The translations under genes and the position numbers were made by a program. The notes beneath the pieces were generated by a model, which worked only from the letters and a program-made list of their open reading frames with translations, did no database searches and was not told the origin of the DNA. From Nephrocerus scutellatus (taxonomy: Eukaryota; Arthropoda; Insecta; Diptera; Pipunculidae), in contig OX352761.1 in assembly GCA_947095585.1 (NCBI GenBank), positions 86,680,419-86,744,418 of the forward strand: 64,000 bases of DNA, given 5' to 3'. Every line of letters starts with the position of its first letter. The stretch's first letter is position 1. Below, piece by piece: positions 1 through 64,000 of the stretch.

Positions 1-190
1 TAGACAACATGTTCAATCATGTTCTTTAACAAAAACCGGGCAAACCGCACAAACCGGTTTGACTACTTGTTTGACCAGTACACAATGAGATTCAAACTTG
101 CAGGCGGTTACATTTCAAATTTCAAATAATCTAAAAGTCGCCTAAAAGTATGCAATGGAAAGTGCTTATTTTTAGTGTGCAGTATTTACA

Positions 191-375
191 TTGGGATTTA
201 TCTTAGGTGATGATGATGATTATAATGCTGTGATGATGATGTTAATGATGATTATAATGCTGATGATGATGATGTTAATGATGATGACGTTAAAGCCGAT
301 GATGATGACTATAATGCTGAAGACGAGGATGTTAATAATGATGACGTTAAAGCTGATGATGATGATGGTGTAGTG
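191..375. repeat. GAT-rich low-complexity repeat
   Basis: Imperfect GAT/GATGAT tracts are punctuated by TATAATGCT, GATGTTAAT and GACGTTAAAGC. Larger units of roughly 57 bp recur. One plus-strand frame across about 270-430 reads as an acidic Asp-rich repeat with Tyr-Asn-Ala and Val-Lys-Ala breaks and runs to a stop near 429. The start of the tract is out of frame with this. It is either a microsatellite or a decayed acidic coding repeat. Confidence 0.7.
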
Positions 376-1085
376 AGACCGCTTCATAAGAATAACTTTA
401 CACTAACAACTTTTATCGTTTTGCCGTAATAAGAAGAATTCATTTCCTTGTCATTAACTGTCTAGCGTTCTTCTTTTCTTTTGATAAAAAGAATCAATAC
501 ACATTTGATTTTTTTAAACCAACTGGCACAGCTTTTGAAGCAATATTGTAATGATTATTTCGAGGGGGGAATAAATGCGATGCACTTTTTCTCCCCTTTA
601 ACCATATGTGGTGAAATCACTTGCGTTGCCGTTTAAAAATTCTCATTACACTCGCACACCAATTAACAAGAATTCATTAAAGGTAAAAATATTGCGATTT
701 TATTCCATATATTTTTGTGACAAAAAAAATTATGAATATATGCGATTTAATTCCATATATTTTCTTGAAAAATTAGGATAAATTAATTTAATACCGCAAA
801 TAACGGAAGCACAGAAACAAAACCCGTTACCAACGGCCCTTTTCGTTTGCAAGAACTTCTTTTTGTTCTTTTAGGGTTTGATTTTGTCCACAGAAAAAAA
901 AATAACTTTAAGCGTTATGCGGACTAAGCGTGTTGGAGGCCTAGCCGCGTGGTTGTCGTTGTGGCCAAACGAGACGATGTTGTTTTTTTTTTTTTCAGAG
1001 CAGCTTTCAATTCAATTTTTTTTTATTTTATATATATTGCGGCTTGAAAAATTCAGTTTTTTTATTAAATATATCGCGGTTTGTT
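376..1085. other. AT-rich intergenic DNA, nothing recognised
   Basis: This stretch is AT-rich with several poly-T runs, and I see no gene, RNA or mobile-element signature. A 69-codon open frame at 878-1087 is low-complexity Phe-rich sequence and looks like chance. Confidence 0.6.
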
Positions 1086-1440
1086 AACAAAAGAAAAACT
1101 ATATTGCTTAACACCGAGAGTACTAAGGCTCATTCACAATTGACTTTCAATTCGACACTTTTGCACAATTCAATTTTTAATTAAATATGCCGCGGCTTTT
1201 TAACAAAAGAAAAACGATATTGCTTGACACCGAGAGTACGAAGACTATTTCACAATCGACTTTCAAGTCGACTCTTTTGCACAATTCAATTTTTAATTAA
1301 ATATCTCGTGGCTTTTTAACAAAAGAAAACCGATATTGCTTGACACCGAGAGTACGAAGATTCAATTTTTAATTAAATATGTCGCGGCTTTATAACAAAA
1401 GAAAAACTATATTGCTTGACACCGAGAGTACGAAGACTAT
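1086..1440. repeat. Tandem repeat, 116-bp period, four copies
   Basis: The motif AACAAAAGAAAA followed by ATATTGCTT-ACACCGAGAGTAC starts at 1086, 1202, 1318 and 1394. The period is 116, 116 and 76 bp, so the last unit lacks a 40-bp internal part. Units also share an AT-rich block ending in a CGCGGCTTT-like string. Confidence 0.8.
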
Positions 1441-1461
1441 AGCTGTCAAGTGGGAGATATG

Positions 1462-1665
1462 CTGCGTTGCTTTGGCAAAGCCGCATAACTATAAAGCCGA
1501 AAATAAATCCAAAAAAAAATTTAGGATTTAAAACTAAAGCCATTTTATAGTTAAATAAAAATGTTCAGGATTAAGGAAACTAAAGCCATTTTATAGTACT
1601 GGTGCTCACCGTAAGGCGGTAAAGGCAAAAGCTGTTGCTTTGTAAAGCCAAGCTTTACTTAAAAT
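1462..1665 (-). mobile_element. MITE, family M1, diverged copy
   Basis: It matches the reverse complement of the element at 54457-54645. Both share the terminal core TTGCTTTGGCAAAGCC, the string CTAAAGCCATTTTATAGT and the block CACCGTAAGGCGGTAAA. In this copy the CTAAAGCCATTTTATAG string occurs twice, an internal duplication. The right terminal repeat is truncated (AAAGCCAAGCTTTAC). Confidence 0.7.
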
Positions 1666-1736
1666 ACGACTCCTACAACCAATTTATTTTTTCCTTCCTT
1701 CTCTGCATTCCTCCGATGTGCAATATTCAATTGTAA

Positions 1737-2046
1737 AGCCGGAACTATAATGCAATTTCGTCTCTTTACGCTAGTGTCAAAACCCGACGATGAAATGAGC
1801 GAATACAAAGAAAATGTATGCTGCGCCCATAATAGAGTTCGCAATAGATTCGTTACTTTGGCAATCGATTAGATGTGCGCTGGCGAGCGCATTTTCTTAA
1901 GAAAACTTGACAGTTGTCATATGTTATTTCATTGTCATTGACAAAATTACATTATGGTCGGATGAGAAACTTTAGAAACTTTGGAAAGCATTTCGTTGGA
2001 TTTTGACTTTAACGTAAGGTGGCGAAATTGCATTATAGTTGAGCCT
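1737..2046. mobile_element. Harbinger-type MITE, family H1
   Basis: A 310-bp non-coding element with terminal inverted repeats. The left end AGCCGGAACTATAATGCAA pairs with the reverse complement of the right end (AGGCTCAACTATAATGCAA). It is flanked by TAA on both sides (1734-1736 and 2047-2049), the 3-bp TWA-type target duplication known for PIF/Harbinger elements. Three more copies lie at 45293, 47394 and 50548, inside satellite DNA. There is no coding capacity. Confidence 0.85.
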
Positions 2047-2460
2047 TAACAGTGCTGACCGAAAATTCTATTCATCCGATCCGGTTTTTCTTTAAACGAC
2101 TTCAGTCAGACAAAAAGTGTTGCGACAACTTATGTCGGTTGCATTTCGTCATTAAATGACGTCAATCTGGGACGTCCAAACTACTTGTGAACGTTACACT
2201 TGTAACAAATGCTTGGACATAAACCATTGCTATTAGCACATGCTAGTTTTTATTCATTCGTCCCCTGATGTTATCACACATTGCCCCATGTATTTAGATG
2301 GGTCAGATAGAGTCATGTAACGTCATTCGGTACTTTTGATTTGTATGTCATAATTCATATTTTGTCCAGCCAGCATATTGAATTGGTACCGGTAATTAGA
2401 ACACTTGTGTGATTTTAGAGCTCCGTACACTAATAAACCTTTGTCTTTGTTTTTCGTGGA
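2047..2460. other. Intergenic DNA, nothing recognised
   Basis: I see no open frame with family resemblance, no terminal repeat and no tandem structure here. Confidence 0.5.
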
Positions 2461-2499
2461 GAAATAAATGTCTATTTTCGATTTATCTCTTGTTGGCTT

Positions 2500-3046
2500 A
2501 AAGCCAACAAAGCCTTCTATACGCTGTCAGGATTCTTCAAATCCAGGAACTTAACCATAACATCCAAGCTGCTGATATATAAGACAATAGTCATACCAGT
2601 ACTTACATATGGATCCGAGACTTGGGTGCTTAGCAAAAAGCATTCTGACCTCTTAGCCGCGTTCGAGAGAAAAGTCTTACGGAGAATTGTTGGCCCCGTG
2701 TGTGAGGAAGGACGATTCCGAAGACTCTATAATGATGAGATCTACGAGCGTTACCGCGATGTCGACATCGTGAAGAAAATTAAGCTCGGTAGGCTCCGGT
2801 GGGCAGGACACCTAGCTCGAATGAGCGAAGAGGATCCTGCTCGGAAAGTCCTTTGCGGTAGGATTTATGGAACACGACAGCGAGGCCGGCCAAGCCTACG
2901 CTGGAAGGATGGCGTAGACCAGAACGCCCAGATCTTAGGGATGCCAAACTGGATGACATCGGCTCGAAATCGGGACCGGTGGAGAGACTTTTTGCGGGAG
3001 GCCAGGACCGGAACCCGGTTGTAGAGCCAAATATGATGATGAGTAA
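2500..3046 (+). pseudogene. Non-LTR retrotransposon 3' end (RT thumb and C-terminal domain)
   Basis: An uninterrupted frame runs through 2500-3024 without a natural start. It reads as the C-terminal part of a LINE polymerase. LTYGSETWVL marks the thumb region (about 2596-2628), followed by RLRWAGHLARM (about 2791-2823) and a GRPSLRWKDGV string (about 2887-2919), which are typical of insect RTE/I-like elements. The stop at 3022-3024 is followed by a short ATGATGATG tail and then unrelated DNA, as expected of a 5'-truncated LINE insertion. The endonuclease and the RT catalytic motifs are missing. The clade is inferred from motifs only. Confidence 0.85.
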
Positions 3047-3306
3047 TAAAAATTACTCTTGTTCTTTTACTTTCCACTGAAACTGACATCTCAAGAAACA
3101 ATTCATATTAATACTCGGTGCAAACACCAAAAGCACATCCGATAATTGACGTAACCCACAGACAATACTGACATCGCCCATTTTGTTCATTTTGTGCAAT
3201 ATTTATAAAGCAACAATAATTAGTGTTTTATTTAATTCCTTCTACAGAAAGAATAGAAGACACAGAATATCAATCACGTGACCAAAAAATGTTCTCTTTA
3301 TTCTAC
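3047..3306. other. Intergenic DNA, nothing recognised
   Basis: AT-rich sequence between the LINE tail and a SINE fragment, with no feature seen. Confidence 0.5.
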
Positions 3307-3362
3307 CTAGAGAAGCTAGGCTTTGGACCGCAATGGCCTGTCGCGCCGAATATCATTATTAT
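3307..3362 (+). mobile_element. 3' end of a tRNA-derived SINE
   Basis: The block TTGGACCGCAATGG-CTGTCGCGCCG followed by an ATT-rich tail matches the 3' end of the complete SINE at 53606-53894. The tRNA-like head is absent, so this is a 5'-truncated copy. Confidence 0.75.
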
Positions 3363-3379
3363 TCTACCTATGGTTGTAG

Positions 3380-3620
3380 TATAAAAAGAATACATTCTAA
3401 ACTTCAGAAGAAATAAAAAAATACCCAAAAAGGAAAAGAAAAGAAATACCCAATAAAGAATAAATAAAAGAACGTTTAATGGCAAATTCGGAATATTTGG
3501 AAATAAAAAAATAGCCAAAAAAGGAATTAGGATACAAAGAATAAATAAAATGATGTTTTATGTCAAATTCGAAATATTCGGAAAGTTTAGATTGAAACAG
3601 ATAAAACAATCAATTTTATT
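3380..3620. repeat. AT-rich imperfect tandem repeat
   Basis: Two to three imperfect units of about 78 bp share AATAAATAAAA, an AAATTCG-AATATT-GGAAA core and AAAAAATA-CCAAAAA. The minus-strand open frames here are Phe/Leu-rich translations of low-complexity DNA. Confidence 0.5.
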
Positions 3621-3828
3621 ATCAAATAGTAATGTCACTATTAATTTTCGTGTATTCTGATCTATAGCCTATACCTTTTTTTACAGTAGTACTGTATCAG
3701 GAAGAACTTTTGTCCAAAGTAGAAAAATAGGTTGTGTTTTTACGTGAGAATAAAATAATTGGAAATAAGGAAACGTGGTTTTGTTCAGTCTGATTGTATT
3801 ATTATAGGCATTAGGCAAAGTTTAAAAT

Positions 3829-5178
3829 ATGACTAAAGAAAAGCCATTTGTTGAAAAAATAGTAAACTCTTTCGGGGATAATCCGTCACCCATGCTATGT
3901 AAATTCTATTTAAGAAAATAATTTTGTTAACATTAATTTTTCTTTTAGTGAAATTTCAGAATGGAGGCTTAAAAGCTGTAAAAAAAAATAATACGATTTT
4001 TGTTCCAATAAAATACAAATCCGCAAAAACAACTGGGGCTGCTGTTATTGCCAGTGGTAACATATACCATGGAGTTATGTCTGAAGGTTTTTTCACTCAT
4101 ATGATGGATTCATATATATGCGTTCGAAATAAAACTTCCAATAAAGTTTGCAAAAATTAATAAATTTTTCGTTCATATTAACCACTGTGTATTTTAGGTA
4201 CGAATTGTTCCGATTAGTTATGTCGATTTGTTGAACGACGTTTATAAAGAGAAGGAAAAAACTAAGTTTAGTCGACTTTCAAAGGAAAATTCTTTAGGGT
4301 TGTTAGTAAAGAATTTTGGAGGTCGCAAAGCATCACGATATTTCACCAATATGGAAAAAATGCAAATGAACGTTGATGTCGTTAAAAACCAACTTGAGAC
4401 CACTGTAAATGAGTCGAATAATTTAAAGCCGTTGGAAGCTAATGCTGTATTTGATGAAAATAGTAGGATACGGCCGCCATTCAAAAAAGACGCTGCAAAA
4501 CTTGATGAAATATACAATTTGATTGACATAATTCCGGATGAATTGCTCGGACGTCTAGACGAAGAGTCCCATTTGGTTTACTCTACAGACATCGCAGATA
4601 TCCCGTATGTATTTTTGTATTGTTTGTTTTTTTTTTTTAACATTTTTACTTACAGTATATCTTCACAATATTTATTGCAAAATCTAAATGCTATTCAAAA
4701 AGCTGTCAAATCAAGCCAAAGATTTCTTAATGTTAAGGTAATCATTTACATGGATGCTCTACTAAATTTAATTAAGACACGTTCGACGAATTTGAAGAAG
4801 GTTGAACTGTCACGTATCACGGAAAAGGTCGAGAATGATGTGCGAAATCGTTTTTCTGAACCAACTACATCGAATTTGTAAGTCCGTGCATGTATTTGAA
4901 ATATTATTTTTACTTTAACAGTTTTTCTTTGTAGAAGGAGAACTACTTACACAAATGAAAAAGCACTGTGTTACTTCTTAGTCTTGGCTTTGCTCATAAG
5001 CGATGACTATCAAGTAGATATAAATGTTATTGCACAAGAGTTATGCATGTCTAAACAAAAAATCTTAAAGTTTTCTAATATAATACATGCAAAGCTTAAA
5101 CCGCGAACTGATCTGTTGACTCTGCGTTTACCAAGCACTATAAAACCTTTGGGCACTAAAGTTAGTAAATATAGGTAA
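3829..5178 (+). CDS. Polr1E: DNA-directed RNA polymerase I subunit A49 (POLR1E/RPA49)
   Basis: The proposed CDS is join(3829..3898, 3949..4145, 4198..4604, 4656..4877, 4935..5178), 379 codons. Each intron (50, 52, 51 and 57 bp) starts GT and ends AG, and donors include GTATGT and GTAAGT. The frame is unbroken across all joins. Animal POLR1E is around 400-450 residues. The N-terminal part (about residues 1-110) corresponds to the dimerisation region that pairs with the A34.5-type subunit. A conserved linker carries FGGRK at 129-133, then NVDVVKNQL. RPPF at 181-184 begins the segment leading to the C-terminal tandem winged helix, which includes ALLISDDYQVDINVIA near 312-327. By family knowledge the protein works in the nucleolus in Pol I initiation and elongation. 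The start was chosen because the first exon supplies a short Met-initiated lead in phase with exon 2. Both sides are flanked by repeats. Identity rests on motif recall, not on a search. Confidence 0.85.
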
Positions 5179-5239
5179 CAAAGTTCGTACCTACTTGATT
5201 AAAGCAGTGTAAAACGCAATTCTGTCTGTTCTGTAACTA

Positions 5240-6302
5240 ACATATTTATACATCATATTAATAATATCTTAGGAATAAAAACGGTAATTTTGTATTATTT
5301 GTATTTTTTATTTTGTTTGGTTTGAACTCAGAATCATTAGGCTTCTTGGTATAATGGCTTCTACCAGACTACACTACAGTCATTCTTAATGATTAAAATG
5401 AGATCAAACTACCATCTTGCAAATGACACATTTTCAGTTGTTTCCTAAATCGCATTGTAGATGTGTGTACCTATTACTGCTGAAACACAATGGAAGCTAC
5501 GACCGCTGCTTAAGCCGGTATCCATTGAGGTCGCCCATAAGTGTAACTCATTGTCTCAAAAATTTCGTCCATAATAAAGTCGTGCACATTTCTCATAATA
5601 GTTTGTTCCCGTACTTTTTGAAGTAAAATTCCTAAAAGAACGAATTGACATAAAAGTCCCTCACAGAAAATATACAAAAAAGTTGTGGTAAACTTAGTTT
5701 AAGTTTGAGGGTTGTTACTTGGATGCTCAGAAGCCATGCTCTTATCCCCTGAGCTACGGCGCCAACTTAACTCCTAAATAGACTTAAACTCTGCTTAAAT
5801 TGGGCTACGACTAACCTACTCTCCTTAGGTGGTTAGCCTTGGCTTTGCGTTGGATGAATCGTTTTCTTGCTCATATCAGTGCTGTCATTGGTTGTTTCTA
5901 CGGAAGCTTTATCTTGTCCAAGATTTGCTCCCTGTTAAGCTTAGATTCAGATTAGTACATTTCCTTATTACATTTTAAATATGGAGCTGAATTATATTCT
6001 AGCACTATCCTAAGTAACATTCATCGTCTTACTATGCTCTAATCGTCTTACTATGCTCGTGATCATATCTTCCAGGACCAAACACCTCATTCCTCCTACA
6101 CATTCCCACAACTTCATAGAGCAATATTTTATTATTCAAAAAATAAAATGTTAAGTGTCCACTGTTATGTCACTCTTATGTCCCATGTTAAGTGTCTCAT
6201 GTTAAATGTCACACTTTTATGCCCCATGTTAACTGACCCATGTTAAATGTCAAACTTATACCTTTATTTTATGCCTCGTTATCTATATGTACTTATATTT
6301 TA
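5240..6302. repeat. Dispersed repeat R, copy 1
   Basis: From CATCATATTAATAATATC to about 6302 this sequence is near-identical to 37989-38975 plus 41761-41822. The left edge lies about 60 bp past the Polr1E stop. The right edge runs directly into the satellite array in both copies. It contains a minus-strand tRNA-like head, and near 6150-6250 an irregular string of ATGTTAAGTGTC-like repeats. It has no credible protein-coding frame. Confidence 0.85.
5440..5763 (-). mobile_element. Damaged tRNA-derived SINE-like sequence within R
   Basis: Read on the minus strand from 5763, the sequence opens GGCGCCGTAGCTCAGGGG. This is a tRNA-like 5' half with a Pol III A box (5746-5756). It goes on with CATGGCTTCTGAGCATCCAAGTAACA. 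Aligned to the SINE at 53606, about 17 bp covering most of the B box (GGTTCGAATCC) is missing. A body segment near GGATACCGGCTTAAG also resembles that SINE. It is probably a deletion derivative that can no longer be transcribed normally by Pol III. Confidence 0.55.
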
Positions 6303-7641
6303 TATGTTCCTATGGAAATTCTGGAGTTGACCAAGAGGGTCTGTAATTTCACGATCTTAGTAATTTCTCAAGCGATTCACATGAAATTCGAAATGTAGGA
6401 CTAAGATGCGAGCATAAGACTTGTTCCTATGAAAATTCTGGAATATGACCAATAGGGTCGGAATTTCGGGATCTAAGCAATTTCCCAAGCGATTCATATG
6501 AAATTCGAAAGGTAGGACTAAGATGCGAGCATAAGACTTGTTCCAATGAAAAATCTGGAATATGACCAATAGGGTCTGTAATTTGGGAATCTAAGCAATT
6601 TCTCAAGCGATTCGTATGAAATTCGAAATGTAGGAATAAGATGCGAACATAAGACTTGTTCCTATGGAATTACTGGAATATGACCAATAGGGTCTGGAAT
6701 TTTGAGATCTAAGCACTTTCTCAAGCGATTCGTATGAAATACAAAATGTATGACTAAGGTGCGAACATAAGACTTGTACCTATGGAAATTTTGGAGTATG
6801 ACCAATAGAGTCTGGAATTACGGGATCTAAGCACTTTCTCAAGCGATTCGTATGAAATACAAAATGTATGACTTAGGTGCGAACATAAGACTTGTACCTA
6901 TGGAAATTTTGGAGTATGACCAATAGGGTCTGGAATTACGGGATCTAAGCACTTTCTCAAGCGATTCGTATGAAATTCGAAATACAGGACTAGAATACGA
7001 ACATAAGCCTTGTTCCTATGGAATTCTGGAATATAACCAATAGGTTCGGAATTTCGGGATCTAAGCAATTTCCCAAGCGATTCATATGAAATTCGAAATT
7101 TAGGACTAAGATGCGAACATAAACCTTGTTCCTATGGAAATTCTGGAACATAACCAATAGGGTCGGAATTTCGGAATCTAAGCAATTTCCCAAGCAATTC
7201 ATATGAAATTCGAAATTTAGGACTAAGATGCGAACATAAGCCTTGTTCCTATGGAAATTCTGGAATATAACCAATAGGGTCGGAATTTCGGGATCTTAGC
7301 AATTTCCCAAGCGATTCATATGAAATTCGAAATTTAGGACTAAGATGCGAACATAAACCTTGTTCCTATGGAAATTCTGGAACATAACCAATAGGGTCGG
7401 AATTTCGGGATCTAAGCAATTTCCCAAGCGATTAATATGAAATTCGAAATTTAGGACTAAGATGCGAACATAAGCCTTGTTCCTATGGAAATTCTGGAAT
7501 ATAACCAATAGGTTCAGAATTTCGGGATCTAAGCAATTTCCCAAGCGATTCATTTGAAATTCGAAATTTAGGACTAAGATGCGAACATAAACCTTGTTCC
7601 TATGGAAATTCTGGAATAAAACCAATAGGGTCGGAATTTCG

Positions 7642-10600
7642 TCAGACGAAATTCGAAATTAAGGACTAAAATACGAAGATAAACCTTTTTCCTAAGGGAA
7701 TTCTGGAATATAACCAATAGGGTCTGGAATTTCGGGATCTAAGAAATTTCTCAAGCCATTCGTATGAAATTCGAAATACAGGACTAAGATACGAACATAA
7801 GCCTTGTTCCTATGGAAATTCTGGAATTCGAAATTTAGGACTAAGATGCGAACATAAACCTTGTTCCTATGGAAATTCTGGAATATAACCAATAGGGTCG
7901 GAATTTCTGGATCTAAGCAATTTCCCAAGCGATTCATATGAAATTCGAAATGTGGGACTAGGATGCGAGCATAAGACTTGTTTCCTATGAAAATTCTGGA
8001 ATATGATCAAAGCATAAGACTTGTTCCTATGAAAGATCTGGAATATGACCAATAGGGTCTGGAATTTCGGAATCTAAGCATTTTCTCAAGCGATTCATAT
8101 GAAATTCGAAATGTGGGACTAGGATGCGAGCATAAGACTTGTTTCCTATGAAAATTCTGGAATATGATCAATAGGGTCTGGAATTTCGGAATCTAAGCAA
8201 TTTCTCAAGCGATTGGTACGAAGTTCGAAATGTAGGACGTTGATGCGAACATTAGACTTGTTCCTATAGAAATTTTGGAGTTGACCACTATGGTCTGTAA
8301 TTTCTGGATCTAAGCAACTTCTCAAGCTATTCATATGAAATTCGAAATGTAGAACTAAGATGCGAACATAAGACTTGTACCTATGGAAATTCTGTAGTAT
8401 GACCAATAGGGTCGGAATTTCGGGATCTAAGCAATTTCTCAAGCGATTCAGACGAAATTCGAAATTTAGGACTAAGATGCGAACATAAACCTTGTTCCTT
8501 TGGAAATTCTGGAATATAACCAATAGGGTCTGGAATTTCGGGATCTAAGCAATTTCTCAAGCGATTCGTATGAAATTCGAAATACAGGACTAAGATACGA
8601 ACATAAGCCTTGTTTCCTATGGAAATTCTGGAATATAACCAATAGGGTCGGAATTTCGGGATCTAAGCAATTTCCAAAGCGATTCATATGAAATTCGAAA
8701 GGTAGGACTAAGATGCGAGCATAAGACTTGTTCATATGAAAAATCTGGAATATGACCAATAGGGTCTGGAATTTTGAGATCTAAGCACTTTCTCAAGCGA
8801 ATCGTATGAAATACAAAATGTATGACTAAGGTGCGAACATAAGACTTGTACCTATGGAAATTTTGGAGTATGACCAATAGGGTCTGGAATTACGGGATCT
8901 AAGCACTTTCTCAAGCGATTCGTATGAAATACAAAATGTATGACTAAGGTGCGAACATAAGACTTGTACCTATGGAAATTTTGGAGTATGACCAATATGG
9001 TCTGGAATTACGGGATCTAAGCACTTTCTCAAGCGATTCGTATGAAATTCGAAATACAGGACTAGAATACGAACATAAGCCTTGTTCCTATGGAATTCTG
9101 GAATATAACCAATAGGTTCGGAATTTCGGGATCTAAGCAATTTCCCAAGCGATTCATATGAAATTCGAAATTTAGGACTAAGATGCGAACATAAACCTTG
9201 TTCCTATGGAAATTCTGGAACATAACCAATAGGGTCGGAATTTCGGGATCTAAGCAATTTCCCAAGCGATTCATATGAAATTCGTAATTTAGGACTAAGA
9301 TACGAACATAAACCTTTTTCCTATGGAAATTCTGGAATATAACCAAAAGGGTCTGGAATTTCGGGATCTAAGATATTTCTCAAGCGATTCGTATGAAATT
9401 CGAAATACAGGACTAAGATACGAACATAAGCCTTGTTCCTATGGAAATTCTGGAATTCGAAATTTAGGACTAAGATGCGAACATAAACCTTGTTCCTATG
9501 GAAATTCTGGAATATAACCAATAGGGTCGGAATTTCGGGATCTAAGCAATTTCCCAAGCGATTCATATGAAATTCGAAATTTAGGACTAAGATGCGAACA
9601 TAAACCTTGTTCCTATGGAAATTCTGGAATATAACCAATAGGGTCGGAATTTCGGGATCTAAGTAATTTCTCAAGCGATTCAGACGAAATTCGAAATTTA
9701 AGACTAAGATGCGAACATAAACCTTGTTTCCTATGGAAATTCTGGAATATAACCAATAGGGTCGGAATTTCGGGATCTAAGCAATTTCCAAAGCGATTTA
9801 TATGAAATTCGAAAGGAAGGACTAAGATGCGAGCATAAGACTTGTTCCTATGAAAAATCTGGAATATGACCAATAGGGTCTGGAATTTCGGAATCTAAGC
9901 AATTTCTCAAGCGATTGGTACGAAGTTCGAAATGTAGGACGTTGATGCGAACATTAGACTTGTTCCTATAGAAATTTTGGAGTTGACCACTATGGTCTGG
10001 AATTTCTGGATCTAAGCAACTTCTCAAGCTATTCATATGAAATTCGAAATGTAGAACTAAGATGCGAACATAAGACTTGTACCTATGGAAATTCTGGAGT
10101 ATGACCAATAGGGTCGGAATTTCGGGATCTAAGCAATTTCTCAAGCGATTCAGACGAAATTCGAAATTTAGGACTAAGATGCGAACATAAACCTTGTTCC
10201 TATGGAAATTCTGGAATATAACCAATAGGGTCTGGAATTTCGGGATCTAAGCAATTTCTCAAGCGATTCGTATGAAATTCGAAATACAGGACTAAGATAC
10301 GAACATAAGCCTTGTTTCCTATGGAAATTCTGGAATATTACCAATAGGGTCGGAATTTCGGGATCTAAGCAATTTCCAAAGCGATTCATATGAAATTCGA
10401 AAGGTAGGACGGTAAGATGTGAGCATAAGACTTGTTCCTATGAAAAATCTGGAATATGACCAATAGGGTCTGGAATTTCGGAATCTAAGCAATTTCTCAA
10501 GCGATTCGTATGAAATTCGAAATGTAGGAATAAGATGCGAACATAAGACTTGTTCCTATGGAAATACTGGAATATGACCAATAGGGTCTGGAATTTTGAG

Positions 10601-11066
10601 ATCTAAGCACTTTCTCAAGCGATTCGTATGAAATACAAAATATATGACTAAGATGCGAACATAAGACTTGTACCTATGGAAATTCTGGAGTATGACCAAT
10701 AGGGTCGGAATTTCGGGATCTAAGCAAATTTTCAAGCGATTCGTATGAAATTCGAAATACAGGACTAGAATACGAACATAAGCCTTGTTCCTATGGAATT
10801 CTGGAATATGACCGATTGGGTCTGGAATTTCGGGATCTAAGTCATTTCTCAAGCGATTCATATGAAATTCGAAATTTAGGACTAAGATGCGAACATAAGC
10901 CTTGTTCCTATGGAAATTCTGGAATATAACCAATAGGGTCGGAATTTCGGGATCTAAGCAATTTCCCAAGCGATTCATTTGAAATTCGAAATTAAGGACT
11001 AAGATGCGAACATAAACCTTGTTCCTATGGAAATTCTGGAATAAAACAAATAGGGTCGGAATTTCG
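7642..11066 (+). repeat. Higher-order satellite repeat, copy 1 (3,425 bp)
   Basis: The unit is bounded by a truncated monomer in which the string AATTTCGTCAGACG replaces a normal junction (about 30 bp lost). It contains two fused monomers with CTGGAATTCGAAATT at 7821 and 9450. Every diagnostic variant recurs 3,425 bp downstream. Confidence 0.85.
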
Positions 11067-14000
11067 TCAGACGAAATTCGAAATTAAGGACTAAAATACG
11101 AAGATAAACCTTTTTCCTAAGGGAATTCTGGAATATAACCAATAGGGTCTGGAATTTCGGGATCTAAGCAATTTCTCAAGCCATTCGTATGAAATTCGAA
11201 ATACAGGACTAAGATACGAACATAAGCCTTGTTCCTATGGAAATTCTGGAATTCGAAATTTAGGACTAAGATGCGAACATAAACCTTGTTCCTATGGAAA
11301 TTCTGGAATATAACCAATAGGGTCGCAATTTCTGGATCTAAGCAATTTCCCAAGCGATTCATATGAAATTCGAAATGTGGGACTAGGATGCGAGCATAAG
11401 ACTTGTTTCCTATGAAAATTCTGGAATATGATCAAAGCATAAGACTTGTTCCTATGAAAGATCTGGAATATGACCAATAGGGTCTGGAATTTCGGAATCT
11501 AAGCAATTTCTCAAGCGATTCATATGAAATTCGAAATGTGGGACTAGGATGCGAGCATAAGACTTGTTTCCTATGAAAATTCTGGAATATGATCAATAGG
11601 GTCTGGAATTTCGGAATCTAAGCAATTTCTCAAGCGATTGGTACGAAGTTCGAAATGTAGGACGTTGATGCGAACATTAGACTTGTTCCTATAGAAATTT
11701 TGGAGTTGACCACTATGGTCTGGAATTTCTGGATCTAAGCAACTTCTCAAGCTATTCATATGAAATTCGAAATGTAGAACTAAGATGCGAACATAAGACT
11801 TGTACCTATGGAAATTCTGGAGTATGACCAATAGGGTCGGAATTTCGGGATCTAAGCAATTTCTCAAGCGATTCAGACGAAATTCGAAATTTAGGACTAA
11901 GATGCGAACATAAACCTTGTTCCTATGGAAATTCTGGAATATAACCAATAGGGTCTGGAATTTCGGGATCTAAGCAATTTCTCAAGCGATTCGTATGAAA
12001 TTCGAAATACAGGACTAAGATACGAACATAAGCCTTGTTTCCTATGGAAATTCTGGAATATAACCAATAGGGTCGGAATTTCGGGATCTAAGCAATTTCC
12101 AAAGCGATTCATATGAAATTCGAAAGGTAGGACTAAGATGCGAGCATAAGACTTGTTCATATGAAAAATCTGGAATATGACCAATAGGGTCTGGAATTTT
12201 GAGATCTAAGCACTTTCTCAAGCGAATCGTATGAAATACAAAATGTATGACTAAGGTGCGAACATAAGACTTGTACCTATGGAAATTTTGGAGTATGACC
12301 AATAGGGTCTGGAATTACGGGATCTAAGCACTTTCTCAAGCGATTCGTATGAAATACAAAATGTATGACTAAGGTGCGAACATAAGACTTGTACCTATGG
12401 AAATTTTGGAGTATGACCAATATGGTCTGGAATTACGGGATCTAAGCACTTTCTCAAGCGATTCGTATGAAATTCGAAATACAGGACTAGAATACGAACA
12501 TAAGCCTTGTTCCTATGGAATTCTGGAATATAACCAATAGGTTCGGAATTTCGGGATCTAAGCAATTTCCCAAGCGATTCATATGAAATTCGAAATTTAG
12601 GACTAAGATGCGAACATAAACCTTGTTCCTATGGAAATTCTGGAACATAACCAATAGGGTCGGAATTTCGGGATCTAAGCAATTTCCCAAGCGATTCATA
12701 TGAAATTCGTAATTTAGGACTAAGATACGAACATAAACCTTTTTCCTATGGAAATTCTGGAATATAACCAAAAGGGTCTGGAATTTCGGGATCTAAGCAA
12801 TTTCTCAAGCGATTCGTATGAAATTCGAAATACAGGACTAAGATACGAACATAAGCCTTGTTCCTATGGAAATTCTGGAATTCGAAATTTAGGACTAAGA
12901 TGCGAACATAAACCTTGTTCCTATGGAAATTCTGGAATATAACCAATAGGGTCGGAATTTCGGGATCTAAGCAATTTCCCAAGCGATTCATATGAAATTC
13001 GAAATTTAGGACTAAGATGCGAACATAAACCTTGTTCCTATGGAAATTCTGGAATATAACCAATAGGGTCGGAATTTCGGGATCTAAGTAATTTCTCAAG
13101 CGATTCAGACGAAATTCGAAATTTAAGACTAAGATGCGAACATAAACCTTGTTTCCTATGGAAATTCTGGAATATAACCAATAGGGTCGGAATTTCGGGA
13201 TCTAAGCAATTTCCAAAGCGATTTATATGAAATTCGAAAGGAAGGACTAAGATGCGAGCATAAGACTTGTTCCTATGAAAAATCTGGAATATGACCAATA
13301 GGGTCTGGAATTTCGGAATCTAAGCAATTTCTCAAGCGATTGGTACGAAGTTCGAAATGTAGGACGTTGATGCGAACATTAGACTTGTTCCTATATAAAT
13401 TTTGGAGTTGACCACTATGGTCTGGAATTTCTGGATCTAAGCAACTTCTCAAGCTATTCATATGAAATTCGAAATGTAGAACTAAGATGCGAACATAAGA
13501 CTTGTACCTATGGAAATTCTGGAGTATGACCAATAGGGTCGGAATTTCGGGATCTAAGCAATTTCTCAAGCGATTCAGACGAAATTCGAAATTTAGGACT
13601 AAGATGCGAACATAAACCTTGTTCCTATGGAAATTCTGGAATATAACCAATAGGGTCTGGAATTTCGGGATCTAAGCAATTTCTCAAGCGATTCGTATGA
13701 AATTCGAAATACAGGACTAAGATACGAACATAAGCCTTGTTTCCTATGGAAATTCTGGAATATTACCAATAGGGTCGGAATTTCGGGATCTAAGCAATTT
13801 CCAAAGCGATTCATATGAAATTCGAAAGGTAGGACTAAGATGCGAGCATAAGACTTGTTCCTATGAAAAATCTGGAATATGACCAATAGGGTCTGGAATT
13901 TCGGAATCTAAGCAATTTCTCAAGCGATTCGTATGAAATTCGAAATGTAGGAATAAGATGCGAACATAAGACTTGTTCCTATGGAAATACTGGAATATGA

Positions 14001-14489
14001 CCAATAGGGTCTGGAATTTTGAGATCTAAGCACTTTCTCAAGCGATTCGTATGAAATACAAAATATATGACTAAGATGCGAACATAAGACTTGTACCTAT
14101 GGAAATTCTGGAGTATGACCAATAGGGTCGGAATTTCGGGATCTAAGCAAATTTTCAAGCGATTCGTATGAAATTCGAAATACAGGACTAGAATACGAAC
14201 ATAAGCCTTGTTCCTATGGAATTCTGGAATATGACCGATTGGGTCTGGAATTTCGGGATCTAAGTCATTTCTCAAGCGATTCATATGAAATTCGAAATTT
14301 AGGACTAAGATGCGAACATAAGCCTTGTTCCTATGGAAATTCTGGAATATAACCAATAGGGTCGGAATTTCGGGATCTAAGCAATTTCCCAAGCGATTCA
14401 TATGAAATTCGAAATTTAGGACTAAGATGCGAACATAAACCTTGTTCCTATGGAAATTCTGGAATATAACCAATAGGGTCGGAATTTCG
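11067..14489 (+). repeat. Higher-order satellite repeat, copy 2 (3,423 bp)
   Basis: This is nearly identical to 7642-11066. The marker monomers lie at 11067 (truncated junction), 11246 and 12875 (fused monomers). The differences seen are isolated substitutions and small indels, which suggests recent duplication or homogenisation. Confidence 0.85.
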
Positions 14490-16282
14490 TCAGACGAAAT
14501 TCGAAATTAAGGACTAAGATACGAACATAAACCTTTTTCCTATGGAAATTCTGGAATATAACCAATAGGGTCTGGAATTTCGGGATCTAAGCAATTTCTC
14601 AAGCGATTCGTATGAAATTCGAAATACAGGACTAAGATACGAACATAAGCCTTGTTCCTATGGAAATTCTGGAATTCGAAATTTAGGACTAAGATGCGAA
14701 CATAAACCTTGTTCCTATGGAAATTCTGGAATATAACCAATAGGGTCGGAATTTCGGGATCTAAGCAATTTCCCAAGCGATTCATATGAAATTCGAAATT
14801 TAGGACTAAGATGCGAACATAAACCTTGTTCCTATGGAAATTCTGGAATATAACCAATAGGGTCGGTATTTCGCGATCTAAGCAATTTCTCAAGCGATTC
14901 AGACAAAATTCGATATTTAGGACTAAGATGCGAACATAAACCTTGTTTCCTATGGAAATTCTGGAATATAACCAATAGGGTCGGAATTTCGGGATCTAAG
15001 CAATTTCCAAAGCGATTCATATGAAATTCGAAAGGTAGGACTAAGATGCGAGCATAAGACTTGTTCCTATGAAAAATCTGGAATATGACCAATAGGGTCT
15101 GGAATTTCGGAATCTAAGCAATTTCTCAAGCGATTCATATGAAATTCGAAATGTGGGACTAGGATGCGAGCATAAGACTTGTTTCCTATGAAAATTCTGG
15201 ATATGATCAATAGGGTCTGGAATTTTGGAATCTAAGCAATTTCTCAAGCGATTGGTACGAAGTTCGAAATGTAGGACGTTGATGCGAACATTAGACTTGT
15301 TCCTATATAAATTTTGGAGTTGACCACTATGGTCTGGAATTTCTGGATCTAAGCAACTTCTCAAGCTATTCATATGAAATTCGAAATGTAGAACTAAGAT
15401 GCGAACATAAGACTTGTACCTATGGAAATTCTGGAGTATGACCAATAGGGTCGGAATTTCGGGATCTAAGCAATTTCTCAAGCGATTCAGACGAAATTCG
15501 AAATTTAGGACTAAGATGCGAACATAAACCTTGTTCCTATGGAAATTCTGGAATATAACCAATAGGGTCGGAATTTCGGGATCTAAGCAATTTCCAAAGC
15601 GATTCATATGAAATTCGAAAGGTAGGACTAAGATGCGAGCGTAAGACTTGTTCATATGAAAAATCTGGAATATGACCAATAGGGTCTGGAATTTTAAGAT
15701 CTAAGCACTTTCTCAAGCGAATCGTATGAAATACAAAATGTATGACTAAGGTGCGAACATAAGACTTGTACCTATGGAAATTTTGGAGTATGACCAATAG
15801 GGTCTGGAATTACGGGATCTAAGCACTTTCTCAAGCGATTCGTATGAAATACAAAATGTATGACTAAGGTGCGAACATAAGACTTGTACCTATGGAAATT
15901 TTGGAGTATGACCAATAGGGTCTGGAATTACGGGATCTAAGCACTTTCTCAAGCGATTCGTATGAAATTCGAAATACAGGACTAGAATACGAACATAAGC
16001 CTTGTTCCTATGGAATTCTGGAATATAACCAATAGGTTCGGAATTTCGGGATCTAAGCAATTTCCCAAGCAATTCATATGAAATTCGAAATTTAGGACTA
16101 AGATGCGAACATAAACCTTGTTTCTATGGAAATTCTGGAATATAACCAATAGGGTCGGAATTTCGGGATCTAAGCAATTTCCCAAGCGATTCATATGAAA
16201 TTCGAAATTTAGGACTAAGATGCGAACATAAGCCTTGTTCCTATGGAAATTCTGGAATATAACCAATAGGGTCGGAATTTCG
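14490..16282 (+). repeat. Shorter higher-order satellite repeat (1,793 bp)
   Basis: It is bounded by the same truncated junction monomer at 14490 and 16283, with fused monomers at 14669 and 16462. It corresponds to a recombinant version of the 3.4-kb unit. Spacing of the fused monomers across the array is 1629, 1796, 1629, 1794 and 1793 bp, so two sub-unit lengths alternate and then the longer one repeats. Confidence 0.8.
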
Positions 16283-17079
16283 TCAGACGAAATTCGAAAT
16301 TTAGGACTAAGATACGAACATAAACCTTTTTCCTATGGAAATTCTGGAATATAACCAATAGGGTCTGGAATTTCGGGATCTAAGCAATTTCCCAAGCGAT
16401 TCGTATGAAATTCGAAATACAGGACTAAGATACGAACATAAGCCTTGTTCCTATGGAAATTCTGGAATTCGAAATTTAGGACTACGATGCGAACATAAAC
16501 CTTGTTCCTATGGAAATTCTGGAATATAACCAATAGGGTCGGAATTTCGGGATCTAAGCAATTTCCCAAGCGATTCATATGAAATTCGAAATTTAGGACT
16601 AAGATGCGAACATAAACCTTGTTCCTATGGAAATTCTGGAATATAACCAATAGGGTCGGAATTTCGGGATCTAAGCAATTTCTCAAGCGATTCAGACGAA
16701 ATTCGATATTTAGGACTAAGATGCGAACATAAACCTTGTTTCCTATGGAAATTCTGGAATATAACCAATAGGGTCGGAATTTCGGGATCTAAGCAATTTC
16801 CAAAGCGATTCATATGAAATTCGAAAGGTAGGACTAAGATGCGAGCATAAGACATGTTCCTATGAAAAATCTGGAATATGACCAATAGGGTCTGGAATTT
16901 CGGAATCTAAGCAATTTCTCAAGCGATTCATATGAAATTCGAAATGTGGGACTAGGATGCGAGCATAAGACTTGTTCCTATGGAAATTCTGGAATATGAC
17001 CAATTGGGTCTGGAATTTCGGGATCTAAGTAATTTTTCAAGCGATTGGTACGAAGTTGGAAATGTAGGACTAAGAAGCG

Positions 17080-19046
17080 AGCCCTTATAGAGGCTACAAG
17101 TAAAAGGCTACTCTGGCACTATAAAAATGCTAACTGGGAGCTCCTGAACCAATTTTATAGCTTATTTGATTGGTCAACCTGTTTTTCCAGCAATAATGCT
17201 GATGAAGCATCACAACTAATCACGTCAACCATTTTGCTAGGAATGAAAAATTGCATTCCTTCTTCATTTAAAAAGAAAAATACTCATAAAAATAAATGGT
17301 TTAACGAACATTGCAGGTCAGCAGTCGCATGTAAAAAAGCAGCCCATTTGGACTACGTTAATTGCACTTCTGAAGAAAACCTTGTAAAGTTTCGAATAGC
17401 TAGATGATCTGTTTCTATATTGAAAAGGTCAAAAATTATATATGACCTTAAGATTCGAGATAGCATGCGAAAAATTTTGGATTCTGATTCAAACAGTCGA
17501 AGCTTTTGGTCATTTGCTGCATTGGTTAAAAGAAACTTTGCAGACAATACTTCGTCTATTCCTTCTTTATTTCATAATGGTATTCATTATAGCACTGATA
17601 ATGAGAAAGCTAATCTATTAGCTTCTCATTTCGCTGGTTCTTCTACCCTTCCTTTAACTAACCAAAGCCCCCCAATTCTCCCAAATTTAGGCCCAGGTAT
17701 GTCTAAATTCTATTTTCGGAAATGGGTTGTTTCAAAGATTCTGAAAGAACTTGACACCAATAAAGCGACTGCCCCCGACGGTATTTCGCCATTAGTATTG
17801 AAAAGTTGTCATCATACTTTGGCAAAACCGCTTAGCAAATTGTTTCATCTCTCAATGAAGACAGGTGTTTTTCCGTCATTTTGGAAAATAGCAAATATTC
17901 AACCCGTTCCGAAAAAAGGTGATATTTCGGCACCTACGAACTACCGTCCTATTGCTTTGTTGTCGGTTCTATCGAAGGTAATGGAATCTATCGTTAATTT
18001 CAGACTAATGAACTATCTGGATTCGAATGTTCTTTTATCCGATGTGCAGTATGGATTTCGTAAAACCCGCTCTTCAAGTGAACTAATGACGTGCATTACT
18101 CATTGTTGGAAGCGAAGCATTGAAAACCTAGGTGAATCAAGCGTTGTTTCCTTAGGTATTGCTAAAGCTTTTAATAGAGTATGGCATGATTGTCTTATTA
18201 ATAAGATTCGTGAGCTGAACTTACACTTATCTCTCATTACATGGATTGAGAAAATAAAAGTTGTATTAAATTGTATATCTTCAGATTCACATGGGATCAA
18301 TGCTGGCGTGCCTCAAGGGTCATCCTTGTCTCCAACGCTCTTCTTGATATATATCAACGACCTGTTGTCTTCTACAACCTGTGATATCCATTCATTTGCT
18401 GATGATACAACACTATCGGCTTCCATTGAGTTTGTCAGTCAAAAAGAATGCAATTCTCGCTTGAATGGTTCGCGTGAATTAACGAATTTGACTATTCTGT
18501 CTAATATTCAAATCATTCTTGATTGGGGCATTTCTAATAGAGTAGAATTTAACCCAAATAAATTCCAGTCTTGTCTTTTTTCTCAGAAGTCAACTCAACA
18601 TTATGTTCCACCTGTTATTAATGGTACCCCTACTGCGAGATCTGATTCACTTAAGTTGTTAGGTTTAAAAGTATCAAGTGATCTTTCCTGGAAGGAACAT
18701 ATTTATGAAATTTCAAAAAGAGCTAGCCAATGTTTGGGCTTCATAAGACGTTGTAACTTCTACTTCACTCCCTCTGAAGTATTAAGATTATATAAATCTG
18801 TTCGTTTCGTCTCTTGATACTTTGGAGCACAGACGAAATGTAGGAGCTTTATCTGTTTTCTACAAATTTTACAACGGTAAATGTTCTTTAGAAACCCGTT
18901 CTCTAGTTCCAGGTCCTTTTCGCAGTTACGTAAGCACTCGTTTAAGGTCCAATCAACATAGATTTGCCTTAAAACTTTTTAGAACCCAACACTTTAAATC
19001 CTAATTTTTTCCCGAGAGTCTCTTCGATGTGGAATCAAAAAAAAAA
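17080..19046 (+). pseudogene. 5'-truncated non-LTR retrotransposon (CR1/Jockey group), RT copy B
   Basis: The insertion sits in a satellite monomer. The left side breaks after AGAAGCGAG, and the right side resumes with ATAAGACTTGTTCC after an A-rich tail (19035-19046). One frame carries the pre-RT region (17080-17404) and the RT domain (17408-18817), separated by a single TGA at 17405. RT motifs include NYRPIALLSVLSKVMES, YGFRKTRSS, GVPQGSSLSPTLF and FADDTT. Motif A reads LGIAKAFNRVWH instead of the usual D-x-x-K-A-F-D, so a catalytic Asp is Gly and the enzyme is dead. After 18815 a deletion joins the RT directly to the C-terminal LEHRRNVGALSVFYKF domain. The endonuclease is absent. Confidence 0.9.
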
Positions 19047-19901
19047 ATAAATAAGACTTGTTCCTATGGAAATTTTGGAATATGATCAATAGGGTCGGAA
19101 TTTCGGGATCTAAGCAATTTCTCAAGCGATTCAGATAAAATTCGAAATTTAGGACTAAGATGCGAACATAAACCTTGTTCCTATGGAAATTCTGAAATAT
19201 AACCAATAGCGCCTGGAATTTCGGCAATTTCTCAAGCGATTCGTATGAAATTCGAATTGAAGGACAAAGTTGCGAACATAAAACTTGTTCCTATGCCAAT
19301 TCTGGAATATGACCAATAGGATCTGGAATTTCGGGATCTAGGCACTTTCACAAGCGATTCGTACGAAATTCAAATTGTAGGACTAAGCTGCGAACATAAG
19401 ACTTGTTCCTATGGACATTTTGGAGTATGACGAATACGGTCTGGAATTTCGGGATCTAAGCAATTTCTCAAACGATTCATATGAAATTCGAAATGTAGGA
19501 CTAAGATGCGAACATAAGACTTGTTCCTATGGAAATTATGGAATATGACCAAAACGGTATGGAATTTTAGGATCTAAGTAATTTCTCAAGCGATTCTTAT
19601 GAAATTCTAAAAGTAAGACTAAGATGCGAACATAAGACTTGTGTCTATAGAAATTCTGGAATATGAGCAATAGAGTCTGGAATTTCTAAGCACTTTCTTA
19701 AGCGATTCGTTTTAAATTCTTCGCAGCAGCAGCAAAACGAAATCAATAAAAGTAAAACATGTGTATACGATGAATGACAAAATATAACTGAGCTTAGCTT
19801 TATTTCAACAATATTATAGGGCTGCTACTCTCTCACTACATGAAGGTAATTAAAGGCTAGTTCACACTTCTAACAATAGGGTCTGCAATTTCGGGATCTA
19901 A
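19047..19901 (+). repeat. Satellite array continued, diverged monomers
   Basis: Forward monomers resume directly after the LINE tail but are more diverged than those before 17080. About 170 bp of unrelated sequence (about 19725-19875, with a CAGCAGCAG string) interrupts them before one last partial monomer. Confidence 0.85.
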
Positions 19902-20378
19902 TAGGGACCATACACGACGCAGACACGTCGCTGCAAACCTTAAGTCGGTGCATTCACCTTTTCGCCACACACCGTGCAGACAATCTGCACAGACATTAGT
20001 TTGTATCGTTTTGTCGTGGTTGTCGGGTCGGAACAATTACAGACACTGCATGTGCCGCCATAATCATTGCTTTGGCAATTAAAAAAAAACTTTTTAATTA
20101 CCATAAAACCGGCAAACTTTTATTAATTTCTAAAAACTCGATCCAAAATTGTCTATCGGTTCTTATTTATGTTTACGATATGAATTTTCCCGCTGGTCTG
20201 TGCAAAATGCACTATACACGACACAGACACGTCGCTGCAGACTACGAAAAATTGCAGACGGTCGCTGCAAACATGCGACATGAATATACACGACACAGAC
20301 GTTCTGCGCAGACATGTGCACAACAACAAAATATATTGGGTTGCAGCGACGTGTCTGTGTCGTGTATGTATAGGGTTA
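19902..20378. mobile_element. Harbinger-type MITE, family H2
   Basis: A 477-bp element with inverted ends. TACACGACGCAGACACGTCG near 19911 pairs with the reverse complement of CGACGTGTCTGTGTCGTGTA near 20347-20366. The flanks are TAA (19899-19901) and TAA (20379-20381). Removing element plus one TAA restores the satellite text GGATCTAAGCACTTTC, which proves insertion. The CACGACACAGACACGTCGC and GCGCAGACATGTGC motifs recur inside, so subterminal repeats are likely. There is no transposase. Confidence 0.85.
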
Positions 20379-20559
20379 TAAGCACTTTCTCAAGCGGTTC
20401 GTATGAAATTCGAAATTTAGTACTAAGATGCAACTATAAGACTTGTTCCTATTGAAATTCTGGAATTTAGGCAATAGGGCCTGGAATTTTGGCGACCAAG
20501 CAATTTCTCAAGCGATTCGCATGAAACTCGGTATGTAGCATAGAAATCGCTTGAGAAAT
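20379..20559. repeat. Satellite with orientation switch
   Basis: Forward satellite continues to about 20540 (…GAAACTCGGTATGTAG). The next bases read in the reverse orientation (AGAAATCGCTTGAGAAAT), so the array flips within one monomer just before the copia LTR. Confidence 0.75.
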
Positions 20560-20780
20560 TGTCAGAATTGTTATTTATAAATTGTGTTTTATGGATATCA
20601 CTTGTTGTTCATTACTTAGATGGCAACACTATTCAGTTTATACTTTATTCAAGTACACATAACAATCTAATAAATCAATCCATCTAACAAAGAGAGCTAA
20701 GAACATGTGTTTTTCATTACTTAGTCTTTAATAATAAATAGTTTGTTAATTAAAATTCATAATTCCACATACAAACGACA
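20560..20780 (+). mobile_element. Copia-type 5' LTR
   Basis: It starts TGTCAGAATTG and ends AAACGACA. It matches the LTR at 37352-37591 except for a 19-bp deletion near its 3' end. It is followed at 20781 by GGTTATGGGACCAGAATCG, which resembles the internal initiator-Met tRNA primer site used by copia elements. The flanks GAAAT (left) and GATGT (after 37591) fit an imperfect 5-bp target duplication inside a reverse-oriented satellite monomer. Confidence 0.85.
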
Positions 20781-20920
20781 GGTTATGGGACCAGAATCGT
20801 ATTTAGGTAATATTTTCAGAAAAAAGTGAAAATAAGACAAACTTTGTGAGGTTATATCCAGCCGTATCCAGCCGTGTGCGAAGTGAAAATTGTAACCGTC
20901 GAGCAAAATTTGTTGAGACG

Positions 20921-21622
20921 ATGGATTCAGAATTGTCCAGAGCAAGCAAATTACAAGGAATTGAAAACTGGAATCTATGGAAATTCCAGATTCAGGTAAT
21001 TTTGAAATCAATTAAAGCATGGAACATAGTAAATGGCACAGACAAACGACCTGCACCAGTGGGCACAGATGCGACAGCTGCTGAGAAAAAGGAAAATGCC
21101 GAAGCTATACGTAAATGGAATAAAACCGACGGGCTGGCGCAAAAGTTAATCGTTACCACAATATCTGAACAAACGGTGATGCATATTTTGACATCGGGCG
21201 ACTCAGAGGCAATGTGGACAAAGTTAACCAATATATATGAACAAAAATCAAAATCTACAATTCACATTTTGCAGCAAGAGTGGTTTACATTGGCTAAAGA
21301 TCCTTCACATGATATTGCAGCACATATCTCAAAAATTGAAGATATATCTAATAGACTACAGGCAATGGGAGAGAAAATTGAAGATAAGGGAGTAATGACC
21401 AAAATTCTCCTAACTTTGCCACCAAATTTTGATTATTTTATCAGCGCCTGGAGATCAAGGTCTACCACCGATAGAACGTTAGCTAACTTAACCTCGAGAT
21501 TAATAATTGAAGAGATGAGACAAAGTCAAAGAAAAGTAGAAGTTAATGCACTTGCTTCTAATGTAAGAGTAAGCTGTAAGAATCACTTTTCTAAGAATAA
21601 TATTGGGTTCAGTATTCAGTAG
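20921..21622 (+). pseudogene. Copia gag fragment
   Basis: The start ATG at 20921 follows the LTR and primer site. The frame runs about 230 codons with the copia Gag pattern: NWNLWKFQIQVIL near the N terminus, then HILTSGDSEAMWTKL, KILLTLPPNFDYFISAW and a LIIEEMR string. This corresponds to the UBN2-type Gag domain. Around 21595-21615 the frame jumps straight into the end of the integrase core. Zinc knuckle, protease and most of integrase are therefore deleted. It cannot encode a functional Gag-Pol. Confidence 0.9.
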
Positions 21623-22484
21623 TCTATTGCCCTGAGCAAAATGGTAAAATAGAACGCGAAAACAGAACTCTTGTAGAAGCTGATCGTACAATCAGAAGCA
21701 GTAAACACTGCCGTTTATATTTTGAACTGCACAGGAACCAGTAGCATTAAGAATCAATCACCACATGAAATTTGGTACAACAAGCGACCGGATATTCTGG
21801 AATTCCATATATTTGGAGAGAAAGTTTACGTGAAATTGCCTGAAAATAAAGTAAAGAAGCTAGACCTGAAAGGGGAAATAGGTTACTTTGTAGGCTACGG
21901 CGATACTATATAATATATAAAAATAAACCCAGAAGAACCGCTGACTTTTCAACAAGCAGTAAATGGTACGAATGCACAAGAGTGGAAACAAGCTATGGAG
22001 GAGGAGATTAATTCCTTAAAAAACAGCAAAGTGTGGGAGCTCGTTGAAGTACCAAAGAACTCGACCATAGTTAAAAATAAGTGGGTTTATAAATAAAAAA
22101 CTTATACGAATGGAAATATACAAAAATTTAGAGCCAGATTAGAAGCCAAAGGCTTCTCTCAGCGAGAAGGAAAGGACTTCAACGAACCTTTAGCCCTGTA
22201 GTAAGGTTCGACTCCATCCGAATATTATTAACAGTGATCGTTCAAGAAAATTTAGTACTCAAACAGTTTGACGTAAAGACTGCTTTATTAAATGGTGATA
22301 TAGAGGAGGTTATATACATGAAGCAGCCAACAGGATTCAACGATGGTACAACAAGAGTATGTAAGCTACTAAAAAGTTTATATGGTTTACGTCAATCGTC
22401 TAGATGTTGGAACCAGAGAATAAAAGTTTTTCTAACAAACTATGGACTCAAACAATCAAAGGCTGGGTGCTTCTTTCTTTACGA
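21610..22484 (+). pseudogene. Copia pol remnant A (integrase end and RT)
   Basis: The sequence is near-identical to 34733-35985 but lacks about 440 bp (the part equal to 35010-35440). It encodes the integrase tail (YCPEQNGKIEREN), a shortened linker and the RT fingers (QFDVKTALLNGDIEEVIYM, then YGLRQSSRCW), spread over three frames with stops. It breaks at 22484, where unrelated minus-strand env sequence begins. It shares several disabling indels with copy B, so both derive from one already defective copy. Confidence 0.85.
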
Positions 22485-22746
22485 ATCTTGTTCATCACTG
22501 TAAGTGCTACAATTCCTGTGATGATTAATATGGTAGTTCCGTATGTAGTGAAACGGTGTACTGTTGATTCGTACTATAGGAGTTCGATTTCCCTAGTGTT
22601 GTTAATATGGAGCTCGGTCATCATTTCCAGAGAGGGGAATCTGCGGGTTTGTTTCTCTTCGGGTGTTAATTGGAGGATTGCGGGGAGTGCATGAAAACTT
22701 GATGCTTCTCTTGAGGTAAACGTTCTATTATTGATACTAATGCTGG
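22485..22746 (-). pseudogene. Errantivirus-type env fragment, C-terminal part
   Basis: On the minus strand this encodes the C-terminal part of an insect errantivirus envelope-like protein. The ectodomain end is followed by a hydrophobic membrane-anchor stretch and a short basic tail near 22490-22560. A TAG stop lies between these parts at about 22574. The fragment is truncated at the copia junction. Its upstream continuation lies at 29951, on the other side of the BEL insertion. This is a broken relic with no possibility of expression as a whole protein. Confidence 0.65.
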
Positions 22747-23363
22747 TGTTCACGCAACACAAAACAAAACATCACAACACTAAAGATGTCTGTTGTTAAC
22801 ACAATTAACCTGAAAGAAAATAGAACTAGAAAATAACTCAAATTAATTTATACTTATCTGTAAATTTGATAATTCCCAATATAAATCCAACCTAAAAACT
22901 AAATTAATACATGTATTAAATTCACTATCATACATTATGTACTATTATACAATACTTATCTTTAATTTTTAGCCAAATTGAACATTCAGCCAGCTAGGAT
23001 TCTATTAATTTTCATAAATGACAATTTAAATTTGGTCACTTTAGTTTTCAATAACAAAAAAAACTTGTTTGTCTTAAAACTTTGACGTTCATTGAAATAC
23101 ATAACAGAACGCCAGAGACACCTAGTATTCACATTTATTTATATCAATACTTTTTGCGATAATAGCCACCTAGAGTGTATATGTACTAATTATATTCTTT
23201 TGTAAGAGGTAGAATTTGCTACTTCCTTCCTCTTCGTAAAACGTCAAGTCATGCGGACATAAAATTATCGTACAATAAAATTTTATTATAAAGTTATTAG
23301 AAAATTTGGATTTTAATATAATAATAAAATTAAAAGACTTTAAAAAAGCTTATAGTCTCATCA
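22747..23363 (+). mobile_element. BEL-Pao 5' LTR
   Basis: It starts TGTTCACGCAAC and ends AGTCTCATCA, 617 bp. It pairs with 29252-29950. The primer-binding site TGGTGTCAGAAGTGGAATC begins two bases later (23365). The target duplication GCTGG lies at 22742-22746 and 29951-29955. Confidence 0.95.
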
Positions 23364-23723
23364 TTGGTGTCAGAAGTGGAATCGTATCCCAAACCAACAC
23401 GCACATTTCGGAATCATTCATAATTCACCTATCATCAGCTCAGCCGTATTTAACCGTATTACTTTATAACTGGAGTACATCAAGTTGGATCTTCGGATAA
23501 CCTTAACAAATACGTAAGGAAAGTAATTTGTGAAATTGGTGAATGCCAATAAAACCATGTTCGGGTAATAAAAATCGAACTCATTTTTCTTTCTTTGACA
23601 AATTGAAATAAGTTTTTTAATCACTATAATCAATAGTCTAAATCGTAATTTAAAATATATTTATTTCAAGTTAGTTCAACACAAGATTTCGGTCAGATTT
23701 TGGCTAATTAAAATTAAATCAAA

Positions 23724-24879
23724 ATGGCTGAAGCTAAAATTAATAAATTACAACTTCAGCGTCAAGTGTATATCGATCAAATGGAGCGGGCGGAAAAGTT
23801 TGTAACCGAAAATGGCGCAGTAGCATCATATCCTTAGCTAGAATGACGGCTAATAAATCTAGACAAAACGTTTGAAAACATTTGTGCTGCTCAAGCTGCT
23901 TTAGAAGTTCTTGGTCCATTAGAAATAGCGAAGAAAACTAGATCAGATTTCGAAGAATTGTATTTTTTGGTAAAGCCAGCTTTGCAAGTGCACATGTGTA
24001 GACTGCAGAAAGAAAAAACGCCCACCGATAGAAAAACTACCGATCAAAGGCACGCGATGTCTAAATTACCTATAATTGAAATTAAACCGTTCTCGGGAGA
24101 TTATACAAAGTGGTTAGAATTTCATGAAGCATTCAATACACTTGTTCACGACAATAAAATGTTAAACGATGTTTCAAGGTTTCAATACCTACGAAATTCA
24201 TTAACAAGTAGTGTATCTCGAGTGATAGACTCACTTGAACTTACTGGTCAGAACTATCACGAGGCTATTAATCTATTATCAGAGCGGTATAACAATAAAA
24301 AACTCATATGCTCGGAACATATTAGATCTATTTTTGCATTAAAGGCAATCACGAAATCATCGGCCAACCAGCTTCGAGAACTTATTGATTGCATCACGCT
24401 CATTAACCTCATTAGGCCGACCCACTCAACAATGGGACGATATTATTGTGTATATTATTTATACAAAAATTGATCCTGAAACTCGCGGTAAATGGGATGA
24501 CGAATCTCCATCTGATCGTTTATGTACATTGGAAGAACTGTTCAAATTTCTAAATCGTCGATGCCAGAATTTAGAAGGTAGTAGTACTATAACGCTAACG
24601 CAAGTACAATCAAAAGGTTCGGTTCAATCAATTCGTCGGCCAGCTACTCAAGGTCAATCTTCATTTGTAACTTCATCAACGTTTAAGTGTCTATACTGTT
24701 TAATGAACAATCACAGGATATATCGATGCCGGAAGTTCTTAAATAGCTCAATTGATGATAGAAATCGGGAAATCGCTAGGCTCAAAATATGTTCCATCTG
24801 TCTAAAATCGGGTCATACAGCGCTCTCGTGCCCATAAAATTCGTCATGTTTTAAATGCAATGCGAAACATCACACACTT
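23724..24879 (+). pseudogene. BEL-Pao gag
   Basis: Gag starts at the ATG at 23724 (MAEAKINKLQLQRQ). It shows the DUF1759-type region with KPFSGDYTKWLEFHEAF at about 24090-24140. Three zinc knuckles follow: CLYCLMNNHRIYRC, CSICLKSGHTALSC and CFKCNAKHHTLLH, between about 24690 and 24890. It is disabled by a TAG near 23836, a frameshift near 24400 and a TAA at 24835-24837. In the family, Gag forms the particle that packages element RNA in the cytoplasm. Confidence 0.9.
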
Positions 24880-25630
24880 TTGCACTTTGACAACGCTCGT
24901 CTTGCCCAAGCTAATATTGAACACGCAAATAATTCTAGTGATGTGAAAAATACTCAAAATGTAAGCAGATCTTCAAACCAAGCCGAATCAGTGTCATTAC
25001 ATACGATATCAAAAAGCAAGAATTATTATAGCTCAAATAATAATGTTTCTAATGGTTATGTTTATCTAGCAACGGCTGTAGTTAAGGTGTTAAAAAATGA
25101 TGGAACAGCAGTTCTTGGGCGAGTATTGTTGGAGTCAGCATCACAGCTAAGTTTTATTACACAATCATTTGAAGCACAACTTAACTTAAAATATGAAAGA
25201 AGTCAAACACCTGTCTGCGGCATCGGGAGTTCAGCAGTAGCAAGCAATTCACGAACATTCATAACGATTCAATCATGCGTCAATTAATTTCCAACTGAAT
25301 TAGAGGTGCACGTATTGCCAACCATATCAGGCAAACAACCGTCAATGAGAATGAATACATCACTGTGGAAAATACCAAGCAATATTCAGCTAGCTGATCC
25401 ACACTTCGACGCTCCTCAGAAGATTGACATGCTATTGACGCTCAATTGTTTTTCAATTTACTTTCGGTGGGCCAAATTAAAATGTCTGACAATCTGCCAA
25501 TATTGCAAAATACCTTATTGGGCTGGGTAATTTCTGGAAGGTCAACAATAAACGCTCAACACACTTACTCTTGTAACGTTGCAACTGTTGATGACGTGGA
25601 AGACCAGTGTTCAAACCTTCACAGAGAACT
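24880..25630 (+). pseudogene. BEL-Pao protease region
   Basis: The frame continues from gag into an aspartic-protease-like segment. The expected LLDSGSQ-type active site reads RVLLESASQLSFIT (about 25118-25160), with Glu in place of the catalytic Asp. A TAA at 25285-25287 and a frameshift near 25445 break the frame. Downstream, the GQIKMSDNLPILQNTLLGW segment fits the BEL protease-RT linker. Confidence 0.8.
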
Positions 25631-25632
25631 TC

Positions 25633-26210
25633 TTTCATATGTACATACGTGTGTACATATGCTTGCATTAAATTCTAATTGCCCATCGACAGCTTTCAGT
25701 TGCTGCAGTCAAAATTCATGTATGTCACACTACATAATTCGTTATGTGATTTATTTCCGCTGTAGGTCATTGCACATTGCGAAATTGATCGCATGTGCAA
25801 CGAACTACAGCAAAAGAAAAACCAAAAAAATGAAATTAGCTTGCAATGCACATTTAGCAATTTAAGCAAAATAATATTATAAAAATCAGCAATAATTAGT
25901 ATTGCCATTTAGCAATGTAAACGAAATAATATTATAAGAATCAGCAAAAATTTAGTATTTAAGAAGAAATATTTTTAATAAAAGACGAGAGAATTATTCA
26001 AGCCATTGGAGTGTTTACTTCTTTCCATTCGCCAGCTAACCAAGTTCAAGTGCTTGTGTTAACCCTATACGTTATCTTGGTGTCATCGCCTTGATAACAA
26101 TTACAACATTTTGATTGGTAAATTCACCTTTCACAAATATTTTTATCCTTGTCCTTGTGCATTCGCTTGGACAAGTCATTCAGCAAACATTTGATTGGTA
26201 AAATCACCTT
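25633..26210. mobile_element. Insertion in BEL pol, possible solo LTR
   Basis: About 580 bp without BEL similarity separates the protease linker from the RT start (NQDTNKILQRFWEIE). TTTCATA occurs at both edges (about 25636 and 26210), a candidate target duplication. Inside are an AATAAA string near 25978 and two direct copies of a TTGATTGGTAAA-TCACCTTTCA block (about 26112 and 26190). Repeats of CAATAATTAGTATTG type lie near 25890-25960. The family is unknown to me. Confidence 0.45.
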
Positions 26211-27644
26211 TCATAAACAACCAGGATACAAACAAAATTCTTCAAAGATTCTGGGAAATCGAAACCTGTGAACCAAACGTAGCCACTCTGACTCCTGAGG
26301 AAGAGAATTGTGAGAAGCACTTCAATGATACAGTTGCCCGAGATTCACAAGGTAAATTAATTGTTTCATTACCATTATTAAAGTCACCGTCGAGTTTAGG
26401 TAATTCCCGTACCATGGCTGAAAAACGTTCCTTCACCTTAGAGGCCCGACTAAGCAAAAATACAGTATTGAAACAGCAGTACAGTCAGTTCTTGATGAAT
26501 ATCAAGCACTGGGCCACGAAGACGATGCTCACTTTCAATATATCCTTTGGCGTAATACGCTGGATGACAAGTTAACAACTTTTCAATTGGAAACTGTTAC
26601 ATATGGCACGGCGTCCGCGCGTTATCTAGCAACAAAGTGCTTACAGCGACTTGCACTAGAGGAAATGAACAATTATCCGCGGGCTAGTGAAGTAATACTT
26701 AGGGACGTATATGTGGATGATGTGCTAACCGGTTCCGAGTCATTGGAACATGCAATTTGTGTAAAAACTCAAACCATCGACATGCTTAGCACAGCTGGAA
26801 TGGAACTAAGGAAATGGTGTTCCAATCACCCAGCTTTACTATCAGATATTCCAGCTGAAAATCGCGAAAAATTACTGAATCTTGATGACGGCGATGCAAT
26901 CAAAACACTACGTTTATTTTGGCAACCTCAATCTGACCATTTTCGTTTCAATGTGAAGCTGTTAGAAAACGCTAACCGTATAACAAAACGTACGGTCATA
27001 GCAGACATCGCAAGAATTTTCGATCCCCTTGGGTTAACCGGACCAGTTATAATACTTGCAAAAATATTCATGCAACAATTGTGGCTATTGAAACAAAAAT
27101 TGGGACGCAGCCTTACCACAAAATCTACATACAAAATGGCACAATTTTAGAACGAGCTTGCAGCTTCTGAACTATTTTCGGATTGATAGATATCTATTTT
27201 CAGATGCAGCAATAAAATCAATCCAGTTGCATGGATACACCGATGCTAGCGAGAAGGCTTATGGATGTGCGATTTAAATACGTAGTGTTAACTCAAACCA
27301 AGCGATCACAGTCAAGTTACTTTGCTCTAAATCAAAGGTAGCACCATCTTAGCACATCTACCACACTGCCCAGACTAGAATTGTATGCAGCACAATTACT
27401 CGCACAAACAATGGAGAAAATTGAACCGATTCTTAATCTAAACATTGAGAAGAAGTTTTATTGGATGGACTCGAAAATTGCGCTCTCTTGGATTGGAGGT
27501 CATCCATCATATTGGAAAACATTCGTTGCTAATCGAGTTGCAAAAATCCAAGAAATCAGCTCAAAGGACGAGTGGAATTACGTTGATTCTAAAAACAATG
27601 CTGCTGATGTCATTTCACGTTGTCATGGCAACGTCTCAAGTTGA
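26195..27644 (+). pseudogene. BEL-Pao reverse transcriptase and RNase H
   Basis: RT begins LQRFWEIE (about 26239) and continues to the YQALGHEDDAHF-like region near 26500. There a deletion of roughly 150 codons removes the RT fingers, joining straight to HFQYILWRNTL. The catalytic YVDDVL motif survives (about 26710), with the GMELRKWCSN and IFDPLGLTGPV motifs. RNase H follows at about 27200-27644 (RLELYAAQLLA, FYWMDSKIALSWI, WNYVDSKNNAADVISR). Stops and frameshifts occur near 27150, 27280 and 27350. Confidence 0.9.
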
Positions 27645-29251
27645 TTTAATGGTCCAGAGTATTTGTTATTGCCGGAAGATTTCTAGAACGTCAAGAGATC
27701 TTGGTTCGAATTGGATAGTCAAAAACGAAAACTCGTGAAATAAGTACTTACGACAACGCAAGATGACAACGAACACTTGCTTCAGCGCATCAAATTTAGA
27801 AACAGCTTTATTTCTTTTCGTAATGTCATGGCGTATATTCTTCGTTTTTTGCACAATACACGAAGGCAGAATCGGAAAACTCGAAAATTTGGAAATCTAA
27901 GTCAAGAAGAGTTGAACTTTGGATTACAAACTATCATAAAATTAGTTCAGAGATTAGAATTTCCGGATGAGCTAGCGCTGTTGGAATCTAACAAAAATCT
28001 CATATAAACAGTTTATCCGTTTTCCTAGACGATGAAAAAGTAATTCGAGTTGGTGGACGACTTCAACTCTCCGAAATTCCTTATAGTTCCAAACATCCAA
28101 TTCTGCATTTCTTTACACTTACCCTCCTTAATTATCTTCATATAAAACATTTACATGCAGGTCCACAGGCTTTACTCGCTGCCGTAAGACAAAATAACTG
28201 GCCACTACAAGGAAGACGACTTGTTCATAAGGTGTTCCGGAGTTGTATTAGATGTTTTAAAACTAGGCCAACCTGCATTCATCAGATAATGGGAAATTTG
28301 CCTCTAGAACGCATTAAATGTGCGCCACCATTTTCTAATGTCGGCGTGCACTATTGTGGTCCAGTTTATGTGCACTACAAAATAAGAAGGAAGGCTCCTA
28401 CCAAGGCATACATATCCGTTTTCGTATGTTTTGCAATTAAGGCTGTGCATCTCGAGTTGGTGACAGAATTAACAACTGCTGCATTCATTGGGGCACTCAA
28501 AAGATTTGTGCCAACAAGAGGATTGTGTTCAAACATATTTTGTCGGAGCCAACTCCAAATTAAATGAGTTATTCATTTTATTCTCTTCGCAGGAACACAA
28601 CGATGCCATCATTAACATGTGTCAAGCAGATGGAATAACGTGGCACTTTGATCCACCTGCGTCTCCGCACTTTGGCGGGTTATACGAAGCAGCGGTGAAA
28701 TCTGCGAAATTTCACCTGAAACGGGTGTATGCAAACTCCTCTTTGACGTTCGAAGAGTTCAACACCGTCATAAAACAAATAGAGGCCGTATTAAATTTGC
28801 GGCCATTAACTCCAAGTTCGTCAAATCCAAATGACTTCACTGCCATTACGCCCGGTCACTTTCTTATTGGCAGGCCATTAAATGAAATTATTGAGCCAAA
28901 TATTGAAGACGAAAAAAAAAGGTGGAGATTCGTTCAACAACTTCACCAGCATTTTTTATCAAGATGGTCAAACGAGTACCTGGCAGAACCAAACCAAGCA
29001 GCATCGCCGGAAGTGGACGTCGAAAGAACGAAATGTTGCGTTTGGAGAATTGATAATTTTGAAGGATGAAAACCTTCCACCACTATAGTGGCGACTTGGG
29101 CGAATCGTTGCTACTCATTGCGGAAATATAAGGGTAGTCACTATCAATACTTCTCAAGGACAGATTAAACGAGCTATATCAAAGATCTGCCCACTCCCGA
29201 TCAGCTATGGTAACAATGAAGAATTGAAAGCACAAGTCTTTGCCGCCTTGA
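27645..29251 (+). pseudogene. BEL-Pao integrase
   Basis: The H2C2 zinc-binding region lies near 28130-28320, followed by the core: ISVFVCFAIKAVHLELV (D-to-A-like change in the usual DLATKAVHLE pattern), a damaged second motif near 28500-28560, then HFDPPASPHFGGLYEAAVKSAK (about 28650-28710) with the glutamate conserved. The C-terminal GHFLIGRPL and LKDENLPPL-W-LGR strings end near 29200. There are frameshifts near 28010, 28500 and 29050. The 3' LTR starts right after the coding end. Confidence 0.85.
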
Positions 29252-29950
29252 TGTTCACGCAACATAAAACAAAACATCACAACACTAAAGATGTCTGTTA
29301 TTGACACAATCAATCAATTTATACTTATCTGTAAATTTGATAATTCCCAATATAAATCCAACCTAAAAACTAAATTAATGCATGTATTAAATTCACTATA
29401 GTACATTATGTACTATTATACAATACTTATCTTTAATGTTTAGCCAGCTAGGATTCTATTAATTTTCATAAATGACAATTTAAATTTGGTCACTTTAATT
29501 ATCAATAACAAAAAAAAATTGTCTTAAAACTTTGACGTTCATTGAAATACATAACAGAACGCCAGAGACATCTAGTATTCACATTTATTTATATCAATAC
29601 TTTTTGCGATAATAGCCACCTAGAGTGTATATGTACTAATAATAGCCGTATTTTTTTTGTGCCGAGGAACAACAACAATTGCACTATCGAATTCCTTCTA
29701 TGGAATTGTGAAAACCTGCTGTTTGGCTGGTTTTGACATTCGAATTCCGAATACGCTCTGCATATAAAATGCAGCTTATATATCTTTTGTAAGAGGTAGA
29801 ATGTGCTACTTCCTTCTTCTTCGTAAAACGTCAAGTCATGCGGACATAAAATTATCATACAATAAAATTTTATTATTAAGTTATTAGAAAATTTGGATTT
29901 TAATATAATAATAAAATTAAAAGACTTTAAAAAAGCTTATAGTCCTATCA
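29252..29950 (+). mobile_element. BEL-Pao 3' LTR
   Basis: It starts TGTTCACGCAAC and ends AGTCCTATCA, 699 bp. It differs from the 5' LTR mainly by a 139-bp MITE insertion (29639-29777) and two small deletions. The right target duplication is GCTGG at 29951-29955. Confidence 0.95.
29639..29777. mobile_element. MITE, family M2, in the BEL 3' LTR
   Basis: The insertion is absent from the 5' LTR of the same provirus. Its ends are inverted: AATAGCCGTATTTT pairs with the reverse complement of AAAATGCAGCTTAT. It is related to the copies at 54161 and 54295, all with GCCGAGGAA, AACAACAATTGCACT and a palindromic GGAATTC-like core. Confidence 0.8.
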
Positions 29951-30137
29951 GCTGGTGCTATGAAATTTGATCAAGAATGTGCCATAGAGATTTTGATGTG
30001 TTGATTCCGTAGATAGGGTTCCATTAAAATCGTTGATCAGTATTATGCCGGCTGATACTTCTTCTATTTCTGGGAGTTGCTGACTATTGACAAAGTTGCA
30101 AGTAGCTTTTGCGCTTTTTAAAATGTTTGGTATACAG
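29951..30137 (-). pseudogene. Errantivirus-type env fragment, middle part
   Basis: This is the minus-strand continuation of 22485-22746, exactly flanked by the BEL target duplication on one side and the Harbinger duplication (CAG, 30135-30137) on the other. It holds an N-glycosylation-like NDFNGT sequence. It is a broken relic. Confidence 0.6.
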
Positions 30138-30458
30138 TGGCCCTATTCTGGTTTTCCCGGGGAATTGGGAATTGGGGAAAAATATTTTGATAATTTACAA
30201 CTACAATAATTCCCAACTTTTTATTCCATATTTCCCCAAAGTGTATTCTGGCAAATTTGGAATTACTTCCAAATTTAGTACATTTAGTACAAATGTTCAC
30301 CATTAATGTCGTTCATATTTGAAAAAAAATACAATTTGCTGTCATATAATTATAAACAATTAAATCTTTATACTCGTTAAATTCGTGTTTAAAAAGTAAA
30401 AATTTAAATTTAATATTTAGAATAAACTTAATATTTATAATCAAGTGTTTTTTTTTCA

Positions 30459-32056
30459 ATGGCAAGACGACTACTTCATCATTTCTATGATGACGAAGAA
30501 GACAAGCGCTATAATTTAAGAATTAGGCGTAAATATTTACGGGATTCATCCAACCCCTTTGAAATACACGAAGCGGAGTTTATCAATATATATAGGATGC
30601 CCCAGGCATTGGTATTTGCGTTGAAAGATGAAATTGAAAGTTTTGTGGAGGTGTCAACTATACCAAAAGAGATTCGAGTACTAGTTGCGCTTGGTTTCTT
30701 GGCGGAAGGTAAGTTACTTTATATAAGGTTAAAGGTTATTTCTATACGTACAGTATAGGAACTTTCCAAAAGAGGGTCGGCATGAACTATCTTAATTGTG
30801 TTTCCCAAAGTGTGGTAAGCCGATGTATAATGGAAATTTGCAGTATCATTGACGAGCATTTAATGCAGGTATACATTAAATTTCTACAAACGCCAGCGGA
30901 AATGAACGATGTCAAACTAGAGTAAGTGTTTCTTTAACATTTAAATACACAACACATCTTTCGGAATTCTAATAACTTTTCCATTTCAGATTCTATGAAA
31001 AGTTCAATCTTCCTGGCGTAATCGGCTGCATTGATTGTACGCACGTCTCCATGTTCAGACCAGCGAAAAGAGTCGAACATGTTTATCTTAACCGACATCA
31101 CTATCATTCGAAGAATGTCCAGTTATTATGTAGCACAAATAACATTAAATTTTTTTTATATATATTCATTTTATATAGATTTTTTATAGATTTGCGATTC
31201 TAATCTCAGGATACTAAATGTGAATGCTTCATATGGAGGGTCAAACCACGATGCCACAATTTGGAAAAAATCATTGATTAAGGCATTTTTACACAACAAG
31301 TACGATGGAAGTTCACTGCAAAATACATATTTGTTAGGTAATTTTTTTATTTATTTTTCAACTTCAATAAATTCAATTACACTTATTTGTTATGTACATT
31401 TTTTATGTGGTTTTTAATTTCAAATTAAATTTTAAATAAACAGGTATACATTGTATACTCATTGCTTTTCATGGATTCATGTTGCTTAAATTAATTCATA
31501 AGAGCTTATTATAATTATTATTCATCTTCTAAATATTCGATGTCATCATATTGTCCACTGTTTAGAACTTGAGGCGAAATAACATTTTGATTGTTGCTGA
31601 AATATAAAGGTTTTATTAAATATTATTAAATTATACGATTATTTTATAATTTTTTTAGGTGATAGCGGCTACCCACTGCAACCGTGGCTCATGACGCCCA
31701 TACAAAATCCATCAAATGAGAGTGAGGAAAGGTACAACTCGAAACATAGAAAAATAAGAAATTGTATAGAGAGACTTAACGGGGTAATTAAGTCGAGGTA
31801 CAGGTGCCTAGCAAAAGACAGATGTCTCAAATATAACCCATATAAATTGGGGCTTATCATAAACACTTGTGCTACACTACACAACTTTCTAAAGCAGCAT
31901 AATTTTCTGGACGACCATGATTTAGTTAAAGGTGAAGAAACGCAATCAGACACTGAAGGCGATGATGACATATTCGCCGATTTAACTGATGAACGATTGT
32001 TGACAGCGGGTCGGGCAGTTAGAAATTCAATTGTGGACACATTTTTTTCTAGCTAA
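30459..32056 (+). CDS. Harbinger (HARBI1-like) transposase, probably one frame defect
   Basis: The proposed exons are 30459..30708, 30759..30921, 30990..about 31128, 31190..31337 and 31659..32056. Most joins have GT-AG ends and keep frame. Nuclease motifs in order are VIGCIDCTHV (first Asp, exon 3), GGSNHDATIW (second Asp, exon 4) and RNCIERLNGVIKSRYRCL (Glu, exon 5), giving a DDE catalytic triad. Exon 5 also has the typical DSGYPLQPWLMTP and LHNFLK strings and an acidic tail. At the third intron the only GT donor (31130) gives the wrong phase for the exon starting at 31190, so this copy probably has a small frame or splice defect there. Intron 4 holds the last exon of the opposite-strand gene. 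By family knowledge the protein cuts element ends and needs the Myb-like partner. Confidence 0.85.
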
Positions 32057-33104
32057 AATAAATTTATATTTTTATAATTCTTTTAATAAACTTACTTTTT
32101 TGACAACAAAAATCTTTCCAAAATTTGGTTCTTTTTTTCCATTGCCGCGGCACGTCGTTCTTGTGCTGCCGCAATACGCTTAATAGCATTTAATTTTTCC
32201 CGTTCTATTTCATAACCTTCTTTTAATAATGCGTCTCTTGTAAAGGCTGATCCTATGATTATATGAAAATATTAAGCAATAATGTATGTAATATAAGGAA
32301 ATGAATATTTAATGTTGTAAAAACCTCTAATGCGTTTAATGTCCGTAGAACAAAACGGCGTTTGGGACGAACTCGGTTCATTCATCCTTGATGGTATATC
32401 TGGATGAGTATTGGACTGTAAATGACAAAAAATTAAAACAATATTTGGAGCAAATGAAATATTAAATGTAAATTAGCCATTATGTACCTGATGTGTTGGT
32501 ATTTGTAAGCCTCCTTCATTATTGAAGGTACCGGTACAGGCCTCCGGGGAAATGATGTCCATAATTTTTTGGTCCAACACATTTAGCTCCGCCGGCCTTC
32601 TCGAGCTGCACTCTAACCCTAACCCTGTTCGGTTGTCGTACTCTTTTATATGAGCCCATTGAGTTCGAGCATATTTACTTACAATAAAATGTAATAAAAG
32701 ACAATTAGTAAATTATATTTACGAATACCTCACTTTATATACTTCATGTCTGTCCACGCTCGTTTCCATTTATCTGGATCCTTATATGCCCCTCCAATGG
32801 CATTCAGTCGTACCGAAATTTCTTTCCACTTTTCTTTATTTGTGTTTTTTGAATCGATCCCATTAAATCTGTGGATTGCAAAGCGATTGTAATTTCATAA
32901 TAATCTATAATGTAAAGAAACGTTATTATAACTACCTATCATTCGCTAAATCTATATCATCCAGCATTATGGTCACCATCATTTCTTTTTGCTCCTTGCT
33001 AACATTTTTACCCTAAAATTAATCATGATAGCTTATTTTATGTATCTTTATATTCAGATTAACACAGAAAATATTTATTGACTTACTCTGTTTGAAGCTG
33101 CCAT
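31518..33104 (-). CDS. Harbinger second protein, Myb/SANT-like DNA-binding, intact frame
   Basis: The proposed CDS is complement(join(31518..31596, 32096..32252, 32325..32415, 32488..32677, 32734..32868, 32936..33012, 33087..33104)), 248 codons. All six introns are GT-AG on the minus strand and every phase matches, with no stop until the end. It starts MAASNR. A Myb/SANT-like trihelix region follows (KEQKEMMVTIMLDDIDLAND, then EKWKEISVRLNAIGGAYKD and KWKRAWTDMK, about residues 10-75). A variable linker comes next, then a basic, charged helix (EREKLNAIKRIAAAQERRAA, about 186-205) and an acidic C terminus. Known Harbinger partners of this kind bind element ends and carry the transposase to the nucleus. 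The 499-bp last intron contains transposase exon 5 on the other strand. Confidence 0.85.
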
Positions 33105-33345
33105 TTTAAAAAAATTTATTTTATTTAAATAGTACCGAACTAATCGAACATTTACCACCAATTCCCCAAAAAATATGCAGGGAAAAATATAAGTCAAAAC
33201 TGCTACAAAATGGAAATATTTTTTCCCCATTCAAAAAAATTCCCAATCGCCAGAATACACTTTGGGAAAAAAAAAATTCCAAACTGCTAGAAACACGTCA
33301 AAAATTCCCAATTCCCAATTCCCCGGGAAAACCATAATAGGGCCA

Positions 33346-33553
33346 CAGGCTGTATTAGTTAAATTTTCAATACCTTGTGGTTTACATATAAACATTGAGT
33401 TACTTGATTGACATGTTCGCTTAAGGCCAGATGTTTCGTTCTTTGACTTCAAAATTGTTTCATACATTAAATCTATTACAATATTATTTCGTTTAATTGG
33501 TTTTAGAATGAGTTTTTCATAATTGTTGGGATTCACTAAAGGTAAGTTAATAA
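33346..33553 (-). pseudogene. Errantivirus-type env fragment, next part
   Basis: The minus-strand env relic resumes after the Harbinger duplication (CAG, 33346-33348) and stays open until the foldback element at 33554. It has several N-x-S/T sites. Removing the Harbinger element and one CAG rejoins it with 29951-30137 in frame, which supports the order of insertion. Confidence 0.6.
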
Positions 33554-33843
33554 TTGCTATATTGCTTTCAACAAAATGAGTTAGGTATTTTTTGTGGTTA
33601 ACGGCTGATTAAAGCAACAGCAAAAACTAACCAAATTTTGGTAAATTTTTTGTTTCATGTATTTGCCAACTTATCCATATATAATTTTTAAAAATCGACT
33701 CTGGTGGTGAGAATTATAAATAAAAATTTGGGTAAATATTTCTTAACCAAAAAATTTTTTTTGGTTAACGCTAACCATTTTCTGGTCTATCCAATGTGTT
33801 TGTTGTTGTAATTTTTATTTTTTTGTTGAAAGCAATATAGCAA
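33554..33843. mobile_element. Small foldback element in env
   Basis: A 290-bp element with perfect 23-bp inverted ends. TTGCTATATTGCTTTCAAC at 33554-33576 is complementary to GTTGAAAGCAATATAGCAA at 33821-33843. The interior has GGTTAACG and AAATTTTTTG-rich inverted words. Env coding sense continues on both sides, so this is an insertion. The target duplication is not clear and the family is unknown. Confidence 0.65.
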
Positions 33844-34095
33844 ATGTAGAGTATTGAAATTGAGTTACTAATAATTTTTACTTTAGCAAAATTTAAGGCT
33901 TATTCTATTGTAATATAAGGTAGATTTTCTTCTTAAATAGTGCTTATGGCTAAGTTTACTTCCTGCTTTGATAGTATGAGAGAGTTAATAATACCCAATT
34001 TAGCCCAATGTATGGCGTAATTTAAATTTTCTAATTCTTCTTTATATATTTTGAGTTTATACTGAATAACAGTTAGGATTTCATAATTGAATACT
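33844..34095 (-). pseudogene. Errantivirus-type env fragment, N-proximal part
   Basis: The minus-strand frame continues the env relic upstream of the foldback element, with two stops. The helical EELENLNYAIHWAKLGII stretch fits the N-proximal region of such proteins. It ends abruptly at the copia pol junction near 34100. Gag, pol and LTRs of the source element are not attached. Confidence 0.55.
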
Positions 34096-34118
34096 TTTTT
34101 TTCTTTTTGAAACTCTAG

Positions 34119-35990
34119 AAGCTAATAGAAGAGTCTGTAAATTCATTAAAGAAGGCAAAACTATAGCTGTAGGTGAGAGACAAGACAAATTATTTGAAAT
34201 GAAAATTAAGATAATGCAAATCAAAAATGGCAAAGAAAGTGCTGATGAATATCAAGCTTGTATTGCTGAGAAAAGTTCCTTTGAAGAATGGCATCAAAAA
34301 TTGGCTCATCAAAACTACACTCAAATTAAAAAGATTTTGAAAAATTATGACATTAATCCAAAAGGAAATGACAAAATAGTCTGTGAGCCTTGCGCATTGA
34401 GTAAAATCCACCGACTACCTTTTCTTCAGCAAAGCAGTACAAAAACTAGTCGCATTGGACAAATAATCCACGCAAATGTGTGTGGACCACTACCAGAAAG
34501 GTCATTCACAGGTGCAAAGTATTTCCTTCTATTGAAGGATGATTACTCACATTACAGAACCGTATATTTCTTGGGTGCAAAATCAGACGTACTGGAGACT
34601 GGAGACTATATAAAGAAAACAGAAAAACATTGCCCCAGAGGAATAGAAATTTTTAGATCTGACAATGGCCTGAAATTTGTCAATCAAGAAGTCACAAAAT
34701 TAATGAAAGAATATGGAATTTCTCACCAAAATTCAGTAGTCTATTGCCCTGAGCAAAATGGTAAAATAGAACGCGAAAACAGAACTGTTGTAGAAGCTGC
34801 TCGTACAATCAGAAGCAGTAAACACTGCCGTTTATATTTTGAACTCCACAGTAACCAGTAGCATTAAGAATCAATCACCACATGAAATTTGGTACAACAA
34901 GCGACCCGATACTCTGGAATTCCATATATTTGGAGAGAAAGTTTACGTGAAATTGCCTGAAAATAAAGTAAAGAAGCTAGACCTGAAAGGGGAAATAGGT
35001 TACTTTGTAGGCGATACTGTAAAAGGTAACAGAGCTTGGATTCCAAAGGAAGATGATATTTTTGTCAGAAAACATATTATCTATACAGGAAAATTAATGG
35101 AATCTACTAAAGAAAATCAAAATCCAAACACTATTGTATCTCCCTGAGGAAGAAAATATACAATTCAAAAGAAAGGAAGAAAAGATGACGAGCAAATTAA
35201 AGAAAATATACAATTCAAAAATAGTCAGGCTGAAAGAAAAGATGACGAGCAAATTGAAGAAAATTTAGAAAATCTTGTTATCTTACCAATTTTCTGATTC
35301 AGAAGAATAAACTGAGAAATTTTGTATGCCAGAAGCCGAAAGGAGTACAAGAATACAACTAAGAGATCGATCCAAACTAAATAAACCTAAGAAATTAGAA
35401 GGCTACGAAGTAGATTTAGATAATGTTATTGCATTATAAACCCAGAAAAAACGCTGACTTTTCAACAAGCAGTAAATGGTACGAATGCACAAGAGTGGAA
35501 ACAAGCAATGGAGGAGGAGATGAATTCCTTAAAAAACCGCAAAGTGTGGGAGCTCGTTGAAGTACCAAAGAACTCGACCATAGTTAAAAATAAGTAGGTT
35601 TATAAATAAAAAACTTATACGAATGGAAATATACAAGAATTTAGAGCCAGATTAGTAGCCAAAGGCTTCTCTCAGCGAGAAGGAATGGACTTCAACGAAA
35701 CCTTTAGCCCTGTAGTAAGGTTCGACTCCATCCGAATATTATTAACAGTGATCGTTCAAGAAAATTTAGTACTCAAACAGTTTGACGTAAAGACTGCTTT
35801 ATTAAATGGTTATATAAAGGAGTTTATATACATGAAGCAGCCAACAGGATTCAACGATGGTACAACAAGAGTATGTAAGCTACTAAAAAGTTTTTATGGT
35901 TTACGTCAATCGTCTAGATGTTGGAACCAAAGAATAAAAGTTTTTCTAACAAACTATGGACTCAAACAATCAAAGGCTGATCCTTGTATA
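34119..35990 (+). pseudogene. Copia pol remnant B (pre-integrase, integrase, first half of RT)
   Basis: The gag-pre-integrase domain has EEWHQKLAHQNY and CEPCALSKIHRLPF (H-C-C zinc site, about 34285-34425). The integrase core reads HANVCGPLPERSF, where the usual first Asp (HxDxCGP) is Asn, then IFRSDNGLKFVN (second Asp) and PEQNGKIERENRT (Glu). A deletion near 34850 shifts frame. The RT part at 35685-35990 contains FDVKTALLNGYIKEFIYM and KADPC and is then split by a 327-bp insertion. Stops occur at 35145, 35440 and 35597. Confidence 0.9.
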
Positions 35991-36317
35991 AGTTAATTTA
36001 TTCAATTTGATTATTTCTAAAAAAATATTTTTCCAGTCAGAGTTTCCACTTAATATTAATATCTACACTACAACTGAATTTTACATGTTAATTTTCTTAA
36101 CAGCTAAATTTCCATTTACAAAATATTGCTGATTCTTGACAATTTAGAAATAATAAAATTGATTTTGTTCGCCAGACGCTGAGTCGACATCCGGTGGTTT
36201 TATTTCAAAAATGTAAAATTGCTTCAGTCAGCACTTGTGCAATACCTACCTTTATATCGCTAGACGTTAACCTCGTTAACTTATATACCTGTTAATCAAA
36301 AATAATCTTATAATACT
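35991..36317 (+). mobile_element. Candidate errantivirus-type solo LTR in copia RT
   Basis: The 327-bp insertion separates KADPC from SIYKDDGLVAG in the copia RT. It begins AGTTAATTTATT and ends ATAATACT. AGT…ACT ends and AT-rich targets (TATA on the left, TTTA on the right) are typical of errantivirus LTRs. An AATAAA signal lies near 36152. The env relic nearby could come from the same family, but this is inference. Confidence 0.45.
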
Positions 36318-36321
36318 TTTA

Positions 36322-37264
36322 GTGAGCATCTACAAAGATGATGGACTAGTAGCTGGAATCGACGAAAAGACAGTGAATGATTTCTTGTGTGTACTTGAGA
36401 AAGAATTTGATATCACTTCAGGCGATGCTGATACTTACCTTGGTTTAAAGATAGAAAGACAAAACGATGGCTCTATTTTCTTAAGTCAAAGTGCCTACAC
36501 AAGAAAAAATTAAATCTTAAAAAATTTAATTTAGAGCAAGCAAATGCTCTTGCAATACCAGCCGATCCACATCAACAGTTGAATGTAAATTTAAATGATA
36601 ATGAGAAGACTGAGTTAACGACTGCTCCCTATAGAGAAGCTGTGGGCAGCTTGTTATATTAGGTACGAGACCTGATATGTCCTTTTCGGTTAGTATGGCT
36701 AGTCGATATATGGAAAAACCAACAAAATTGCATTCGAATGCAGTCAAGAGAATAATGAAGTATATAAAAGGAACTGTTGATTATGGTTTGCACTTTAAGA
36801 AGCAAAAAACATTTTCCTTATGTGGCTACAGTGATGCAGATTTTGCAGGAGATATTAAAACACTCAAATCAACTACAGGATTTATAGTTATTTGGAGTGG
36901 ATGTGTTGTTAGTTGGTGTTCTCAAAGACAGTCTACAGTCGCCACCTTTACCACTTATTCGGAATACATTGCAGCCTTTCAAACAATCAATGAAATAGTT
37001 TATCCTTATCAAAATATTACTACAACTCTCAATATTGACAATCAACGTACACTTGAATTGATTAAAAATCCTGTTCTTCACAAACGAAGTACACATATCG
37101 ACGTACAATATCACTACATCCGAGAACAGTATGACAAGAAAGTTTTTAAACTAAAATACATCAACACCAAAGAACAACCAGCAGGTATCCTCACCAAACC
37201 CTTGGAAGGAAGAATCTTCGAAATTCATCGCAACAGAATATGCTCCAAGTTTGAAGAGGATTAA
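36322..37264 (+). pseudogene. Copia RT second half and RNase H
   Basis: The RT catalytic motif reads IYKDD where the family has YVDD. LGLKIERQNDGSIFLSQSAY follows. A stop at about 36511 and a frameshift near 36660 precede the RNase H region at 36677-37264. That region has GYSDADFAGD, TTGFIVIWSGCVVSW and YINTKEQPAGILTKPL, and ends at a TAA shortly before the 3' LTR. The connection domain is intact enough to assign but not to function. Confidence 0.9.
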
Positions 37265-37351
37265 TAACTTCTGCATACTGTAATTTTTTTTTTAAATTGT
37301 TTGTTCGATTTTGAATAATTTTTATATTCTATATTCCATATTCCATGGGAG

Positions 37352-37591
37352 TGCCAGAATTGTTATTTATAAATTATGTTTTATGGATACAACTTGTTGT
37401 TTATTACAATGATGATGGCAACACTATTCAGTTTATACTTTAATGAAGTACACATAACAATCTAATAAATCAATCCATCTAACAAAAAGAGCTAAGAACA
37501 TGTGTTTTTCATTACTTCGTTTTTAATAATAAATTGTTTGTTAATTAAAACATCTGAAATTATTTACTCATAATTCCACATACAAACGACA
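37352..37591 (+). mobile_element. Copia-type 3' LTR
   Basis: The 240-bp LTR starts TGCCAGAATTG and ends AAACGACA. It matches the LTR at 20560 with scattered substitutions and a 19-bp length difference. A short purine run (CATGGGAG) precedes it. The right flank GATGTGGATTGG aligns with the satellite word GAAATGGCTTGG. Confidence 0.85.
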
Positions 37592-37988
37592 GATGTGGAT
37601 TGGTCCACAAAATTCCAGAACCTATTGGCCCTATCCAAGAATTTCCATGAAACAATTCTTATAGTCACATCTTAGTCCTACATACCGCATTTTATACGAA
37701 TCGCTTTAGAAATGACATTGTCCACAAAATTCCAGACCCTATTGGCCAGATCCCAGATTTTCCATAGGAACATGTCTTATGCTCGCATCTTAGTCCTACA
37801 TTTCAAATTTCATATGAATCGCTTGAGAAATTGCTGAGTCCACAAAACTCCAGACCCTATTGGCCAGATCACAGAATTTCCATAGGAACAAATTTTATAG
37901 TCGCATCTTAGTCCAACGTACAAAATTTCATACGAATCGCTTAAGAAATTGCTTAGTCCACAAAATTCCAGACCCTATTCGCTTTATC
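37592..37988 (-). repeat. Satellite, reverse orientation
   Basis: About 3.4 monomers of the same family as 6303-17079 but inverted (CCACAAAATTCCAGACCCTATTGG, CATAGGAACA, CTTAGTCCTAC, ATACGAATCGCTT). They are more diverged from the big array than its members are from each other. Confidence 0.9.
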
Positions 37989-38975
37989 CAAGAAATCCCA
38001 TCATATAAATAATATCTTAGGAATAAAAACGGTAATTTTGTATTATTTGTATTTGTTATTTTGTTTGGTTTGAAGTCAGAATCATTTGGCTTCTTGGTAA
38101 AATGGCTTCTTCCAGACTACACTACAGTCATTCTTAATGCTTAAAATGAGATCAAACTACCTTCTTGCGCATTGTAGATGTGTGTACCTATTACTGCTGA
38201 AACACAATGGAAGCTACGACCGCTGCTTAAGCCGCTATCCATTGAGGTCGCCCATAAGTGTAACTCATTGTCTGAAAAAATTCGTCTATAATAAAGTCGT
38301 GCACATTTCTCATAATAGTTTGTTCCCGTACTTTTTGTAGTAAAATTCCTAAAAGAACGAATTGACATAAAAGTCGCTCACAGAAAAGACACAAAAAAGT
38401 TGTGGTAAACTTAGTTTAAGTTTAAGAGGAGTGTTACTTGGATGCTCAGAAGCCATGCTCTTATCCCCTGAGCTACGGCGCCCACTTAACTCTTAAATTG
38501 ACCTTAACTCTGCTTAAATTGGGCTACGACTAACCTACTCTCCTAAGGTGGTTAGCCTTGGCTTTACGTTGGATGAATCGTTTTCTTGCTCATATCAGTG
38601 CTGTCATTGGTTGTTTCTACGGAAGCTTTATCTTGTCCAAGATTTGCTCCCTGTTAAGCTTAGATTCAGATTAGTACATTTCCTTATTACATTTTAAATA
38701 TGGAGTTGAATTATATTCTAGCTATCCTAAGTAACATTCATCGTCTTACTATGCTATAATCGTCTTACTATGCTCGTGATCATATCTTCCAGGACCAAAC
38801 ACCTCATTCCTCCTACACACTCCCACAACTTCATAGAGCAATATTTTATTATTCAAAAAGAAAAATGTTAAGTGTCCACTGTTATGTCATTCTTATGTCC
38901 CATGTTAAGTGTCTCATGTTAAATGTCACACTTTTATGCCCCATGTTAAGTGTCTTATGTCAACTGTCCCATGTT
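37989..38975. repeat. Dispersed repeat R, copy 2, left part
   Basis: Near-identical to 5241-6245, beginning CATCATATAAATAATATC. It is split after CCCATGTT (38975) by a LINE, and the remainder is at 41761-41822. Copy 1 shows the uninterrupted site. Confidence 0.85.
38170..38483 (-). mobile_element. Damaged tRNA-derived SINE-like sequence within R copy 2
   Basis: Same structure as 5440-5763. The minus-strand head GGGCGCCGTAGCTCAGGGG starts at 38483, with an A box at 38465-38475 and the B box missing. The intact GGGCGCC start here is closer to the complete SINE at 53606. Confidence 0.55.
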
Positions 38976-39349
38976 CAGCCGGACCGACCACCGACCAGTA
39001 CGGACGCGTTTTTCTTCCGCTTAATATAATTAAATATCAATTCATATTCCCTTACGCAGCAATATAAGCTGGGCTCACCGAGTAGAACAATTTCTCTAAA
39101 ACAATTATCTACGATTACATTAACTTTGATATCTGTTTACTTGCAATTTTCGGTCATTTTCGTATTTCGTAATGAATTAGTGTCTACTTGCAACATTCGG
39201 TCATCGCCCTAAGTTTAATACAAATTACTGATATTTGCCAAATTGCAATTCTCGGTCATCGCCGCTGTTTCGTGTGTTCCACAACGCTTTCGTGACCTAC
39301 TTTTGTTTGATCTTTTGTTACTGACCTTCCCCCATAACCCAGCTTAACA

Positions 39350-40480
39350 ATGTCGCAGCTCTGCGGGTTTTCGAATTGTGCGGTTAAAGATACCAACGCG
39401 GAAATAATCCAGTGCAATTGTCTTTGTGTTAAATCTTTCCACCCCATTTGTGTTAAAGATCTCACAACTAACTTTTTGTTTTTCTGTGACGAGTGCAATA
39501 ACATTTCCCTTTCCCATTTGATGCGTGCTATTAAGTGTATTAATGACTCCATTGCGTCTTTAATGTCGGATAACAAACTGCACTATAAGAAACTACTCTG
39601 TCAACTATCTAAAATCGATGAGTTAAATAAAAGCTTCGATGAGTTCAGTAACACTACAGACCACTCAACTAACCATTTGAATTCTAAACTTAGTGGTTTA
39701 GGCAAGCTACTCGCAAATATCGTTGATGTGTTAAATAACCCCCCTAGTGACCCCGTGAATCAAAATCTTCTATCGCTTAGAAATGACTTATTATCCGCCC
39801 TCGACTCGCGTATCCCCTTAATTAACGAGTCCTTCAAATCGTTCGTTCAGTCCCAATTATCAAAATTCAATGACTCGTTAAAATCCCTTCGCTCCGATTT
39901 GAAAACGCTTCCCCAAAACCCCAGTGTTGATCACTTTTCTTTCTACCAGCAAGCTTACTTCCGCTTTTCCACCCTCTGCGAATCTCTCTATCTAGAATAC
40001 ATCTACAGAATGCAACATAGCCTTATCACTGATCCTAGACGTTTCTACCAATTTATTAACGTCAAAAGAAAGTCCGATGGCTTCCTGTCCACTCTAAAAC
40101 TAAACAACACTTCATCTGCAGACCCTAAAGTAATAACCAACCTCTTTGCCACCTATTTCAGCCAATCATTTAGTGACCACCCTTACGAACCGGCACTTGA
40201 CTATTTTAACTACCTGAATAATGACCCTCAAACCTCTCTTGTCTCTGTCGACATAAAGACTGATATAGTGCGCGAAAAGATTAATCGTCTCAAGGATGAC
40301 TTTTCCCCCGGTCCCGATGGTGTGCCCGCCATATTCTTAAAAAAATGTGTAAACGCTATAAGTCAGCCCCTTACGACATTATTTCGACTCTCACTCTCCC
40401 AAGCCATTTTCCCAAAATTATGGAAGGACTCCTTTATTTTCCGTATTCATAAAAAAGTTAGTAAAAGCACGGTTTCTTAA
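39350..40480 (+). pseudogene. ORF1-RT in-frame fusion created by deletion (LINE A)
   Basis: A single 376-codon frame starts at ATG 39350. Residues about 1-50 form a PHD-like Cys/His cluster (CGF-x2-C, CNCLC, HPIC, CDEC). A Ser/Asn-rich region follows to about 200. From about residue 205 the sequence is the pre-RT and RT fingers of the polymerase (INRLKDDFSPGPDGVPAIF at about 310-328). The AP endonuclease that should lie between is missing, so an in-frame deletion fused ORF1 to RT. The frame ends at 40480, with RT continuing in other frames. PHD-type ORF1 proteins are known from CR1-group LINEs. Confidence 0.8.
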
Positions 40481-40489
40481 AGGGCAGGT

Positions 40490-41614
40490 CCACTACGACT
40501 TACCTCACCGAATTTGTCTCTAAAAATCTCAAGCCTTAGAGGATAGTAAGGAAAAGGATGTCATCACTACCAACTTCAGCAAGGCTTTTGATAAAATATG
40601 CCACCAAACCATTTACCTTAAACTTAAAGCCCTCGGATTTCCACCCTTTTTCATTTCATGGCTGAAATCGTACCTCGAGAAATGCCAGTACAGGGTTCTC
40701 TTCAGATTCTCAATCTCAGACCCCATTAACTCCACTTCAGGTGTCCCAAAAGGCAGTCATCTCGGTCCATTGATCTTTGTCCTAACAATAAACGATGTTG
40801 GTCACATCATAAAAGATTCAGATCTGCACATTTATGCGGATGATATGAAAATAATTAAGGTAATATCTACCCCAACGATTCTCTATTACTTCAAAACGAC
40901 CTTAACTCATTCTACACCTGGTGCTACAAAAACTTCTTAGAACTTAATGTTGGTAAATGTCAATCCATTACGTTCTCCCGCAAGCAAATTCCCCCACCCT
41001 TCAGAACCTATTACTTTCGGAACAATCCAGTTCCTTCAGTCTCTTCTATATGCGATCTGGGTATAATCTGTGACAGGGAGCTCAACTTCCGTTCCCATAA
41101 AACGATGGTCCAAAGAATTTTCTAACCCTTACGTTACTAAATCCCATTACATTACCTTTGTCAGAAAACAGCTTGAATACGCCAGCCAAGTCTGGTCTCC
41201 ATTTCACGACACCCACTTCATTAATTTGAAGCTGTGCAGCGCAGGTTTATCCGTTTTGCATTACGCGGTCTCCCATGGGCCGACAACTATATCCTACCCC
41301 CCTACGAAAATAGGCTAAAATTGATTAACTTGCAAACCCTTGTAAAACGTCGCGAAGTTGCTGACATACTCTTCATACACCAACTATTATTTGGAACAAT
41401 CGATTCTCCCGCACTATTAGAAATGATCTCCCTTCACACTAACCCACGTAGCCTTAGATCTGTTCCGCTCTTTTGTCTCCCTCACCACCGCACCAACTAC
41501 GGCTATTTTGAACCAATGTCCAGAATGCTGCGAATGGCTAACAAGGCACAGAACAACTTTGATTTCCGTTCAAGTATATCCTCCCTTCGAAATTCCCTTT
41601 ATAACCCCCCTTGA
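40490..41614 (+). pseudogene. RT palm and C-terminal domain of LINE A
   Basis: After a short gap, RT continues: GRSTTTYLTEFV, then motif A as TNFSKAFDK (first catalytic Asp is Asn), GVPKGSHLGPLIF (usual Gln is Lys) and a catalytic HIYADDMK (about 40830). Frame changes occur near 40870 and 41100. The C-terminal domain at 41234-41614 (RRFIRFALRGLPW, NLQTLVKRREVADILF, HHRTNYGYFEPMSRM) is open and ends before the 3' UTR. The enzyme is inactive. Confidence 0.85.
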
Positions 41615-41760
41615 CATTTCTTCCCTTTAAGTTAGGTATTATTATTAAGTAGTATTAAAGAAAAAAATATATAAAAGTCCAGTGGGCCCTCGGGCCCGCC
41701 CGTTGAAAAAAAAAAAATAGGTTAAGTTAAGTTAAGCTTGTATTAAGCAAATAAATAAAT

Positions 41761-41822
41761 AAATGTCAAACTTATACCTTTATTTTATGCCTCGTTATCT
41801 ATACTTATATTTTATATGTTCT
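41761..41822. repeat. Dispersed repeat R, copy 2, right part
   Basis: AAATGTCAAACTTATACC to TATATGTT continues R after the LINE and leads straight into forward-oriented satellite, exactly as at 6303. Confidence 0.85.
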
Positions 41823-43629
41823 AAAATTCTGGAGTTGACCAAGAGGGTCTGGAATTTCACGATCTAAGTAATTTCTCAAGCGACTCACATAAAATTCGAA
41901 ATGTAGGACTAAGATGCGAGCATAAGACTTGTTCCTATGTAAATTCTGGGATCTGGCCAATAGAGTCTGGAGAAATTGCTGAATCCACAAAATTCCAGAC
42001 CCTATTGGCCAGATCACAGAATTTCCATAGGAACAAATGTTATAGACGCATCTTAGTCCTACGTACAGAATTTCATACGAATCGCTTAAGAAATTGTTTA
42101 GTCCACAAAATTCCCGACCCTATTGGCTTTATCCAAGAAATCCCATAGGAACAAGTCTTATAGTCGCATTTTAGTCCTACATACCGAATTTCATACGAAT
42201 CGCTTGAGAAATGTCTTGGTCCACAAAATTCCAGACCCTTTTGGCCAGATACCAGAGTTTCCATAGGAACAAACGTTAGTCGTATCATAGTCCTACATAC
42301 CGAATTTAATACGAATCGCTTGAGAAATGGCTTGGTCGACAAAATTCCAGACCCTATTGGCCAGATCCCAACATTTCGCATTGCATCTTAGTCCTACATA
42401 CCGAATTTCATACGAATCGCTTGGCCCACAAAATGCCAGACCCTATTGGTCCTATCCCAGAATTTCCTTAGGAACTAGTCTTATAGTCGCATCTTAGTCC
42501 TACATACCAAGCTTCATAGAAATCGCTTGAGAAATGACTTGAGAAGAATTCCAAAATGTAACGAAAAATCATAACACAAAATCATAACGCAAAATTCTTT
42601 TTGATACGTGTTAAATTTTCTCATCACCGCCGATAAAGTAGTTTCACTTACAAAAAATATTATTATAAGTTACAAAAAAAAGGCATATTCCAGAATTTCC
42701 ATAGGAACAAGGCTTATGTTCGTATCTTAGTCCCGAGTTTCCATAGGAACAAACGTTAGTCGTATCATAGTCCTACATACCGAATTTAATACGAATCGCT
42801 TGAGAAATGGCTTGGTCCACAAAATTCCAGACCCTATTGGCCAGATCCCAACATTTCACATTGCATCTTAGTCCTACGTACAGAATTTCATACGAATCGC
42901 TTAAGAAATTGTTTAGTCCACAAAATTCCCGACCCTATTGGCTTTATCCAAGAAATCCCATAGGAACAAGTCTTATAGTCGCATTTTAGTCCTACATACC
43001 GAATTTCATACGAATCGCTTGAGAAATGACTTGGTCCACAAAATTCCAGACCCTTTTGGCCAGATACCAGAGTTTCCATAGGAACAAACGTTAGTCGTAT
43101 CATAGTCCTACATACCGAATTTAATACGAATCGCTTGAGAAATGGCTTGGTCAACAAAATTCCAGACCCTATTGGCCAGATCCCAACATTTCGCATTGCA
43201 TCTTAGTCCTACATAACGAATTTCATACGAATCGCTTGGTCTACAAAATGCCAGACCCTATTGGTCCTATCCCAGAATTTCCTTAGGAACTTGTCTTATA
43301 GTCGCATCTTAGTCCTACATACCAAGCTTCATAGAAATCGCTTGAGAAATGACTTGAGAAGAATTCAAAAATTTAACGCAAAAAACACAAAATCATAACG
43401 CAAAATTCTTTTTGATACGTGTTAAATTTTCTCATCACCGCCGATAAAGTAGTTTCACTTACAAAAAATATTATTATAAGTTACAAAAAAAAGGCATATT
43501 CCAGAATTTCCATAGGAACAAGGCTTATGTTTGTATCTTAGTCCTGTATTTCGTATTTCATACGAATCGCTTGAGAAATTGCTTAGATCCCGAAATTCCA
43601 GACCCTATTGGTTATATTCCATAATTTCC
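41823..43629. repeat. Satellite block with orientation switch and 815-bp duplication
   Basis: About 1.3 forward monomers (41823-41968) switch to reverse orientation at TAGAGTCTGGAG|AAATTGCTGAAT. The reverse part contains a tandem duplication of 815 bp (about 42063-42877 repeated from 42878), near-identical. Each copy carries a non-satellite insert (about 42545-42685 and 43355-43490) with CATAACGCAAAATTC and CACCGCCGATAAAG, of unknown origin. Confidence 0.85.
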
Positions 43630-45094
43630 AACTTGCAAGCTACCTTCCTACTATTTCCTTTTCTTTTGGCTTGTCGTTAATCATGTACAATAACTAGAGT
43701 AAATAACTCTTCGATCAATTAAAAAAAGAGCAGGGTAGGCTGTGTCGAGGACACGGGCGTGGGTTTTGAGCGTGACAACGTCTGTCCGGGACGAAAGAAA
43801 AGAAAACAAAGATCTTGTTGTCTGTGGGACATAAACACGGACGTATATATTAAAAAAAAATTCTATACTAAATACAAGTCCTACAACTTGCACCGTAGCT
43901 CATCATATACATTATCATCACATCACATTATATATAAATTATTTATCAGCGAATTTTAATGTTCATAACCACTAACTGTGAAGTGGCTGCATATTGCATA
44001 TCACTGCCCAAACAGAGTAATCAGCTTTTGGTTTCAACTCATAAAAAAATTTGAGTTGTTTTAAATTAAATTTGAAGAGAAGAGAAGTGAGCAGCACTAA
44101 CCAATGCATCGAAATTGAATGCTAAGAATGTCGCTTTGAAACATGCAGGCCAATTATTCGTGATTAAATTTCTTTTGCATTGTTCTCTCCCTTCTGTAAT
44201 AGATCAAAGAGTTATTCAATTTATAAAAAAATTGAGTAATTTTAAAATAAATTTTAAGAGAAATGAAATTGAAGAGAGAAGAATTTCGCTTTGATACATG
44301 CAGGCCAATTATTCATCATTAAATTTCTTTTGCATGGTTCTCTCTCTTCTGTAATTGATCGAAGAGTTATTTACTCTAGTTACTGTAAACATGACTAAGG
44401 ATAAGATAAGCGAAAAGAAAAGGAAATAGTTGCAAGTAAGCTCGCAGCACTGTATCGAGCAGAGCAGAGGACCGATAGAAAATGAACAGAGACTATACTA
44501 TTACTACGGCTGTGGTAAAGAATTAAGAATCTTCGCAGCTTGTGCTGCACAAAAAAATGGCAGGCAGTCGGTATGCACGAAATTGCGGCTATATTTTGAA
44601 CCGACTTACAGTCTGCTTGTAGGGCGACAATTTGACATTTACATTTTGCTATTTGCATCCCATTTTAAGTAGCTGCGTAAACTGCGCAGTCGATTTTTCT
44701 TTAATGCATTGGCTGAAAAGTGAAGTGAAAACCAATATGCAGTATAAACTGCGCAGCGGCTGAATTCTTGACCGCAGCCTACTACTGCATATGTTTATTT
44801 CGTTCTGCTCTGCTTGATTGTATGTTATTTAAACCACATACATGATCATCAATCACATCACATACAACGAATAAATAATTTATAAGCTGATTTAAATGTT
44901 CATAACAATTTATTGTGAGGTGGGTACATATTAAATATATCATATCACTGCACAAACATAGTAATGCAGTTGCGTCGATAGTAGTAGGAGAAGTAAGAGC
45001 TGTTAAAAAAATATGTGCGTGTAATCTTTACGCGCGGTTGGAGTGAAATTCTTTGACGTTGTGGCCAATATTACGATTAAATTAAAAGGCACGA
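43630..45094. repeat. Unidentified segment P, copy 1
   Basis: 1.46 kb of non-satellite DNA lies between reverse satellite monomers, starting AACTTGCAAGCTACC and ending AAAGGCACGAG. It repeats internally. The ATGCAGGCCAATTATTC block occurs at about 44143 and 44299. A CATCACATCACA…TTATTTATCAGC…GTTCATAAC block near 43905 recurs diverged near 44850. Open frames up to about 87 codons lack family resemblance. It could be a nonautonomous transposon or an LTR. Copies lie at 46769 and 48870. Confidence 0.75.
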
Positions 45095-46768
45095 GCCGCT
45101 TGAGAAATTGCTTAGTTCTCGAAATTCCAGACCATAATGATCATATTCCAGAATTCCCATAGGAAGAAGTCTTATAGCCGCATATTAGTCCTGCATTCCG
45201 AATTTCATTTGAATCGCTTGAGAAATTGCTTTGTTCCAGAAATTCCAGACCATAATGATCATATTCAAGAATTTTCATAGCAAGAAGTCTTAAGCCGGAA
45301 CTATAACCAAATTTCATCTCTTTACGCTAGTGTCAAAACCCGACGATTAAATGAGCGAATACAATGAAAATGTATGCTGCGCCCATAATAGCGTTCGCAA
45401 TAGTTTCGTTACTTTGGCAATCGATTAGATGTGCGCTGGCGAGCGCATTTTCTTAAGAAAACATGACAGTTGTCATATGTTATTTCGTCGAGGTGACAAA
45501 ACTACATTATGGTCGGATGAGAAACTTAGAATCTTTGGAAAGCATTTCGTCGGATTTTGACTTTAACGTAAGGGGGCGAAATTGCATTATAGTTTAGCCT
45601 TTATAGTCGCATCTTAGTCCTACTGTCCTGTAATTCCAGACAATAATGATCATATTCTAGAATTTCCATAGGAAGAAATCTAATAGTCACATCTTACTCC
45701 TACATTTCGAATTTCATGCGAATCGCTTGAGAAGTTGCTTTGTTCCAAAAATTCCAGACAATAATGATCATATTCCAGAATTTCCATAGGAAGAAATCTT
45801 ATAGTCACATCTTAGTCCTACATTCCGAATTTCATGCGAATCGGTTGAGATATTGCTTTGTTCCAGAAATTCCAGACAATAATGATCATATTCCAGAATT
45901 TCCATAGGAACAAGTCTTATAGTCACATATTAGTCCTACATTCCGAGTTTCATATGAATCCCTTGAGAAATGGCTTGGTTCCAAAAATCCCAGTTCCTAT
46001 TGGCCAGATCCCAGAATTTCCATAGGAACAAGTCTTATAGTCACATATTAGTCCCACATTCCGAGTTTAATACGAATCACTTGAGAAATGGCTTGGTTCC
46101 AAAAATCCCAGACCCTATTGGCCAGATTCCAGAATTTCCATAGGAACAAGTCTTATAGTCACATATTAGTCCTACATTCCGAGTTTCATACAAATCCCTT
46201 GAGAAATGGCTTGGTTCCAAAAATCCCAGACCCTATTGGCCAGATCCTAGAATTTCCATAGGAACAAGTCTTATAGTCACATATTAGTCCTACATTCCGA
46301 GTTTCATACAAATCCCTTGAGAAATGGCTTGGTTCAAAAAATCCCAGACCCTATTGGCCAGATCCTAGAATTTCCATAGGAACAAGTCTTATAGTCACAT
46401 ATTAGTCCTACATTCCGAGTTTCATACGAATCCCTTGAGAAATGGCTTGGTTCCAAAAATCCCAGACCCTATTGGCCAGATCCCAGAATTTCCATAGGAA
46501 CAAGTCTTATAGTCACATATTAGTCCTACATTCCGAGTTTCATACGAATCCCTTGAGAAATGGCTTGGTTCCAAAAATCCCAAATATTATTATAAGTTAC
46601 ACAAAAAAGGCATATTCCAGAATTTCCATAGGAACAATGCTTATGTTCGTATCTTAGTCCCGAGTTTCCATAGGAACAAACGTTAGTTGTATCATAGTCC
46701 TACATACCGAATTTAATACGAATCGCTTGAGAAATTCCAGACCCTATTGGTTATATTCCATAATTTCC
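45095..46768 (-). repeat. Satellite, reverse orientation, with MITE (unit 1)
   Basis: About 11 reverse monomers. The first two carry ATAATGATCATATTC in place of the CCTATTGGCCAGAT-type sequence. Monomers from about 45900 are very uniform (CTTATAGTCACATATTAG, CCCTTGAGAAATGGCTTGG). A 308-bp MITE interrupts them. Confidence 0.9.
45293..45600. mobile_element. Harbinger-type MITE H1 in satellite, copy 2
   Basis: The 308-bp element is flanked by TTA (45290-45292 and 45601-45603). Removing it with one TTA restores the satellite string AAGTCTTATAGTCGCATC. The ends pair as in the copy at 1737. Confidence 0.85.
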
Positions 46769-48840
46769 AACTTGCAAGCTACCTTCCTACTATTTCCTTT
46801 TCTTTTGGCTTGTCGTTAATCATGTACAGTAACTAGAGGAAATAACTCTTCGATCAATTAAAAAAAGAGCAGGGTAGGCTGTGTCGAGGACACGGCCGAG
46901 GGTTTTGAGCGTGACAACGTCTGTCCGGGACGAAAGAAAAGAAAACAAAGATCTTGTTGTCTGTGGGACATAAACACGGACGTATATATTAAAAAAAAAT
47001 TCATAACAATTTATTGTGAGGTGGGTACATATTAAATATATCATATCACTGCACAAACATAGTAATGCAGTTGCGTCGATAGTAGTAGGAGAAGTAAGAG
47101 CTGTTAAAAAAATATGTGCGTGTAATCTTTACGCGCGGTTGGAGTGAAATTCTTTGACGTTGTGGCCAATATTACGATTAAATTAAAAGGCACGAGCCGC
47201 TTGAGAAATTGCTTAGTTCTCGAAATTCCAGACCATAATGATCATATTCCAGAATTCCCATAGGAAGAAGTCTTATAGCCGCATATTAGTCCTGCATTCC
47301 GAATTTCATTTGAATCGCTTGAGAAATTGCTTTGTTCCAGAAATTCCAGACCATAATGATCATATTCAAGAATTTTCATAGCAAGAAGTCTTAAGCCGGA
47401 ACTATAACCAAATTTCATCTCTTTACGCTAGTGTCAAAACCCGACGATTAAATGAGCGAATACAATGAAAATGTATGCTGCGCCCATAATAGCGTTCGCA
47501 ATAGTTTCGTTACTTTGGCAATCGATTAGATGTGCGCTGGCGAGCGCATTTTCTTAAGAAAACATGACAGTTGTCATATGTTATTTCGTCGAGGTGACAA
47601 AACTACATTATGGTCGGATGAGAAACTTAGAATCTTTGGAAAGCATTTCGTCGGATTTTGACTTTAACGTAAGGGGGCGAAATTGCATTATAGTTTAGCC
47701 TTTATAGTCGCATCTTAGTCCTACTATCCTGTAATTCCAGACAATAATGATCATATTCTAGAATTTCGATAGGAAGAAATCTAATAGTCACATCTTTCTC
47801 CTACATTTCGAATTTCATGCGAATCGCTTGAGAAGTTGCTTTGTTCCAAAAATTCCAGACAATAATGATCATATTCCAGAATTTCTATAGGAAGAAATCT
47901 TATAGTCACATCTTAGTCCTACATTCCGAATTTCATGCGAATCGGTTGAGATATTGCTTTGTTCCAGAAATTCCAGACAATAATGATCATATTCCAGAAT
48001 TTCCATAGGAACAAGTCTTATAGTCACATATTAGTCCTACATTCCGAGTTTCATATGAATCCCTTGAGAAATGGCTTGGTTCCAAAAATCCCAGTTCCTA
48101 TTGGCCAGATCCCAGAATTTCCATAGGAACAAGTCTTATAGTCACATATTAGTCCCACATTCCGAGTTTAATACGAATCACTTGAGAAATGGCTTGGTTC
48201 CAAAAATCCCAGACCCTATTGGCCAGATTCCAGAATTTCCATAGGAACAAGTCTTATAGTCACATATTAGTCCTACATTCCGAGTTTCATACAAATCCCT
48301 TGAGAAATGGCTTGGTTCCAAAAATCCCAGACCCTATTGGCCAGATCCTAGAATTTCCATAGGAACAAGTCTTATAGTCACATATTAGTCCTACATTCCG
48401 AGTTTCATACAAATCCCTTGAGAAATGGCTTGGTTCCAAAAATCCCAGACCCTATTGGCCAGATCCTAGAATTTCCATAGGAACAAGTCTTATAGTCACA
48501 TATTAGTCCTACATTCCGAGTTTCATACGAATCCCTTGAGAAATGGCTTGGTTCCAAAAATCCCAGACCCTATTGGCCAGATCCCAGAATTTCCATAGGA
48601 ACAAGTCTTATAGTCACATATTAGTCCTACATTCCGAGTTTCATACGAATCCCTTGAGAAATGGCTTGGTTCCAAAAATCCCAAATATTATTATAAGTTA
48701 CACAAAAAAGGCATATTCCAGAATTTCCATAGGAACAATGCTTATGTTCGTATCTTAGTCCCGAGTTTCCATAGGAACAAACGTTAGTTGTATCATAGTC
48801 CTACATACCGAATTTAATACGAATCGCTTGAGAAATTCCA
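46740..48840. repeat. Duplicated block, unit 2 (P deleted, satellite, MITE)
   Basis: A 2,101-bp repeat of the block starting at 43601. Segment P is reduced to 428 bp (46769-47196). About 1.05 kb is gone between TTAAAAAAAAATTC and ATAACAATTTATTG, with the three-base microhomology TTC at the junction. Satellite and MITE parts are almost identical to unit 1. Confidence 0.9.
47394..47701. mobile_element. Harbinger-type MITE H1 in satellite, copy 3
   Basis: The same 308-bp element, at the same position of the same monomer with the same TTA flanks. It was copied by the block duplication and not by a new insertion. Confidence 0.85.
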
Positions 48841-51800
48841 GACCCTATTGGTTATATTCCATAATTTCCAACTTGCAAGCTACCTTCCTACTATTTCCTT
48901 TTCTTTTGGCTTGTCGTTAATCATGTACAGTAACTAGAGGAAATAACTCTTCGATCAATTAAAAAAAGAGCAGGGTAGGCTGTGTCGAGGACACGGCCGA
49001 GGGTTTTGAGCGTGACAACGTCTGTCCGGGACGAAAGAAAAGAAAACAAAGATCTTGTTGTCTGTGGGACATAAACACGGACGTATATATTAAAAAAAAA
49101 TTCTATACTAAATACAAGTCCTACAACTTGCACCGTAGCTCATCACATACATTATCATCACATACATTATCATCACATCACATTATATATAAATTATTTA
49201 TCAGCGAATTTTAATGTTCATAACCACTAACTGTGAAGTGGCTGCATATTGCATATCACTGCCCAAACAGAGTAATCAGCTTTTGGTTTCAACTCATAAA
49301 AAAATTTGAGTTGTTTTAAATTAAATTTGAAGAGAAGAGAAGTGAGCAGCACTAACCAATGCATCGAAATGGAATGCTAAGAATGTCGCTTTGAAACATG
49401 CAGGCCAATTATTGGTGATTAAATTTCTTTTGCATGGTTCTCTCCCTTCTGTAATAGATCAAAGAGTTATTCAATTTATAAAAAAATTGAGTAATTTTAA
49501 AATAAATTTTAAGAGAAATGAAATTTAAGAGAGAAGAATTTCGCTTTGATACATGCAGGCCAATTATTCATCATTAAATTTCTTTTGCATGGTTCTCTCT
49601 CTTCTGTAATTGATCGAAGAGTTATTTACTCTAGTTACTGTAAACATGACTAAGGATAAGATAAGCGAAAAGAAAAGGAAATAGTTGCAAGGAAGCTCGC
49701 AGCACTGTATCGAGCAGAGCAGAGGACCGATAGAAAATGAACAGAGACTATACTATTACTACGGCTGTGGTAAAGAATTAAGAATCTTCGCAGCTTGTGC
49801 TGCACAAAAAAATGGCAGGCAGTCGGTATGCACGAAATTGCGGCTATATTTTGAACCTACTTACAGGCTGCTTGTAGGGCGACAATTTGACATTTACATT
49901 TTGCTATTTGCATCCCATTTTAAGTAGCTGCGTAAACTGCGCAGTCGATTTTTCTTTAATGCATTGGCTGAAAAGTGAAGTGAAAACCAACATGCAGTAT
50001 AAACTGCGCAGCGGCTGAATTCTTGACCGCAGCCTACTACTGCATATGTTTATTTCGTTCTGCTCTGCTTGATTGTATGTTATTAAAACCACATACATGA
50101 TCATCAATCACATCACATACAACGAATAAATAATTTATAAGCTGATTTAAATGTTCATAACAATTTATTGTGAGGTGGGTACATATTAAATATATCATAT
50201 CACTGCACAAACATAGTAATGCAGTTGCGTCGATAGTAGTAGGAGAAGTAAGAGCTGTTAAAAAAATATGTGCGTGTAATCTTTACGCGCGGTTGGAGTG
50301 AAATTCTTTGACGTTGTGGCCAATATTACGATTAAATTAAAAGGCACGAGCCGCTTGAGAAATTGCTTAGTTCTCGAAATTCCAGACCATAATGATCATA
50401 TTCCAGAATTCCCATAGGAAGATGTCTTATAGCCGCATATTATTCCTGCATTCCGAATTTCATTTGAATCGCTTGAGAAATTGCTTTGTTCCAGAAATTC
50501 CAGACCATAATGATCATATTCAAGAATTTTCATAGCAAGAAGTCTTAAGCCGGAACTATAACCAAATTTCATCTCTTTACGCTAGTGTCAAAACCCGACG
50601 ATTAAATGAGCGAATACAATGAAAATGTATGCTGCGCCCATAATAGCGTTCGCAATAGTTTCGTTACTTTGGCAATCGATTAGATGTGCGCTGGCGAGCG
50701 CATTTTCTTAAGAAAACATGACAGTTGTCATATGTTACTTCGTCGAGGTGACAAAACTACATTATGGTCGGATGAGAAACTTAGAATCTTTGGAAAGCAT
50801 TTCGTCAGATTTTGACTTTAACGTAAGGGGGCGAAATTGCATTATAGTTTAGCCTTTATAGTCGCATCTTAGTCCTACTGTCCTGTAATTCCAGACAATA
50901 ATGATCATATTCTAGAATTTCCATAGGAAGAAATCTAATAGTCACATCTTACTCCTACATTTCGAATTTCATGCGAATCGCTTGAGAAGTTGCTTTGTTC
51001 CAAAAATTCCAGACAATAATGATCATATTCCAGAATTTCCATAGGAAGAAATCTTATAGTCACATCTTAGTCCTACATTCCGAATTTCATGTGAATCGGT
51101 TGAGATATTGCTTTGTTCCAGAAATTCCAGACAATAATGATCATATTCCAGAATTTCCATAGGAACAAGTCTTATAGTCACATATTAGTCCTACATTCCG
51201 AGTTTCATATGAATCCCTTGAGAAATGGCTTGGTTCCAAAAATCCCAGTTCCTATTGGCCAGATCCCAGAATTTCCATAGGAACAAGTCTTATAGTCACA
51301 TATTAGTCCCACATTCCGAGTTTAATACGAATCACTTGAGAAATGGCTTGGTTCCAAAAATCCCAGACCCTATTGGCCAGATTCCAGAATTTCCATAGGA
51401 ACAAGTCTTATAGTCACATATTAGTCCTACATTCCGAGTTTCATACAAATCCCTTGAGAAATGGCTTGGTTCCAAAAATCCCAGACCCTATTGGCCAGAT
51501 CCTAGAATTTCCATAGGAACAAGTCTTATAGTCACATATTAGTCCTACATTCCGAGTTTCATACAAATCCCTTGAGAAATGGCTTGGTTCCAAAAATCCC
51601 AGACCCTATTGGCCAGATCCTAGAATTTCCATAGGAACAAGTCTTATAGTCACATATTAGTCCTACATTCCGAGTTTCATACGAATCCCTTGAGAAATGG
51701 CTTGGTTCCAAAAATCCCAGACCCTATTGGCCAGATCCCAGAATTTCCATAGGAACAAGTCTTACAGTCACATATTAGTCCTACATTCCGAGTTTCATAC

Positions 51801-52430
51801 GAATCCCTTGAGAAATGGCTTGGTTCTTAAAATCCCATACCCTATTGGCCAGATCCCAGAATTTCGATAGGACCAAGTCTTATAGTCACATATTAGTCCT
51901 ACATTCCGAGTTTCATACGAATCCCTTGAGAAATGGCTTGGTTCCAAAAATCCCAGACCCTATTGGCCAGATCCTAGAATTTCCATAGGAACAAGTCTTA
52001 TAGTCACATATTAGTCCTACATTCCGAGTTTCATACGAATCCCTTGAGAAATGGCTTGGTTCCAAAAATCCCAGTCCCTATTGGCCAGATCCCAGAATTT
52101 CCATAGGAACAAGTCTTATAGTCACATATTAGTCCTACATTCCGAGTTTAATACGAATCCCTTGAGAAATGGCTTGGTTCCAAAAATCCCAGGCCATATT
52201 GGCCAGATCCCAGAATTTCCATAGGAACAAGTCTTATTGTCACATATTAGTGCTACATTCCGAGTTTTATACGAATCCCTTGAGAAATGGCTTGGTTCCA
52301 AAAATCCCAGGCCCTATTGGCCAGATCCCAGAATTTCCATAGGAACAAGTCTTATAGTCACATCTTAGTCCTACATTCCGAATTTCATGCGAATCTCTTG
52401 GGAAATAGCTTAGTTCCCAAAGTACTGACA
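48841..52430. repeat. Duplicated block, unit 3 (full P, satellite, MITE)
   Basis: A third copy of the block, with full-length P (48870-50350) nearly identical to 43630-45094. An 18-bp ACATTATCATCACAT duplication near 49145 is the main length difference. The satellite tail (about 50870-52430) has more monomers than the other units, roughly 13. Confidence 0.9.
50548..50855. mobile_element. Harbinger-type MITE H1 in satellite, copy 4
   Basis: The same insertion as at 45293 and 47394, with TTA flanks at 50545-50547 and 50856-50858. Confidence 0.85.
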
Positions 52431-53605
52431 TTTAAAAGTGTGAGCAGTGACCACAACAGTGGGACATTTAACATTTGACTTTTTGAACATGCACCCCTTG
52501 TAGTGAGACGTTGTCACGTCAAAAATAAGAGAACCATGAAAAGAAAATGTTTCAAGGTACATTCTTCGATGCTCGTACGATACCATTCCGATGCATGTGT
52601 TAGTGCTGCTCGCTTCATTTCTCATCAAATTTAATTTAAAACTACTCAAATTTTTTATAAATTGAAAGCCAAAGCTGCATTACTGTGTTTGGGCAGTGAG
52701 TTATATGCAAAATGCAATATGCATCCATCTCACAGTAAGTGATTATGAACAATTTAATCCGCTTATAAATTGGGTATTTCATTGTATGTGATGTGATGAT
52801 GATGTATGTGATAAGCTACAGTGCCCAAAACCCAAAAAACTGTACGCATACTAATGCTGTAAACCCATCCCAAACGCATCTGTGTTTGTGGGATGTGAAT
52901 ACAGTGTACAAAAAATAAGCAACAGCAAAGAGTGAGAAACGTAAGATGTGGTAGTGGGAAACATTAAAAATTTATATGGATTTTGCTCTTTAGTTGATTA
53001 CTAATACAAATACGTTTGGGATAAATCTAAGCATTTATCTGTGTACGATCGGAACAGTTAAGCTTTCTATAGAGATGGTTTTGACGGTGCCAGTCGTAGG
53101 ACTGTCCTCTTTTTAGTATTTAGTATAGCAGAAAATTTTTTTTTAATCATTTCTACATTACTAAGTGTTAATAAAATCATCATTGCGATGATTTTCATTA
53201 TTCAAATTCTTCAGAATTATATTGGCCATGAATGTGCAATGCGTTTTTAAATTCTCTACACCTATGAGTATTTACTTCGCGTCCGGATGTGGTGTGAAAA
53301 AACATACTTTCATTTCAAATTTATTTTTACTTTTGGTTTCACTTGACAGCAGAATTGCATTTTCTATGAATGTCTGAAAACTAACATGCACGAAACACGA
53401 TGTAGTGAGCAGTGGTGATTAAAAAGAGAAAAATCAATGCTACTGGTATTGGTATGTTTTATGAATAATATGTGCCTCTTACAAGTTTCAAACTGTTCTC
53501 TTATTCGTGTGCGGAATAAAACCTTCTCTACAGAAAGCCCAACAGTACGCATACTATTGCTGTAAAAAAACGCTGCTGTATTTGTAAGATGTGAATACAA
53601 GATGT
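52431..53605. other. Inverted, diverged relative of P, then AT-rich DNA
   Basis: The reverse complement of about 52590-52830 aligns with 43905-44120. Shared words are ATCACATCACAT, GCATATTGCAT, TCACTGCCCAAACA and GAGCAGCACTAA. From 52830 to 53605 I see no gene or repeat family. Confidence 0.6.
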
Positions 53606-53894
53606 GGGCGCCGTGGCTCAGTGGAAGTGCACATGGCTGCTGAGCAGGAGGTTCAGGTTCGAATCCCAGCAACACCCAAAAGTATTTTTCACAGTGTCCC
53701 ACCTCTCGCGAATGGGTGACAAACGTTCCGAGAGTAATACCTCTTGTCACGGAAAGCTTCTCAATTCGCCGTTCGGATCCGGCCTTAAATTGTAGGTCCC
53801 TTCCATTTGTGTCCAAAAATTAACATGTGCAGCACAAATGGTCGCGAGAAGTTAGGCCTTGGACCGCAATGGTCTGTCGCGCCGATTATTATTT
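53606..53894 (+). mobile_element. tRNA-derived SINE, full length
   Basis: It opens with a tRNA-like head, GGGCGCCGTGGCTCAGTGG. The A box TGGCTCAGTGG is at 53614-53624 and the B box GGTTCGAATCC at 53656-53666, 31 bp apart as in Pol III promoters. The acceptor ends do not pair well, so it is not a functional tRNA. The body ends TTGGACCGCAATGGTCTGTC GCGCC with a short ATT-rich tail. AATACA on both sides (53594 and 53896) may be the target duplication. Confidence 0.85.
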
Positions 53895-54160
53895 TAATAC
53901 AGTGTATATAAGAATAAACAGACGCATATATTGAAACGCTTTAACTGGTGGGACTGAAAAGAGTGAGAAACGTAAGTTGTAGAAGACACATACTAATTGT
54001 ATATGGATTTTTCTCTTTCGTTGATTACCAATGCATCTAATTTTGTTAGTTTTTAAGCATGGATCTATCAATCAACAAAACAGTTGGGCTTTCTGTAGAT
54101 AGAGTTTTGGTCGAAACCCTCTATAGACTGTTAGAAGTGTAAACTAGTCTTAATAACATT
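53895..54160. other. AT-rich DNA, nothing recognised
   Basis: No coding or repeat signature is visible here. Confidence 0.5.
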
Positions 54161-54292
54161 TATAGCTATATTTTATATGCCGAGGAATAAGGAATTACAA
54201 CAACAATTGCACTTATTCCTTCTTTGGAATAAGAAAACCTGCTGTTTTTGACAAATCAAATACGCTATGTAGTGAGAGGTGGCAGCTCTGTT
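54161..54292. mobile_element. MITE M2, damaged copy
   Basis: It begins TATAGCTATATTTTATATGC and shares GCCGAGGAA, ACAACAACAATTGCACT and AAAACCTGCTGTTT with the next copy. The right end is altered and its limit is uncertain. Confidence 0.6.
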
Positions 54293-54294
54293 AT

Positions 54295-54440
54295 ATTAGC
54301 TGTATTTTATTTGCCGAGGAACAACAACAATTGCACTGTCGAATTCCTTCTTTGCAATTGTGAAAACCTACTGTTTGGCTGGTTTTGGCTGGTTTTGACA
54401 TTCGAATTCCGAACTCGCTCGGCAATAAAATGCAGCTATT
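54295..54440. mobile_element. MITE M2
   Basis: ATTAGCTGTATTTTATTTGC on the left pairs with the reverse complement of GGCAATAAAATGCAGCTATT on the right. A GGCTGGTTTT string is duplicated in tandem inside. It is closely related to the insertion in the BEL 3' LTR at 29639. Confidence 0.8.
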
Positions 54441-54456
54441 ATTGAAATAATTGCTA

Positions 54457-54645
54457 TACTGCTTTGGCAAAGCCAGCTTGGCTTTACTTTAATTCTCAAA
54501 GCAACAGCTTTTGGTTTTACCGCCTTACGGTGAGTACCATAACTATAAAATGGCTTTAGTTTCTGAATCCTTTTATGGATTTACTTTCGGGTTTTTGCTT
54601 ATGCAATTGATGTAGAAAGCCAAGCTGGCTTTGCCAAAGCAATAT
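54457..54645. mobile_element. MITE M1 with long inverted ends
   Basis: ATACTGCTTTGGCAAAGCC at the left and its complement GGCTTTGCCAAAGCAATAT at the right extend to about 28-bp inverted repeats (through AGCTTGGCTTT). Each end is itself partly palindromic (GGCAAAGCC near GCTTTGGC). TA flanks the ends, compatible with a mariner-like target. A diverged copy is at 1462. Confidence 0.8.
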
Positions 54646-54839
54646 AGGTAATATAAGTTCAGTTCTGTTTTGTCATTAATCGAATACACATGTCTTTTTT
54701 AACTTATTCCGAATTGCTGCCGTTGCGAAGTATCTAGTGGGCATGGGCTATCGCGTGTAAATTGGTGCCAAACAAACGTTTACTTGGACCAATTTAAGCA
54801 TTTTTTGATTGGAATTTATTTGTGTATAAGTATATCGAG

Positions 54840-55617
54840 ATGGCTGGTGAAGAAAAATGTGCCTTCAAACAACTCGAAGGACGTGAGTTCGACAACTGGT
54901 TTTCCACCTGAAAATTACTTCGGAGGAAAAGGGTGTCGAAAAATGGCTGGAAATTGTAGTCGGTGCCGACGTCGAGAAATTCAACAATCAGCCATCAGCC
55001 ATCTCGACAAACTTGCAAACATGGTCGTGACAGCATTGGAGACGATCAAACCATCTAAATTGATGATGGAATTGGTGCGTTCGCGCCTTTTGGACGAGGC
55101 AAGCAAAACTTCAAGTGGTCTTCCGAATAGTGATTCAGACAACGTCGCCATATATGGCAGTGGTGCTTCGAAGCAATTTAAGTGCTATTTCTGCAAAAAG
55201 CTTGGCCAACTAAGGGACGCATGTCCGAAATTGATACAACGGAACTCTAATAGTGGATCATCGAACACAATTCTAATGGGAAACCTAATCAGCAGCGTTA
55301 TCAAAAGCCAAATGCGAATCGGGAGTCGAATAGAGATGCGACAGTGTGGAATGCAGACGACAATACGTTTTATTGTTGACTCTGGTGCTTCAGAGCACAA
55401 GTCAATGTTCAGCGAGCTGTGGAATTTGACCGAGCTGGTCGTCGTTGGTGTTGCGAAGAATAGTGCGTCGATCACAGCAACAAAATGTGGTACAATTCTG
55501 GGAACTATCAATGGCACAGAGCGTCAGTTCACGCTCACGAATGTTTTATCTAAAATCCAAAACACAATTTGATATCTGTGAGTCGTTTAGAGAGCTCTGG
55601 ATGTCAAGTTGTCTCCC
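54840..55617 (+). pseudogene. Copia-type gag-protease remnant
   Basis: A Gag-like start MAGEEKCAFKQLEGREFDNW begins at ATG 54840 but reaches a stop after about 23 codons. The rest is in a neighbouring frame (LANMVVTALETI and LVRSRLLDEASK). It includes a damaged zinc knuckle, CYFCKKLGQLRDAC (His replaced), and the protease active site FIVDSGASEH (about 55367-55398). NLISVSRLES-like sequence near 55568-55600 shows the usual copia order, in a shifted frame. Integrase and RT are missing because a LINE sequence starts at about 55618. Confidence 0.8.
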
Positions 55618-57924
55618 AATCACCGCTGTGTACGGTCGTGCTGCACTCCAACACACGCGAAAAAAATCCAACAAAGTGTCGTGTTGTGTTGTGCGCACAA
55701 AAAATCAAAACAAACGATAAACGGTTCGCGTGATCAGCCGACCGTCAAGTGCAAAGTGCAGTGTGTGTGTCCGTCTACTCCATCCTCAACAGCGCAGCTA
55801 AAGAACTTAGTAAAACATAACTGTCGTATTTTTCGCATGCGGCAGTTTGTTGATGATCTAATTCTTTAGCAATGAGAATAACGGATTATCAGTGTTTGTT
55901 TCTTCTGGTGATTTGACTAATTTTTTGTGAAGGTGTCAAAAATCTATTGTGAGACATCCATTACATAAATTCGGTAAAAAAGCGGTAAGTTGTGTTTTGT
56001 GTGTTTATTTTTTGTAGTTATATGTAGTTTCAGAGTGGATGGATCTCAGTCACATACGTGGGCTGAGAACGAATTTTTTCGCTTTGTTTACATATGTACA
56101 TGATCACAGTCCACCAATTATGGCAATGAGCGAAACTCAAGTATTTGAGAATTCTGATACTTCGGATATAAATCTGCCTGTGTGCCACGACGTGGGGTCG
56201 CAATTTATGTCCGTAGTGATGTTGCGTTTAAACTTTTGCCTCAATCAAGTCAATGTTCCAATGCGAAATTTAATTTCATATGGCTGAGAGTAATGGTACA
56301 AGGGCGCAACATTCACTACTGCTTTCTTTATAGAAACTCCAACTTAGACAGAGTTTGTACTCTTCACGAGTTTGATGCACTGTCTGATTCTATTGCAAGA
56401 ATTGTCAGAAAAGATGATAAAACTGAAATCGTTATTGAAGGGTGGCTTCGCCATTCTGGTCTGGCAACACCCGTAGGAAGAGATGTTGAGTTGTTCGCTG
56501 AGTTTAATCAACTTACTCAGCTTGTTAATAAGCTACAAGAATACCTGATAAAGCCAATCATTCCGCGAACACCCTTGACTTGTTCCTTACCTCTCGTCCT
56601 GATAATTAGTCCGTCAATGTATTATCGCCTCTAGGCTAGTCTGACCATTGTGTTTTATCAGCTAATTTCTTGTTAATAAACCACGCAGTTAGAGGAAAAA
56701 CTCCAACAGTATGGCAATACGAGAAAGCCAATTGGTACGGCCTTTACAACTTCTTTGGGAAAATTAACTGGTCGCTATTGTTTCGTGATAGCAACGTGGA
56801 TTCCGCCGCTGATGCAATCACAAACATCATCCTTATTGGTATGAGAGACTTTATACCTTCCAGGAATAAGTATGTCAAACCAAAGACGAATGGATGGTAT
56901 GACTCAAGCTGTAAAGAGGCTTCTAGGATTAGAGAGGTATGCTTTCGGTTTTACAAAGCAAACCCTACCGAGGAAAACCGAACAAATTTTAAACGAGTTA
57001 AAAATGATTGCAATGCTCATCTTCGGCGAGTCAAATTCGCCTACGACCAAAAATTGAGGCAAAAAATACTAAATTGTCCCAAAAGTAGTAAACATTTTTG
57101 GTCATTCGTGAAAAAAATTAAAAATACAGCCTCGTTGTCAATTCCAACGCTAATTTATGATGACGCTCCAGTTGTCAACTCTAAAGACAAAGCCAATCTG
57201 TTTGCTTCACATTTTGCAGCTAGCTCCACGCTTCCAGATTGTGCATTGATGCCGCCTGCACCTCCGAGTATTGAACACTCTATGGGACGGATCTTCATTC
57301 GTACTCGTGCAGTTGCTAGAGTTTAAAACGATCTTAACATTCACAAATCCGCTGGTATTTCCCCATTAGTTCTGAAGAGGTGTTCTTTCAAGGTGGCATT
57401 ACCATTGCGTAATTTTTTCCATCTATCCTATTCTTCTGGACTCTTCCCGAGAAGTTGAAACAGCCTTTGTCCAGCCCATAACCAAAAAAAGCGAGCCGTC
57501 GTCTCCTTCCTTATACCGACCAATATCACTTACATCCATTCTTTCCAAGGTCATGGAAACGCTGATCACTTTTCAGCTCATGAAATATCTTGAAACCAAC
57601 GAAATCCTTAGTGACCAGCTGTACGGATTTCGTGGGTAACGTTCCACTGGTGATTTGATGGTATATCTCACCGAACAGTGGAACCGGTCTTTGCATCAAT
57701 TTGGTAAAGGTAAAGGCAAAGCTGTTGCACTCGATATTTACAAAGCATTTGACAGAGTTTTTTTGTCCAAAATGCGTGCTTATGCTATCTTTTGGACCGC
57801 TCAGTTCAAGTTGCATTTGACGGTTTCAAGTATGAAATACATCACATAAATGCTGGCGTTCCCCCGGGGTCTGTTTTGTCCCCAACACTCTTTCTCATTT
57901 TTAGTAATGATATCTTATCTGTGA
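55618..57924 (+). pseudogene. Non-LTR retrotransposon C, ORF1 missing, truncated in RT
   Basis: A likely 5' UTR (55618-56038) is followed by an endonuclease start (MDLSHIRGLRTNF, ATG 56039), with IMAMSETQ and GVAIYVRSDVAF. It shifts frame near 56180 and loses the end of the endonuclease near 56440-56660. The pre-RT region is at 56670-57326. RT from about 57330 is full of frameshifts. It includes SAGISPLVLKRC, LYGFRG*RSTG, VALDIYKAFDRVF (motif A intact) and INAGVPPGSVLSPTLFLIF, and stops before the FADD motif where a gypsy LTR begins (57925). It is the same group as LINE B at 17080 but not the same copy. Confidence 0.85.
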
Positions 57925-58139
57925 TGTTAGATATTGAGGACACAAACCGGATTATTATTTTATTATACTATTATTGTAAATAACACTTTAACATTTAAAA
58001 CGTCATCCGAATTGACAGATTGAATAAAGACAGTGTATATTGAGTTATCGAAACACGAGGTGGTTTGCTGTCCTGCACTTCCGCTAGATATTGATTCCCA
58101 CGTGTACCGTTCACTCTGGAACCAAGTGAATATTCATTA
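57925..58139 (+). mobile_element. Ty3/gypsy 5' LTR
   Basis: The 215-bp LTR starts TGTTAGATATTGAGG and ends TATTCATTA. It matches 61759-61976. TGGCGACGGGGATTATTAAG at 58141 is the likely primer-binding site. Confidence 0.9.
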
Positions 58140-58179
58140 GTGGCGACGGGGATTATTAAGATTAGGGAAAATCATTACA

Positions 58180-58606
58180 ATGGCCCAAACAGCGGAAGGA
58201 ATTTCTTCAAGCATTAACAACTGCTCTACAGAGCCTACAGACGTTGACAAATTCACCTAACCTACATTTCGAGCACTTCAACGAGAACAAAGAGGCATTT
58301 CCCAACTACGTGAAAGGTTAGAGAATTATATTAAGCTTTAGAATATTACGGATAGTACAAAAAAGCGGCTAGTATTGATCAATTGTGTGGGAGCGAAATA
58401 CTACCAGCTTCTTTCAACCTTGACAGCACCAGAAGAACCTGAGACGAAGTCCTACGAACATTTAATTAAATCACTCAAAGATCACCTGAGTCCCAAGCCT
58501 AACAAGATTACTGAACAACACAAATTTCTACTGCGACTGCAGCATGAGGGGGAAACCGTCGCAAATTATTTGGCAGATTTGAAAAAATTAAGCGTATAAT
58601 GTAATT
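58180..58606 (+). pseudogene. Gypsy gag
   Basis: ATG at 58180 (MAQTAEGISSSIN), with a TAA at 58258 and another stop near 58340. The remaining frame (58375-58599) carries the retrotransposon Gag pattern HLSPKPNKITEQHKF and GETVANYLADLKKLS. The zinc knuckle is lost. Confidence 0.85.
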
Positions 58607-58739
58607 TCGCATGTGAGTCATGCAGGAGACTTCGGAGAACATGCATGAGATAAAAAAAAGGAAATACGAGTATACATTCTATTCAATTGCACCAAAAACG
58701 GAATGATACGTGTGGCCGAGGTAAGTACTATGTGACATA

Positions 58740-60380
58740 GGAAATTAATAGCAAGACATATGAGATGGAATTGGATACCGGGGCAGCGATCTCGGTTATG
58801 AGCTACGAGACCTTTAAGACGCATTGGCCAAAGGTAACAATGTTGCCTACAGACGTCAAGCTTAAAACATATAATCACGAAATATTTCCTGCATATTGTC
58901 AAAAGGCAGGTAGACTCTATTATAGGACGCGAATGGGTTCATGCACTTAAGTTATTAGAGATAAACTTAATTGAAGTATATACTGAGGAAGGTATAGGCC
59001 GAATGAAGCAGAAAATATTCGAAAAGTATGCTGATGTTTTCCAAGAGGAAATTGGGAACATACCGAACATTAAAGACATACTGAAACTACGCGAAGATGC
59101 TACTCCAACATTTATCAAACCAAGGCCTGTACCATATGCCATTATCCCTTTAATTGAAAGTGAGTTGGAGAGATTGGAGAAATGCGGTATCATTGAGAGA
59201 ATTGAGCATTCGGATTGGGGAACTCCGGTAGTACCCGTCATTAAAGCCGATAAATCTATTCGGTTATGTGCGGACTATAAAGCTACGTTAAACAGATATC
59301 TGGTTAACGATGGGTATCCAATTCATAAAATAGAGAATTTATTCCAAATTTGAAAGATGGTGAATACTACTGTACCTTTGATATACACAAGGCATATTTA
59401 CATCTGAACAAGACCGAGAAGAGTTTACTCTTACAGACGAAAAGCACTATAAAGGGCCTCTACAGGGTAAAGAAATTAATGTTTGGACTCAAAACCGCGC
59501 CGAACACTTGGCAGAGGTTTATGGATGAAAATATCACCAATGACCTTGAAGGTACTGCATGTTTTATTGATGATATTATCATAGTGGCTGGATCGATATC
59601 TGAAATGTTTCATAGGTGCGTGCGATTACTTGATAGGTTAAAGAAGTTCGACTTGCATTTGAATAAGTCAAAATGCAAACTGTTTGAGAAAAGTGTCACA
59701 TACCTCGGCCACAAGATCGACAAACACGGCTTACACAAAACATCTGAGAAGGTAGAAGCAATTTCCAAAATACAACCACCTACAGATTTAAGTAAGTTAC
59801 GTCATTTCCTGGGAATGGTAAATTATTACCATAAGTTCATACCAGACCTTTCAACTAAACTACACCCGCTTTATCAGCTTCGGAGGAAAGACCAAAAATT
59901 TATTTGGACAAATGAGTGTCAGCATGCATTTAAAGTGATTAAAGAAGAGATGATGAGCGATAATGTTTTAGTGCCTTTCAATGAAAATCTACAACTTATT
60001 TAGCTACGGATGCGTCTCCTGCGGGCTTATCAGCAATTTTATCACATAAAACAAATTATGGGGAGCGTGCGATTGCGTTTGCGTCAAGGAGTTTGACGAA
60101 AGCAGAGGCTAACTACATTCAGTTAGACAAAGAGGCAACGGCTATCTATTGGGGATTACACAAATTTTTTAATTATTGCTATGGGCGAGAGTTTACGCTC
60201 ATTACGGATAACGGATAGACCGTTGACTACAATATTTCATCCAATTTCATTTACTATTGCTTACAGCACAACGATTTGACTATAGGATTCGATAGAAGAG
60301 TTCTAAAGATAATATTAACGCTGATTTCCTTTCTAGAGTCCACTAACAACTCGAGATTGTAGGGAAGATGGTGAAACTTT
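58740..60380 (+). pseudogene. Gypsy protease, RT and RNase H
   Basis: The protease site ELDTGAAISVMS (about 58768-58803) is intact but truncated downstream. RT spans 59003-60003: KPRPVPYAI, RLCADYKATLN, FDIHKAYLHL (motif A), LMFGLKTAPNTWQRFMD and CFIDDIIIV (catalytic motif in place of Y-x-DD). A one-base shift near 59350 breaks it. LGMVNYYHKFIPDL leads into RNase H (60003-60380), which has many stops and a deletion near 60215. Confidence 0.9.
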
Positions 60381-61745
60381 CGGAATATTTCAACTTTGGG
60401 ATGAATGCTTACCTATCACAAATTCGGACATAGCTAAAGATACCAAACGTGACAAGGAACTATCTTCACATAGGGTTCTTTTACAGACAGGATCAAGTTT
60501 AAAGAATACATCATACAAGCAGATGGAGAGCGAACTTATGATAAATGAAGGATGTATTTACCGCGGACTACGAATTTTAATTCCACATACACTGCGCACC
60601 CGAATTCTGGATGAGTTACATGCAGCACACATTGGTATTGTAAAAATGAAAGCCTTAGCCAGGAGCTATTGCTATTCGATAGGAATTGATTGGGATATCG
60701 AGAAGTTAGTAAAGAGCTGTCGGGATTGCGCGAAGGTTTTAAAGGAGCCAGCAAATATGTGAACACACCCGTAAGAGGTTCCCGCTCAACCGTGGCAACG
60801 TCTACACATAGATTTTGCGGGACCCTTTATGGAACGGTACTTCCTGATAGGAGTCGATGCCAAAACGAAGTGGTTGGAAGTCTTCCCGATGAACCGGATA
60901 ACGAGTTTTCACACCATACGAGCATTGAGAGAAGTTTTCGCGAGATTCGGTATTCCTCAAACTATTGTATTCGCTAATGGCACCTATTTCACGTCGAAGG
61001 AGTTTATAGAGTTTTTGGGTTCCAACAACATTGCTCACAAGCTCACTTCACCAGCACACCCATCTTCGAACGGCCAGGCGGAGTGGTTCGTTCAAATCTT
61101 GAAGAATGGCGACCAGTGACCCAGGAGACCTACACACAAAATTACAACGATTAGTAATGCAATATCGTAAGACAGAGAGCTCAGATACCGGGAATCTACG
61201 CAACAGGATGGATTTACTGCGATGCACCAGCCCAGACAAGACAAAGGAAATTGAAGAGTGCAAACGGAGCTTTAAAATTAGATAGGCAGTTCAAGTTCGC
61301 TATTAACAAAATAAGGACTGAATGGAAATTTGGAATAGTTACCGAGAGGGTTGGTCATTTGCATTATATCGTATATGTAGATGGAACTCGGTTCCGAAGA
61401 CATATTGACCAAATGAAACCCACTAACGTTCAAAGTAATGTTTCCGATTATATTCCAATATCTCTTCCTATAGATCCTCAACCCGCAAGAGCCGATACAA
61501 ATTTAGGAAGTCCACCAAGTAATGCCAGTTTGAGAGAAGTTGCAACAAACCGAGGAAGTATGGATGTTCCAAATTGGCAGTTAGCACAGCAAATGCTGCC
61601 AGATTCCTCCTCAGTGGTAACGAAGGTTTCATCAACACTTGAAACGACGAATAAGGCAGGAGATGGCCAACAAAAGCAACCTTTTGAACAGAGGAGATCT
61701 AGCAGGATACGTCGAGAAGCCATACCCTACCAACACAGGACTTAA
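60381..61745 (+). pseudogene. Gypsy integrase
   Basis: The H2C2 zinc region has HAAHIGIVKMKALARSY and CRDCAK (about 60621-60735). The core reads YFLIGVDAKTKWLEVFP (first Asp), then QTIVFANGTYF, where the usual Asp of SDNG is Ala, and HPSSNGQAEW with the Glu present. Frame breaks occur near 60762 and 61119. The C-terminal part (61251-61745) has a YVDGTRFRRHIDQM string and a basic tail RRSSRIRRE. There is no env gene. A polypurine tract AAGGGGAAGA precedes the 3' LTR. Confidence 0.85.
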
Positions 61746-61758
61746 TTAAGGGGAAGAC

Positions 61759-61976
61759 TGTTAGATGTTGAGGACACAAACCGGATTATTATTATTTTAT
61801 TATACTATTATTGTCAATAACACTTTAACATTTAAAACGTCATCCGAATTGACAGATTGAATAAAGACAGTGTATATTGAATTATCGAAACACGAGGTGG
61901 TTTGCTTTCCTGCACTTCCGCTAGATATTGATTCCCACTTGTACCGTTCACTCTAGAACCAAGTGAATATTCATTA
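61759..61976 (+). mobile_element. Ty3/gypsy 3' LTR
   Basis: 218 bp, TGTTAGATGTTGAGG to TATTCATTA, differing from the 5' LTR by a few bases and a 3-bp ATT. No matching target duplication is seen. The LINE sequence on the left of the element does not continue on the right, so one flank has been rearranged. Confidence 0.9.
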
Positions 61977-61979
61977 CGT

Positions 61980-63114
61980 TGTAACAGTGTTTATTTGGGT
62001 GACGCTCGCCGGTCACCCAGGGTTCGTTCTCCTTCTACTTTTGTTACAAATTAAAAGATTTCTTTGTTAGGGTATTCATTATAATCGGTTGTTTTATTAT
62101 TTTTCTCATGTCCTTAAGACTATTTGTTTCCTACTTAATTATATTATACTTATAATACTACTTAAAATGTTCTGTTTATACGCATGAAATGTGGGGAAAC
62201 CTGCGGGGTTCGGTTGCGTTCTAGGCAAATACCGATTCTGGCGACGCCAGCATTTGCATAGACTGCGGAAGGGGTGATGGGCGACTTCTGCTCTTTGGGT
62301 TCGTTGCTGCCATGAAATGGAGCACATAAGCAGCGTTCGGGTGAACGGCGCAGCACAATATGAGAAGGTACAGAGTCTGGCGACGCCGGTAACTTCTTAT
62401 ATTGGAATCAAAAGCGGGGTCCACGGGGATTGCTATGGGAGTATATTGACAGCCGGTGGCTTTAAAATCGGTTATTTTACCCAGTTTCAGACGACGCTAG
62501 TGGTTTTGATAACCGAGTTGGCACAATATGGCAAGGTACCGAGTTTGGCTACGCCAGTATTTTGCTATATTGTTTGTTCGTTTGTTAAAAAAAATTCGTG
62601 TAGAACAGCGGTCAGCGGGGAGCTTTCCTTTAGGAGGATTTGTTGTATATCACAACGTATTCTTCCTCTCAAGTAGATATCACTGCCTACCGCAGTATGT
62701 TCTATTCTGATTTCATTGTGTTTTCTTGGCCTATAAATGTGTCTGATTATTTGTATTTCCTAGGAATTTTATTGCCACCCGTTTCGAAAAATAGTAGATT
62801 TTTCATATATGGACGTATAAGGATTCTTACTAATATTTTATAATTATCTTCTTATAGTATTGTTTTTTATTAAATGTGTACTATTGAGCGGGTGGCAAAC
62901 CTTTTCCCAGAAAAAAATAATTTAATTGGTTCGGTCGCCGGATTAAACTTCGCACCCACTGAATATCGTCCGAGTACACTCGCATGGTGCCAACGTGATA
63001 TATGAATAAAGTTAGAATGTCACGCAATATGTATCGAGTGAGTGCGTGTTTTGTACGGTGAGTGTTTTAGACATATGGTTTGTGGCGAAGTCGATTTTAC
63101 TCGACTTCGTTACA
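61980..63114 (-). mobile_element. 3' LTR of a minus-strand LTR retrotransposon
   Basis: The 1,135-bp segment has complementary ends TGTAAC (61980) and GTTACA (63114). On the minus strand it is preceded by the polypurine tract AGTAGGGGGGGAA (63115-63127), marking it as a 3' LTR whose body lies to the right. Near its minus-strand start is a 9-bp hairpin, CGAAGTCGA/TCGACTTCG (63086-63109). A GCACAATATG-(A/G)-(G/C)AAGGTAC block is repeated at about 62351 and 62521, each followed by a CT/TT-GGC-ACGCC string. Four-frame open reading frames here have no family match. Confidence 0.7.
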
Positions 63115-63303
63115 TTCCCCCCCTACTTCGGGGTGGCGAAAATGCGTAAGACACACTTATAGGCTAAAATTACTGGTATTTTATTTTATTATATTACATG
63201 TAAGATAAGTAATAATTACTTGTAAAACTTTGTTTTCTTAATTATATGACGGGTTTCTAAGAGTACTAATGAATGACTAAAGAAAGATTGCTATATTATA
63301 ATT

Positions 63304-63341
<38 letters not shown>

Positions 63342-63478
63342 GTGTTTATGATAATGTTTATATACCTAAAAATATGGTTTTTTTTATTCTCTCGTTTGGT
63401 GTGGTCACTCTAGTTTTTCTTATGTCTTAATAGGTGATCTAAGACCTTTATTGCCTAGTGCCATTCACCGGTTAGTCA
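63115..63478 (-). other. Non-coding leader to 3' LTR, with (AT)n microsatellite
   Basis: The polypurine tract is at 63115-63127 (minus). An (AT)n run lies at about 63307-63338. The rest is AT-rich and without recognised features. Confidence 0.6.
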
Positions 63479-64000
63479 TCTTCTGAACGTGAATAACCTT
63501 CGGAGTCGGTTGATTCAAAGACAGCGACTTTTGTAGGGTCGTGATCAGCCGTGGTGATGGTTTACATGACAGCGGTATCTGTCTTGGCGGTTTTATTATA
63601 AGAAGCGGTGACGGTTTATTCGACAGCGGTATCTGTTTTGGCGGTTTTATTATAGAATGCGGTGACGGTTTATTCGACAGCGGTATCTGTTTTGGCGGTT
63701 TTATTATAGAATGCGTTGACGGTTTAGTCGACAGCGGTATCTGCCTTGGCGGTTTATTATAGAATGCGGTGACGGTTTATTCGACATCGGTATCTGTCTT
63801 GACGGTTTTATTATAAAATGCGGTATCCCCACGGCTGAGTCTACGTTGTGTTGTTGATCGGTGCGACCTAAGAGTCGATTGTTCAGATCAGGGCAGGTAC
63901 GGTGGGTGTGTCCAAGCTATCCGCACGTCCTACAACTTGTCATATTTGTCTGTTTGACTGGTTGTAATTGGAAGTGCGGGTGGAGACAATTCGCTGGTGA
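63479..64000 (-). pseudogene. Minus-strand Gag end with zinc knuckle and 22-residue repeats
   Basis: Read on the minus strand from 64000, the sequence encodes a CCHC zinc knuckle, C-x2-C-x4-H-x4-C (about 63945-63904), containing an in-frame TAG. The same frame continues into about five copies of a 66-bp repeat (63530-63815). These encode a Pro/Lys/Ser-rich 22-residue unit with IIKPPKQIPLSNKPSPHS. One copy has a 1-bp deletion that shifts to a second frame, which ends in an acidic tail (EGYSRSEDD, stop at about 63479). The 3' LTR lies only 365 bp beyond, so no pol follows. This is a gag-only or pol-deleted element that extends out of the window. Confidence 0.65.

What the first reader, a model, noticed from the sequence alone, without database searches (positions are those of the whole stretch)
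30138..33345. Harbinger transposon whose two genes interleave exons on opposite strands
The plus-strand transposase (5 exons) and minus-strand Myb/SANT-like gene (7 exons) overlap tail to tail. The last minus exon (31518-31596) sits in transposase intron 4 (31338-31658). Transposase exon 5 (31659-32056) sits in the last minus intron (32095-31597). All six minus-strand introns are GT-AG and the 248-codon frame is intact, so the arrangement looks functional and recent. Interlocked antisense exons in a 3.2-kb transposon would force the two transcripts to be complementary over real exons, with possible double-stranded RNA and self-regulation.
Basis: partly seen in the sequence, partly recalled or inferred. 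Interest (0 to 1): 0.75.

Follow-up and report, generated by a model that had tools for sequence, protein, structure and literature searches.

The report
Fly-type Harbinger transposon, possibly interlocked genes
A young two-gene DNA transposon in which the last exon of one gene may, but is not proven to, lie inside an intron of the other gene on the opposite strand; if real, it lets two genes share one stretch of DNA without their finished messages pairing.

Summary
The element is real: 30138-33345, 39-bp inverted ends (38/39 identical), CAG target duplications, a DDE transposase gene (+) and a Myb/SANT gene (-). Four other near-full-length copies in the genome differ by about 1% or less in aligned bases; every end that can be read carries a CWG duplication, which fits the NuwaI group of the PHIS/Harbinger superfamily better than classical Harbinger (TWA). 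The seven minus-strand exons and the interlock exist as drawn. However: (1) this copy's transposase has no GT donor at intron 3, while 3 of 3 other copies covering the site do, so it is probably broken; (2) its Myb gene lacks 39 bp that the other four have; (3) the interlock rests on one predicted exon. Its donor overlaps an in-frame TAA, so the gene could simply end 35 nt from the transposase stop, tail to tail, as in six distant relatives I could read. Splice-site strength, an intron of 321 nt against 50-64 in three relatives, and some shuffles favour the exon modestly. (4) The dsRNA claim fails on geometry: interlocked exons face introns, and predicted poly(A) sites leave at most about 25 nt of mature overlap per side. 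Interlock about 50% likely; RNA is needed.

The parts
30138..30176 (.). left terminal inverted repeat, 39 bp; TSD CAG at 30135-30137
   Evidence: 38/39 identical to right end; TIR pattern occurs twice in the window, 0.01 expected
33307..33345 (.). right terminal inverted repeat; TSD CAG at 33346-33348
   Evidence: CWG at 5 of 5 left and 4 of 4 readable right ends of five copies (the right end of L011 is lost)
30459..30708 (+). transposase exon 1
   Evidence: ORF and donor GTAAGT
30759..30921 (+). transposase exon 2
   Evidence: frame and homology
30990..31125 (+). transposase exon 3; its donor (31126) lacks GT in this copy
31190..31337 (+). transposase exon 4
   Evidence: homology; donor GTAATT
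31338..31658 (+). transposase intron 4, 321 nt, holding putative minus exon 7
   Evidence: intron at the same place 50, 59, 64 nt in L001, L040, L041 (counted by eye)
31659..32056 (+). transposase exon 5 with stop; AATAAA at 32057 and 32085
33087..33104 (-). Myb/SANT gene exon 1
32936..33012 (-). Myb exon 2
32734..32868 (-). Myb exon 3 (most of the Myb domain)
32488..32677 (-). Myb exon 4
32325..32415 (-). Myb exon 5; lacks 39 bp (13 codons) present in the four other near-full copies
32096..32252 (-). Myb exon 6 (coiled-coil-like by eye); reading on gives an in-frame TAA at 32094-32092 inside the donor
31518..31596 (-). putative Myb exon 7 (26-codon tail), the interlock; AATAAA on minus at 31355 and 31351

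Best explanation
A young, low-copy cut-and-paste transposon of the NuwaI type (PHIS/Harbinger superfamily) with two convergent genes. Shown: the ends, the CWG target duplications, both protein domains, and five near-full copies about 1% or less apart. Inferred from known Harbinger elements: the Myb protein binds subterminal repeats (GGGAATT is the candidate) and brings the transposase to the ends. Proposed for the overlap: the Myb transcript can end in two ways, at the TAA inside its last donor, or by splicing 500 nt on to exon 7, which with its own poly(A) signals sits in the transposase's long intron 4; the transposase's last exon and poly(A) signals sit in the Myb gene's last intron. The two mature mRNAs then barely overlap, so this is compact packing rather than a dsRNA trap. 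The copy in the window is probably not autonomous, since its transposase intron 3 has no GT donor.
For: Donor AAA|GTAAGT ranks 1 of 159 minus-strand GT; acceptor 1 of 29 AG in the interval, though 11 of 141 in the element. Exon 7 is 30% GC, flanks 19% and 11%. Intron-4-only shuffles give such an exon in 4 of 2000, none with GC of 0.30 or more. Intron 4 is 321 nt against 50, 59 and 64 nt at the same place in L001, L040 and L041. AATAAA follows both last exons at fitting places: 32057 and 32085 on plus, 31355 and 31351 on minus. Acceptor and exon 7 are identical in 5 of 5 copies, the donor GT is kept in 4 of 5 (L013 has GG). TSD, TIR, domains.
Against: No RNA evidence. Six distant relatives with a readable layout are plain tail-to-tail (L001, L002, L039-L042). 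Whole-interval shuffles give a comparable exon in 219 of 2000, 127 of them with GC of 0.30 or more, and 6 of 13 [CT]AG sites open 20 codons or more. The exon-7 codon score is weak: 2.9 bits, while its three antisense frames score 3.5-6.3 (stops skipped). The invariance of exon 7 proves nothing: 436 of 3003 windows of 104 columns are invariant too. No homologue of the Myb protein was found in the protein collection, so the tail could not be compared there.
Confidence: 0.5

Rival explanations
1. Plain tail-to-tail genes: the Myb gene ends at the TAA at 32094-32092, 35 nt from the transposase stop, and the AT-rich spacer is a two-way poly(A) region. Exon 7 is a chance frame in a long intron.
For: Same layout in relatives: gaps between stops 41 nt (L001) and 38 (L002), 25 (L040) and 95 (L041; counted), roughly 140 (L039) and 200 (L042) by ORF limits. 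The spacer carries AATAAA on plus and ATTAAA on minus at 32087. By eye, the minus proteins of L001, L039, L040 and L042 also end in a coiled-coil-like stretch. Whole-interval shuffles give such an exon in 219 of 2000.
Against: The strongest minus-strand donor of the whole element sits exactly there; intron 4 is five to six times longer than in three relatives and has a GC-richer open stretch and minus AATAAA sites.
Confidence: 0.42
2. Decayed copy: the interlock is a by-product of a dead element and neither gene is expressed as drawn.
For: No intron-3 donor and 39 bp missing from the Myb gene in the window copy; the element lies among nested retrotransposons, with satellite arrays on both sides.
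Against: The interlock parts are shared by other copies, of which L011 and L012 have an open transposase CDS and L012 and L014 an open 261-codon Myb CDS when read at the window's exon borders. L011 has one stop in its Myb CDS, and L013 and L014 have broken transposase CDS.
Confidence: 0.08

Closest known systems
NuwaI group of the PHIS superfamily (Han et al. 2015, PMC4482050; outline and sections 5, 7, 11 read)
   Same: CWG target duplications, TIR of 39 bp (12-61 described), DDE transposase plus separate Myb/SANT gene
   Different: TIR begins TGG rather than the usual GGG; 3.2 kb against a mean of about 4.5 kb; interlock not described in the sections read
Classical PIF/Harbinger
   Same: PF13359 transposase and Myb/SANT partner
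   Different: target duplication is CWG, not TWA
HARBI1-like transposases of insects (best score 42% identity over 97%; highest identity in the 120 listed 48% over part; named ones include Sitophilus, Musca, Episyrphus)
   Same: same DDE domain; two listed proteins read through what looks like an intron at the place of intron 3
   Different: none of the 120 listed exceeds 48% identity
Opposite-strand overlapping genes of human and mouse (PMC2335118, passages only)
   Same: most opposite-strand pairs there overlap without exon-exon overlap
   Different: here inside a 3.2-kb transposon and reciprocal at the last introns, if real

Membership tests
NuwaI (PHIS superfamily) | 5'-CWG-3' target site duplication | tested here: met
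   CAG, CTG, CAG, CAG, CTG at 5 of 5 left ends; the same triplet at 4 of 4 readable right ends. The empty site was looked for only inside the window, and none was found
NuwaI (PHIS superfamily) | DDE transposase plus separate Myb/SANT protein | tested here: met
   PF13359 and PF13873
NuwaI (PHIS superfamily) | TIR 12-61 bp | tested here: met
   39 bp
NuwaI (PHIS superfamily) | TIR usually begins GGG | tested here: not met
   begins TGG; the paper says usually, so this is not exclusive
Classical PIF/Harbinger | TWA target site duplication | tested here: not met
   CWG at every readable end of five copies
PHIS superfamily | transposase alignable over the catalytic region | tested here: met
   222 relatives at E <= 0.01, best 1.1e-80; D153, D201, E267 invariant in a 21-row alignment (numbering of the 361-residue reading; which residues are catalytic is recalled)
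Interlocked (reciprocal exon-in-intron) gene pair | both junctions used in RNA | not testable with these tools
   no RNA data
Interlocked (reciprocal exon-in-intron) gene pair | interlock present in related elements | tested here: not met
   L001, L002, L039-L042 are tail-to-tail; the transposase intron at this place is 50-64 nt (L001, L040, L041) or absent (L002, L039, L042). Distant relatives only; close copies all share the interlock parts

The most novel reading that the evidence does not exclude
This transposon family has evolved a reciprocal interlock: each gene's last exon and poly(A) signals sit in the other gene's last intron, and a stop codon inside the Myb donor makes splicing to exon 7 a switch between a short and a tailed Myb protein, a switch that transposase transcription through the same DNA could influence.
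Probability: 0.3. Interest if true: 0.6.

Novelty: new member of a known kind. Interest (0 to 1): 0.35.

Why it matters
If RNA confirms the interlock, it would be a compact way to fit two spliced convergent genes into 3.2 kb without complementary mRNAs, and a way for one gene's transcription to affect the other's last splice. It would also mark a host with a CWG-type Harbinger that still has near-identical copies. If not, it is an ordinary tail-to-tail Harbinger and a caution about gene models that hang on one predicted exon.

Tried and rejected
Rejected: complementarity of the mature mRNAs over real exons (predicted 3' ends 32072-32120 on plus and 31316-31340 on minus, if cleavage is 10-30 nt after the hexamers, leave at most about 25 nt each). 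Rejected: an alternative in-frame GT donor at 31117 for intron 3 (poor score; it would drop three residues that no covered relative lacks). Rejected as evidence: invariance of exon 7 among copies.

Led nowhere: Myb homologues in the protein collection; viral contigs by transposase, TIR and Myb; phage records; TIR in prokaryote contigs; Rfam at gathering scores; solved structures (no convincing match); papers on interlocked genes in Harbinger (searches showed 20 each of 180, 388, 75 and 158 papers, with no title or abstract start on it; one search found 1 and none). Structure prediction was not run, because the spliced proteins are not read letter for letter from the DNA. Older relics in the genome (L018-L022) do not keep the exon-7 region; L019 keeps the donor with its stop, L020 loses similarity inside intron 4.

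Full report
What is there. The element runs from 30138 to 33345 with 39-bp inverted ends (38 of 39 identical) and CAG on both sides. The TIR pattern occurs twice in the window against 0.01 expected. The plus strand encodes a DDE transposase (PF13359, 3.3e-29), the minus strand a Myb/SANT protein (PF13873, 5.5e-11).

Other copies. The window lies in a genome of 613 Mb in 9 contigs, which the tool does not name. The element query gave 42 matched stretches there, which include the window itself and short pieces of the end repeats. Five copies are near full length: the window, L011, L012 (127 bp missing near the left end), L013 (about 520 bp missing near the right end) and L014 (about 280 bp missing); aligned bases differ by 0.6 to 1.0% between pairs. 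The other matches are fragments or older relics. Left ends are flanked by CAG, CTG, CAG, CAG, CTG, and the right ends repeat the triplet in 4 of 4 copies that keep that end. Han et al. (PMC4482050; outline and sections 5, 7, 11 read) define NuwaI by CWG duplications and PIF/Harbinger by TWA, and list NuwaI from 12 bony fish, one beetle, one crustacean, one mollusc and one anthozoan. My guess that the host is a calyptrate fly rests only on contig sizes (five of 95-142 Mb and one of 27 Mb seen) and is weak.

The transposase of this copy is probably broken. The intron 3 that relatives imply should start at 31126, after the codons for VQL or its like; the window reads TT there. Of the 120 best relatives (222 passed E 0.01), 118 cover the junction; 114 have exactly three residues there, 4 have more (two of these look like a retained intron), none fewer. 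L011, L012 and L013 have GT at the site, L014 lacks the region, and the relic L020 has GT too. The window's Myb gene also lacks 39 bp, in frame, that all four other copies have; that this is a loss in the window copy is inferred. So 'intact' holds for the minus frame alone.

Is the interlock real? Everything depends on minus exon 7. For it: its donor AAA|GTAAGT scores highest of 159 minus-strand GT sites under a matrix from the element's 8 confident introns, and its acceptor is best of 29 AG between 31338 and 32055 (11 of 141 in the whole element). The exon is 30% GC in flanks of 19% and 11%. Shuffling intron 4 alone gives a comparable exon in 4 of 2000 trials, none with GC of 0.30 or more. 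Intron 4 is 321 nt, while the intron at the same place is 50 nt in L001, 59 in L040 and 64 in L041 (sequences, counted by eye). Against it: shuffling the whole interval gives a comparable exon in 219 of 2000 trials (127 with GC of 0.30 or more), and 6 of 13 [CT]AG sites open 20 or more codons, one of them (31808) with a richer pyrimidine tract. The codon score is only 2.9 bits and its antisense frames score 3.5 to 6.3; of 20,000 shuffles of exon 7, 10.5% stay open and 4.1% of those score as high. Identity across copies says little at 1% divergence: 436 of 3003 windows of 104 columns are invariant. No Myb homologue was found by protein search.

The alternative. The donor G|TAAGT contains an in-frame TAA (32094-32092). 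If the intron is not spliced, the Myb gene ends 35 nt from the transposase stop, with AATAAA for plus at 32057 and 32085 and ATTAAA for minus at 32087. This is how related elements look. Stop-to-stop gaps are 41 nt in L001 and 38 nt in L002 (two eukaryotic contigs filed under bacterial bins, 29-32% identical), 25 nt in L040 (counted from the stop that aligns with the family's end; this copy has an earlier stop too), 95 nt in L041, and roughly 140 and 200 nt in L039 and L042 by ORF limits. The minus partner is a Myb protein by Pfam in L001 (4.5e-20), L039 (2.4e-10) and L041 (1.5e-7); in L042 the piece tested stays below Pfam's cut-off (0.0095) and in L040 it matched nothing, but both match the window's Myb protein by tblastn; in L002 no Myb domain was found, so that partner is taken from position and memory only. 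L038 is the same family as L039 (98%), has a Myb domain and a shorter minus ORF; I do not count it apart. L040 and L042 are themselves decayed (stops in frame). Of the other Myb loci fetched, L033, L035, L036 and L043 showed no transposase in the stretch held, L037 only a 31-residue piece, and L034 is internally deleted.

Geometry and dsRNA. If the interlock is used, minus exon 7 and its poly(A) signals (31355, 31351) lie in transposase intron 4, and transposase exon 5 with its poly(A) signals lies in Myb intron 6 or at its edge. Cleavage 10-30 nt after the hexamers would give 3' ends at 32072-32120 (plus) and 31316-31340 (minus), so finished mRNAs would share at most about 25 nt at each side; only pre-mRNAs would be complementary, over roughly 0.75 kb. 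The claim that the interlock forces exonic complementarity is therefore wrong. The plain tail-to-tail model could give somewhat more mature overlap, in the 3' UTRs.

How it most likely works. [quoted passage not shown] Here GGGAATT occurs 8 times in the element, all within 200 bp of an end, out of 20 in the window, a candidate binding site. The rest is inference.

Verdict. Interlock about 50%, plain tail-to-tail about 42%, decay by-product about 8%. As a transposon it is a new member of a known kind; an interlock confirmed by RNA would make it a new variant. That I found no such layout in print rests on the listings (20 shown of each), and on term searches inside PMC9179366, PMC2335118, PMC2891614 and PMC2330155, the last two without any occurrence of the terms.

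Noticed in passing
window 20560-37592: The element sits inside what looks like a copia-type retrotransposon (gag at 20924, integrase at 34094, LTR-like repeats 20560-20781 and 37352-37592), next to a nested Pao/BEL-type element with LTR-like repeats 22744-23363 and 29249-29950.
   Followed up: partly
window 6305-17080 and 37603-52421: Large arrays of a 117/118-bp satellite on both sides, with opposite orientation.
   Followed up: no
window 30138-30337 and 33146-33345: GGGAATT occurs 8 times in the element, all within 200 bp of its ends; candidate Myb binding sites.
   Followed up: partly
window 32336-32337: Place where the window copy lacks 39 bp of the Myb gene that the four other near-full copies have.
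   Followed up: yes
L001, L002: Harbinger-like elements with introns or eukaryote-type partners on contigs filed under Enterococcus and Bacteroidetes bins, presumably contamination.
   Followed up: partly
L034: Transposase start exons directly facing a Myb gene, apparently an internally deleted relative in the same genome.
   Followed up: no
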